Positions 1-64,000 of a stretch of 64,000 bases of DNA are shown here, one piece after another (the stretch's first letter is position 1; every line of letters begins with the position of its first letter). The stretch covers positions 3,074,501-3,138,500 of the forward strand of contig NC_092580.1 of assembly GCF_037975245.1 (NCBI RefSeq), given 5' to 3'. Both the position numbers and the translations under genes were made by a program. The notes beneath the pieces are model-generated. The model was not told where the DNA came from. It searched no databases and saw only the letters and a list, made by a program, of their open reading frames with translations. The stretch comes from Apostichopus japonicus. Its lineage: Eukaryota; Echinodermata; Holothuroidea; Aspidochirotida; Stichopodidae.

Positions 1-1500
1 TCAGTATATAAATCATTTGAGAGGAAAGCTAAATCAATGTTTCACGAGATATATATAGAAGTGTTACCTGATTTCATATATGTCACGTTTAATGTTTGTA
101 ATATCACTGAATCACTTGCAATACTTTTTTAAGAGTTTGGAACTGGTAGTGATATTAAATTAGTGTGGTATGTATATTGTGTTCTTCAATAACGCTACAA
201 GTCATTACAATACAATTTGTAGTTCAAAAACAAATTTCTTTCAAGTTAATATTACTTGAAGTACATTCCGATGTTGGGTACGTGGTGCACTTTATTACGT
301 TTACTTCAAAAAAGAATACACGACAGTCCCTTCCATCCTCACGGGCCCCTTGTTTTGTCTCTCTTAACGTTTGAACTTATGAAAAGCTGAAGTGCATTCC
401 GGTGTTAAGTTCGTAGCGGTATGTTAAATGTGTACCATCATCTTCAAAAAGAAATCCTGTTTATACTTACACTTTTCTCCATTCAAGACCATGTTCTTTG
501 TTTAACAGGTCTACCTAGTTTTCCGCCTGATAAATGCAAATTCATGTATCTTTCACTTAAATTTGCAGTCGTCTCAAAAAATGAATATATGAACGAATCA
601 ATTGTAATTAAGATGGGTTCTCAGGCCATTGATTGACTCTAGCATGTTATTTGGGGGAGGGGTGGTACTCGTTTTTATTTCAATTTCTCACATCCTTAAC
701 CTCATGTTTCTTGAACAGAAGTTAGGAAACTTGCAGTTTTGAAACACCTCCGTATCTCATGGTATAATCCACCGTGTATACAGATGAGACGTGTTGACAT
801 TAAACAGATACTCAATTGCTAATCCAGTTCACACACTCGTCAATCCATTGCATATAACAACACGTAGGTGAAAAAGTAAGGTTTGGTATTAGAAATGACC
901 AAAGCCTCCTGTGTTAACAGCTTTGAATCTAATCAGCAATCGTCTCCCAGTTTACTCTTATTTTTAAATACATATCTTTTACATAAATTCTTGTTTAGTT
1001 GTACAAACCGATAAGATTACATTGATTTGGCAGGGAAATTGTAAAATAAGATATAAAAAAAATTAGGTTTGAATCTAATCTGCAGTATTTTCACAGTTCA
1101 CTGAAAGGACGTGTTTAGAAAGATGAATGTCGCTGTTTTTGTTTTCTTTTTCATATATATACCGATGTATGTAGCATTGATTTGGCAGGGAAAATAATAA
1201 AAATAGAAAAGTAATTAAACCATTTATTTCATTTTTATTTTACCATATCTCTACTAAACCACCACGGGAATGAAATATTCAGCATTTTCTGAACCTGTTA
1301 TAGTCCAAATTGAGTTTCGTTTTTGTCTTATCTTTTGTTTGTTTGGTTATTGATATAACATGATATAGTCTTTAACATATTTTCGAACAATCATCTGAAG
1401 CAAAGGTTGACTACTAACCTTTGGAACAGCATTTACGTTTATAACACAAAGAATACTGAGTGTTGTATCAACCATTGTGAAACTCATACTTTGAGTGTAA
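1..1500. other. upstream non-coding region, no gene seen
   Basis: AT-rich sequence with scattered stops in all frames. The short open frames at 165-374 and 421-636 have no splice context or recognisable composition and look like chance. It probably holds the promoter and 5' flank of gene A, but I see no convincing core promoter. Confidence 0.4.
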
Positions 1501-1504
1501 ACAG

Positions 1505-1604
1505 GAACGTATCGTGAAACTCAGATTTCGTTGACTTATGCTAAGTGGATCCCAACGTTATTCTATCGACGGCTTTACAGGGAACGTTTGCATGAACGGT
1601 GAAG
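1505..1604 (+). other. candidate 5' exon of gene A (end defined by donor)
   Basis: A good donor (GAAG|GTATGT) lies at 1604/1605, and a matching acceptor (pyrimidine tract, AACAG) ends at 2140, just before the leader exon. The 5' limit of this exon is not visible and the start given is arbitrary. An ATG at 1592 within it would read in frame into the leader ATG at 2164 after splicing, adding 12 residues. I prefer 2164 as the start because it begins directly with a signal peptide. Confidence 0.35.
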
Positions 1605-2163
1605 GTATGTAGACTTATGATAGTACTGTACGGTTTTCGTAAAATAGTGTTAAGATTTATCTATGCAAATTGGTCCTTCATTATTTTTCGTGGCATTTTG
1701 ATGATCATTTCCAAACAGTTGGTACAATATGTATATTAACAAACATGTATTCTGGGCTTAAGTAGTTGTTTATAGTCATGCTAAATTATACAGTATGTTA
1801 CATTTGAGGCGCGGATGCACTGCGTGTTGGGGTTTACATCCTCACCCCAAATCACCACCACCTTTTACAATCTCATATAAATTTCAGTAGTTATTAGCAT
1901 AACCTATACCTATTAATAGAAATTGAACTTAGAATAACTATATCTCATCATGTACCATTTGACATATAGAAACATTCTGGGCTAGGATGCCATAAACCTA
2001 CCCCGGAGTCGGCTGCAACGAGGGGCCACTTCCCACGCTGTATGAAACCACTGATCCGTCCCTGCTTCCTTAATTAGTATTGTGTTAATCCAGATATGCT
2101 ATTGCATGGTTCTCTTAAACTTTTCTCATTTTAATAACAGACGGTTATCACCCGAACATTACA

Positions 2164-2209
2164 ATGAAGCTATCACATCTGTGTGTGATTCTCCAAATAC
2201 TAGTAGCAG
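2164..2209 (+). CDS. gene A exon: signal peptide
   Basis: Begins [15 protein letters not shown], a short positively charged start followed by a hydrophobic core, which is a typical signal peptide. It ends in phase 1 at a GCAG|GTTGGT donor. Translation starts here if the upstream in-frame ATG at 1592 is not used. Confidence 0.75.
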
Positions 2210-5200
2210 GTTGGTATCATCAATATGAAAAACAATTCCTTACGCTCCGTTCTTAAATTAGAAACTTTAACGCAAATTCCTAAATTAACGTGTTTCTCAT
2301 AATTAGTATTTTCCAAGTCTGAAAACAAGTTGTAATCTAAGGCGTATATGTCAGTTAAACAGATATGGTTTCGGTGTTTCAATGTCGTAGATAAGTTTAT
2401 AAAATACTTTTTAAAATATCAACAATATCGCACAATTATGCACGGCCAATATTGGGAGTTGATAAAATAGTGTGAACCCATACTCATTTAGAAAAACATA
2501 ACACTCCACACATACTTTCTATATGTTTTCATCTTTCTAAAGCTCAATGTGTGAAATCGGAAGTCATCTGCCAGGATACATATAAAGTTGTTCTTCACGA
2601 ACGTGCTGCCGTTTCCTGTACGTATGACATTTCGTTTCACACTGTACGGTGGTATCGATATGGTTCTGATGAGTCGTTTTTACGAATTGACGGTCAAAAG
2701 AAATCTGGTAGCGGCTTCACCTCTGGAGAATTTGATATAGAAGCAAATGGTACCATGATCATTACAGAAGTTGACATTAAACACGAAGGCAACTATACAA
2801 TATCGGTCTTAGGCGTAGACGGTCGGGGAACGCGTCAGGAATTACAAATATATGTCATAGGTACGTCATTTGCTTGTCTAGTTTTATGTCATCCGAGTCA
2901 ATTTTTCGAAGATATAATGAATGAATAATGTTCACGTTGTGTATTTGACATTTGGAGTCTCGATTTTCTATGTTATTATCAGTTTTTCATGTAGATAATC
3001 AATTAGATATGATGCGACTACCAACAGAAAATTAAACAACTGCTGATGTCTAGGGCTAGTTGGAATATATGACTCACTCTTTCTTACTTTCGTACTATTT
3101 TCCAGCACATCCGAAAGATATTGTTATCCAACACTGTGATTCCTCCAAATCATCAAAAGCATGTGACCATGTACTCAAAGATGAATTGGCCGATATTGTT
3201 CTCTGCATAGCGAAAGATGCAAGACCCGCCGTAGATATTACATGGTTTAGGATTAGTCCAGATGGTCCACATAAGGTCAACACACCAGACAACTACACCC
3301 GAACATTGAATAAAACGACTTCTCTATACACCACTCAGTCTGTTTTAAGCCTTGATAAGAATTCGTTTTCATTACAATACTTCATATGCTCAGTTTCTGG
3401 ACATGCATTGAAGGATAAAACTAATGTTTCTATTTTAATAAATGGAAATGTTCCTTATGGGAATGGGAAGATGGAACAGAAATATGTTATGGAAGGAGAC
3501 ACAGTTGAACTTTTTTGTCCGAATATGTCTTACCCTTTAGCATATGCAAAGATTACAATGGCGGACAGACGCGAAGAAGTATGGATGCGTCTCAATCCAT
3601 CAAGTCAAAGTGATGAATGCTTCGGTCAATCTATTTGTGTCTTCCCCACAAAAGGATTGGTTTCATTAACAGCGCTCAATAGAAATCAAGATACATCATT
3701 GGAATGTATATATGGCAACGGAAAATCCGCCGAACGACACGTAACCAATGTTACAGTGATGGGTAAATATGCACAGCATATCTCAATTTGGGTTAGGAAA
3801 CATTCCTTTAACGAGAGCATCGTGTTATTGTACAGTAAACGATATATTTATGTGTGTTTTTAAGATAAACCCTTGCAAAATTTAATACATCGTTTTAGCG
3901 CTTTACATACTCTGCAGAGATAATGTAAACACCAACCGGCTTTAAGTAATCAGGTCAATTATTAACATTATGACAGTAGATATAAATTTTGGTCTAAATT
4001 TATCTTCAACACAATACTTCATTTTCAGTAATTCCTAAGGCTTCCAGCACTGTCATTTATGGATGTGAGAGTTTCGAAAACTGTTCCAAAAGCATTCCAA
4101 GTCGAGGAAGAATAAAATGTTCTGTGTTCGGCGTCAAACCTCCAGTTTCGCTAATAATGAAAGCAAACGAACGTTCAGCAGGAGATATAGAGTTCTCGGA
4201 AGAAAGCAATACTATACAAAAGGATTATGATTCTGTGACATCAAGCACGCATTTATCAGCAGCATATGAAATTCAAGAATGCGTTGACCTGGTTAAGGTA
4301 ACGTGCCTTCCGAGTGATAATGAACTCCAAGAATACATCTTAGCATCTCAGGTGGTTTTACAGATCGGTAAGTATAACATATTCATCCTCAGTTAGTTCT
4401 TATTTCATAACAATTGACAGCATTTTTCTGCACGGAAACTGTATTTAATAAACATATCAATGATTTCACTTTTTGATTTGCTCTATTGTATGATATACAA
4501 CTGTTTCAACATACATTATACAGATGCTAATATCAATCATATTATTTTTTTAAAACAACATTTAGCTATAAGTAAAAATTATCAAATTATGTTATATTAT
4601 TAAATTATAGTGTCAGTTAAGTGTTATAGTTTCAATAGCATTATTGAGGAGATAATGTATAATCACAATGTCCGCAGCGGCTCTGGAGTAATTAGTAACA
4701 AAACTTTAATATCCTAAATCGATATTGATCATTTAAGAATTTCAATCACCATGGTTAAAATTAATATATTAATGAAGAAATCAATAATATTAATCTAAGA
4801 TGATGAGGTTGGTCAGGAAATAGGTTTTCAGACTTAGATTCCATTTTGTTCTATCTTTAAAAGATAAATCTACCTGCTCCGGTGGAGGGCATGGAGCGCT
4901 CGTGGCTGTTCTTACTGTTGGTTTTGTTTTGATAGTATGCGCTGCAGTAATCTTCACGTATATGTACACGAAAGGTAAGGCTCATTGATTTCAAATGCGT
5001 GTGACTAGACGTAATAATTATGTGAGTATTAGAGAGTAATTAATTGACGGAATTTCTTGGTGAAAATCATAGTTATAGATCTTATTCATCCTATTGGGCT
5101 TTTAGTTCAATACAATAGAGAATATTAAAAATAAATGTCAAGCACATGTTTTTACTTTTGCTCTTTGACCATTACAAGAAAGGCTCTCTGTGGTAACATT

Positions 5201-6112
5201 GTTGCATAGTTTTGTTATTGAGTATTGCTCGTAAATATGGAAACACTGATTTTATTTCCATGTGCAATAAAGGAGTGTCAGTGCGAAAATGTGTCATTTG
5301 ATTTGAAGTGAAAACATACGTTTCCACATGTACACAAACTCCATCCCTTACACCAATTGGTTGAATAAGGTATTTAAACTGTAAGGTACATCAAACTAAA
5401 TGCAATGAAATGCTTAAATAAAGTACAGCCAACACTATACTGATAACTCAATTAACGTTACGTCTTAACGAAGGTCACTTATCAAAGGTCAGTGCGAGAT
5501 GTTCAAGCCAGAAACACGACAGCGAGGAAGGCACGGCATTAAATACTGACCAAACCGATGGGGCTCAGGAGAAGGTAGATTTGCTTTGCTCTTCTATTTC
5601 TATGCACTTTTCACTAATTAATTGTTTCCCAATTTACTATAGAGTTGTACCACACATCATTTAAGTTAATTAATTTCTAGCTTACATAAAGATAAGCTGT
5701 GCGCAATGAATTGCTCTCGTAGAATACTTTTACTTCTTACCTCCAGCAATGATATGTCTACATAGGGGTCGTTACCGACTCATTTCAGGGAGCGGTCACT
5801 GAGCCCCTACTCAATGGGTAGAGCACAATATTTGTAATCATCTAGTCACTGGTTTGGACCGTTCAGTCAAACTTTTGTTTGCTCTTTCAAACGTGAATAT
5901 TATTTCGTAATCGGTTTCCTTTTTTTCATTGGTATCTTACATCTCTCCTACAGTACTAGTCGACCATATTTGTAGCATGTACGTAAGTGTATATTTCTTT
6001 ACCAAACATCAAAACGAGGAATCGTCTTCAACAAAGGAGCTCAGATGGGATCAATGAGCGGAAAAGAAAAGTTAAAGCATCATATATATATATATATATA
6101 TATATACATCTC

Positions 6113-6203
<91 letters not shown>

Positions 6204-9200
6204 ATATATATATACATCTCGTTTTCCTTTTTCTTAATGTAGAAGGTTCATCAGGATTCGAACGAGGTTACTGGGGATGATCCTTTGTCTCATCAGCCGT
6301 TATTGCAAGACGTACGTGCTACTTCACATTAAATATTTTTAATTAGGCTTTTCTTCATTCATTATTGGCTATTGTGGCTATCGAAATCACTTTGTTAAAT
6401 TAAGTGGGATTTTGGTGGAACTTACGTGGGTATTACTTTTTTTTTCGTTTTATGACCAACTATGTAATGTGTACCCGCATAAAAGGATACTTCGGCAGCT
6501 AACTGAAACGTACTTTTACTGAGAAGGAGCTTTGCAGACTTTTTTTGCATCATATCGATCGTTTTTACAGTATGTAAAAATGGTTGTAACAATTTAAGTT
6601 CAACCTAATATCGAATCTGCGTTGTGATCTGCGTTTGTTCCTAATACAATGTTTAATACCCTTGTTTTCGTTGGCGATTAAGTAACCATCAATTAGATCA
6701 CAGATATAGCTAGAGCTAAAAGAAATTGGATTCTTTCGGTCATTTGAATGGTGATCACAACGATTGATTAACCTAGCTGACTATAAAATCGTTAGAACAA
6801 ATGTTACATAACTATGATCTGCCTGTTGGAATCACAGGATATGAATGGAAAATCGAAAGAAGACGGAAAGGAATTTACCCATGATCATCCACATAAGGTA
6901 ACGATAAAAGTTTGAATTACTGTTAGAAAAGGTCGATAACTAATGCAACAAACTTCATGTCTATATTTACGACACTAATATTCATTGATATTCATTAAAC
7001 AGAATAGCAAGTATAGATATAATTTGTGTAATTTATCCAATACCGGTACAACCCTGAAGGATTTGGGGCTAGTTAAGCTCGACTATAAAACTTGTCTAAT
7101 ATTGCTTGTTGTGTCTGAATTTCGCATTCACAAAGATAACTTTTCATGCTGAACTTGTAACACAGGTTGAGATAACACAATGAATAACTACACCACGTTA
7201 TCACCTCTGTCTTCATTTGCATTTTATGAACTTATTTATAGGATTCAAAACTTTCAGGCAATCAACCGAACGAGGGAGAGGAATCTACACTAGCAGATGT
7301 ACCTCAGATATCAAAGGTTAGAATTTGATTGACGATGTAATGAAAATATTCACAAGGCACAGTTCTAATTTGTCAATGTTAATTTTGTTGGATTCTTGTC
7401 CACATGTTTCTCTTGTTAAAATTCGTTCAGAATTATCTGTTACTGTCCTTACTTTATTTGCTCTTAAATTTTTCTTTCTTACAATTCTTTATTTCCTATA
7501 TTATTACTTCTTCTAACCTTCTTTCTGTTTGTAAATTATGTATGCAAATAGGCAGAAGAAGCTACACAAGAAAGTGCGCCACAGGTACACTATACAGTTG
7601 CATTAAATTAATGTAAAATATTGTAAGGAAAAACTGGAAACTTGACCAAAACTGAGTATAACATGATAAGTTTTACTTCAGGTTGATGTTGGTAATGAAA
7701 CAAAGCCAAGCAGCCAATGTATTTGAAAAGGGTGTTGAGGACCGTTAAATGTACGTTGCGACATTTTTTACTGCTTTCTGGAATCACAGTCTTTCAAAAA
7801 TTCTAAAGAATGAATCAACCGTGGATTTTCGAATAGAAAACTTCTGATTATGCCCTTACTTCATTATTATTTTCATTATTCTTTCTTCAGTTATTTAATT
7901 GCTTTACTTGTATCTGTTCAAAATTGTATATTTGTTTCTGTATGCTAGTAGTTAAAATATCCTTCTTATATATCAAATTCATGTAATTGAATAATTCCTG
8001 TTCCGTGGTATAATTCATCAATACGGTGGAAAACATGACACTGGTTGCCACCATTATATGGTTACCCTAATTTTTAATTATGTTGTATATTATAATCTGA
8101 TATACAGGATCAACAAACTCAAATTAATCAACCCAAAGAGGAAGACAAATCTACCCAAAACGGAATGCCACAGGTACACTATATTACATCAATAAATATT
8201 GTATTAAAACTTACCAATGATAAAGTATGACTTGATGAATTCTTTGCTGCTCCTGAAATCACATAATTTTTAACACTTTGATTTACAGGAGTCACAGACT
8301 CCGAAGAATGAATCAACAGAAAAAGAGACATATTTACCAGGGGATTCACCAGAGGTAACAGTAGCTACAATTTGCTATGAATATTTAAAGGATAACACTT
8401 GAAATAAATGGAGTATAGCCCTATAACGATAATTCCGTGTTGTATTTGATATAATCGCATTATTAACGGTGTTTAAAACCAATTAATCATATGTCATATG
8501 TGTTTTAGGCTCCTCAAGTTGAAGTTGAAAGCAATCAATCAACACAGGAGGAAGATTCTACACCAGTGGAGGCACCACAGGTAGCAAATCCTTCTTAACG
8601 ATTTAATTTAGATTTTTTTATTTTGTAGTTTTTTGTGGGGTAGGGGTGTCTCGATTGAATAGTCGAGAATTGCAAAAATGCATGTACCAAATGAACGTGT
8701 TATATTTATTACTTTCTAGTCACTTTATAATCATACGATTTGTTCTTCTTCGCTCAGACTACCAATCTCGACGAACTCGTGGAATCATTTATAAATGAGG
8801 TAATAACTTCTACCCTCGGGGTTGGGCTAGACGAGCTAAAAGTAGTAGCATTTTGATTTCTAGTACTTATAGTCACAATGAAATATTTACACGCGATGTT
8901 ATGCATACTGCTATATTTATTTAGCCGGAAAACCCAAAGCTAACATGTTTGTTGGTATGACCCAGTATCTTAAAATTATGTGTCTTCATTATCGTATTAC
9001 GACATATCGTATTCTCAACAAAAGGTTTTACTCTTAGTATACAGCTTATTATGTAGCGTAATGCTACTGTAATACTGTTCTATATCGATGGTTTCTCGAA
9101 CATGATAAAACTGCACAGAATATGGATAGAATATTTATTATATTTATATATTAAATAACTGAAAGGATATGAATGATTCTCGTACCCATTTAACATTTCA

Positions 9201-12200
9201 ATTTCATTCAAAGTATATCAAGAAATAACCGTACCGAAGTTACATTATACTTGTTGCAATTGTACTTGTTTCTAAATTCCGTCAATAATTTATACTTCTC
9301 TTTGTAGCCATCAAAGAAAATGTATGATCTTTGGAGAGGTATACTTGATTCACGCAACGTAAGTAGTATATTAAGTCAAAACACACCATTAGGGTCAGTT
9401 GTTCCTGTTAAACAGCTAGTAAAAAGTAACCACGAAGACTAATACAATCCATTTAATTAATGTACAATAATTTATTTTGTGAAATATGATGAGATATATA
9501 TGTCTAGTAAATTATAGTATAGTTGTAAAGGATGAAAATGAAATTACCGTTTATGATTTTCTCATTATAACCAACAGGAATCGCTTTGTATTTATTTGAA
9601 AAGATATATTCCAGATAAGATGAAAATGACCGAGGTAAATATACAAATAACGTCTGTAATCGGGGCTATTTTTTTTTACAATGGTGATTCGGATAACGAG
9701 TTAAATGTGTATGATATGATTTGATGGAAATGAAACAAGACATTTTCTGCTGTTCAAACACCAGAGGCTGTTTCAATACATATTTGTTTGACAAAACCAC
9801 TTCACTTTGAATCACTTCTATTGCCACGTTGAAGAAAATACGAATTGTAAACCAAAATGATTGTTTTGAAAAGAGTTAAACAAAAAAGGACTGTGTACTT
9901 ATGTATTTCCTTTTAATCTCATTTACTTTCATTCAGGACACGATTACTGCGATTATGAAGTTCTTCGCTACCTGCAAAAAGAATGATTGGGTGAGTTTTT
10001 GCTTTAATCTCTAAAGTAAATAAGTATTCCATGAGAACTGTCCTATAGGATACCACCAATCTACAAACTGTAAATTAAGTTTACTGTTCAGTATATTGCA
10101 TTCAATTCTTGCTTTGTATACTTTTGGAATATCTACTTTTGATACATATTATGATATTCTCTTTCAGATAACTTCAGAGGAAAGTTTGGACTTGGTCAAA
10201 ATTACAGTGGAAAAGGTGATAAGAGAAAGGCGATTGCATTGATTTCAACGCGGCAAAATACTTGAAATATTTTTTTTCTTCTGAATCACAATTTGCATTA
10301 CCTTTCATAGTTAATTTTTATCCGTGTTTTAAGAAGATTTCCCTTAAGTGATTACAAAGCACACATGAAACGCACAAAGGTCTTATTGTTGTGTTTATTG
10401 CCTGTTGAACAACACTAGCAAAAAAAAAATCATATATTTGCCGCGATGTATAGAATAATAGAACAATAAACATAGAACAGAAAAGGATGGAAGTATATTA
10501 CATCTGTGTCAAGATGAAAGGACTTGGTATTTATTTGCCTTGGCTGAAGTGTGATTTGAGGCGAAATCGGTCGTGAAAATTAGATTGCGAAAACTATTTC
10601 CTTAGTGTTACTTGAAAGATGTATACCAAATTAAACTATACATGTTGTAATACAAGCTCATGGTTTCCGAAGCTAAAGATAATTATCAGATCACTGTTAC
10701 TTTAATGATTAAACAATATCAGTCAACTAAACTTGCCCTTGTTTAACGTTTAATTGTTATTTTTCTTTATTGAACAGCAATCTGTTAAATTGGCTTTACA
10801 AGGACTTGGGATAGCATATGCACTTAAACAGGTAAATTGGCAGCATTTTCCCAGCATAAGAACTTTGAAAAAAGCTGAAATTGAAGATAAATTAAGGCGC
10901 ACAATGTATTTAGGTATGTTATCTACCATTTAAGCAGCTGTTATTGATTTGAGTAACTTTTTATTGAGCACTATTCTTTACATATCGGCATTTTGTTGAT
11001 AAAGGGTACCAAAAAAAGACTTGTCATCTATTTCTTTATCTTTTATTGCTAATTGTACAATTTGTTTATAGTTTACAACGGTTGTGCAATGTTTCATGTG
11101 CTGTCTTATGCAATCGAGTAATCTCATTTGTTTTCTGAAACTATACAGATTGACGATAAACAGTATGCGCAGATAAGTAGGCCCTTGAAACCCGAAATTC
11201 AGGTAACAAGAAAATTCTTAAAAGATAAATAATCATAAAGCTGCATAAAGTTACGCTCCATTACATTTGATCAAGTTAAACGTTTTGAAAAGGTCCCTAG
11301 ATAACTTAACTATAATTCATGATTGCAGTAATCACCCCATAAATTGTTGTGCGTGCCGTTTCCATATGCATTGACATTACATCGTTTGTTTCATCAGCAA
11401 TCGGGTAGAGACCTGGCAGATGCAACAATACACTATTTCATTACACATGAGGTAAGATTTTATCATCTTATATCTTGTTCAAAGTCTTGAAGACTGTAAC
11501 TTATTTATCATTTTATTTATTTAGATGTTTATACGAATAAATTAGCTATCAAGTTGTGCCATCTATACAACAAGACGAAATAACCAGTAATACCTATCTA
11601 TGAAACAGTAAGAACTCAAACGAAAAGTCTTTCTGAAAGTATTATTCTCAATATAGAAACAGAAACGGATCACAATGATGGATGGAGATTTATGCTAATA
11701 GTATCGTCGCCGATAAACAAACAGGGGTAACGCATTTGTAATGTTATTTTTTATAATCTACAGATAGGGAGCGAATTCGTTATGCCGATTATTGGTTATA
11801 GAGGAATTGGAAATAAAGTAGGTTCAAACGTTACTATAAAACTTACTATGTTTTCAACTACAGCGAATTAATATCTGTTTACGTTGTATTGTCACGCAAT
11901 CTATAAATTCAACATGCTGATAACATTTTGATACGTGAGAAGGTAAACATGAGTGAACTCACACCCTAAATGAATATGAAATCAGGTTGCACGATGCATT
12001 ATAGTGTTTTTTGAATGGCATGATATAAATTGATGGAATTCATAACCTGGAGTAATTTGGTGAACAACACGTGGTCAAAACTATAATCGGCTATTCTTTC
12101 TTCAAAATTGGAATCCAAACTAGCTCAGAATGCTGGATTGTAATCGGTGTTTTTACTAGTTACAAACATTCCTTTGAAACTAATTTGACTATCGTGACTA

Positions 12201-15200
12201 TGTCTTCTTCTACAGATTCCTTATCCCTACTTCTTGCAATCTATCCACAACAAATTTCAAGGAGTAAGTATTATCATGCTTATTCTTTCATTAAGGCTAT
12301 ACAAAGAATTCTATAGTTGATTGTAAAACCAATCGGCTTTGTTGCACACTACGGGACGAAATGTTGTCATGTAACTTAATGATATTTCACTTGTCTTTTT
12401 AAACATATTCATTTGTAAGAATGGTAATTCGCCAATAACTGTTTATTGTGATAGAAATAATTTTTCATTTAAATATGTTCTAGTTTAATGTATATATGTC
12501 AAAAGAACTTCATCAAACTACATTGCGATTCTTTCACAGGATCGTAGTAAGAATAAATTATCTCCCCTGTTCAAAGCTATCGTGCAGACAGCAACATCTA
12601 CGGTAAATATTTATCTTTATCGAAAAAGTATTACAACAAACAGTCAAACAGTTTCTAATTCTTTGTAAACTTGTAGCATGTGTTTTGTGTGTCCGACGAA
12701 ATATTATATAGAAGGTTATAAATCACTTATATTTCGTCCTTGATCTGAAAATATTACATTGATTATTTTAATCATTTCAGGCAAAGAATAGTATCTTTAC
12801 AGATGAAGTTTTGAACGATTTATCAAATGGCCAGGTAACCACTTCGATTTGATATTTATTTGCGTTATTTGTTGTTGTGTGTGTGTGAACAAGAAACCAC
12901 AACAACCGTTTGAATATAAGAGCTGGAAGAAGAACATTTGTATTCTTAAACAGTGCAGACAAGTGCGTAAAGAAATAATAAGGTTTGTCTGGAAGGTGGC
13001 TTGTAGAGCTTGAAGAAAATAAATCGGAGCTGGGCACGTACTGTGAGGGGCAATAGTAGTCACCACAACGGTGACTCAACACCTCCCGACAGAAGGGAAT
13101 ATTTTATTTGTTGCACTTAACACATGGGAACTTGTATTTTTTTTAAACAAAGAAACGCAAGTTTTAATATTACTAAAAGTAGAGTATGGTATATCTTCCT
13201 TTAAAAGAAAAGTTTTTTTTATGAAAATGGCCATTTCACGCTTTGCAAAAAATACGTGGGCCATGTACCCGGCCCCACACAAGGTTCAATGCCAATGTTC
13301 AGCTTATTTGTTAGTGAATAGTTGGTGATAATATTGCTCTTTTACATACTACAACTCAGCAGATGAAACGTCGATGTGAAAAATGGCAAACCTCTTAGCA
13401 GTTACTTTATTGGGTTGTGTCAATATCTAAATTGTAACACTGTTCACCAACCAATGTATGTAATATACTGGCCATTAATCGGCAGTGTACAATAAGAATG
13501 TATTGATTTCAACCGCTGAAATAAGCAATTTTAAGTTTCACACCCTTTTAAATAGAAGCAGACGTTAGAATTGTTAAAAAGGTCGGTAACAGGATTTTAA
13601 AACGTGAAATGCTTTCTTCTTATTTGTAACATGGTCTATATAGCATAAATGCTTTCACTTTTCTTCACAGGAACTATCAGAGATATTTTTAAGAGCATTG
13701 TATTTCAGCGTGCAAAACACAACTGTAAGTTGTTGTTTTGTTTTTGTTTTTGTTTTTTTTAAAGTGGCGTGAAAGATTGAAGATCAACATCTCAATCCAT
13801 TACTTTCTTACAAAGTTTCTGAGGATGATTCTGTTTAATAAAAAAAAATCATATGTGAGGGTTTGTTACAAAAATATTGTTACAAATACAAACAAGGGAT
13901 ATGAGATGAAGAGAAGTTAAACAAAGAGTGAAAATGGAAGAACTTTCTCTATCAAAATAATTATTTTTCTTTCTATATGACAGATTGATGCAAGTACGTG
14001 TGTGGATATTTTGAAAAATAGTCTAAAGAGTAACCAGGTAAAATATTAAATTATTGAAAATTATTATAATTATTCTCTGAAAAACATTTATGACACGACA
14101 TTTAAGTAGGACATCAGGAATGCGTTTTAGTAAATAGGTAATCTATTTGTGCGGCGAGCCCCAATTACAGGATAGTTGCCAATACATTTATAATAAATAA
14201 GATATCAACAGTCAGAAGAGTTGTTCGAACTTTCCTGAATTTAGGTCATGTATAAAAATGTATAATTTCCATTTAAATAGTCGACCTGATTTTTCTAGAA
14301 AATAACATTAAATGTTTACATTAAGTGAAAAGAGTATATGCTATATATTTATCCCACTGCTCTGCTGCTCGTTCATTTTCTCAAAACATTGCAATGCAAT
14401 AGAACTGAATGCTGCGTTAATTGTATGTGTACTCAAATGTAGTTTGTTTAATGTGCATAGTATCAATTTATTCTTCTAGATAACTAACGCTGACTACCAC
14501 AGGTCTATGAACACATGTTGTAAAGACGGTTGGGTAAGTAATAATGATGAGCCTCTGTCTAAAATATTATCTATATATTTGAAACATTTCTGGTGGAGTA
14601 ATTTCTGGGTTACTTAATCGCATGGTTCTCTATGTTCACATTCACGGGGAAAGGGACACCACCGAAACATAATAACAAAATGTAAATCCACATATCCATT
14701 CACCCATCTATTCATGTGATCGATGTGATATGAAATTGTAAAATTGCAAAAGTTAAGAATGAGACCAACTATAGTTTTCAATACGAAACCCAGCACGTAG
14801 TAGAACGTAAACCCGTATGAATAACCTCTGAATTTCTTTTCCAATATGCAGCTGACAGGAGAAAATGTATTATCAATATTACACCACAGCTTGGATAATC
14901 ATTTGGTAAGTGTTAATTGCAGCTTAATTCATAGCACTGGAAACCCGATTTATAGCTGTTAATTTTGAGTTCCATAACACATGGAACTAATCGGAGCTTG
15001 AGTGTTGACCGATTTGGAAGTGTCTTTATTTTATGACAAAAGGCGGCTTAATCCATTCACTCAAAAAGTTCTCAATAACTTGGTATTGATATGAAAGTGT
15101 ACGGGCAGGGACAAAAAGGGAAAACTACCTAAAAAACACCGTCAACAGTTCACTGAACAGCCGATATTCAGGGTGTTATGAATCTACTAGCTGAAAAGGT

Positions 15201-18200
15201 GCCCGGATTTTCTCAGGCAACAAGGTGTGATGTTACCTTTCATCAACATATGTTGAAAATAAAAAATAAATAATAAATTATTTCCTATACTTCAACAAAA
15301 AATCATTATCACGACATTACGGAATCTATCCCAATCGCCGTGGAAGATTTTGCGGTAAATGCGTCATCGGCGTTTACTGCATTATATTAAAACGCTAGCA
15401 CACCTTGAGAGAACTGCGACCAAAAGAGAACCAAGAACGCTTTGTAAATAAAGCGGTTAGTTCTTAACGGTCAGTAAAATAGACTCCATGAAAAAGACAT
15501 CGCATTAGCTAATTCCAGCTTTTGAATAACATTTGACATATCTGATTAAAACCGACAAGAGGAAACCATTAACTTAAAGCGACATACCCCACAACGAAGT
15601 AAATGATCGCTATTATAACTATATATATTTAGTTTATGTAAAGATATTTACGCTATAAACGTTACACAGAAAACCTTATACACTAAATTACATCATATTT
15701 TTCTTGCATAATAGGACAAAGAAACATATTTTCTTCTGCAAATGAAGTCTCTTCTTCAAGATAAAAAGGTAATAAAGAGCTGTAGACTTACGGTATTGAT
15801 GGATATGAATACTTCAATTTGCTAATACATAATACAAAAGCCACTACTGCAGAAGTTTGGTATAAATTCAAAGAGTTTCATTCGATCATATTGCTATAAT
15901 TATCTCTTAAATCTGTAAAGCAACAATTCTTAGCGTGGCAGCAGTGGCATCTATAGTCATAACATTATGTTTACACGTATGAAAGAGAATATAAAGAAAT
16001 AACGAGCGTTCCATAAGAGATCATATGGAAAATAAGTCCATAGGTTACTTTTGATTTCATATCAACATCCGAAAGATGTTCTAAATAGTGTCACATATTG
16101 ACCCGTATTACTTGTCTAGGTATAGTCCACTTAATCGCATATTCGTATAATTCCAGTAGGCTTTTGTAGATGTAGGATAGCCGGACGGTGCAATAATTCA
16201 TTGATGAATAAGAATGTCACTCTGTTTACTGTTATTGTAACTTAGAATTGTCGTACGTCTTCAATCTTGTATGTCACTTTAACAGACATTCCTATAACCT
16301 TTACATATCCTTGCTACATGGTGGCCACTCTTTCAAAACCAAAGTGTTCTTTCCCCTCTACAATAGATTAATCTCAACCAATGGGTTGATGAATTAAAAC
16401 TTTGCAGAAGAGAAGGCATGGTAAGCCCTTTGGTGTGAAATAACGTGTTTCAATTGTATTGTGCCTGCAATCGTTTTTTTTTTTTTTTTACGTTATTGAA
16501 AATGTGGAATGGATCACAATGAATATGTGCCTTTTGCTGCTTTTTTTAGGATATTGAGAAATATAATTGATATTTTCTGTGGGACACATTTTGCGAATGG
16601 AAGCCCCTTGCGTACACGTTTAAACCTTCATTTGTTGTCAGTTATAATGAAACTATACGTAATTTGTAATTGTTAATCATGTATGAGTGCAGTTCATTCC
16701 CGTAGTTTGTCCTTGAAAATAATGAACAAATATATATAAATAAACTTCCGATTTTTTAATTAGATTATGTGATTAATCGACACTCATAACCTTCGCGCGA
16801 TACGTTAATCTTAGACTAAACTATAACTATATAACGGTGTTTCATATTCTCTTACAGGTTGATAGGGATTCTTTGTATCTTCAAGTGAAGGATTTCATAT
16901 CAAACACTACTTTCGGAGTAAGTTTGACGTTGTTTGTTTGCTACGGGAGAACCAATATACTTAACCGGTTTTAGCGGGAAATTTCCGCTCATCTGGAAAA
17001 TGTATAGTCCCATAATATTATTAACGTTTCTAATTCATCTATTAAACATCACTTTCTTCAGTGATTTTTTAATTATGACGCAGTCCTATGACGCAGTGAG
17101 TACACTTCGTGCCACGTGACGATAAGTGTAATGATTTTCCTCATTCCATGGGTTAACATTTAATAAGATATTATTTAAAGTCAACATATCCTCGATGATT
17201 TGGTTTTTTGTTTTACTTTATTGGTTAATTTGAGGTTTCCGGTAAAACAAATTTTAAGTTAGGTTGAATTGCGCTTAAAGACATTATAAACGTGACCTAA
17301 TGTAAATTGCCCTTAACTAACTTTCTTTATATTATGTTCTTCTGGTTTCTTATAGTGGACCAAAGAGAAGTGGATCAAACTTGTCTGTGAACTACAGGAC
17401 GAAAAATTGGTACGGTATCAGTTGAATCAAAACTTAAATAATAAAAGTCGATCGTTTACTTCATAAACTAAACAGGAACAGCTTCAGGGCATGATTACGT
17501 CTGATGAAAAGCAAACGTGCAAAAACTCATTGTTGAATTATCGCTAAGAAAAATTTCATGAAGGCATTAAAAAAAATAAAAAATCAACGGAATGAACATT
17601 GTTCCTTTACCATATTTTTCTGCAGCTGGGAAGCAAGAAGTGTTCGGACCTCCTGCAAATTATTATAGACAAACATGATGTAAGTATCAATTCATTTCTT
17701 AAAAGAATCAGTTATGATCAAAAAGATCAGGTACCTTCGCTGTGTGTCTCTTCGTTTGACGTGTCTTACATAAATGTATGCTAAATTTATTTATGGCAAA
17801 TTCGTATCAAGAGTAGTCAGTTTGAGAAATATTTTTCTAACTTTCTCCTGAAAGATGACGGAGAGAGAAATGAACAGTATTCTCGAGTTACCAACATTCG
17901 TAAGTAAAATAAGTCTTTTGCATTCCCTAACCATCGTGGACGACAATGCTTGTTAACGAAGGGCTTAAAATAATTGCTTTAAAGGCAAACGTTAGCCTGG
18001 TAGGCTTTAGTATAGCCTAGGAGCTTAGATATATTTCTTTTTAAGGGGAGCGGAAGCCTTTCCAGGGGCTGGCAGAACCTAGTGTTTACAGGAAAAAAAA
18101 AAGATTTACTGGTGTTCAAATAGGCCTACGTTTTCAAAATATTTCGCTTTAAAGCTGTTAAATCTCTGCAATTTGACTGTTTAATGAATGAATTAACGAA

Positions 18201-20104
18201 GAAGTCGTCTCCTTAGTGCAGGCCTACATGTTAATCTTAATCCATTGCTCTATACATTCTATTAACTCGACTAAACACGGATTGTCTCGTCCATTTAAAA
18301 CGGGGATCGATAGATGACATTCAACATATTTGTCCTTTGTAATGTTTTGTAAGTATGTTATTTGAGTTTATTTTGAATTAAGTGTGTTTCATTGGTGAGT
18401 GTTATGTAACATGTGACGAACTGACGATTATCTTAGTGTACGACTGCGAATTTAGGTCACCTTAATTTATGAGTTCGAATGTTGAATGCGTTATTTTTAA
18501 TTTGAATGTATAGAAATACAATCTAGACTGAAAGCATTGTCATTTATCAACATGTCTGGATGAACTTAGTCCTTTTACAGCCATTGCTATCATCATAAAT
18601 GTCGTGGATTATTTAGAATAATTCCGTCTGTATGTGTGTATTGTACTACACGATGGTGCATTAAACCTTCATGCTCATTTTCATTTCTGTTTTCACATAT
18701 GCTTCCCTCAAAGGAGCTTACTTCAGTACCAAAGAATATTCTTCATAAAGTTAAGGTACGTAACAGGAAGTACAAGAGATAGTTTCCATGTGGAATGTTA
18801 TGAGTCGGAAGCAACCTAAAGTTATCAATAACGCATGAATATATATATTATGTATATGTGTGTATACTTATACAACAACAAGGTGCGCCTCTATATGATA
18901 CTGACCTAACGCTACCTATTTTAAGATCAAGCACATTATATGTTTGCTGTTCCATTGAAATTTGTTATATCTCTTGTTATATTTAGTTCAAACAACAAGA
19001 TGAGGACCTAGAAAGTTCCCAGCTGGTAAGCATTAAATATATATATATCTCTCTACTTTATGTCAATAAACTAACATTTCTGGAAGGTAAGCAACCGTTA
19101 GTAGTGTTTCCTTTATCCTTTCTCGAAGAGCTGCTAACAACACCCTTGACTTAATTGTGACAGTGCTCTATCATGCACTACTTTCTCTTTTCCATTTCCG
19201 TAGTTGAAAAAGGATGCTTCCAAAATTGTACGTATTTTGCTTATTGCTTCATTACGAAGAATTGTAATAAGTGTCTCTGTACAAATTTCATACGGGGCTT
19301 TAGATTTAACGAAGTCGAAATGTTGATGTTCATTTAACTGTGCAGGACTGCTTTGTTTGTAGAAGTATTTATCATTAGTTACCAACAAAGCCATGCGAAA
19401 GAAAGCAGCAAGATAAATTGACACTGTGCATCAGTAAGAATCTGAATCTGACCAGGACAGGTCTTAAATATAGTTTTGGTGATATAGGAAACGTTTTTTT
19501 TTTTTGCATTGTAACGTCGACCATTGTATACAGAAGACGTTAGGAGCAATTCAGCAGTGGAACTAGCCATATATGTGATATATTTATACAAAAAAAGTGC
19601 GTTAGCAGTTGTATCCATAAATAAACAGCCAAAATGCTTGAAATATTTGACTCATATTTTTATTGTATTTTGCATAGAAGAAATCCTTCATGTTGCTTGG
19701 GGCTTAGTTGCAGACAATATAACAAATGTTGTTGAATGTTTGTTTCTACTTGCAGTTTGGTAAACAGAAACACGATGGCCTTGCTGGTAACGTTGAAATG
19801 GTAGGTAATACCAAAATGAGCACTAGTCTGTAAATGACAATAGTGTACGTTATTATCAGAAAGCATAACTTTTACTGGGGTTGTTCAATTTCCAGAAGGT
19901 CAAACCGTTTCCCCAAAACTATTAGTTCAATGGAACCATTCACGTCAAATATGTAACCTTGATAAACATGACGTGCACTAGTAAACAGCTAAGAATATGA
20001 TCACGTGCAGTATGATGTTCCGTTTGTACCTGGTAAAAACTTCCTCAGTCATATTCTTCCTTCGTTTTTAGAAAAGCGTCAAGAATCGTGAAGAGCTCAA
20101 TTAA
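2164..20104 (+). CDS. gene A: Ig-domain transmembrane receptor with a mini-exon-encoded cytoplasmic tail
   Basis: Orphan cell-surface receptor. The inferred model has 40 exons, 3366 coding nt and about 1121 aa. The extracellular part (residues about 1-455) has a signal peptide and Ig-like domains, followed by one transmembrane helix (about 465-488) and a tail of about 630 aa. The first five exons all join in phase 1, exon 5474-5574 converts phase 1 to 0, and every later exon is phase 0-0. Joined this way the frame has no stop until TAA at 20102-20104. No enzyme domain is visible in the tail, and I recognise no named orthologue. A role in recognition or adhesion is inferred from architecture only. 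Gene B, a second Ig receptor, converges on it from the right. Exon edges rest on consensus splice sites and phase; additional exons in the longer introns cannot be excluded. Confidence 0.8.
2543..2860 (+). CDS. gene A exon: first Ig-like (V-type) domain
   Basis: One 106-residue phase 1-1 exon holding one Ig-like domain. The B-strand cysteine is in VSCTYD, the core tryptophan in VRWYRYG, and the F-strand signature appears as EGNYTISV. The position that normally holds the second cysteine (Y-x-C) is isoleucine here, so the canonical disulfide is missing. Two other cysteines near the start (QCVKSEVIC) may pair differently. Donor CATAG|GTACGT. Confidence 0.75.
3106..3762 (+). CDS. gene A exon: two further Ig-like domains
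   Basis: A long phase 1-1 exon (219 codons) with two Ig-like folds in tandem. The first has cysteines in DIVLCIAKD and YFICSVSG with tryptophan in ITWFRIS. The second has VELFCPN and SLECIYGN with a weaker core. It carries several N-glycosylation sequons, consistent with extracellular location. The acceptor is TTTTCCAG and the donor GATGG|GTAAAT. Two Ig domains fused in one exon suggests loss of an intron between originally separate domain exons. Confidence 0.75.
4029..4367 (+). CDS. gene A exon: cysteine-containing membrane-proximal domain
   Basis: A phase 1-1 exon of 113 codons. Cysteines occur in YGCES, ENCSKS, IKCSVFG, QECVDL and VTCLPS. The pattern IKCSVFG...VTCLPS fits a further divergent Ig-like domain, but the core tryptophan is not clear. 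The donor is ATCG|GTAAGT. Confidence 0.65.
4864..4974 (+). CDS. gene A exon: transmembrane segment
   Basis: A phase 1-1 exon with about 20 hydrophobic residues ([20 protein letters not shown]) ending in TYMYTK, the usual basic stop-transfer end on the cytoplasmic side. The donor is AAAG|GTAAGG. Confidence 0.8.
5474..8580 (+). CDS. gene A exons: acidic repeat-like juxtamembrane tail (8 small exons)
   Basis: Exons are 5474-5574, 6243-6311, 6838-6897, 7242-7316, 7552-7584, 8108-8173, 8289-8354 and 8509-8580. The first switches phase 1 to 0; the rest are 33-75 bp, phase 0-0 and related in sequence. They are rich in E, Q, S, T and P with the recurring layout x-Q/N...ES/ST...(A/V/M)PQ at the exon end (for example [22 protein letters not shown]). 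This looks like repeated duplication of one symmetric exon. No catalytic motif is visible; it is probably a disordered linker. Confidence 0.7.
6082..6213. repeat. (TA)n microsatellite
   Basis: Long TA dinucleotide run, interrupted twice, inside the gene A intron just before exon 6243-6311. A short sequence (acatctcgtttt) occurs at both ends of the run, suggesting slippage or duplication. Confidence 0.9.
7682..7726 (+). CDS. gene A candidate alternative terminal exon
   Basis: A pyrimidine-rich acceptor (TTTTACTTCAG) precedes a phase-0 open stretch [14 protein letters not shown] followed by TGA at 7724-7726. Its composition matches the neighbouring tail exons, and it lies between exons 7552-7584 and 8108-8173. 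If used it would truncate the receptor before the mini-exon array. Confidence 0.4.
   Translation, partial: VDVGNETKPSSQCI
8758..20104 (+). CDS. gene A exons: array of 27 phase-0 mini-exons (cytoplasmic helical tail)
   Basis: Exons are 8758-8799, 9308-9358, 9578-9634, 9937-9990, 10168-10215, 10778-10831, 11149-11202, 11398-11451, 11764-11817, 12216-12263, 12540-12602, 12781-12834, 13671-13724, 13984-14037, 14480-14533, 14852-14905, 15715-15768, 16367-16420, 16858-16917, 17356-17409, 17626-17679, 17855-17899, 18714-18755, 18987-19025, 19204-19227, 19756-19800 and 20072-20104. All are phase 0-0 and 14 are exactly 54 bp. Each encodes one predicted amphipathic helix of about 12 residues plus a polar turn. 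Many units start I/L/W-T-x-E ([30 protein letters not shown]) after a G/D-W or Q junction. I recognise no named family; a helical solenoid is an inference. Confidence 0.78.
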
Positions 20105-21077
20105 ATATAGTAAACTGAAGAAATGTGCAGTGTGCGGGGAGCTACAGTTGAGAAATTGACGGGAACGATGTATATACATAACACACTTGTGACAACATTT
20201 GATGATATCTCTCAACCTTTATCACCAATCTTGATTTCGATAATAGTTTCTTAAGGTGTTACGTATGATCTTGTATTCAACTGCAGTACTTATTGGTAAT
20301 TGAATCCTCACCTTTTTTGGATATATTTCGTGTTCTGTTATTATGTTTTCATTGGTTCCTAAACCAACGGTTATATCAGCGTTTTGACCACGAAATGTCA
20401 TCTTCATATGTAATCTTCCCTTATCCGTAAAAGTTTCATTTTTACATCGCATACGACGCCACCAACTAGTGTTATGTGCGTTGACTCGTTTTAACCAAAA
20501 GGAGAATGGCAGCACCATGTGCCTCGTGAGATAATAAGAAGTAATCATTGGCGAAACTTTATACAGCATTGTCGATTAGAATCTACTTAGAACAGTTCTG
20601 TTCGAATACAGGTCTAAATTTACACATGTATTTCAACACTGGCCTTATTTTCATCTCCAGTTTAGCAGTTGACAATACCGAACACAAATCCCTCTCTCAT
20701 CCCTCAGGGCGTTCTCACAGTAGCGATAATGAGATAATGTTTGCGACTTGGGATGACGAAACAGTACGATTTTATGGTTGATTGGTGAAGATGTTAATTG
20801 TAAAGGGGGAGGATTCAATTAAGATGTTATGTCTCATGACTTATCTGTATATGGAATTAATTATGTTTCTCCCCTACAGAAACGGTCATTAATTAGGGCA
20901 GATCTGTTCATATCCTCTTCTTTTGTTCTTGCTGGGTCTCTGTAAATTCAAGTATTCCATTTCCCACATGTTCCTTCGTTAAAGTCCATAAATTCCGTAC
21001 ATCCGTATTTAACGTGAAGTATGAAGTCAATCGTAAACATCAAACATGTTATATGTGAGTTCATTAAACTCACTACT
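20105..21077. other. convergent intergenic space between genes A and B
   Basis: Contains the 3' ends of both receptor genes. An ATTAAA hexamer overlaps the gene A stop (20100-20105) and may act in polyadenylation. A lone minus-strand open exon candidate lies inside (20312-20522). Confidence 0.4.
20312..20522 (-). CDS. orphan exon candidate, unidentified
   Basis: A minus-strand open frame bounded by an acceptor-like AG (read TCTCACGAG) at 20523-20525 and a strong donor (AAAAAG|GTGAGG) at 20312. It encodes a protein-like segment with TSWWRRMRCKNETF and GQNADITVGLGTNENI. It lies beyond the stop of gene B, so it is either an exon of a separate small gene, an alternative end, or a relic. The segment loosely recalls extracellular beta-rich domains such as the Methyltransf_FA type, but I cannot assign it. 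Confidence 0.35.
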
Positions 21078-24000
21078 TTAGAAGTTACATTCTCTTGTTT
21101 TATTACAAGCTGCGTACACTGGAATTGCTGGAACTAAATTTGGTTCATCTAGTTGCATGAAGCTTTTCGATTTTTGTCTCAAATTAGCGCGGTCCTGTAA
21201 CAGAATGTATTAAATAAGTTAATCAATGTATATTTCATTGGGTGGATCATAACTACATCTTAGAAATCTATCAACTGAACTTCATCAAAAAAAGGTTTTA
21301 TTTAACTTCATGTGGTGATATATTTGTTTAGTGTTTTGACTTAACGATATGCATTATACCTGGGATTTTCTTTTGACGTTGACTTTATCAATTTCTTGGT
21401 TCATGGTGACAAACGAAGGCCGTTGATCAAGTCTCTTGGTGATGCAGCATTTAATAAGGCGAAATCTAAAAGCAATATAGACACAGTCTATTAACTTAAA
21501 TATGGGCGATGTGGAATTCTTTCCATCAACCTTTACAGATGGACTATCGTACTAATCATTCACAAAACTCGCTTCAGTACCAACTTTTACAAAAATGTTA
21601 AGGATAGAAGTGGAAGAAGTATAGGCAAATAATTAACACTTGTTATTGCAAGTTAGTATTTCTCTCTATGGTGTGAAGGACTTTTCGGTGTAAACTTAAC
21701 ATTGTGTTACTTACATATGTCTCGGACACTGAGGTCTTCTCTCAATGGTCATCAACTTCGTATCATATTCATCTGACGTTATGAATTTATATAGTGTTTC
21801 CAATTCTGTGTTCAAATTTGAGAAAAATTCTTAAATAGATTACTTTTATTCAAACATGTTAAAATTATTGATAAGAATTTTATCTCCTAGTAGACATTCA
21901 TAGAACGAGTGAACTGTTGCGTCAAGTTATGAATCGGCTCATATACCGGAAACAATAAAATCGTTTTTGCAGAATAGGTTTATGCCAAATGCGAAATAAG
22001 TGTGCGATGATGCATCGGTGAACCTTATTTAAAATATAATAGTTAATGTCACAAACTAGTGATCTTAGATGTTGTGACGTCGGTCATACCTCCGAAAAAT
22101 AGTTCCCATAATGTCATCCCAACAGCCCAAACGTCACTGACCTCGCTGTAAAAACCACTGTATAAAACCTCCGGTGCTAATCTCCATTCAAGTTCTCGAT
22201 CCTAAAATGAAAACACAATCGATTTTAGACATATATTTCCTTCTTTTCTGAGCAAATGTGACATTCTGCACATTAGATTATTTGACACACATCTTCCAGG
22301 AATAGCTTCACATACTGAATTGAATTAAACATATTCTCCATAAACATGTTTCTTTTATTAATTGGCATGTCTCAATATGTTTACTACATTGTTGAACATA
22401 CCTCTTCCAAGAATAGCTTTACGTACTGTAATGCATTTCGCCTGGAGCAAAAGTCGTATAACTTGCAAATTCCAAATGAATTGACAAGAATCCGCTTTAT
22501 ACACAATCCCGGATAAGAATACTAGAAGGAGACAAAAGGATTTATGTTGAGTAAATGGAAGAATTTCAATAAGACTCATCAGAATAACCATACTCGACTA
22601 ATACTGGTTTATCAGAAAGACAAGCAAATCAGAATCGAATGGTGAAAGCTTGCCATCTTTTGTTTTGTATAAGTTAGTCAACAATGAAAAATTGACTGAG
22701 AATTATTAACACCTTTAAAGAGCAGCAACTCTTTTTTCTTTTCTTTTTTGCACTTTCCAAACACGTTTTACTTTACTTGTTGTATTTAACTTTTGCATGC
22801 TATTAATTGTTACCAAGTGTTTTTAAAGGGTGGGAGTTCATGTCCTTGTTTATCTGTAGACTAGCCTTAAAAAAATAATGATTTCATAAATATTATTGTA
22901 CACCATCATATTAAGGCAATATATAATAATTTTAACTTACTTCTTGGGAAGACAAAAAGCCCATACCATGGACAATGCCACGTGCACATTTCATGCGATT
23001 GCCACGAATTGAATTAGACGCTCCTGTCTCAGAACTAAGATAGGATTGTAATACTGTCATATCGTTAAAATCTTGTACAATCATGAGGATACCTAAAGGC
23101 AAAAAATTAACATGACTCTTTAAACGTCCTTTAGACTGAGCTTTACATTACGCTAAATGATATAAGTCTAATTTCAAAATTAAGTATATGTGATGCGATC
23201 ATTGCAAGTCACGTTTCATTTTGGTTGAAGTTTCTCTTGTTGCTTATTTAAATAATGAAGTTATATTTCATATTTTCTGTACGTTCACTGTTTATGTATC
23301 ATTATAGTTTAATTATGAATCGACTTGTTGACTTACCGATAATTTACTTATGCTCGACAAGAATGATACATGATAAGTTAAAAGAGAACAACTTAATTTC
23401 AGGATATAAATTTGAGAATCCTCCTCATACTCTATATTTACAAACAATGGAAGAAAGCTCTCAAAACATGTACGCAAGTAGATCCTAGATGACCGAAGAA
23501 AGACTAAAACTTTTAATCAATGTTGTTACCACTGTATTTGCAATATCCAATCGTTTTTAAAACGTTGTCGTGTTCTGACAATGATAATTTTACTTTACAG
23601 CATTCTTCCCATATCCGTTTTGCATCTACGTTTACTCCATCTGGATTTTGAAGGGGAAAATAACAAAAGAGGATGTTGCTGGTGTGCTTACGTCAATATT
23701 AGTGGAATATTAGGCATTTCTTACACAGTGTTAAGATTATTAATAAGAAACTTAATTTCTTTTAGATTTTGGCAGTGACAAAAGCTAATTTTCAGATATT
23801 TTAGACTATACATCTAGAGCGTTTAATGCTGACAACACAATCATTTCATTCCCATCTTAATTAGTTAGTATTAAATATATGTTTTAACCATTTCATGTAT
23901 ATGTACAATCATTACCGGAGTCATTGGTACAAGACCATCATATTCATGATTCGAATTATATAAAAAGTGGACGTCCATTTTAATATAGAATGTAAAAAAA

Positions 24001-27000
24001 ACTGGAAACATTTTGGGCCGTTTGTCACATAAAACCACAATTCTCTGATACAAACTCTGTTGTTTTTATAACAAAAATCGTGATTCAATATTACGTTCAT
24101 TAATTACAATTTTGGCCGTGCAACTACTTTATTGTTTGTTTGCATGACTCTACCTTCTATGTAGGACGCAATAATGTCATGTACTTGGTCTTCATCATCT
24201 GTTAATGTTCCAATCCAGGTTATGAGTACAATTGAACTTAAACCATTGTTTGTGAATTTCATATTTTCCCTCGATAAAGCACGGGAAGCCGTTTCTTCGT
24301 ATTTATTTCCACGATGCGGAAAATCTATGCCGGAAAGATCAAAGTTATATATCGTTTACTTCGTAAGCACACTGGAAATGTTTGAGAGCCGTTGCATTTT
24401 GCCAATAATTACGAAATGTAACTAGTACATCTGTTGCTAACGTTTGGGTGGACTGAAACTGGTTACTAAGATTAGGTGAACTAGCTTGATGATAAAATAG
24501 TCAAGTTGTGTCATAACTTAATCATATCACACCTAGTGTAATCATGAATTCTCACGAACATGTGTTTAATAATGTGCCCCTTCTCAAGAATGCATATTAA
24601 TTTAGGATCTGTTAACTTGATATCGTTACCACAGAGACAATACAGCATGTTAAATAAGACAATAACCATTAAACTGCTTGATCATTAACTGACGACGTAC
24701 CTGGGAATGATTCGTAACGCCAGTTAGTAGCGTCGTGTTCCTCTGAATTTACTGTTGAATGCGGTGATTCTCTGTAAGGATAAGAGAGAAACACACAATT
24801 ATTTTTTATATGTTACATTTTAACAAAGTGCACTGGTTTTCTTTTCGTTTTACGACGGATTTGATTAATGCATGTCATAACAATTTTAGTTCTCACCCCT
24901 ATCTACTTTAAAAGGGCTTGGTGCTTATGTTAAGCCCGGAGGTCACAGTTTGTATTTGATAAATACAGAATATATTTATGCTGATCGTAACGCCATTGTT
25001 TGCAGTTTTGTCCGAGTTGTTGTAATGAACAGCCAAGAGATTGAACATGTGATTTTTAAGATATCATTTTCTTCTTTGATGTTTAATACTAGTAGTTCTA
25101 ACTCCCCACACACACACGCACACAGACGCACACACGCACCCATATGCGTAGGAGGGGGGCTGCAACCAAACGTTTTTGTGAAAATTCGGACAATATAATT
25201 AGTTAGTATTAAATATATGTTTTAACCATTTCATGTATATGTACAATCATTACATTATCATTATATGTACAATCATTACATAATCATTATATAATTTTTC
25301 CGGCACCTACTGAAAGAAATATAGTTTGCAATGTGTTTTTCAATAGTTAAACTGATATAATTATAATCATTATTATTGTAACGACTTCCCCAATAATTAT
25401 AAAAATATGGAAGGGTAATAACACGGCCAAATATCTTATGTTATTGGCATACAATGTAATAAGGGGATGCGTGTCTATATGATACGCACACTACCATGTT
25501 GAATGCGCGCGGAGCGCGCGAAAAAGTTTGGTTATATTTTTCGGGCAAGTCGTTACAGCACCCCCCCCCCCCTCCCACCCCCCCCCCCCCCCAAAAAAAA
25601 ATATCAAATTGGGCTCCTACGCCTATGCGCGCACCTAATCTAAAACTTTGTAGTCGATCGCAATCTCAATTCTTTACAATACAACTTTCCATTTATCTTC
25701 AATGTTAATTAATGAAGAATTACACGAGCGCACAGTACTTACGGTGGCGGAAGTTCATGCTGAGTTCCTCGTGAACCTATAGAACGGAAAAGAAGTGAGT
25801 ATATGATTAATCTAATGAATGAACATACTATGTTATTGAATATAACTCGGGAGAAACATTGTTTTAGGTTCCGCATGATGTGAAAGAGCGAAAATGCGTC
25901 TCCTTAATCCACATAACAGTCTGATAATACTGGTTTGTCAGATATGCTGGCTTTAAAGCCCCCCCCCCCCCGAATGTGTACCTGCAATGAATCCGAGTAA
26001 TCCGCAAGTATTCAGACATTTATGAGAATCGTTCTGTTGAACAATTTATCAGGCTTACGAAGGTTATGTTGTTCTTGTTTTAACAAGGGTTAAGTCATCG
26101 CAACACATTACATTAAACGCTACAGGCCTTGCAGTTACATAGCACAGATCCAAACATTTCATGATTTCATGAATACATGGCTATCGTTTGTTACACTCTT
26201 TTCTATCGTTCCTTTCAGTTGGTGTGTTTTCCTTTTCTTTTCAGTTAACGAGATTTCAGACCTACTATCTGTTAGATATCACAGAAGTGAAAACATGCAA
26301 CAAATAATAACAATGGCATGTGATCTTTAGACCACATTGAAATACGCCAGGAATTAATATGTATTGACATTCGGTTATCGTACCATAGTTCTTTTGAAAC
26401 AGGAAGAAGCAGATGACGATTATAAAAAAAACTCCAGTAACGGCAGCTGGTTTCCAATAGTTAGCGAGAGTCTCGGATGCAACACGAGGCACTACAAAAA
26501 AATCGATACATAAACGAAATTAAATTATTTGCACCTTTGCATTAAGAAGAATACGATAAGATTATACAAACAATAATCTATGGAATAAATAAGTAGTAAC
26601 CTAAAGTATCATTATTTTCACCTATTTACATTTCAAAGAGTTTTAAGAGATTTTGACAGAGGCTACGATTAATCCTACAGTCTCGGTTAGAATCGCGTAG
26701 AATGAAAGTGTATAACTAATACTCACCAATGACAGTTACCGTCTTTGTGGCATTACCCACGGTGCAACCTATGATTGTGTGATTCGGGTATTTCGTTAAT
26801 GAAAATTTCTTCATACTCCCTCTAACGGTGACATTTATACCCCGTGTTACCGATGGAAATGATCTACTTTTTGTTTCAAAATCTGTTTTCAAATTATTTA
26901 TATTCCAAGAATGTTGATCCGCTTGAATCATTTGATCGCCATAACATTCCATCTTGAGGACTGTTAACGTTGTATTTAAACTCAGCATTCCAGGACATTC

Positions 27001-29839
27001 TTGACCCGCACAGTATAAAGACAACGAAAGTGCTGTGAGTAAATTAGAAAGAACCATGTTTGAATGGTACTGTGGCAGGCCAAACTGAGAGAACTATGTG
27101 GGGACACAAGATGCGGATCAGGCAAGCTTGCGCCACAGTCGTCAGTTCAAGCAGGGAGTTGTTACAACTCCCTGGTTCAAGAGTAAAGCGAAAAGTCAAG
27201 TCAGCGTAGGGTCCAGGGAACACCATAAGGCCTCTGAAGCTTTGCGTTTGGTTTGGTTTGGTTTTGTTGTTTTTTATCCTTTATTTGCTTTGAATTGGTG
27301 GGGGTTGAGTATTTTTGTTTCTCGTTTACGAAACTTATATCAGCTTTAAATCAGAATAATGGGGGTATACACACACATGACAATTTTAAAATACATAATT
27401 ATAGTCTGTAAACTTCTAAGAGTTATTTGTTGTATCTTTCTGACTATTTTCTTCTACATGGCCAGTTTAATTTGGGGAACTAGTAAATGCACAGAACAGT
27501 TCTTTGAGAAGGCGGAGGGAGGGGTGGTTGTTAGAAATTAGGTACAATGTCGACTTGATTAACATTAGCCAGGGTTTGTTTCTACAGTTGCAATCATGGG
27601 GTAGGAGCCGGGGTGCACTGGGCGCACGTGCCCCCCCCCCCGCAGTTTTTTTTCCTACACAGCAAATGTGCCCTACTGGCAAATAAAAAGTGCCCCTTTG
27701 ATGAAGAACTGTCTGTTTCATATCTTAAGACTCTGTTAATTTTAATATTTTATTTTAATTATTTATTTTAGTCTATACATACTATATTTAAAATGGCATC
27801 CCATATCTTTTTTGTAGCACGTTTAACAATAAACAATCTCAATAAATAGTATTGATAGCATACGAACACATCATGTGCATCGGTTTATAGCATAACGCGT
27901 GGTGGTTGTGGAATGAGAAAGTGCCCCTCTGATGTTGTGCCCCCCCCCCCCCCCGACTGGTTGCAATGTGTCATACAATGCAATGGATTATCTTACTTTC
28001 TATATCTAACAGATTTGAATAACAGTTACATCATAAAGTTGATTGATATTTGATGAAAAATTAATCATTACACTTTTACTTGGGCTCAGAACTTGATTCG
28101 AACTTTTGGAACTTATAAACTTGTACATATAATTTAAGTAGTATTATTATTTGGTAACCTGAATCAGGCTAACAAGCAAGTAACACACTGTGAAGGTATG
28201 TTATGAATGATCGATGCATTGTTCGCTTTTTAAAGACTCAATAATACCGAAGAGAAATAATGATTCCTAAGATGACGCTTTCCTTACGTGTGCTTTTCAG
28301 ATGATAGGTGGATGTCTCTTTCTCTCCGAGAATACATTTGTAGTTGCCTTCGTTTTGAGTACTGAATGAGTCCACGTACAGAAATGCTTTATTAGGGTCA
28401 ATATGAACATTCTTAAGGCCGATATCTCCAGGTCCAAATGAATCTGCTCCAGCCATGAAGAAATTGTTGAAATACCAAATTGGTGAAAAAGTCGTTTCCC
28501 TTTCCGTTCTGCAGCTCATGGAGATATTGGCTCCATGAATCACTCCGGTACCTATAATAAGAACACTGGATAATGAATTTCAAGAGAAAGTTCAACATTG
28601 TTAGTCCTCTGACAAGTGTTCAGTTTCAAGAAAGATATTGCAGACAATGAACCTACAAACAACTCGACCTTATTTTTGCAATTCATCGTGCACTTGTCAA
28701 CAGATGTAACATTTGGGATTTGGCGCTAATTTCAAAGAATTACATCATGAGAGTACAACATATGTTTGCCTGTGCTGTTTGTAACATTGTATGTTTAGCT
28801 ATATTTTCAAGGCCTATTCACTCATTATGTTCATTAATATTTCTTAACTGTCTGTCAAAAAAATATATTATGACGGAATTCAGTCTATATTGTACAATAT
28901 TGTTTGTAACACTGTTTTACTCACGTTGCAATTTCACTATATAAGTGACAATGCTTACTTGTCCGAAAGCACAAGTGTAATTTCCTTCATTTTGAACCTT
29001 AATTGATTCTACTTGCAAGAAGGAGGTCGTCGAGTTGATGACAGTGCCGCGAACATTTTTAAATCCAATCTCTTCTGGTAAAAAGTTGTTACTAGCCAAT
29101 ATGACTTGACCATTGAACCACCAAACAGCCTGCGTCCTTCCCTCTTGATCGTGATGACATTTCATGGTAATATTCGTATCTGGAACAACTGAACTCATAT
29201 CGAATATTTCTTTACCTGTAAAATAGGATTATCAGATGTAGCAGATAAACAGTTCGTTTTCTTTTACAATTTTCACTTCTCTGCAATATATAGCTATATT
29301 GGTATGTATGGTAAACATACCACCACGTTCGTTCCCATAGATTGTTACGGATCTTTAAACCAAAACTTAAATAAGAGATTACAGTAATTTTATATTCTAA
29401 ATTCTTTATAAATATACCTTTGTTACCAGAGCTAATGACTTATAATTGTTAGCTAAATTATCAACAAGTTTTTTTTTCAATACTGAACATGTCATATTCC
29501 TCTTGTCATGCATGGTTACTTTCTTTAAAGATTTGCTTCTTTTTGAAGTTATTTAACAATCAATGCGGTTTTCAACCAGTAGGCTATTTTTTAATTTTTA
29601 ATATAACAGTGATTCTCTGATTTCACTGTATGACAAGGCCATACTTGATTATACAGTTTTTGGTTTCACAGTATGTAGCCTGCTTGGATGATTATCTCAG
29701 TATCGCACCATCTAGCTAAGTAAAGAGTCTACTCGAACTGATTTGAAGAAAATACCTCAATTTTAAACATTGCATACTCACAGTTAGAAGTGGTCAGTAA
29801 TGAAAGCAATGCTAGTAGTTGTTTCATCGAGCAAGCCAT
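21078..29839 (-). CDS. gene B: Ig-domain receptor with tyrosine-pseudokinase-like domain
   Basis: Type I membrane receptor. Exons in transcription order: 29839-29782, 29215-28925, 28551-28288, 27032-26727, 26491-26384, 25776-25743, 24771-24701, 24324-24154, 23092-22941, 22521-22402, 22201-22090, 21772-21715, 21465-21360 and 21194-21078 (TAA). All junctions are phase-consistent, giving about 655 aa. Order: signal peptide, three Ig-like domains, transmembrane helix (about residues 318-335), short juxtamembrane, kinase-like domain, 40-residue C-tail. The C-lobe marks are clear (LAPE, SEVSDVWAVG, DQRPSF), but the catalytic residues are replaced, so phosphotransfer is unlikely. It may act as a scaffold or co-receptor, which is inference. 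I recognise no named orthologue. A further exon-like piece (23916-24056) is left out because it breaks the frame. Confidence 0.82.
21360..24324 (-). CDS. gene B exons: kinase-like (pseudokinase) domain
   Basis: N-lobe exon 24324-24154 shows a reduced glycine loop (TNNGLSSIV) and VLIT where VAxK is expected. The hinge and helix D/E exon 23092-22941 reads YLSSE and then IVHGMGFLSSQE. Exon 22521-22402 gives YSYPGLCIKRILVN in place of HRDLAARN and CKLYDFCSR in place of the DFG segment. Exon 22201-22090 carries EWRLAPEVL and SEVSDVWAVGMTLWELF, and exons 21772-21715 and 21465-21360 carry CPRH and LDQRPSF. Fold residues (APE, SDVW, RPxF) persist while the lysine, both catalytic aspartate contexts and most loop glycines do not. 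This pattern defines a pseudokinase by established kinase criteria. Confidence 0.8.
23859..23915 (+). repeat. 57-bp duplication, copy 1
   Basis: Identical over 57 bp to 25197-25253. It ends exactly at the splice donor of the exon-like segment 23916-24056, so the copied piece is the first 57 nt of the following intron on the minus strand. Confidence 0.85.
23916..24056 (-). pseudogene. gene B: exon-like segment that breaks the frame
   Basis: Bounded by an acceptor (AACAACAG) and donor (CTCCG|GTAATG), 141 bp, phase-fitting between exons 24324-24154 and 23092-22941. In the required frame it holds several stops. Another frame is fully open and protein-like (MDVHFLYNS). Exons on both sides join directly in phase without it. 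It is either a decayed kinase N-lobe exon, a poison cassette exon, or affected by an indel at the run of eight T residues. Confidence 0.5.
25141..25627. mobile_element. hAT-like non-autonomous element (remnant)
   Basis: The ends form an imperfect inverted repeat (CATATGCGTAGGAGG... and the complement of CATAGGCGTAGGAGCCC) and are flanked by near-identical 8-mers (cacgcacc at 25133-25140, cgcgcacc at 25628-25635), as expected for hAT insertion. Inside are long C runs and a GCGCGCGGAGCGCGCG block that resembles the 31996-33286 element. It lies in a gene B intron. Confidence 0.5.
25197..25253 (+). repeat. 57-bp duplication, copy 2
   Basis: Same orientation as copy 1 and 1338 bp away, located inside the hAT-like remnant 25141-25627. 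Flanks differ on both sides. Confidence 0.85.
26384..26491 (-). CDS. gene B exon: transmembrane helix
   Basis: Phase 1-1 exon encoding a polar stem (VPRVASETLANYWKP), a hydrophobic helix (AAVTGVFFIIVICFFLF) and the basic cytoplasmic start QKNYG. The donor CTATG|GTACGA is acceptable but weak. Confidence 0.78.
26727..27032 (-). CDS. gene B exon: Ig-like domain 3 (or alternative first exon from 27057)
   Basis: Phase 1-1 exon with a divergent Ig-like domain (VLKMECYGD and TIIGCTVGN as likely disulfide cysteines). The acceptor (TTTACTCACAG) lies inside a longer open frame that starts with ATG at 27057 and reads MVLSNLLTALSLSLYCAGQ, itself a good signal peptide. The exon could therefore be internal or could start a shorter transcript with one Ig domain. 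Confidence 0.7.
27595..27959. mobile_element. short hAT-like element with 8-bp target duplication
   Basis: A 365-bp insert flanked by identical 8-mers GTTGCAAT (27587-27594 and 27960-27967). The ends are C/G-rich and only weakly inverted (CATGGGGTAGGAGCCGGGG against CAGTCGGGGGG). The interior repeats the words AAGTGCCCCT and runs of C. It lies in the gene B intron between Ig exons 2 and 3. Confidence 0.55.
28288..28551 (-). CDS. gene B exon: Ig-like domain 2
   Basis: Phase 1-1 exon with ISMSCRTE, PIWYFNN and GNYKCILGE, paralogous to domain 1 (shared I-G-x-K-N-V and N-E-G-N-Y motifs, same ending T-Y-x-x-K). Donor ACAC|GTAAGG. Confidence 0.8.
28925..29215 (-). CDS. gene B exon: Ig-like domain 1
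   Basis: Ig domain with B-strand cysteine (ITMKCHH), core tryptophans (AVWWFNG) and F-strand NYTCAFG. Two donors are possible. The downstream one (CAAC|GTGAGT at 28925) keeps phase with the next exon; the earlier one (GACAA|GTAAGC at 28959) does not, so I use 28925. The domain is clearly related to the next exon, pointing to exon duplication. Confidence 0.8.
29782..29839 (-). CDS. gene B exon: signal peptide
   Basis: Starts MACSMKQLLALLSLLTTSN, a clear signal peptide, and ends at donor AACT|GTGAGT. A TATA-like string (read TATTTAAAGG at 29911-29902) lies about 65 bp upstream of the ATG and is a possible core promoter element. Confidence 0.75.
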
Positions 29840-31873
<2,034 letters not shown>

Positions 31874-31995
31874 ACTAACAATGTGCCTCGCTGACGTCAT
31901 TTTTGAAGCGCCCTCGTTATACTAAGTCCGCCGACACAGTAGGTTTGAAATTGAACAAAAAAAAAACGATTAGGAAATATAGCAGGGATTAGGGA

Positions 31996-33286
31996 CAGTG
32001 GCGTCACCAGACTTTTCAGTCTGGGGGGGCACAGGGGGGGCACCAGCATTTGATGGGGGGGCACTTAGGTGGATACGGATCAACGTCCTGGGGAGGGTCT
32101 AAGGGGAGGGGGTGCCCTCCAGGCGCGGCGGAACGGGAAAATTATTGGGGGGACTAATGTGTAGAGACTATCTAAGCGGAGCGCCACCATCGGTTGGCGC
32201 GGAGCGTACAAGAAAATTTTGGGTTTTTCAAACCCCCAGATGGCCGGAAACGGCACTTCCCGAGTGTTTTATGCTGCGAATACCTAGCCCTAAAATATGG
32301 GTCTCAAGCCTGCAATTTCTCAGATTGCAAGCCCCCCCCCGGTTCCGCCGCCACTGCCCCCCCTCCCCTTTGGAAAATTTTCGCATACGGAGGATGGGCT
32401 AGATGCAAAATGCTGCCACATTTGATGCTAAATTCGATCTGAAGATATCTCCAGAAATTGCTCTTTTTGAGGTAATGATTTTAACAAGGCGCAGAATTTT
32501 GCGGAGGATATGAACCACATGCTGTCGATATTATGCCTAACCCTATCAATAGAAGCTACATTTGTTGAATTAATGTGTGCATGACCCCGACTCCTTTCTT
32601 GTCCTTCTCGTTTTCGCCCATTATCTATTAAGATGTAACAGGTCCCAGCATCGTTATTGGCTCCTATCAGGGATCTCACCATGCAATCCAAAGTTTGATC
32701 ACACATCGAGTATGGCTCAGTATGCAGGTGTGAACATTCGCCATTTGTTCCTACAAGCATCTGACCTCAAATGACCTCTGCACCCCTTACACAACAGGGT
32801 TAATATATGGGTCCACAAATATAGGCAAGTATGGTGCCTACGGACCCTCACATTCTCACATTTCGTCAGCTCCTAACCTGTCAACCTCAGACCAAGGCAA
32901 CATATTGCAGTACCCTCCCTTCTCACAGTCATGTAGCTCGCGAAGCGGACTTGTATATCCGCTGGTATGGCGTGAGCACTGACACATTCAATGTAAATAT
33001 CGACACCTGTTGTGATGGCGCGGGTTACGACTCCGATACCCGACGTTCAAGGATAAACTTTTTCATTTTTTCGCAGCTCATTTGAAGAAAATACGAATTA
33101 CTGTGCTTCTTTGTCCTTATGAAAAACCAACTCAGATGATGGGAGTTGAATATAACAACATATATATATATTTTTTTACCAACCCAAATCTCAGATGGGG
33201 GGCACCCGGGGGGGCACTAGGTTTTCCAGGGGGGCACGTGCCCCCCCCCCCCCCCCCTGCCCCCTGCCCCCTTGGCGACGCCACTG
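31996..33286. mobile_element. hAT-type transposable element, non-autonomous
   Basis: A 1291-bp element starting CAGTGGCGTCACC and ending GGCGACGCCACTG, which are inverted repeats of the kind typical of hAT transposons. It is flanked by a perfect 8-bp target-site duplication ATTAGGGA (31988-31995 and 33287-33294). The interior has several G/C homopolymers and GCGGAGCG blocks. I see no transposase domain: the minus-strand open frame 32760-32428 is unremarkable. Intact ends and duplication suggest fairly recent insertion. Confidence 0.85.
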
Positions 33287-33869
33287 ATTAGGGAAAGGAA
33301 GTTTAAACTAGTTATTTCACACATGGTGTAAGATTTATTAGTCTCTACTATAAGCTGGTCACTATACAAACCCAAGGGTTTATATCTCATATGGATTATG
33401 CCCGAGCAATTGTTCTTGACTGCCAGCTAGAAAGGTACTCACAGGGAAGGGAAACCATTTCTTCAAACACAATACTCAATACCTTTGAAGCTGAATTCTC
33501 ATTCTCATGGAGGGTGTGAAATAATGAATGTAGTGCCACTATTTGGGTGGGGTACTGCACCCTAGAAATTACTTGCACGAACGGTGAACGTTTGGATCGT
33601 GCACACACACACATGCACCCCCCGCCCCATGAAAGCAAGTTGAAATGAAGACGGTATGGTATGACTGAGACCGCACCCAACATCAAATTGGTACAGAAAA
33701 GTTACTTCTGTTGTGACCGTGACACCAATTATTGCATAGCCTAACTCCCTAATCATATTTTACTGAAAATCCAGTATGTGCACTTTTTATCATTTAGTCT
33801 TGGAACGTTTATATTCATAGGCCCACTGGTAATGCATGCTTTACTCCCAACTTGCAATGCTACCCGGCT

Positions 33870-34060
33870 ACTTTACTTGTAACGTTAGGCTAGGACGACA
33901 ACCTACACTGCGTACAATTAAACAAATGAATAACAGTCGGAATATAAACACTATAGGCCTAGGCTGCAGCTGCATTCCTACACAAGTATAAACATACTTG
34001 CATGGATGTGGTGTAGCCTAACATTTTCATGCATTCTGGTATTGTTAATGTAGATGTTAG
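33870..34060 (+). repeat. dispersed repeat block, copy 1
   Basis: Closely similar, in inverted orientation, to 63640-63830 (shared strings such as GGCTAGGACGACAAC, GGCCTAGGCTGCAG and ATGTGGTGTAGC). With the TIR element at 34230-34395 it forms a larger block repeated near the right end of the window. Confidence 0.65.
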
Positions 34061-34229
34061 ATGTGAGAATATTAATACTTTGGTCACCTAGCCTAATTGT
34101 CACTAGGCTAAACCTAGTTCCCAGCATAATGTAGCCTATTTGTGCCGAGTATATAATTGCAGAAAGCACCTCAGTCTTACTCTTAGACTCCTACTAATAC
34201 TAGATTTAGCTTCTTTGTCTTTGCAACAT

Positions 34230-34395
34230 GGCTGAGCATGCCAGCAATGCCATTGGATAAGGGAAGTTAATTGAGTATGTTTACCGGCCAGACGACAGTT
34301 GTTTAAGGTTGTATCATTTAAATTGCTTTTTATTTATTCCATCAGGGATCTTCCCTTATCCAATACTGCATGGCCGACAAGACTCTTGCTGAGCC
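34230..34395 (+). mobile_element. small TIR element (MITE-like), copy 1
   Basis: The left end GGCTGAGCATGCCAGCAATG and the complement of the right end GGCTCAGCAAGAGTC are inverted, and both arms share TTGGATAAGGGAAG. It is homologous in reverse to 62455-62765. A shared flank (AGTGTTTGTGTAATG, complement here) continues past the right end. Confidence 0.65.
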
Positions 34396-34420
34396 ACATT
34401 ACACAAACACTCAATGAACA

Positions 34421-35650
34421 GAATGCAGCAGACAGCTGATCATGAACTATGTTAGGAACCAACATGCAGTATCATTAAATTAGTAAGAGACAAGCTGTTT
34501 GTCAAGCTATGTTTATGGTTAAAGTTGACTACAATTTAGAAGAATGAATTGTAATTTTAATCCATTCAAATATGTTGAATGACCTAATTAGTGAGCCCTA
34601 CTCATAATCAGGTTGTTAATTACCACTTTGTTACAGTACAGCAATGCAGGTTTGCACTTCACCGTTTCCCACAAAAGTATAACGGCAGAAAACAGGTGGA
34701 ATTTTACATATAATTGACCAAAATGTTGTACTGGACAGGAAGGTTCAATAAACTTTTGAAACGTTAACACTTCATTCACTTATATGAGTAGAACCTTCCT
34801 TATAGATGTGGAATAAACAGTTGTGAGAAGAGTTACATTAGAATTGACCCTTTCTAGAAACATCTGAAAAAGGTTCATAGCAACTATCATATATAGTAGG
34901 GGAAACTAGCTATGAGGAATGATGTGGGCATGTAAATTCCCATCAGTAGTGAAGATAATGATATTCCAAAAAATAGAGCTGACATAAGTGATTCATTTCC
35001 CAATTTCCACTTGTCAAATCAACATCTATATCCATATGCAATACATATAATGAGATTGGGGAGGTTCACAATTACCCAGAATAAATTTTCATGAAGTTTC
35101 TAATAAATTGAAGACACTTTTTGCCTCAAATATTCTTCATTTAAAGTGATTTAGTTGAATTGGGTTGGTCTGAAGATTATTCAAATATTCACAAAGTTAT
35201 GAAAGAAACATCAAACATTTTGCTCATATGGCATGTGAGAGCAACCATGAAACTTCAGTTTTGCAGACAATAGTTGAATATGTTGGCACCACTGCAAATT
35301 TGTCTTGGACTTAATCTTGTGGGAAAAAGAAACATTTGAATATTCTAGGGCCCTTGCAGTCTTTGTTGCTAAATGATGATAATTTAACTCATGTGGTTAA
35401 TGGACATAGACCTATGTCTAGGAATGCAGATATTATGATGAACCATTGTGATGGAGCCAACCATGAATCTAATGTAAAGCATTACATTTATAGTTGGGTA
35501 TTCAGTTGTATTTTTTTTTCATTTGTCCAAGTGCTACTTTATCATGCAAGAAATGGACACTGATTGTTTTGATAGGGATTGTCAGGGAGAGTCAAACAAA
35601 ACAGTGATTGTATACAAAGCTACCCCTGGCAGCTAAGAGAAGAGCCACCA
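34421..35650. other. non-coding stretch, nothing recognised
   Basis: AT-rich sequence with no open frame, repeat or splice pair that I can support. Confidence 0.4.
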
Positions 35651-35653
35651 GGG

Positions 35654-38207
35654 TCAACATTTGAGCATATGCTCTTCAAAAGTATTGTGCAAAGAAAACA
35701 AATTTGAAGTACCAAACATTTTACATCTCCCACATATGCCACAAAAGCTTTTGTGTGGAGGTGTCACATCTCTCAGCAGAATCTTGCAGTGTACCAACAG
35801 CAGGTCTTGCAAGTTTGATGGCACTGGGTTTTTTTTTTTTAGTTCTACCAAGAAACTTGTACTTTCTCTCTCTGAGTTGTGCTCTCCTCCTTCTGTATGC
35901 TATGCCTCTCTTACATAATTTATCATATTGTTGTTTTCTTTGCATCTGTTTCAGAGTCTGAATACATGGACTATTTGAGCTCACCTTTAATCCTGCAGCT
36001 TCCATCTTCCTGGCTATGGACTTTCTGTTGTTTTGTCAATTTTCAGAGAAAGTTGATGTGCTAAGTCCTCAGCATGCGCAGCTATATACTTTGAATGGGT
36101 GCGGTATCAATGGGCTCAACTGGTTAGATGAGGTAACAACAAATCCCAAACAACTCTGACAGCAGAAAGAGATATCCTGATGCTTCCATGGGAGATCTAC
36201 TGTAGTAACTATAGGAACCAGTGCTTGCCACCAATGGAGAATACGGTAATTTGACGTTGTTGTTCTTTGCCGAGCAACAAATTTGAATGTTTTATCATGA
36301 AATATGCCCCCCTATCCACCTCTCTTCTCTTATAACTGTCTTTAATACATTGCTACAACCTATGCACAAACCTTTAAATGGACTGGGTGTGCTATTGAGG
36401 TGAACAGTGTATCTAGATAGCATTCCAGTAAGCTTTTCTTTTGACTACTGTACATACTGTTACAGTGAGGCTGTTGTTTACAAATCCTGATGATCCAGTT
36501 TTGGTAAAGAACAACTTCAATTCTCTTCTCTTATTCTTAGTAACTTAACTGTTGCACTGGAGTGACATGCAATATCAGTTTAACATGTTCCAAACAGTTC
36601 AGGAATACATTGGGGTATGGCCTGTGGGTCAGTTTGGGAGGAATCTGCTGAGATAAACAAAAGTAGTTTTCATCACTTTTCAGAGCCAGAGACGAAAAAG
36701 CCCTCCCCGCTGACCCTTCTCTGGATAATTTTTCTGCAGGTAGGGCAAGCCAGACCAAGTGGACTGTGATCAGGGATACCAATAAAACCTGCAAGAATCA
36801 TAGATGCACCCAAATTGGTCAAGCTTATCAAAATTGGTGACTGGAAATGTTGTTGCAGACGTAAACCTGGTTACTTCTTACACAGTATTGCTCATATGTG
36901 TATTTACACACTGCACCGTGCATACTGAAATCTCTGAAAATACATCTTTATGGACCTAAAATGATAATTGCATAGAAGTCTGTTGTGGTTTATATTGTGA
37001 CAACTATGAAAAGTATCATTTTGGTAATAAAAAAAATTCATCTCTCACTTAAGGTGGCATACTCCTATTAGAGTCTATATCAATCCGCTCGATTGTTCTC
37101 CTTCAGGAAAAGTGCCAAAAAGCAGCGGGAGAACATCTTTTGTGACCTGTTATCAATCATAATCTAGGTTTTTGTGGCTTGCATGTTGAAGAGCATGAAT
37201 GGAAGTACATGTGGTGAGAAAATTGGGTCAAATGAGGCAATTTTAGACCCCTTTAGGCCTCCCAGGAGCAGCGTAGGAAATTTGTTTACCACTGAGTGAA
37301 GAGGTTTGTTTACAAGTGACGAAAACTCCCGGCTCGGATAGCAAAAAATCTACATGGTCATGGTACGGAAAATTGATGGTGCCATGAAAGGCCAACTTGT
37401 CAGCTATCCGGTGATGGGTAGCGTTTAGCTAGTGAAAACTTCTTTCTAGACTAAGAGACCACATTACTTTTGTGATTTAGTGTGTAAGTCAATGGGGCTT
37501 TCTAATCGGCATATGCTACCTTAAGTGGGTTCTTACCTGTAAGTAATTTGGATGCACAAATCTTTCCACTATTCTGTTCATCTCTGATTTTGGCATCTTT
37601 ACTGAACAGCTCTCATGGCCTGGACATTGTACCTTTTGACCCCTTCTTCTATGCATTTCATCAATTAAGTACAACTTGTTAATGTGATGGTAACCAATAA
37701 CAAATTTATCCTTGGTGACATTCTCAACAATTACATCTCTGCATTGGCTTGCAGGAACAAATGGAGTCATACCTTTTTGCATCATGCAGAGGGTTATTAT
37801 ATTGACGATCATATTCTGCAAAAATTAGAGTCTATTGAGAGGCCATGCAGTTGCAGTGTCTACTTGATACACCCCTTTTCTACCATATCATTTTCATTCA
37901 TTTCTTTCATGACAGGTCCAAATTGGTTGGCTAACTTTTGTATTGTACTGACAGCAGGACTGGGAAGAGAGATGCTGCTGAGCAATCTACGAGCTGCACT
38001 TGAACTGATCAACATCTGATACAAGCCTGACTGCAATTCAATGTTTAGTTCTGAAGAATTCTTGCCAGGTTTGCTTCTTGAGTTTAAAACTTTGTCGATG
38101 GGCAAGAGCTCACTTTGGTAGCTACATAAAGTGCATCCAAACACAACCTTTGTATCAAGTCCCACAAATTCATCCAGAAAGAGATATAGGGAGGCCCCCA
38201 CATCCAT
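35654..38207 (-). pseudogene. decayed transposase-like remnant (Mutator-type suspected)
   Basis: Broken minus-strand open frames at 38207-37860 and 37821-37516 read as one protein interrupted by a frame break. Diagnostic-looking segments are ARRLLSSISLPSPAVSTIQK, PFVPASQCRDVIVENVT and CPGHESCSVKMP. They recall the N-terminal region of transposase-like proteins found in many copies in marine invertebrates. Further down, 36794-36620 contains a CPTCRK motif in another frame, and 36005-35721 is basic (RRRRAQLRERKYK). I assign it to a mobile element by resemblance only. No terminal repeats were found. Confidence 0.4.
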
Positions 38208-38771
38208 TGCTTGTGTCTCTGTGAGCCATCATAGCGCTGTGACAGGCTCTTATTAAGACTTGCAAATTTACTAACCTGTTTCCTGTAGATTCTGCAACAC
38301 TAACAATGCAATTATGAGCCATTTGACCAAGCTTGCCAGCATGGTGCTTATTAGGCCTGAGAACATGGTTTGTTGTGACTAAGTTGAAAATATCTCATGT
38401 CCTTTGACAGGAGAGTTAACTACTCTCTCATACTCTTCCTTGCTGAGCATTTTTAAGCAGGTTACCAAGAGGAAATAATTGCCACATCTCATGAAGGGCT
38501 AGGCATATCAACAGTGTGGTTGGAATCAGCTGTACGAGCTGTAAAACCAAACATGTTACCTGGCTTCAAGGTTGTTGCAAGCCTACCAAACATGCCTCTC
38601 CTTTAACCCATTCTAATTTAAAATTTGCAGCTTTATATAATCAGTTTTTATCCTTAAATTATAATAATTTTCCATTGACCTATTCACTTGTTTTGTTTGT
38701 AAGCATTTATTGGAAGTCTAAGCAGTTGAATAGCTGCACATAGAATGATACAAGACAAGACTTACACTGTG

Positions 38772-38886
38772 AAACTAGTCAATATGATTGACTAGTCAAT
38801 ATGATTGACTAGTCAATATGATATGACTAGTCAATATGAAACTAGTCAATATGATTACACTGTGAAACTAGTCAATATGATTGACT
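38772..38886. repeat. short tandem repeat, unit about 17 bp
   Basis: About seven imperfect copies of ACTAGTCAATATGATTG, partly palindromic (ACTAGT, TTGACTAGTCAA). Confidence 0.85.
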
Positions 38887-40512
38887 ACAACGATTTTGGA
38901 ACGTTGTTTGAACAGCGCCCTCATTATAGATCTGGTCAAAGCTAGTACAAAGCTCTCCTGAGTACTTTTTGCAACAAAATCTGACAAAATGCCTGCAGTG
39001 CCAAAGTAACAAGTAACTTTTTATCTTTCATTTTTAGGCCACAGCTAAGTGCTCATGCTTACTGGATGCTGGGAGTGATGAAAGTTTCAGAGGGAAGGTG
39101 GCCAACTTGCATCAAGTTTCCAACAGAGGGGGTAAGTAGCACCAAACTTAGGGACTGTGCTTAAAACACATTGTGTGGACCCAAGAACAATTTAGATTTA
39201 GACATGCAGTAGATGCCAGCCATGCTGATGAAATGACTTAGCAGCATTTTATTGCATGCGTCCATGCGATTTGCAGTGATAGGACGAAGGGGGGGGGGGG
39301 GTGCAGGGTCAATGATGCAAGGTACAAGAGAAGTAGGGTTTCAGGAGCTTTTGTATCCTTCCAGAATTTTGGAGGTTTTCATAGACATTCCTTTATTTTT
39401 CTAATGCAAATAGCTCTTTCAAATGTTCTACTGCCCTTTCCCTAAGTTGTCAAGTTTAGAGGATAAATCTGTCCTTCGTCTGGACAAACATCATATTTCT
39501 TTCTGCAGGTAGGCGTAGTACCTCCGTATATGATGGGCTGTATTTGTTGTACTCCCCAATCCTTACTCCTGTGAGTCCTGTCACTGTACCTGTCCCAAAT
39601 CCCTACCTTCTCACCCCTCTGGAATCCATTTAACATTCAACTGTTAGACCACACTGCTACTTGTTAGACCACACTGCTACCGTAGTTGAACATTACGGTG
39701 GAGTAATTGCACACGAGAATAATCAAAATAGAATATTTTGGAAAACAAAAGTCAATAATAAGTAGTTTACTATATTAACAGTATCAGTAAATGGAGCAAC
39801 AATAAGCTGTAACAGAAACCAACAGGGTAGGATTTAGAAATATTTATATATTGATAGCAATTATATAATGCAGTTTGGCGCCTTAAATCAGCAATTACAA
39901 TTTTTACCTAAGTACCCAGTTTATTTATGTACTCAAATTAGGAATCCGAGGGGCACGGCCACTATTTGAGGGAGAGAATTAGAAATTGTCTTTGATTTTC
40001 ATTGAGATGGCAGGGGCACTATGGCAACTTTGTAGTTTAGTATGAAAACAAGGCTATTTACATACACTTGTGAAAAGGCACCAAGGGGCATGGTTTCCAG
40101 AGTGAGAATAAACATGTAGAACTGACAGAATTTTAAGAGCAACTTTTCTTTCAGTGTTGTTTTTAAAACTGTACATAAAAACCTTAACATTTGCTGCAGC
40201 TGCTCAATATTAAATGGCTCTTGGTGCAAATTTTGCTGGAGTTTTGGACAGTCTTAGAGCCCTGACTTAGATGATAAAGTTGTAGGATGATCAAGAGGGC
40301 ACCTAAGGCATTGAAAGGGTTAAAGGGCATACCGCAGTTGTTGCTATCAGTGATGGATGATTTTTAAGCTCATTACCGCAAGAGGTATTTTGCCATCAAC
40401 CTGCTTCCTGACGTACATATTCTTACGTCCATTGAGTGCGTTTTGTTTGTTCTTCTTTCACCCTCTGTCTCTCTACATTGTTGGTTCTCTTTTCTTTCAT
40501 CTTCCGCTGCAG

Positions 40513-43500
40513 TTTATTCTCCCCACAAAACGTCGCTATAGAAAATTTAGAAGATACGGCTCAGTCGGAGTACAAGCATGGCTCATCTCTGAACACGGAG
40601 TCCAGTGGTAGCGATAGTTACAGGGACATTTTAACCAGTCATAAGTAAGTTTCACTCTCTAAACATGTTTTATTTGAACCAAGAATTTGTATGCTGGCAA
40701 CATATTATCTATGTTTTATACTTTTGTAAAACAATTCAAATATAAGAAACTGACTGGGAAAAGTAAATGCAATGTACTTTATTGAGACAAGTTATTGGAT
40801 AATCCCAAACTGAATGTTTACTTACCATAAATTTAACTGGCTGAAAGGTAAGGATGTGTCATTTTAACAACATTTTAAACTATCTCAAGTTGTAAAGGAT
40901 TGGGAAGGTAAATAGAAGTCGATTTGGGGAGGGGGTGAGTGGAGGAGGGGTGGGCGGCTAAAATAAGTTGCTTGTATAGATATGATTTTTAAATTAACAC
41001 TCTAAACAGCACAGTGCATTTAAAGTAAGCCACTATCTATTTCTTGCTGTAAAGCAGAACTGTTTGTGACTTTGTGTTGAGTTTGTTTTGATCTCATCTC
41101 CCTTCATGTAATGTATAGGGAGATGAGATATTGTACTTCACCCCACATCAGAAATGTGAGTGAGTGTGCGTTGGTAGGGTGGGTGGATGGGTGGGTGTGT
41201 TTGTGAGTGAGTGAGCAAAATTAAGTATGTCGCAAACTCCTCCTAGACCCGAAGTCCTGTCAAGTTCAAGCTTGGTGGGTGGGTGCCTGACCATGTTAAC
41301 TCATGCCTGCGTGATTGATGATGACAAAGAGGTCGAAGGTCAAGAAATCTTAAAATTGGTTTTAGCTATTTTCTGCATTCCAACTTGTTGGACAAATGAA
41401 TTAAACCACATATGTAGAGAATGAAGAGACAAAGTTTAAAACAAGACAGATTTAGCTGTTTAGGCTTGTAGTTAACGGGTCAATTGAGTTAAAGTTAAAA
41501 TTGATCTAAATTGTGCAAAAGAGTGTGTCGTTTTCCTAGACTGTAAGTCCGATCAGGGTCAAACTTGGTGGGTAGCTGCCTGACCATATACTGTAAACTT
41601 GATCTTGGGTGATTGCATAAATGTCATAGGTGAAAGGTCAAATACCCAGAAACTGTAGCCATTTTCTGTTGTCAGTATGTTGGAAAAAGTCATTAAACCG
41701 CAAAATATGTAGACTATACTGGGACAAATTTTAAATTAGAACTTATGCAGTTGTTAAAGGTCAAGGTCTAAGTTCATTGTAGATCCATTCCATCATAGAT
41801 GCCATGGATTGCCATCTTGTCTTATTGTTTTAATCGTAATAGATGCTAAGATCCCATAACAAGGGAGTTTATTAGGCAAGTTTCATTCGTTTCTCTCTTT
41901 CTCGACAGGAAAGATATGATTGATAAAGATGGCTACTTTCAAGGTATATAAGGAATTAAGATGACTAATGAAGCAATCCATGACAGAATGAAGGTGAGAT
42001 GACAAAACTATTATTTAATGGATCATTCAACTGTCAATTTGAGTATAGTTTCATTAGTTTAATGTAAGTTTAATTGCTTTGTTCAAGGGCTGTCCTAACA
42101 TTGTTGGTGTTTAGTACCATTAGATGCAAGGTTACATTGCGACTAAACATGCAACATCATGTAACCTGTTGAAAATTTCAAAGTTTCATTGCTTACACTA
42201 CATTCGTGTTTAATAGAATGCTGAGTGAAACTACCCACTGCTGTGGAGATGAAACATTTGGTGTTTAATCCGCAAGCTCCAGTTCATTCAATTTCAACTA
42301 CTACCCAGATCCCAACGAAGAGAGTAAGTGACGTCTGCTCCTGTAACGCAACGCGACAATAGCATAAGAGACGGTGGTATGAACAGACCTAATGGGCAAA
42401 AAGTTAACAAGTCATTTAATGAAGTGAAAATATTCCCCATCTTGGTTGGGTGGAATTCAATTCCCCTGTGGGTTGTATAACAAAAGAGAAATCTGTAAGC
42501 AATGATGATTATTAATGCATGTTTGCGTGATTGATTACTAATCCATCTTTGCGTGATTGATTACTAATCCATCTTTGCGTGATTGATTATTAATCCATCT
42601 TTCTGCTTAGACGTTGACGGACAGCTTAGTAAAATCAGAGGATTCCATGAAGAGACTGGTAGCAGAGATCAAGATGCTAGCTCAAAGGGTCGTTCAATCT
42701 CATAAAGCCGTACAGAAGGAGGAAGAGCCAGGTACATTTTCAAGTTTCTTCCATTTGGGTTTGGTACGTTGAGAGTACAAGATGGATATGGTGCTCGCAT
42801 TGTATAAAATTATTGGTAGCAGTATGCTGAAGACAATGGGTTGTAGGACTATTGTTTGTAAGCGGGTCACAGATATGGTCATGTGCGAAGAAAGTTGGAA
42901 TTAATTTCAAAACTAACCAATGAGTCTGTCTTGCGTACAAAGATTTACTTCGCTGCCAAATAAACCCGAGCGCGTGTAGCAGGAGTGTCAAGCATAAATC
43001 AGGGACGTTTAAATTTGGTTAAAATGTTCTATTTATGGTAGTTAGCAAGCGAAGATGTTACCTAACTTATATGGAATTGATACCAAGTTTTTGTATTGAA
43101 TGAGTGCAGTTGTTATATTTTATGTCCCCGCCAACCCCACCCCACCCCCGGAAGAAGTATCCCTAACCATGATGAAATATCAGTTAGTAATATTTAGTCT
43201 TACTAGTGTATTGGAAACAATATTATGCCTGCCGTTAGTTTTGCCATATGCAACTGTGCATTATTTTGTTTTTATTGGGGGGGGGTTTCCCTTAAATTGT
43301 ATGTGCATTGTGTCACGTTTGTTTTGACAAATGAGGTTTTGTTCTGTGCAGTGATAATTTTTTCCTATTATCCCTGAGATGAAAATATAAATATATTAGA
43401 GGAAAATCTTGAAAAGGGTGTAACAATATTAACGTCGGGTCAGGTCAGATCTTTCTGGACAAACCTACACGTAAAGAGACTAGGAGAGAATTGGTCGGGG

Positions 43501-44695
43501 GGGGGGGGGGGTCTTGGTGGAATATTTAGGGACATTGCAGTTATTGTGTGTTGTTCTCCATGACAATTAAAGACCTGTAATTTATTAAAGAGTCGTTCCC
43601 TCAAAAATTAAAAAGTGGCATAAAAAATCGAGCCTGGCCTGATAGCACTGCTTTTTAACTGTTCACAACAAACTAACTGAGGTTTGTTTCTATTGTTTTC
43701 TTTTTTGAAGCTTTCCTTCATGTCTTTCCATTGTAATATAGCTTGTAAATCTATTGCAACTCAAATACTTTTGGCCTTCATGTTGTAATATATTCCTTTT
43801 TTTTTACATTTTTTTTTTACATTTTATAATAATATTCTGTAATTCTGTAGCTGATACAACAATACTAGACATTTTACTAGTAAATGGGTTATAAATGATT
43901 TTTTTTGTTGTTGACATTTCTGACATTACATAAGTTAGGGAAATCATTAAATGTTCTTACATCTCTGTCTGTGGCTCTGACCCGTTCCCACCAAAAAAGT
44001 GTTACTCCCCCACCCCCTACCATCACCCAAAGCAATCCGTGTTTGTCCTTAAAATTATTGGCTATCAACTCATTTGAGTCTTCAAATGTTACATGCATGA
44101 TCTACACTTTATGCAGAATACTTTCGTCTACATGGCTTGTGTATTCCTATCTAGTAATTTTCTTTCATACTCTCTTTTTTTGGCAGAACCACCTATGGTG
44201 TCCACCATGGAAAAGCTCCCCGAGAGACTTCCAGAAGACTTAAATTTGGAAGAGACTTGGGAGGATGACGAAACATCAGACAGAGACAATAAATTGGAAT
44301 CCCAAGCCCCTGTAGGCGATTCAGATCCCTTCTCTAGTCTCATTATGGACATGAAAGCCTCCATCTCATCTCCGAGTAAAGTAGGGTCTAACTAGGACCA
44401 GATCAGGAAAGGCTTACCAGACGATAACCTCCTGAAGGCAGAAGAAGACAGAAAAGTTTGTTCCAATTCTGGTAGCGACGTGCCGAACGCTTCATCAATC
44501 CAAAGAGACAAGCTGATGGAAGTTTCCTTCAGAGGGATTAGAAATAGGATTAAAGTTGAAGAAGAATCGGAAAGTGATTCGTTCCAGCTACCAGATACTT
44601 TCAGGATCACAAACTTTTTGAGCCACCGATGTTGCAGCTTCTTAAAAGATATATGTATTTTAGATATATATATATATATATATGTATATATGTAA
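40513..44695 (+). CDS. gene C: small acidic coiled-coil protein gene, frame interrupted, unidentified
   Basis: Candidate exons are 40513-40644 (donor CATAA|GTAAGT), 41909-41993 (AAG|GTGAGA), 42611-42731 (CCAG|GTACAT) and 44187 onward. All join in one frame, but that frame has TAA at 41949-41951 and TAG at 44393-44395, and stays open after each. The shortest intact product starts at ATG 41961 and ends at 44395 (120 aa). It has a helical segment (MKRLVAEIKMLAQRVVQSHK) followed by an acidic tail (LEETWEDDETSDRD). I do not recognise the family. Either only the central 120-aa frame is used, or this is a decaying gene. Exons upstream of 40513 were not found. Confidence 0.5.
41220..41700. repeat. 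two diverged direct copies of a ~300-bp repeat in gene C intron
   Basis: Segments near 41240-41400 and 41535-41690 share order and words (CAAACTTGGTGGGT, GCCTGACCAT, GGTGAAAGGTCAA-like, TAGCCATTTTCTG). They look like a dispersed intronic repeat duplicated in tandem. Confidence 0.55.
42522..42599 (+). repeat. 26-bp x 3 tandem repeat at a splice acceptor
   Basis: Three copies of TTTGCGTGATTGATTACTAATCCATC, the last with one change, ending 11 bp before gene C exon 42611. Each contains a branch-point-like TTACTAAT or TTATTAAT string. Confidence 0.85.
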
Positions 44696-45164
44696 GCTTT
44701 CCTACTTTTTGTTGTATGACCATGTGTGTAAATATTGAAGCACTAAGGATATGCATTTCTTTTTTTCCTTAAATAGCAAGAGATAAAATGTAGAATACTG
44801 TTATGAAAGCTGTACTTAAAACACTTAAAAAACTGCTTTCCTAAATTTTCAGGAACATTTTGGCAGAATTTTTTCTTGAGAAATCTATTTATATTTCATG
44901 CATAGTCTTGAATACTTCTGCAATACCATAAGACCATCTCTGCCCTGCACCTAAAAATACTGGTGTTTTTTCTCTCTTGCATGTTTTCAAAAGTGCTCTT
45001 CTCACGGGTATTGTGTTGAAAATTTTCTAAGATTTACAGATGGAAATAATGAAAGGTTTTTCGTTAAGGATGGTCATGTGATGATGCAAGCATTTCATGC
45101 ATGAATTTCATGAAAATTAGGATGTAAATTTACAGCATTGAATTCTTTAGCTGCTCCAGTTATT

Positions 45165-45480
45165 GAGCGGAGTCAAAGGTCAATTGCGGTCATCAGCAGC
45201 CAAAATACAAAACCTCCTAGTCGAGTTTAGTGAACATCTGTAGCATCGGTAAAATGTCATAGTTAGGTGGTAGGTCCCCCTTACTGAGCATTACACTTTG
45301 AGCAGTTCTGTTAAGACGTCAAATGTAAATTGGAGTCATCAGCTGCCAAAAGCCTGAAATCCTTGAAAATCAAAGCTGCGATTATCCTCATGCTCAGAAA
45401 TGTACAAGAACTGAATGTTCTATGAAGAGGTCAAAAGTCACTTAGGGTCAAATTCTGACCACCTTGATAACTCCAAAAGT
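45165..45480. repeat. degenerate tandem repeat with GGTCA words
   Basis: Three related stretches start near 45170, 45310 and 45420 with GTCAAAGGTCAATT, GTCAAATGTAAATT and GTCAAAAGTCACTT, followed in two by GTCATCAGC(A/T)GCCAAAA. Old satellite-like array, no coding sign. Confidence 0.5.
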
Positions 45481-46654
45481 TAAGGTCGGATGAATCGCAC
45501 ACCTGGTATCATGGTGCCCCCACTGACATTGCAATCATTTCCTTTTGATGAACATAATTTGGTCAACTTCAGTTTTAGTTTTTGAAGTGGCCCAAATTAC
45601 AGATAGGTCTAAGGTAACCTTGAACAATGCATAAAACAGTCAATCAGGTAAATGATATCTGCTTCAGAAGTGATAATCATGTGTTGGATGATCTCAAAAC
45701 ACACCTCAAGTGATCCCCGGCAGTTGTCACTAGTTGAGTCCTAAGGGGGTAAACAGGCTGTCTGAAAAGTTGCCTTCTTTTGTGTAGTCTATATATATAT
45801 ACTAGATGGCTTTGGTTTTGAAAATATTTCAGTGTATTGAAGGGGTAGATTGGTGGCAGAGCTGATTTGCTAACTCAAAAAAAGGTTATGTCCATTTGCT
45901 GATACATATTCAACATCTATGTGTAGTATATTTCACATAAATGGAAGACTGTTCATTTTTGGCCATAAAACTTATGTACTGTAAAAACGTTATCATTGAC
46001 TGAATAGGTTGATGTCCAAAGAGTGAGTTAGTACATGTTTTGTGGTCTAGGGAGTTTGAATTGTTTGATCATTTCTGGTTCTCACTTAATTCTTGAACAA
46101 ATGATAACTCACTTGACTCTACATCAGTCAGATAGTCAAGTGGGATTTTGTGCAAATTATATGGCAAGAAAATCACAATTCTTTGCCTCCTGTCTAGAGA
46201 ATGCTTAATCTCCTCTCTTTGGGGGGTTTGATATAGATGCAATATTTTGTTGTCACTTAGTTAGTGGACATAGTTTGTTTATTTGCAAGTTTTGGTTATT
46301 TTTTTTTTACTTGTAAGCTGCAAAGTGAGAAAATGTGAAATGTGTGCGGTGAGTTTTTTTTACTTGTGCTTTCACTGGAAGAATAAAAAAGAAAAAAATG
46401 AGTTGCAATTGAACCAGGGACCTTGTGATGCCTACTTTTTTTTGTCTACCACTAGACTATAAATAAGGTGAGATGCTACCATAGGATGCATTTCCAATAA
46501 AATACATACACCTCCACTGAACCTTGTCAGGGGGGTGGTGGCCAACTAGCCTCACCCGCTTGGAGGCCTTGGCGGCCAACTCGGGTGCCACTTGGGAACC
46601 TTGTCAGGGGTGGGGGTGCCGGCGAGCTCCTTTTACAGAATTCACCGGCCCACC

Positions 46655-46735
46655 CGGGGCTTGAACCCATGACAGTGTGTTGTCTGTCTCTCTTAGTCCA
46701 GAGCACTAACCACTGTGCCACAGCAACTGTTGAGA
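46655..46735 (-). repeat. tRNA-derived SINE head 1
   Basis: Read on the minus strand it has a box A-like TGGCACAGTGGTTAG and a box B-like GGTTCAAGCCC about 40 nt apart, the internal pol III promoter layout of tRNA-derived SINEs. Confidence 0.65.
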
Positions 46736-46814
46736 ATTATTGCTCGTTTCTAATATTTAAGGTTCATAATGGAAGGAAAGAGGTATAAGAATAGTAAAAG
46801 AAGACCTACCTTTA

Positions 46815-46895
46815 GTGGGGTTTGAACCCTAGACATTGAGATTGTCTTGCTCTCCAGGTACAGGCACTACCAACTGCGCCATTGTAACTGATGAA
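46815..46895 (-). repeat. tRNA-derived SINE head 2
   Basis: Minus strand: TGGCGCAGTTGGTAG (box A-like) and AGGGTTCAAACCCC (box B-like). The sequence following each head (GGTTCATAATnGAAGGAAAG) is shared with the neighbours. Confidence 0.65.
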
Positions 46896-46975
46896 AAATA
46901 GTGCTCGTTTCTAATATTTGAGGTTCATAATAGAAGGAAAGCGATATAAGAATAGTAAAAGGAAAACTGCCTTCA

Positions 46976-47045
46976 CTGGGATTTGAACTCATGATAGAGT
47001 ATTTGTTAGTCCAGAACACTAACCACTGCGCCACAGCGACTGTTG
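46976..47045 (-). repeat. tRNA-derived SINE head 3
   Basis: Minus strand: TGGCGCAGTGGTTAG (box A-like) and GAGTTCAAATCCC (box B-like). Third copy in the row, about 160 bp from head 2. Confidence 0.65.
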
Positions 47046-47098
47046 AGATATTTTGCTCGTTTCTAATATTTCTACTTCACAAAGGAGAAGAAAAAGAT

Positions 47099-47303
47099 CA
47101 AAATGCGTCGAGCGCCCTCTTGCGGCCTCGTTTTTGGTCAGTTTTCAACTTCAGAGGAACAATAGGAAAGCGAAAAACTTTTAGGATGAACAAAGGTTTT
47201 CAAATCTTTTGTTCCCCCTAAAAGTTTTTCGCTCTCCTATTGTTCCTCTGAAGTTAAAAACTGACCAAAAACGAGGCCGCAAGAGGGCGCTCGACGCATT
47301 TTG
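47099..47303. repeat. long near-perfect palindrome
   Basis: Arms 47099-47195 and 47205-47303 are almost exact reverse complements with a loop of about 9 bp. The right arm runs on into the tandem foldback array. Confidence 0.9.
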
Positions 47304-47309
47304 CCAGTG

Positions 47310-49740
47310 ATACGTGATTTCAAAGCAGTCAAATCACGTATAAAAGAAATATTTTGGAATTGGGTGCTGTGTGTGGGCGTGCAGGGGGGCCAAAAAAACC
47401 TGATTTATGATTTATGAACAAAAATAGAAATCATATAGATAAAAGCCTTTCCCGGTCAGATAATTACACGAAATTGGTGTATAACAAAGACAAGGGTGTC
47501 TTCTACTCCACGTCTAATTTTAATGTCGATGGGTGTTTCAGAGAGGACAAGAGAGGAGGCTGAAAAGAGGGGGTTTTCCAATTTGTACACTTATAGGGAA
47601 CACATATTTCTATCTTGTACTTTGGGACCACGTATCTCCCGAACGGAAGCAGATATGGACCTGGGAGTTGCAGATTTGGGCTCCTGAGCATCGATTACTC
47701 CCTATTACGTCTTTTGGGCTAAATCGATTTGGGGTCAATTTTTGGCAATTTTTATTTGCGCCAAAAATAGGTTTTTTGTCTGAAAAGTTAAAAAAGTACT
47801 TCTTTTTGGTACCCAATTCCAAAATAAACTTCAGATTCGTAATCAGCGTGTCGCGAACTACCAGAAAAGATACACATTTATCGATTTTGCGACAACAAAT
47901 TTTTGCACCTCAAACTCGAAAAAGTAAGACCGAAAAACTTTTACGACGAACAAAGGATTAAAATCTTTTGTTGCCCCTAAAAGTTTTTCCGTTTTCTATT
48001 GTTCCTCTGAAAAGTTGCAAACTGAGTGAAATAAAAGGGCGTTCGACGCATCTTGCCAGTGATACGTGATTTCAAAGCAGTCAAATCAAACCTTTGTTTG
48101 TCATCTTGAGTTTTATCTTGACATTTATGAATAAATGGGTCAAATTTTGGCATAAATTTTGGAAAAAACTGCTTACGGTTTTTAAAGGTGAAAAAACTTT
48201 TTGTCGCAAAGGCGATAAATGTGTATCTTTTCTGGTAGTTCGCGACACGCTGATTACGAATCTGAAGTTTATTTTGGAATTGGGTGCTGTGTGTGGGCGT
48301 GCAGGGGGGGGGGGGGGCAAACAAAACCTGATTTATGATTTATGAACAAAAATAGAAATCATATAGATAAAAGCTTTTCCCGGTCAGATAATTACACGAA
48401 ATTGGTGTATAACAAAGACAAGGGTGTCTTCTACTCCACGTCTAATTTTAATGTCGATGGGTGTTTCAGAGAGGACAAGAGAGGAGGCTGAAAAGAGGGG
48501 GTTTTCCAATTTGTACACTTATAAAGAACACGTATTTCTATCTTGTACTTTGGGACCATTTATCTCCCGAACGGAAGCAGATATGGACCTGGGAGTTGCA
48601 GATTTGGGCTCCTGAGCATCGATTACTCCCTGTTACGTCTTTTGGGCTAAATCGATTTTGGGTCAATTTTTGACAATTTTTATTTGCGCCAAAAATAGGT
48701 TTTTTGTCTGAAAAGTTAAAAAAGTACCTCTTTTTGGTACCCAATTCCAAAATAAACTTCAGATTCGTAATCAGCGTGTCGCGAACTACCAGAAAAGATA
48801 CACATTTATCGACTTTGCGACACCAAGTTTTTTCACCTCAAACTTGCAAAAGTAAGACCGAAAAACTTTTACGACGAACAAAGGTTTAAAATCTTTTGTT
48901 GCCCCTAAAAGTTTTTCTATTGTTTCTCTTAAGTTGCAAACTGAGTGAAAGAAGTTTCATAAGAGAGCGCTCGACGCATCTTGTCAGTGATACGTGATTT
49001 CAAAGCAGTCAAATCAAACCTTTGTTTGTCATCATGAGTTTTATCTTGACATTTATGAATAAATGGGTAAAATTTTGGCATAAATTTTGGATAAAACTGC
49101 TTACGGTTTTTAAAGGTGAAAAAACTTTTTGTCGCAAAGGCGATAAATGTGTATCTTTTCTGGTAGTTCGCGACGCGCTGATTACGAATCTGAAGTATAT
49201 TTTGTAATTGGGTGTTGTGTGGGGCGTGTGGGGGAACTGATTTATGATTTATGAAGAAAATAGAAATCTATAGACAAAAAGCCTTTCCCGGTCAGATAAT
49301 TACACGAAATTAGTGTATAACAAAAACAAGGGTGTCTTCTACTCCACGTCTAATTTTAATGTCGATGGGTGTTTCAGAGAGGACAAGAGAGGGGGCTGAA
49401 AAGAGGGGGTTTTCCAATTTGTGCACTTATAGGGAACACGTATTTCTAGCGGGTCCTTTGGGACCACGTATTCCCCGAACGGAAGCAGATATGGACCTGG
49501 GAGTTGCAGATTTGGGCTCCTGAGCATCGATTACTCCATGTTACGTCATTTGGGCGAAACCGATTTTGGGAAAAAATCAAATCAGGTTTTTTGCCCCCAC
49601 ACAACACCCAATTCCAAAATAAACATCAGAGTCGTAATCAGCGTGTCACGAACTACCAGAAAAGATACACATTTATCGACTTTGTCGTACGAATGAGCTC
49701 GACGCATCTTGCCAGTGATACGTGATTCCAAAGCTGTCAA
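47310..49740. repeat. tandem array of three ~0.9-kb foldback repeat units
   Basis: The same segment recurs at 47496, 48424 and 49332 (periods 928 and 908 bp). Each core is flanked by inverted arms: for example 47815-47900 is the reverse complement of 48205-48285 (words TTCAGATTCGTAATCAGCG and GAACTACCAGAAAAGATAC). Junctions carry GACGCATCTTGCCAGTGATACG and a smaller inner palindrome (AAAAACTTTTA... CCTAAAAGTTTTTC). The recurring 63-aa open frames are a by-product of repeat identity. The third unit is truncated on the right. Confidence 0.85.
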
Positions 49741-49799
49741 ATCAAACCATTGTTTGTCATCTTGATTTTTTATGGTTTATAAGGTTCTAAGTTTTGACA

Positions 49800-52700
49800 A
49801 AATTGTTCAACTGAAAGTTGGGGAGGAAAGGGTGGGGGTGGGCTGGGTTGTATTATGCATTACAAAACACATTACAGAATGTTTCAATTGGCTTAAAAGG
49901 GTGTAGTAGACCTATTGCTTTAGTTACAAGGCCTTTCAAAGGGCAAAACGATTTTTGAGAAATATCTACCTTTCATATCGACTGCAATATCATCCTGTCT
50001 TGTCAAAACAATTGTGTTGGCAAACTAGTCTGTCAGATTATTCATAACATCCTGTTATATGTATGTGTGGGTATGTTAAGCAAGGTCAACTTCCAGTTCC
50101 ATTTGTAAGGACCAGACAAGTTCTCAAATCGCTCTCTGTTTTTTCTTCTACACACTAGAAATGAGAGAGAGACAGACAGACAAGAAATAAACACGGAAAG
50201 AAAAGGAATTTCAGGAATGCCTGTTTATTTTTCCACCTCTTGCGGATCACGATATTACCCCCCCCCCCCCCCGCCCCACCATTTTTGATTGAAAATTAAT
50301 ACCGAGTTTAGAAAGGTTAGGGTAACAGTAAAGTTTGTCCGAAAACTATCAATATTGAAAAAGAGAAGACCCTGTCACTCCCCTGCCTGGAATAAAGAGT
50401 CGATCCAAAGTCTACTCTTCCAACCAACCAAACACTTCACAAAACAGAACCTCTTATCTGGAAAAAAAAAGAAGAAACTTCAGATCGACCTGGGTGATCT
50501 TGCCGTACAAATACAACGTCACGATTAATACCATGGCAATTTCTTTACAGCGTTTCTGACCGTCATCATTCACTTTCCTATAACCATTTATAAGTTTTGT
50601 TATATCAATATTCAAATTTGGTTACATAACACTAATTAACTACCATACAGGATATACATTCAACTTTTTATCTCAATTTTTAACTTTTTGTGAACTTTGT
50701 ATCATTTTACAGCCTTGCAGTTATACCTCGCTTCACCTTCCCAAATTTTTTGTATCCATTCTTTTTTTTTATATTTCTGTGCAAAGAATCTATTTTTCCA
50801 AAATTGTAGTTGGGCTAACTACATGCATGAACTATACAATCTGTGGGGTATCGGTTCCCATGGTGACTGCAAACCCCCCCCCCCCCACTTTAAACACGAA
50901 TGCTCACATGACAACAACATGGAAAATCAGGCATAGGAATCATGCTAATTTTGATATATGACAAAATTATTCATTGTGCTATTAGTTTGTAATGCACATC
51001 AGTTGATCCAAACTTTTCTATAAATACTGCCTATTTCTTTTCGTAATATTTCCCTTCAACCTCTGCTATTGTTACAAATCTCTTAATAAGGCACCACCCC
51101 GACATACACACAATGGCTGCAGAATGAGTCATTGCAACCACATCACCATGGTAACCTCAAAAATAGGCAAAATACCAAGGAAGTTGTTGAATGAACCCGC
51201 CCAGAGGTACACGGGGATACACTTCCTCGTGGTCTGAAGATAGCTATTCCCTTATTATCCAATCACAGCATGCATAACTACAGGTTTGTTCACACCTCCC
51301 CATGCTGGCTTTTGAAACTTGTGAAATGCATTTGAAGTTTACAGGCAAATATTATTCTGCATCATCATCATAGCTACACCTTTCATAAATCAAGAGCAAG
51401 ACTAGATACAAATAACGAGTCAACAGCGGGCTAACAGACTTCATACTTTAACAACCTGTCGCCGTATTTCACTGCTTTTTCTGTGTAAAAACTTTAAAAA
51501 AACGAACACAGTTTAATATTTCTATATAAATAACATAGACGAAACAACATTGAAGAACTATCTTAGTAATGTCAATAATTGAGGATACAAGTCGTAATGA
51601 AATACTTTAAACATGAATACATGCATCCAAGACGTAACCTAATAACACAAGGAATGAGTAATATATTCATTATTTCTACATGTCTAGCCATTTAATTATT
51701 ATGAATTAAGAAAAAAACAGAAAAGATTGGTTTTAAGCTTGGCTTTGTTGTACAAATGAAGATTACATCTCATATCCAAGGGAATATAGGAAAAAATTTC
51801 AACATGCAGTCATATTTGAAAAACAAAATACCCTTTGAAATGTTTGTTTCCTTCTTTCTTTCATTACAAAATACCAGGTTTCACAAAGCCCATTCATTCT
51901 TCATCCATTCAACAAGGTTAATTGTTTTATTCATGCTCCACTACACTACTAAACAAACCACATTCCATACAGATCGGCCTCTGTTGACCAGATGCTGTTA
52001 CTGAAATATTCCCCATATTCTTTCTTTTGTTAAACCTGTGAAAATAAAGAAAAGACCTATATGATAATTACGTTATTTTTGTTTTGTTTTCGATACTATT
52101 AAAATTGCACTTACTAGGGTACTCCTACAACTAAGTTTTAAGGTCTGAATCCAAAGCCAATAGAAAAAAAAAGAGAAAGGAAAAAAAGCTATCCTTCAAT
52201 TATGGAAACAAAATGATTCAAAGTTTTCCTTATTGACATTAGAGAAAAGCAGAGTCTGCTCGTTTACTATGTATAACATCTTTGGCAAAACATATAAAGC
52301 AATCCCAGATCAATTCCTATCTCCATGGATCGTACATGGCGTACTAGAAATTGGATATGGCTAAAACTCCTGGCAAAAAATGCTTGTGCAAGTTTTCTTT
52401 AGTGATTTTAGAGAATAAGCCAAAAAAAAAAAAATACAAATGATAAATTAGCTAGGGGATTGTTTCTATTCTTATTTCCGTGTGATGCTCCTGATAACAG
52501 CACATAAACAGAGCCACGTGAATAAATATTAGCTTCATTGGTTACTGGAACTTTGCACTGCTGCATGTCGAGAAATAATTCTGAACATGCCTCTCTCGGC
52601 CTGTGAAGAGAGTTTTGTTACAACATAATGCTAGTCTGATAGTCCTTGATCCACAGGAAAATACAGAAATATTTTGGCAAAGCGATTTTCAATGTCTACT

Positions 52701-53330
52701 TTCACGAAAGCAGTTCTAATGTGGTTAAAAAACTCTTGACTGGATTTTGTCAAAAAGTGACGTTTGTGCTCCAATGTAATAAGATTACGAACGAGTGGCT
52801 TTCTCACGATCGTGAAGGCAAGTTTGTACATGTCAAATAGCTGTAGTTATCATGATTTCTATCACTGTGACCTGGCCTCGAAACAGAAACAAAAGACAAA
52901 CTTTTTCTTCACAACAATGCAAACATTTAGATAGGTTTAAAAAAAAAATACAAATGAGAATAACATTTCAGGGAAATACACAAACCGAACCGACACATGG
53001 TCCGGTTACGGAAACCCGGGCATGCAAGAAGGAAGGGGCCTTTATGTGTGCCATTCTCATACATATCTACACAAAATAGTAACCGAGGAAAGTGATACGA
53101 CTCCAAGCTTAAAATCTGTTCAGACAAATACATGATATTATGCACTATACAAAAAAAGTTACATTATGCGACTGGAGTAAATAGACCGTGTACAATCTGC
53201 GATCCTGTAAGCCTAAAATTTAAGTGAAATGTAAGGGGAAGAAATAATAAAGAGAGGGAGAAAACTTTCCCCTGGAACATAATGCTGATCCAGTCTAGAG
53301 TTAATTTCACTATTTAACAACAACCTAATA
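49800..53330. other. non-coding region downstream of adducin
   Basis: No convincing exons. It contains poly-C runs (50261-50272, 50875-50886) and AT-rich sequence. Part is probably the adducin 3' UTR (minus strand) but I cannot place the polyadenylation site. Confidence 0.4.
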
Positions 53331-53502
53331 AACTTATATAATGGAAGCCAAAAAAAAAAAAATCTGGCCCAAAAAAATCTGGACATTATTATACCGTTGA
53401 CCACTGTCCTGACTACTTCCTGTCGCCGTGGACAATTGAGAGAAGCTTCTCGCATCACAGAGTAGGCATATACTTGACTTAAATGAAGCTGTTGTAATGC
53501 AT

Positions 53503-53680
53503 CTACAAACATAGTACTTGCAAAGTGAGAAAAAAATTCTTCTTCTTGGTCGGGGAGAGAGACAGGTCCTTCGAGGGGGAACCTTCCACGCTCTGACTGC
53601 CCTCGGGGTGGAGGAGGGTGCCCTGTCATCGTTGCCATTCACGATACTGACTGTGGTCGTTTCTACCAACCCCGGTTGAT
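53503..53680 (-). CDS. ADD: adducin last exon with apparent frameshift
   Basis: After acceptor ACTATTTCAG the phase-consistent frame reads DQPGLVETTTVSIVNGNDD. The MARCKS-like terminus (EGSPSKDLSLSPTKKK, stop TAG at 53505-53503) lies in another frame, entered near a CCCCGAGGG run. One missing base there would explain it. A sequencing or assembly indel, a polymorphism or a real frame change are all possible. Confidence 0.6.
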
Positions 53681-56600
53681 CTGAAATAGTTGTGAAGAGA
53701 GAGAGAGAGGATGGAAAACTGCGATCGTACAAGAAAGAGACATTGATGAGATCATAATTAAATTCTACCATGACTGTATCAAACCCAACAGAAACGCACC
53801 TATTTATGCATGTGATGTATTGAGTGGGCCATAGTATGGTCTCTCGTGGCTTTGGAACTTAGATACATACACACACACACACATACATACTATAGTTAAC
53901 TTATTTTAAGTTTCAAGAGGGTTGTGCTGGGTTAAGAGAGAGGAAGCTGGAGAATACAGGACTAAAATGAATTGTAAGATCACAATCCACAGCTAGGTTA
54001 TGTAGCCGCGTCTTGAAAAGGAGGAATGACAACGACCTTCCATCTCTCTCTCTCTCCACCAGCCGTAAGTGGTAAGCTCTAGCAGACTATTACCTCCAAG
54101 AATGGTCACAGTCTTGGTTGTAATTTTCTGTGATCTGATCTTCTCTCCATCCTCTCTCCTCCTTGGTTTCTTTAATTTCAGTCTCCTCGGCTTGCACGAT
54201 CAGCTCAATCTGCTTCACATCTTAAAGAGGACATCTTCACATCTGGAAGAGGAGAGAAAAGTAGATCTATGAGTGAGAGATGATGATGATGATGTAATCC
54301 ATTGTCTGAGAGTGGGTCAACACCACCCTCCAGAGGTGTGATGCCAGACCATTCTATTTCAGCCTACAAACAGGGTATAAGCTAGGGTGATGGTGTAAGT
54401 AGGTAAGCAGTGGTGGTGGGGGGGGGGTTGGGATGATAGCCGAGTTTAACAGAATTGGAGTGGGAGGGTAGGAGCAGGATTTTAATGTGGTGGGATGGGG
54501 AGGGGGGTAGCATGATTTAAGACAGAAATGGAACTGCTGAGGAGAGATTCAAATCTGTGTTGCGGAGGAGGAAACGTACAGAGATGGGTTTTCTCACTCT
54601 CCTTGAAGAGTGAAACAGACAGACTTATACTGATAACATCTAAAGTAAGGTGTAAATCTGTCTTTCATGGCAGTTCCCTTTCTTTGGTAGGGGTAGGGAA
54701 AGAGAAGGGGGGACAAGAACTGAAGGTCATAGACCCAAGCCGTGTCAGTGAGCCCTCATATGAGACCAATATGCCCACCCCCTGGACCCCCCACCCCACC
54801 CACCAAAAAAAAAAACCTGGATAAAACAATTGAAAAAATATCTACAGGACTTGTAAAATGAGATGAACAAACCTTGACCAGTTTTGTCTGCAATTTCTTT
54901 CTTGTAATCAAGGATTTCTCTCTCTGGCATCGACTTGAATGGATTGGGAGCGTAGGCCGTGTACAGTACAGCCTCTTCTTGGTACTCCCTCTGGATAATT
55001 CCGTTAGACTTGGCATAGACTTGAGCGTTTTGGTCGATTGGCTGAGGAGGGCAAAATCAGGGAAGATGAGGTGTGAGCTGTTAATTCATATATATAAAAA
55101 CCTCTGTTGTGTTTCTCTTGTCCCTCTTTTGACCAAGACAAGAATCAGCAGAGGATGAAACCATTCATCACATTTGTCAGTTTAATTTTCTCCATGTGTA
55201 ATATAATATAATTCCAACTTCTGTGTTATATGTGTTTAATATAAAATTAACTCATACTTCTTCCATTTGTAATATATATATAAAGGCGGCCATCAAGGCA
55301 TGAAAATATGACACCAAATATTGCAGAATGACTGTCAAATATACATCCCTCCCTCAAGATGGAAAGCAGAAATGTAATAGTGTTTGTTTTGATATAATGT
55401 ACATGCAGAGGTTCATCAAAATAATATTTATATAGATAAATGCATTATAGGTTTAATAATTCCTATCAACTTTACATTTGCATATATGTTCAAGCTTCAC
55501 TGAGATGATCGCAAAGAGCAATAAAAAGTAAGACTTGTAACTCTTGACAGGAGGAACTCTAAACAGGTAAATTTGTCAACAACAGGTTGGAAGAAAGACT
55601 GGACCCAGTGACAAAAGGTTGTAACGGTTTGACCGTCACAAACGCCCATTACGATAATTACGACCAATTTTAACTAAAGGCAACTGTACTGCTATCACTT
55701 TGTTTCATAGTCTCCTTTTAAATTTCTTGTTTGTTAACTCTTCTCTCAACAGTTCAAAGACGCTTTTCTCATTTAATAACAATGGCTTTTAAGAGTCCAA
55801 GGAAGTAGAGGAAAAGAATGCCACAAAATGTGATAACTTAACATGGTCCTGGAGTGATGCTGATTGGTCAAATCATACAGAAGATGAGAGCATTGTACAT
55901 TAAGCAGGACATGCAGAACAACACTGACCACAAAACTTGATATGGCGTGACATCTCCCTCATTTCAGCCCCCTCTGATGGCCAACGATCTCCCATCCTCC
56001 ACCCCATCCCAACCAAAGTGAAAACTTCAATGTGAAGGGGAAATATTACCAGAATTTGTCCCCCAAAAATGTTATTATTCAAAAAATTGAAATTTTATTC
56101 AAATTATATAACATTATAACAAATATTTGGAATAATAACTTTGAAAATATAAAGTAAACGTGAGTGCAAGCATGCCAAAAAAAAAATGAAGAAAAAAAAA
56201 AGGAATACATGAAAACCTAAAATGTGAGAAGGCACAGGCAAAGCAGTTAATGTGTAGATAAACATTAAAGGAGGAAGGATACAGAACTAAATCCAAAAAG
56301 AAACCTTAATAGAGAAATGAACAAAAGCACTCTAAGTATTGAGATTTGGGCTGCTTGAATGAAGTGCTTGAATGCAGGAAATTTTTATTGACAATGCACA
56401 TTTATTGGTTTGTTTTTAACTCCTTCTATTCTGCTTAAATAGGCCGCACAACGTACGTAAAGGCATTATTGTTTTTATAACCATTTCCACAGCTGTTTGT
56501 CTGGACTGGAAAGTGATAACGAAAAAACAGTCAAACCGTTTTTTTTTTTTGGAGGGACAAATTAATTTCAAGAGTAATATTTCTTGATTCTTTGACTGCT

Positions 56601-59600
56601 AAAAAGTGTTAAAGATCCGCCACGGCTGGATTGTATGCGTTCAACTTGCCAAGATAACTTCCTCCACAGGTTTGGTTAAATTACTGTTAATCAATCAATT
56701 CAGTTGCCCTGAATTCTTCTGAAAGCCTTTGATTTTAATTACAGAATTTCAATATCAGGAAGACAGGCTGTTTTCTCTTTTGGTCTTCATTTGTGCACTT
56801 GTAACCTCATTTGTGCATTGAAGTCACTCAGACAGACTTGACAAACTTGATGTTGCATAGCAACTAACAGCGCTCTCAGAAGACACTGTGAGTTTCTGTG
56901 TGAAACTGTGACTACAAATTTGACCATACCCTGTCTAGTCCCACGAAAACTGTTAAGTAAGCAGGCACCTGGATAACTGTTAGACAATGTTTGGTGTCAT
57001 ACAGTATTACTATCAAATGAATGTTTTCTTGTTTTTGTGTCTTTATCATCTCTCTGTCATTCAATTCACAGGGGTTTGAACTTTTGAACCATCATGATAC
57101 ACCCACAATAACATATTGCCAGCGAAAATAAATCTTCCGATGGCACTGTGAAGAGAATGCAAAAAATAGTGTTAAAAAAATGATTGCAATGTTTAGGAAA
57201 AATGAAAGATATAAGAAAAACTTCCTAGTGTTTATGTAGTTTACACGACTGAAATTTCTGTGCCATGCAATAATTAACAGAACTGCATCTGATGTGTCTT
57301 AACTTCCAGATTGGGTTTGCTTCTCTTTGGAGTTGTACATCCAATTTTTCAATGTTCAGACCAGAAGCAACTTAATTGGAAAATCATAGCCTTTTTTTCC
57401 CTTCAATTTTCCCTTCAAAATGATCAGCATTTCCTTGTTCTTTGGTTTTAATTTCACATCAATCTTGATGCAGTTGAAATTTCTTGATGTAGGTGAAGAT
57501 TTTATTTGTCTGTCTTTGCTTTTTCAAAATTTTGTTGTAAACTGATTGGTTAATGTTTTAATATAAATATTGAAGACTTAAAAAAGAAATTATCCTGCAT
57601 TTAAAATTGTCTGATCACCGGTTTGAACATCTGAGCACCACACTAGCATTGTTAAGCATTGTTTTGCTGTTAGCGTGTAAAGGAAAAGCATTTTGCAGCA
57701 TGTGGGTTGTGTTTTTGTCTTTTTAGCTTTGGTATACATTTTTTCATAGGCCAAAGACATTGACTACTGGCAGTCAAACCTGCAATCAGTACAGTGCCTA
57801 GTAGCAATTCACTACTTGTTTTTAACCTGTATCTGGTCAAGTAGCTACTGGATAAAACCCTGAAAACACTTTAATGAGTTTTACTTAGCACCGTCGCAAT
57901 GGGTGCAATTAGCCCATAAATATATGATGCTTGGCATTGCAAAACATGAACGGTACAGACATTGAGACTTTCATATTTAGAGAGGACAGAAAAAAACAAA
58001 CAAGCAGAGACTTAAAGTAGACTCCAGATGTCGAATGGAGAATCGGTTGAGAGAGCATTTCAGAGACGAAGACTGAATTGAAAGCTAAAAGATCAATCAA
58101 TTTTGTGAATTAGCATTTAACCTACTACACTTTACATTCAATTCCAATTACCACCCAGGTGAACGCAATATCATGCAATATTTCTGTACGAAACCCTTGG
58201 TGTATTTCTCCCCCTCCAACCCACGCCCAAAGAGGTGCAACTTCACATGGCTAATTAGCCTGATCACCTCTGTCCCTTCTGCTATATGAAAAGTAAAGTA
58301 AGACATCTTGATCCTCTCTTACATTTGATCTTTCTGTGGTTTTAAGAATTTTGCTTTTTTTTAAATATTCAGTGGCATTTAACCCCACCCCCCCCCCCCC
58401 ACTTCCCCACACCCATCACCCTCCACCACCAAGAAAAATGAAAATAGATGAAGTAAACAGGGTGAAAGAGAACTTCAGTTTCTACTGATGTTTGTTCTAA
58501 TAATGTCCTCATATATAATACGCAAACCTCAAGTCTGCAATATAAATCCACCGTGACAAAATGATGATATTTCGGTTGCTTTTATTCCCAAGATGTGCTT
58601 TTGTTTTGCTTTTGTTATTAAATTTATTTCCTATACCTGTTGGCCTGGTTCCATACCATCACATGAATCTGACAGCGGCGCATCCTGGATGACCGAGTGG
58701 GGAAAGAAAAACAAAACTTGCAACAACATCAACGACAACGACAGAGTAAATACAGACTTGTGACACGTGACAAGTTGTGACAACGTCACAGCAAAATCAC
58801 ATCATTGTAGCATTTCTTTGCGCAACAGCAACAACAAAAAAATGCCCAAAAAGATTTATGAATTAAGAAAGAAAACAGTTTCTCCTTTCTCCCTTCTTTT
58901 TGGTCAAGGCAACATCGCAGTTTGGAGAGAAAGTCAAACAATTTTGGGGGATCTAGTTTAAGGAGATTGAAGAAAGACAGGGTTTAAAGGTGACATGCAC
59001 TTCTGTAATTTGACTAAAAGTGGAGCTATATTCCAAGCAGGCAATTTAGATTAAAGGAGCACTTTTGCCCCAATTTTTTTTTTTAACTGTTTGTTAGCCA
59101 AACACTAAAGCTAGAAACAGTAAAAACATGGTAAAGACAGTTAACACTAACAGCTAATATGGACATAGTCGGAGGTTAAAGCTTCCTCTTTGTGTAATTT
59201 CCATCATTTAAACATCGATTATGTTCATATTTGATATATTATACATGGTTTGGTTTTGAATTGAGATGTTTCAAGCTGAATGCTACTTTAACTGAACAAT
59301 AAACATACAGTCTGGCAGGATCAGAACCGATGTTTTCAGGAAATCTGGCAAATCTAAAATAATATTCTTTGAGAATCTCCTGGGTATTTATTCTCTAAAC
59401 TCTTCTTGTGTTTTTTTTTTCTTTCTGATGTTCAGCAAAGATACACACATTACCGTAAAAACATTGTTTCATGCAAAATGAGGGTGAAAGTGAAGCTTAC
59501 CAAAACAATATCACTTCAAAAATAATTTCAAAACAATACACTCAATTGAAAAGAAAACAAAAGCTGCAGGCAAGTCTTTCAAACATGTGAGTTAAGTCAA

Positions 59601-62188
59601 ACCAATACAAAAACAACTGCAATTTGGGGGGTAGGGATAGGTGGGGGGGTAAAGGTTGGGTAGAACAGCACTGATCAAACCGAGTTCACCAACAAAAATA
59701 AAGCAAAGCATTGATTTATGGAAACTCACATAAAAGGTGACATATTTTCTACACTCAAACCCAATCACTTTGTGTAATCATCAATGAAGAATATCAAAAC
59801 AAGCCATAACTGGAAGATATTTGTTTCCGAGTAAGCTGACTTGAGTAAGTTAAGATTGATCAATTAATTCGATCTTATCAATGGAAGTTTGTTCAACCTA
59901 TTGATTTTAACATGAAGTGCAACTCCAGTGGCATGTCCAAGTACTAGCTTCAGTGTCAATTTACCCACACATTTTACTGGGTGGAGTGGGTTGGGTGGGA
60001 GTAGGGGAAGTGGCTAATTTCTCAACTTTTCCCCTTAGGAACATTCACTAATATTACCTACATAGAACCTAACGGCAGGGATGTCAAGACCATTCTTAAA
60101 TTTCACCACACTTTAATAACTACACATGAATGGTATCTTTATGACTATCACACCAGGCACATTGATAAAACAAAATTGCCCCCCCCCCCCTTTTATTTTC
60201 TCTCTTTTATTTACTTAGTGCTTGTTTTGGATTAATGATGAAGATTTTTTTTAAATCTCTAAGCAAGGATACTTAAGTTTTTGGCATTGGTAGGTGCAGT
60301 CAAGATAATGCTTAATCAAATAACATAAAAGAAATTGTTGGGATTGGGGGATAGACCAGCCAAGCTATTACCTAACTAACTGAGGGGTGTTAAAACACAA
60401 CAGGTAGCGAGGGCGCTTTATTCCGTCCTTGTCTACAGTAGCACCCGTACAACTGCTGTGTAACCCTACACCAACTTATTACAGTCTTCTCCATGAAACA
60501 AAAAACCTTATCAGCTGACATACTACCGAACCTAGTAGGTATACTTTATACTGGTACACAAATCATAAACAATCTATAAACAGAAATAGATGGGTGGCTC
60601 TGCTCTTCTTAATCTAAAACAAGAGATGCCATAGTTTAGAAATGTAAGCTTTGGTACCTTTAAGAATGTGGACTTAAACAATAAATGCAGAGTGGGTGGG
60701 GGGTTGGGAGAAGAATGGAAGGTGGAGGGGGCCAGAGACAAGGAAAATTCCAACGCACCTGTGTCCTGGGAGCATCTCCGTAAGTTATACCTGCCAGAAC
60801 TTCGTTATACCTTCGTTATACCTGCGAGATGGGTCAAGGGTGCGTCTTATCCCCAAAACGCTCTTGCCTTTAGAACCTGAAATTCAAAGAGTAGACAACT
60901 TCCTCGTTGGTAACATTATAACACTTTTATTCACAGTCTCTCTGCCATTAAGGATGAGGCATTAAAATTCATGCCTTTTGCCACCGCGGTCCTGGCACCA
61001 GCTGCAAGGAGCGTGCGGCATGAGAGCTAAATGCCTTGTTCTGTTGGATGTTGGATGTTGCCTTGTTCTGTGTTACCTCATCAATTATTCATTTCTGGCT
61101 AATATGATTACTGAAACTTCACAGGCAGACACTCTTTGGGACATCTATCAAAGATGTCAGAATGACAGAACACATAACAAAGCACTAAGAAGACACATGA
61201 CATAACACTAAGAGGACATTAAATAGTGGTACTAAGGAGGAGAGATTTAAGAATGAAAACTTAAGTGTTTAAAGTTCTCACAGCAAATTGTTGAGGCTTG
61301 CTAAGGGTCTACTGTGTGTAAAATGATACTGGGTGGGAAGGGGTTGGGGGCGGGATGGTATGGAAATATACACCCACCCCGCTTCAACCTGACATAAAAA
61401 TACAAAAGTAGTAAATAGCATAACTTAAAATACTTTCTTGGGAGAACCCTCCCTTCATGTGAAAAACGCTCCCTACAAGGGGAAAACACTACCTAAGTGG
61501 GGAGTCCGCTTCAAAGAATCACCACTCTTGGGGTCCTTGTTACCTACCCACTGTGAAATGTAACAAGAGAGAAGAGTTGTGGATGACGCATAATCACACT
61601 GTCCAGAATGGTGACAATCCCGCTTCCCCCTCACCCCCCCCCCAAACCCTTCTATCCCTGTTCTCCCTGTGAAAAGATCAAACATTTGCTAAATAAATAG
61701 CAAACAAACAAAGGATGACTAACTTCTGATAATTCCATCTGTAGGACATTTTAGATTTTTTAGTTTGTGCTAAAATCAAAACATTTTCATCACGTTGGCA
61801 AGTGCCTCTTCGATGTCTTGAATTGTTAAAATCGCCATATTGCCCAAAATTAAGGATTGCGTCGGGAGATTCTGTCAAAGGGATGATGTACCACCAATTA
61901 CATGTCACTACTACTCACGTGTATCTTCCTCTTGTAGCCCTTGTCTTCCCTTTCCTCTTTCTCTCCCTAGTCAGCGTACACACCTTGGAGTATGTGTTTG
62001 GTGTGTTCAGCCATTTCGTCTTCTCGCCGGCCTGCCTCCTGTTCAACATCTTGATCGGTGACTTGTATTTGCTCTTCTCAAATTCGTTGTCGTAGATGTA
62101 GGTGAAGTTGGTGGAGGCGGCTGGGCACGCAACATCGCTCTTGGGCTTCAGTTCGTGTCTCACAAACGGCTGGTGGTACACTGTAACC
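53503..62188 (-). CDS. ADD: adducin (ADD/hts) gene, 3' portion
   Basis: Adducin is a membrane-skeleton protein that caps actin filaments and recruits spectrin at the cell cortex. Recognisable exons are 62188-61984 (YHQPFVRHELKPKSDV and EKTKWLNTPNTYSKV, matching the end of the core domain/neck), 55041-54873 (NGIIQREYQEEAVLY and APNPFKSMPEREILDYKKEI, matching the conserved tail start), probably 58684-58637 and 54242-54094, and the last exon 53680-53503 with a MARCKS-like end (EGSPSKDLSLSPTKKK). The segment between YSKV and NGIIQ that normally holds the FVPxxTNP and AGPQSQ motifs was not found, so exons are missing from my model. Head-domain exons should lie beyond the window. The last two exons show frame breaks. 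Confidence 0.82.
54094..54242 (-). CDS. ADD: adducin candidate exon (charged tail segment)
   Basis: Acceptor choices are CTCTTCCAG (54242) or TCTTTAAG (54220); donor GGAG|GTAATA. The first half is open as KQIELIVQAEETEIKETKEE and the second half, in another frame, as SQKITTKTVTILG. The second frame joins correctly to the last exon. The switch occurs in a GGAGGAGAGAGGATGGAGAG tract. Confidence 0.45.
54873..55041 (-). CDS. ADD: adducin exon (tail domain start)
   Basis: Acceptor TTTGCCCTCCTCAG, donor TCAAG|GTTTGT. It contains NGIIQREYQ, then APNPF and the helix EREILDYKKEIADK, matching the conserved NPF...EL-EYK-E element of all adducins. Confidence 0.85.
58637..58684 (-). CDS. ADD: adducin candidate small exon
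   Basis: A 48-bp phase-0 segment with acceptor GGTCATCCAG and donor CAACAG|GTATAG, reading DAPLSDSCDGMEPGQQ. It lies between the two secure adducin exons. Possibly alternatively spliced; support is splice sites only. Confidence 0.35.
61984..62188 (-). CDS. ADD: adducin exon (end of core / neck)
   Basis: Acceptor TTTGTGACAG at the right end, donor TCCAAG|GTGTGT at the left. The frame gives YHQPFVRHELKPKSDV...EKTKWLNTPNTYSKV, which aligns with the Drosophila hts and vertebrate adducin segment containing PxxR, the basic KPK-x-DV and the (K/R)WLN motif. Confidence 0.85.
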
Positions 62189-62454
62189 CTGTCACAAATT
62201 AAGAAAGTTCCTGCGATCGAATATTTGTGCTGGGTGCAGATCTATGTCACTCTTACATCAGCAACACAACATTCTTCCATCTTTGTCTTCTTTGCTGTTT
62301 TACTTATGAAATGATTACATATCAAGTCTTCCACAAGTATCTCTTTGAAAATCTCACACATTCGCTGTCTTTAGAACTGTACAGTGTGTGGATTCCTAAC
62401 ATAGTTAACGATCAGTTATCTGCAGTATTCTGTTTGTAAAGTGTTTGTGTAATG

Positions 62455-62765
62455 CGGCTGAGCAAGAGTCTTTCCAGTAACGCCGTTGGAAAAGGGAAGA
62501 TCACTGATGGAGTAAATAAAAACAATTAAAAGATGCCTTAAATAACTGTTGACGAGCTGATCAACATACTTATATTCTTAAATGCAATTTCCCCAGATTA
62601 GCGATAGTGTATACCTAACATGTCTTCATCCTTGGGTGCAAGAGCAATTATTTACTCTGTCATTGTGAATTTCCTTGGCAGGAAATTTAGAAAGAAAAAA
62701 AAAAGAGAGAGAATATAAAATTTCCCTCATGCAGTGGCATTGCTGGCACGACTCTTGCTCAGCCG
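62455..62765 (-). mobile_element. small TIR element (MITE-like), copy 2
   Basis: Ends CGGCTGAGCAAGAGTCT and AGACTCTTGCTCAGCCG-like are inverted repeats of about 30 bp (GGCTGAGCAAGAGTC-TnCCAGnAA). The interior shares AAGGGAAGATCnCTGATGG and TAAATAAAAA with the copy at 34230-34395, in opposite orientation. Confidence 0.7.
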
Positions 62766-62984
62766 TGTTTGTGTTACATTTGCGAAGAAAAAGTTAAGCT
62801 TACTGTCTAAAAGGTTAAGTTAACCTTCTAAAGTTCCAGTTCAAAAATGTTATGCCAAATATTGATGCTACTTTGTGACTTATGGAGTTTAAGACAATAA
62901 CATCTGGTAAAACTACGATTAGCAAACATGAAAAGGTCAGTGAAGGATAAATTGGCAAAACGATACACAATCTTGAAAACCTGA

Positions 62985-63650
62985 ATCAAGTCACCTAGTA
63001 ACCTCCAGTGTGGTGAGATTCAACAGTTTCAGCAGCCTATAATAAGGAGAACCCTTTAAGGAAGTTATCATTCTAGGAGCCCTCCTCTGGACCTTTTCGA
63101 GTACTTCCTTTTCCTTAGCAAAATATGGGTTCCAAGCCTGCATACTGCATATGAGGCCTAGCCAACTGCTTATAAAGCCTAACAACTATATGTCCTCTTT
63201 CAGAAAACTGAAGTTCCTCTTGATTATACCTTAAACCCTATAACCTCTTATAGCAGCTTCGAGACAATGTTTATAAGGTTGCAGAGATGAGTCATTGTAG
63301 ATTCCTAGGTCTCTTTCAACAAAGACCTCCTGTAACTCCTCACCATTAAGATTGTAGGTATACTTTTGGTTACTTCTACCAATATGCATCATCTTGCATT
63401 TATCAATATTATAAAGCATTTGCAATCCCTGAGACCCGAAAAACCCTTATCCAAATCCATTTGAAATTTCTCAATCTCTGAATTGCTTTTCAAAAGAGAC
63501 CTCATAAGAATTGGTGCCATCAGCATTCTTAGCTGTACACAGCATATCTCCATCAATGTCATTCATATAGCCTCTAGGCAACAAAACACAAGGGACCCAA
63601 ATAGAACCTTGTGGAACCCCACTAGTAATGTCCTGCCAATAACAACATTA
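62985..63650 (-). pseudogene. degenerate non-LTR retrotransposon (LINE) reverse transcriptase fragment
   Basis: On the minus strand, from 63640 down, the reverse transcriptase marker SGVPQGS is intact. The following catalytic FADD position reads NADG, then FNVDKCK-like YNIDKCKMMHIG, ERDLGIYND and finally EKVQRRAPRMITSLKG, TTLEVTR. This is the order found in the C-terminal half of jockey/CR1-type reverse transcriptases. Stops and frame changes make it inactive. The 5' part (endonuclease) is absent. Confidence 0.8.
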
Positions 63651-63830
63651 ACAATGCAAGCATGCATTGTTATGTTAACTTCTGCTACACCACATTCATG
63701 CGAGTCTGTTCATTCTTAATTATGGCTGCAGCCTAGGCCTAGTGTTAATATTCTGACTGCCATCGATTCTTTTACTAGTTGGGGCCTACGCAGTGTACGT
63801 TGTCGTCCTAGCCTATCGTTACAAGTTCAC
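63640..63830 (-). repeat. dispersed repeat block, copy 2 (inverted)
   Basis: Reverse complement resembles 33870-34060. It is separated from the TIR element by the LINE fragment, which is absent at the other locus. Confidence 0.6.
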
Positions 63831-63870
63831 TAGCTAATAATCAAATAGCACCTGCATTAATACTACTTAC

Positions 63871-64000
63871 TTAAAGGTGGGATCGCTCGTAATTTCCTCG
63901 TAAATTCTGTCCTTCACACCACCCGATTCAAAAATAATATCAATACTACCCTCTACCGGTTCGTCGCTGTTGTCTCGTAATTTCTCAGCAATCCAGTATT
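63871..64000 (-). CDS. unidentified coding exon, cut by window edge
   Basis: Minus-strand open frame YWIAEKLRDNSDEPVEGSID...IYEEITSDPTFK with donor TTTAA|GTAAGT at 63871. It ends with two carried bases and would splice in phase into adducin exon 62188-61984. The protein does not look like the adducin core that normally precedes that exon. It may be from an upstream gene, or an unusual adducin exon. Confidence 0.5.

Follow-up and report, generated by a model that had tools for sequence, protein, structure and literature searches.

The window analysed here, 64,000 nucleotides of Apostichopus japonicus DNA, corresponds to C20:3074501-3138500 of the genome searched (671,581,487 bp in 35 contigs). 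Its forward strand carries an immunoglobulin (Ig) receptor gene with a predicted mini-exon tail, as an earlier note on this DNA had claimed: signal peptide, Ig exons and a transmembrane (TM) exon, then the array. The signal-peptide exon (2164..2209), read from the sequence, ends in phase 1. The exons that follow are all phase 1-1. These are Ig exon 1 (2543..2860), assigned from Pfam on the joined ectodomain together with the sequence; a large Ig-like exon of 219 amino acids (3106..3762; Pfam C2-set_2), which served as the query for paralogues; a membrane-proximal ectodomain exon (4029..4367), recognized by its open frame and splice sites; and the TM exon (4864..4974), again read from the sequence. 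Pfam matches of the joined ectodomain are Ig_3 (2.2e-7), V-set (7.1e-6) and C2-set_2 (1.9e-5). A candidate juxtamembrane joining exon at 5474..5574 passes from phase 1 to phase 0 and would connect the TM exon to the phase-0 array; its acceptor is weak (1.6).

The phase-0 array begins upstream of 8758, the start given earlier, with seven acidic linker exons (6243..8580, plus strand, all phase 0-0) that were defined by the exon model and by composition. They lie at 6243-6311, 6838-6897, 7242-7316 (or -7298), 7552-7584, 8108-8173, 8289-8354 and 8509-8580, and encode 34 D/E versus 10 K/R in 141 amino acids. For the third of them, a model trained on paralogues favours 7242-7316 over 7242-7298. A long AT-rich dinucleotide repeat (6083-6215) separates the joining exon from the first acidic exon. 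At 7682-7726, a phase-0 open stretch that follows an acceptor and ends in a stop was found by eye; it is a possible alternative last exon, which would yield a receptor without the helical tail. Beside the receptor, two open frames on the minus strand (26716-27093 and 28238-28579) resemble exons of another Ig-like gene. Pfam gives Ig_3 at E 0.0046 for 28238-28579 and no match for 26716-27093, and the exon model found no mini-exon array in the window on the strand of this gene.

The predicted helical array (8758..20104, plus strand) comprises 27 consecutive mini-exons, the number first described, of which 26 are internal and the terminal one (20072-20104) carries the stop at its end. All measure 24-63 bp and are multiples of three, and 14 are exactly 54 bp long. 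The good splice sites previously noted are likewise borne out, with AG/GT borders and phase 0-0 in every one of the 26 internal exons. Exonic sequence makes up 1353 bp of 11347, with a median intron of 314.5 bp. Several units have recognizable counterparts elsewhere: an 18-residue exon (9937..9990) towards the N-terminus of the tail in several paralogues, a 48-bp exon of 16 residues (12216..12263) and another of 18 residues (13671..13724) in several paralogues, and a trio near the C-terminal end (17356..17899; 18, 18 and 15 residues) in paralogues P3, P4 and P10.

Exons were called with a model that chains them by acceptor, donor and codon scores. The first version, trained on these window exons, gives a chain score across 6000-20200 of 327 on the sense strand versus 4.5 on the antisense. 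A second version was trained on 219 paralogue exons with the window excluded, and is partly dependent on the first since its training exons were first located with the window model. It returns 30 of the 33 internal window exons (seven linker and 26 helical) with a score of 236. Its controls stay far lower: the antisense strand reaches 14.1, the best of 12 overlapping background stretches of the window 14.0, and the best of 200 Markov shuffles 10.8. The controls of both models rule out a chance origin of the window exon chain. Calls remain model-based and some are wrong or doubtful: the window-trained model adds an exon at 13556-13585 and stretches 17626-17679 to 17730.

Paralogues in the Apostichopus japonicus genome

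A genome search with the 219-residue Ig exon gives 75 matches at E up to 10. Twelve of these, the window itself included, stand at E of 1.9e-17 or lower, and the next match follows at 1.6e-5. Eleven of the 12 close loci are on contig C20, around 3.0 and 25.2-25.8 Mb, and one is on C12. A paralogue search in the same genome had been named by the earlier note as a check on its proposal; the search yielded 11 paralogues, with mini-exons downstream of each. The 20 kb downstream were fetched for 10 of them, C20:25765959 being left out. A mini-exon array occurs on the expected strand in all 10 (sense scores 119.9-259.5, antisense 1.2-10.2), with at least 18-38 chained exons per paralogue, linker included; several tails extend past 20 kb. 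At C20:25765959, tail-exon matches are found downstream at 25768597-25781730. Downstream mini-exons are thus present at all 12 Ig-exon loci with E below 1e-16, window gene and 11 paralogues together.

The arrangement between ectodomain and array is equally regular. All 10 fetched paralogues have a TM-like exon behind the Ig exon, recognizable as a hydrophobic open frame with splice sites. With the window, this makes 11 loci at which Ig exon, TM exon and mini-exon array follow each other on one strand. In 10 of these 11 genes an exon joining phase 1 to phase 0 scores at least 18; the one at C12 is weak. The choice of joining exon is ambiguous in P1 and P5, and the TM donor found in P4 has phase 0, so that a joining exon may be unneeded there. 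The juxtamembrane phase 1-to-0 exon at 5474-5574 probably fills this position at the start of the window array as well. The array might instead be a separate gene behind each Ig receptor gene and unspliced to it, the situation that the earlier note had said would refute it. The weak acceptor of the window joining exon and the low score of its C12 counterpart speak for such a division. The shared order on one strand at 11 loci, window included, and joining exons at 18 or above in 10/11 speak against it, and make two separate genes very unlikely.

The paralogues were found through the ectodomain because the tails are too diverged for exon-wise detection. A query with the window tail (the first 22 of its 27 exons) gives 19 genome matches, every one inside the window's own array. 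For the P1 tail, 53 matches are listed, 50 of which belong to the C20 clusters of P1 and P2; the three others are weak (C19, E 0.14; C17, E 0.54 and 1.69). The C19 match proved to be a simple tandem repeat of VMMSICDVIKTKLV units and was rejected as a relative. For the P7 tail, 63 matches are listed, all on C20, in the P7, P8, P9 and 25.77-25.78 Mb clusters. No intronless tail copy is found among the matches listed for the tail queries of the genome. The window gene probably belongs to a set of 12 type I Ig receptor genes, grouped here by Ig-exon similarity; we give this grouping the same good, incomplete confidence as the explanation of which it forms part.

Exon order, constraint and duplication

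The window tail and seven others can be aligned through shared landmarks. Identity to the window is 16-28%, and no column reaches 90% conservation. Despite this divergence, the order of exons is maintained. The window order beats 200/200 order shuffles against 7 of 10 paralogues; a shuffle does as well in 1/200 for P6 and P9 and in 14/200 for P5, which is a weak result. These are not 10 independent tests, P1 and P2 being close kin, as are P7, P8 and P9. Pairwise comparison of close kin gives intact exons in 40/40 cases for P2 in P1, 36/38 for P1 in P2, 20/21 each for P8 in P7 and P8 in P9, 30/33 for P9 in P7 and 27/33 for P7 in P9. The count for P7 in P8 is 18/33, with 13 lacking a match in the fetched stretch and two partial. 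Gap openings within exons number 6, versus 62.5 expected at the intron rate (three overlapping pairs). Paralogues have thus largely kept the order and length of their exons, along with reading frame and splice sites.

Substitution rates qualify this picture. In four pairs, dN/dS of the tail is 0.52, 0.71, 0.44 and 0.67; for the ectodomain exon it is 0.71, 0.46, 0.35 and 0.36. The tail is under purifying constraint, but this is not strong, being weak in the pairs at 0.71 and 0.67. Values as high as 0.71 and the great divergence of the paralogues would also suit a decaying remnant, in which the array is untranslated debris of duplicated exons from a former domain. Such decay is scarcely credible beside six gap openings where 62.5 are expected, 40/40, 36/38, 20/21 and 20/21 intact exons in the cleanest comparisons, and a strong helix periodicity that has been kept. 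P1 and P2 differ from one end to the other: their tails are near-identical (dS 0.105), but the large ectodomain exon has diverged widely between them (dS 0.715, dN 0.508). The contrast suggests either homogenization of the tails or exchange of the ectodomains.

Single exons have been copied in tandem. In P9, single-exon tandem copies are spaced at 466-492 bp (units of about 490 bp), and five tandem copies encode the identical peptide VELEENLAEVKTTKDDCQ. A run of VDKESFLTFTMSLLKEGL-type exons is also present. The tandem units and VDKESFLTFTMSLLKEGL-type stretches are located at L044:3627-6029 and L044:7335-9955, and at C20:25487072-25491921. P7 and P9 share another recurrent, nearly identical exon type, which is found past the fetched region as well. 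The tandem units and identical-peptide copies make the expansion look recent. The copy number of single exons varies between paralogues, and in this respect the variable-length helical solenoid suggested by the earlier note is compatible with the data.

The stress that the same note placed on free exon skipping and a very large number of tail isoforms fares less well. Frame neutrality stands, as every internal exon is phase 0-0. The emphasis on skipping is weakened by the order, lengths, frame and splice sites that are held between paralogues; these data fit ordinary inclusion in an ordered fold. In its strongest form, the skipping model makes the mini-exons a combinatorial alternative-splicing cassette, from which cell-specific subsets would produce many tails of differing length and surface. 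Any subset of the 26/26 internal mini-exons in phase 0-0 stays in frame, exon copy number varies between paralogues, and modular leucine-rich repeat (LRR) exons of NLRP3 can be skipped, with an inactive product (PMC6642158). The symmetry of phase is, however, already accounted for by exon duplication, and exon order is kept between very divergent paralogues, with lengths, frame and splice sites mostly held. A choice among the five identical-peptide copies in P9 would moreover alter length only. We consider a combinatorial cassette unlikely. Given this conservation of exon order and structure, an ordered helical domain enlarged by duplication of single exons is the most likely reading of the tail; phase-0 exon borders allow such growth without a frame shift.

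The exon unit and its predicted fold

The unit of growth is short and recurrent. Across the chained exons of the 11 genes, linker and doubtful exons counted, 54 bp is the length of 176/336; the next commonest lengths are 57 bp (28), 48 bp (23) and 42 bp (18). The 18 positions of the 54-bp exons have the consensus [ILV]-[TDS]-x-E-[ED]-[FYL]-[LV]-x-x-L-x-x-x-L-K-E-K-[KLQ]. Its first 14 positions supply the loose repeat announced previously, now as a pattern without a tight repeat; the helical exons diverge strongly in sequence and the pattern is their common signal. Over positions 4-16 the hydrophobic moment peaks at 90-100 degrees, with 1.27 and 1.31 versus 0.82 and 0.81 in shuffled sequence. 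Over all 18 positions it is weak at 100 degrees (0.74 versus 0.70). Positions 5-16 contain 1.2% Pro and 2.6% Gly. The start of the unit has the features of a helix N-cap, with T, S or D as the cap, a hydrophobic residue in front of it and an acidic first turn. Positions 1 and 6 are hydrophobic, position 2 is the cap and positions 4-5 are acidic, which we take to be a capping box with a hydrophobic staple. From the moment peak and the low Pro and Gly content, one 54-bp exon is predicted to encode about one N-capped amphipathic helix and a short polar loop. The helix-per-exon reading already proposed is therefore sustained by consensus and hydrophobic moment, as a prediction.

Comparison with known folds gives few leads. 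Each of the 25 Pfam families listed for eight tails matches at most one of them; the best are SDA1_HEAT (E 8.2e-4) and TFIIA_gamma_N (3.4e-3), each in 1/8 tails. TPR, PPR, PUF, LRR (E up to 10) and EF-hand families are all absent from these 25. A tail profile gives nothing convincing in Pfam, NCBIfam or PDB, where the best E is 0.26. The consensus unit has some likeness to an EF-hand exit helix (myosin light chain, E 0.069). An EF-hand protein was rejected, as about 4-5 residues separate the helices in the consensus, versus the 12 residues of a Ca-binding loop. Exon similarity at lag 2 and lag 1 is about equal overall (9.0 versus 8.5) and higher at lag 2 in P1 and P2, and the last residues of adjacent exons do not alternate; a strict two-helix repeat finds no support overall.

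The tail could nevertheless be a drifted member of a known helical fold, such as HEAT, TPR, PPR or an EF-hand-like protein. This concerns the fold only and is compatible with the preferred explanation. The single SDA1_HEAT match, the likeness to an EF-hand exit helix, the 36 residues encoded by two exons and the higher lag-2 similarity in P1 and P2 all point that way. Against it stand the lack of any listed Pfam family in more than 1/8 tails, PDB profile matches no better than E 0.26, and near-equal lags overall with no alternation of the last residue. We regard descent from a known fold as a serious possibility that falls somewhat short of an even chance. The window tail further contains two ITIM-like and two dileucine-like matches among signalling motifs, and no motif that would name a partner.

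Building a protein from symmetric exons, one per unit, is already known from collagens, LRR receptors and schistosome micro-exon genes. Fibrillar collagen genes have many whole-codon exons, most often of 54 bp or 18 residues, and keep frame on skipping (PMC9320522). The sea cucumber exons share the symmetric 54-bp length (14/27 in the window, 176/336 in 11 genes), but they lack the Gly-X-Y triplets of collagen and encode predicted amphipathic helices. Schistosoma micro-exon genes have arrays of tiny exons, most of a length divisible by three, separated by long introns, and encode secreted products (PMC10526429). The window exons resemble them in size (24-63 bp, all multiples of three); unlike those products, the window gene encodes a membrane receptor, with a TM exon at 4864-4974 and a predicted helical tail. 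NLRP3 likewise builds the repeat region of an immune receptor from modular exons whose skipping is frame-neutral. Its units are LRRs with demonstrated splicing, whereas those of the window would be single helices encoded by predicted exons. Taken together, collagens and NLRP3 show that modular exons can be either constitutive or skipped (PMC9320522, PMC6642158). Neither a report of 54-bp or mini-exon Ig receptors in echinoderms nor a precedent for exon-per-unit building of a helical receptor tail was found among the papers listed by literature searches, whose coverage excludes subscription journals and bioRxiv.

The predicted tail in the position of NACHT

Behind more distant Ig relatives, a different arm is found. 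In a 5 kb sample of C16, 1.5 kb behind a distant Ig relative, an open frame contains NACHT (PF05729, E 1.1e-18). At C16:4476200-4482699, a NACHT open frame follows directly on Ig exons and a stretch that resembles a TM segment. No mini-exon array occurs at distant Ig relatives in two 5 kb samples, one from C16 and one from C11. A genome search for NACHT gives at least 106 matches (106 of 488 candidates scored). Among the matches listed, NACHT lies within 15 kb downstream on the same strand at 0/12 close Ig loci versus at least 21/63 distant loci, a share that may differ in truth, as many of the 63 are weak Ig matches, with E as high as 9.6, and the Ig relation is distant. A control in the reverse direction gives 0/75 loci among the matches listed. 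All 21 NACHT-linked distant Ig matches are on C16 and C12, and no NACHT is found on C20 among the matches listed from the 106 of 488 candidates scored. Further NACHT open frames, near-equal in length (mostly 510-512 amino acids), are scattered across C7:3.1-12.3 Mb and look like a recent expansion.

Receptors of the Ig-TM-NACHT type have been reported from A. japonicus. Two reports describe AjNLRC4 and AjNLR-new as membrane receptors of this architecture (PMC8699970, PMC13133943). AjNLRC4 binds microbes via Ig and mediates phagocytosis of Vibrio, according to its report (PMC8699970). With at least 21/63 distant Ig matches linked to NACHT, receptors of the published AjNLRC4 type seem to form a large family in the genome. 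The window gene has Ig domains and a TM segment, comes from the same species, and has an Ig exon distantly similar to the NACHT-linked ones. The window group differs in having no NACHT within 15 kb (0/12, among the matches listed) and in possessing a tail of helical mini-exons. The helical tail would thus occupy the place that NACHT holds behind related ectodomains. An immune role of the window group can be proposed from its kinship with Ig-TM-NACHT receptors.

The explanation that we consider probable, with appreciable room for error, is a group of type I Ig receptors with a cytoplasmic linker (acidic in the window gene) and an ordered all-helical domain, helix per exon, that grows by exon duplication and serves as a scaffold in the place of NACHT. 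The exon anatomy, the family, the constraint, the helix periodicity and the genome positions of NACHT versus array can be read from sequence. Splicing into one mRNA, mostly constitutive inclusion, scaffold function and partners go further and are our interpretation. The signal peptide and single TM exon would place the tail on the cytoplasmic side. Ligand binding to the Ig part would then cluster the receptor, and the helical tail, present mostly as a whole, would act as an extended scaffold that recruits cytosolic partners. Tail length and surfaces would be set by exon copy number, with lengthening through tandem duplication of single exon units. Counting against this explanation are the weak acceptor of the window joining exon, the phase-0 TM donor of P4, the 14/200 order result for P5, the dN/dS values of 0.71 and 0.67, and the topology of AjNLR-new, which its authors give in reverse, with NACHT outside and Ig inside (PMC13133943).

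A bolder version, which strikes us as quite unlikely, holds that single-helix exon cassettes were exchanged with NACHT, and that exon duplication between genes and regulated inclusion of exon subsets in immune cells alter the length and binding surfaces of the tail, with many isoforms per receptor and a new helical-repeat fold. If true, it would provide an intracellular counterpart of variable receptors in sea cucumbers; were the exons variably spliced, diversity would reside on the intracellular side of the receptor and not in its ligand-binding part. On the preferred explanation of an ordered scaffold, the array is a clean natural case of a protein growing helix by helix via exon duplication, recent tandem copies included, and the long-standing problem of how exons relate to structural units could be tested on it directly. 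Exons this short are easily missed by gene prediction, and published gene sets may lack these tails. The comparison with NACHT suggests a receptor family that has swapped its whole signalling arm, NACHT versus a helix-per-exon array, behind related Ig ectodomains within one genome.
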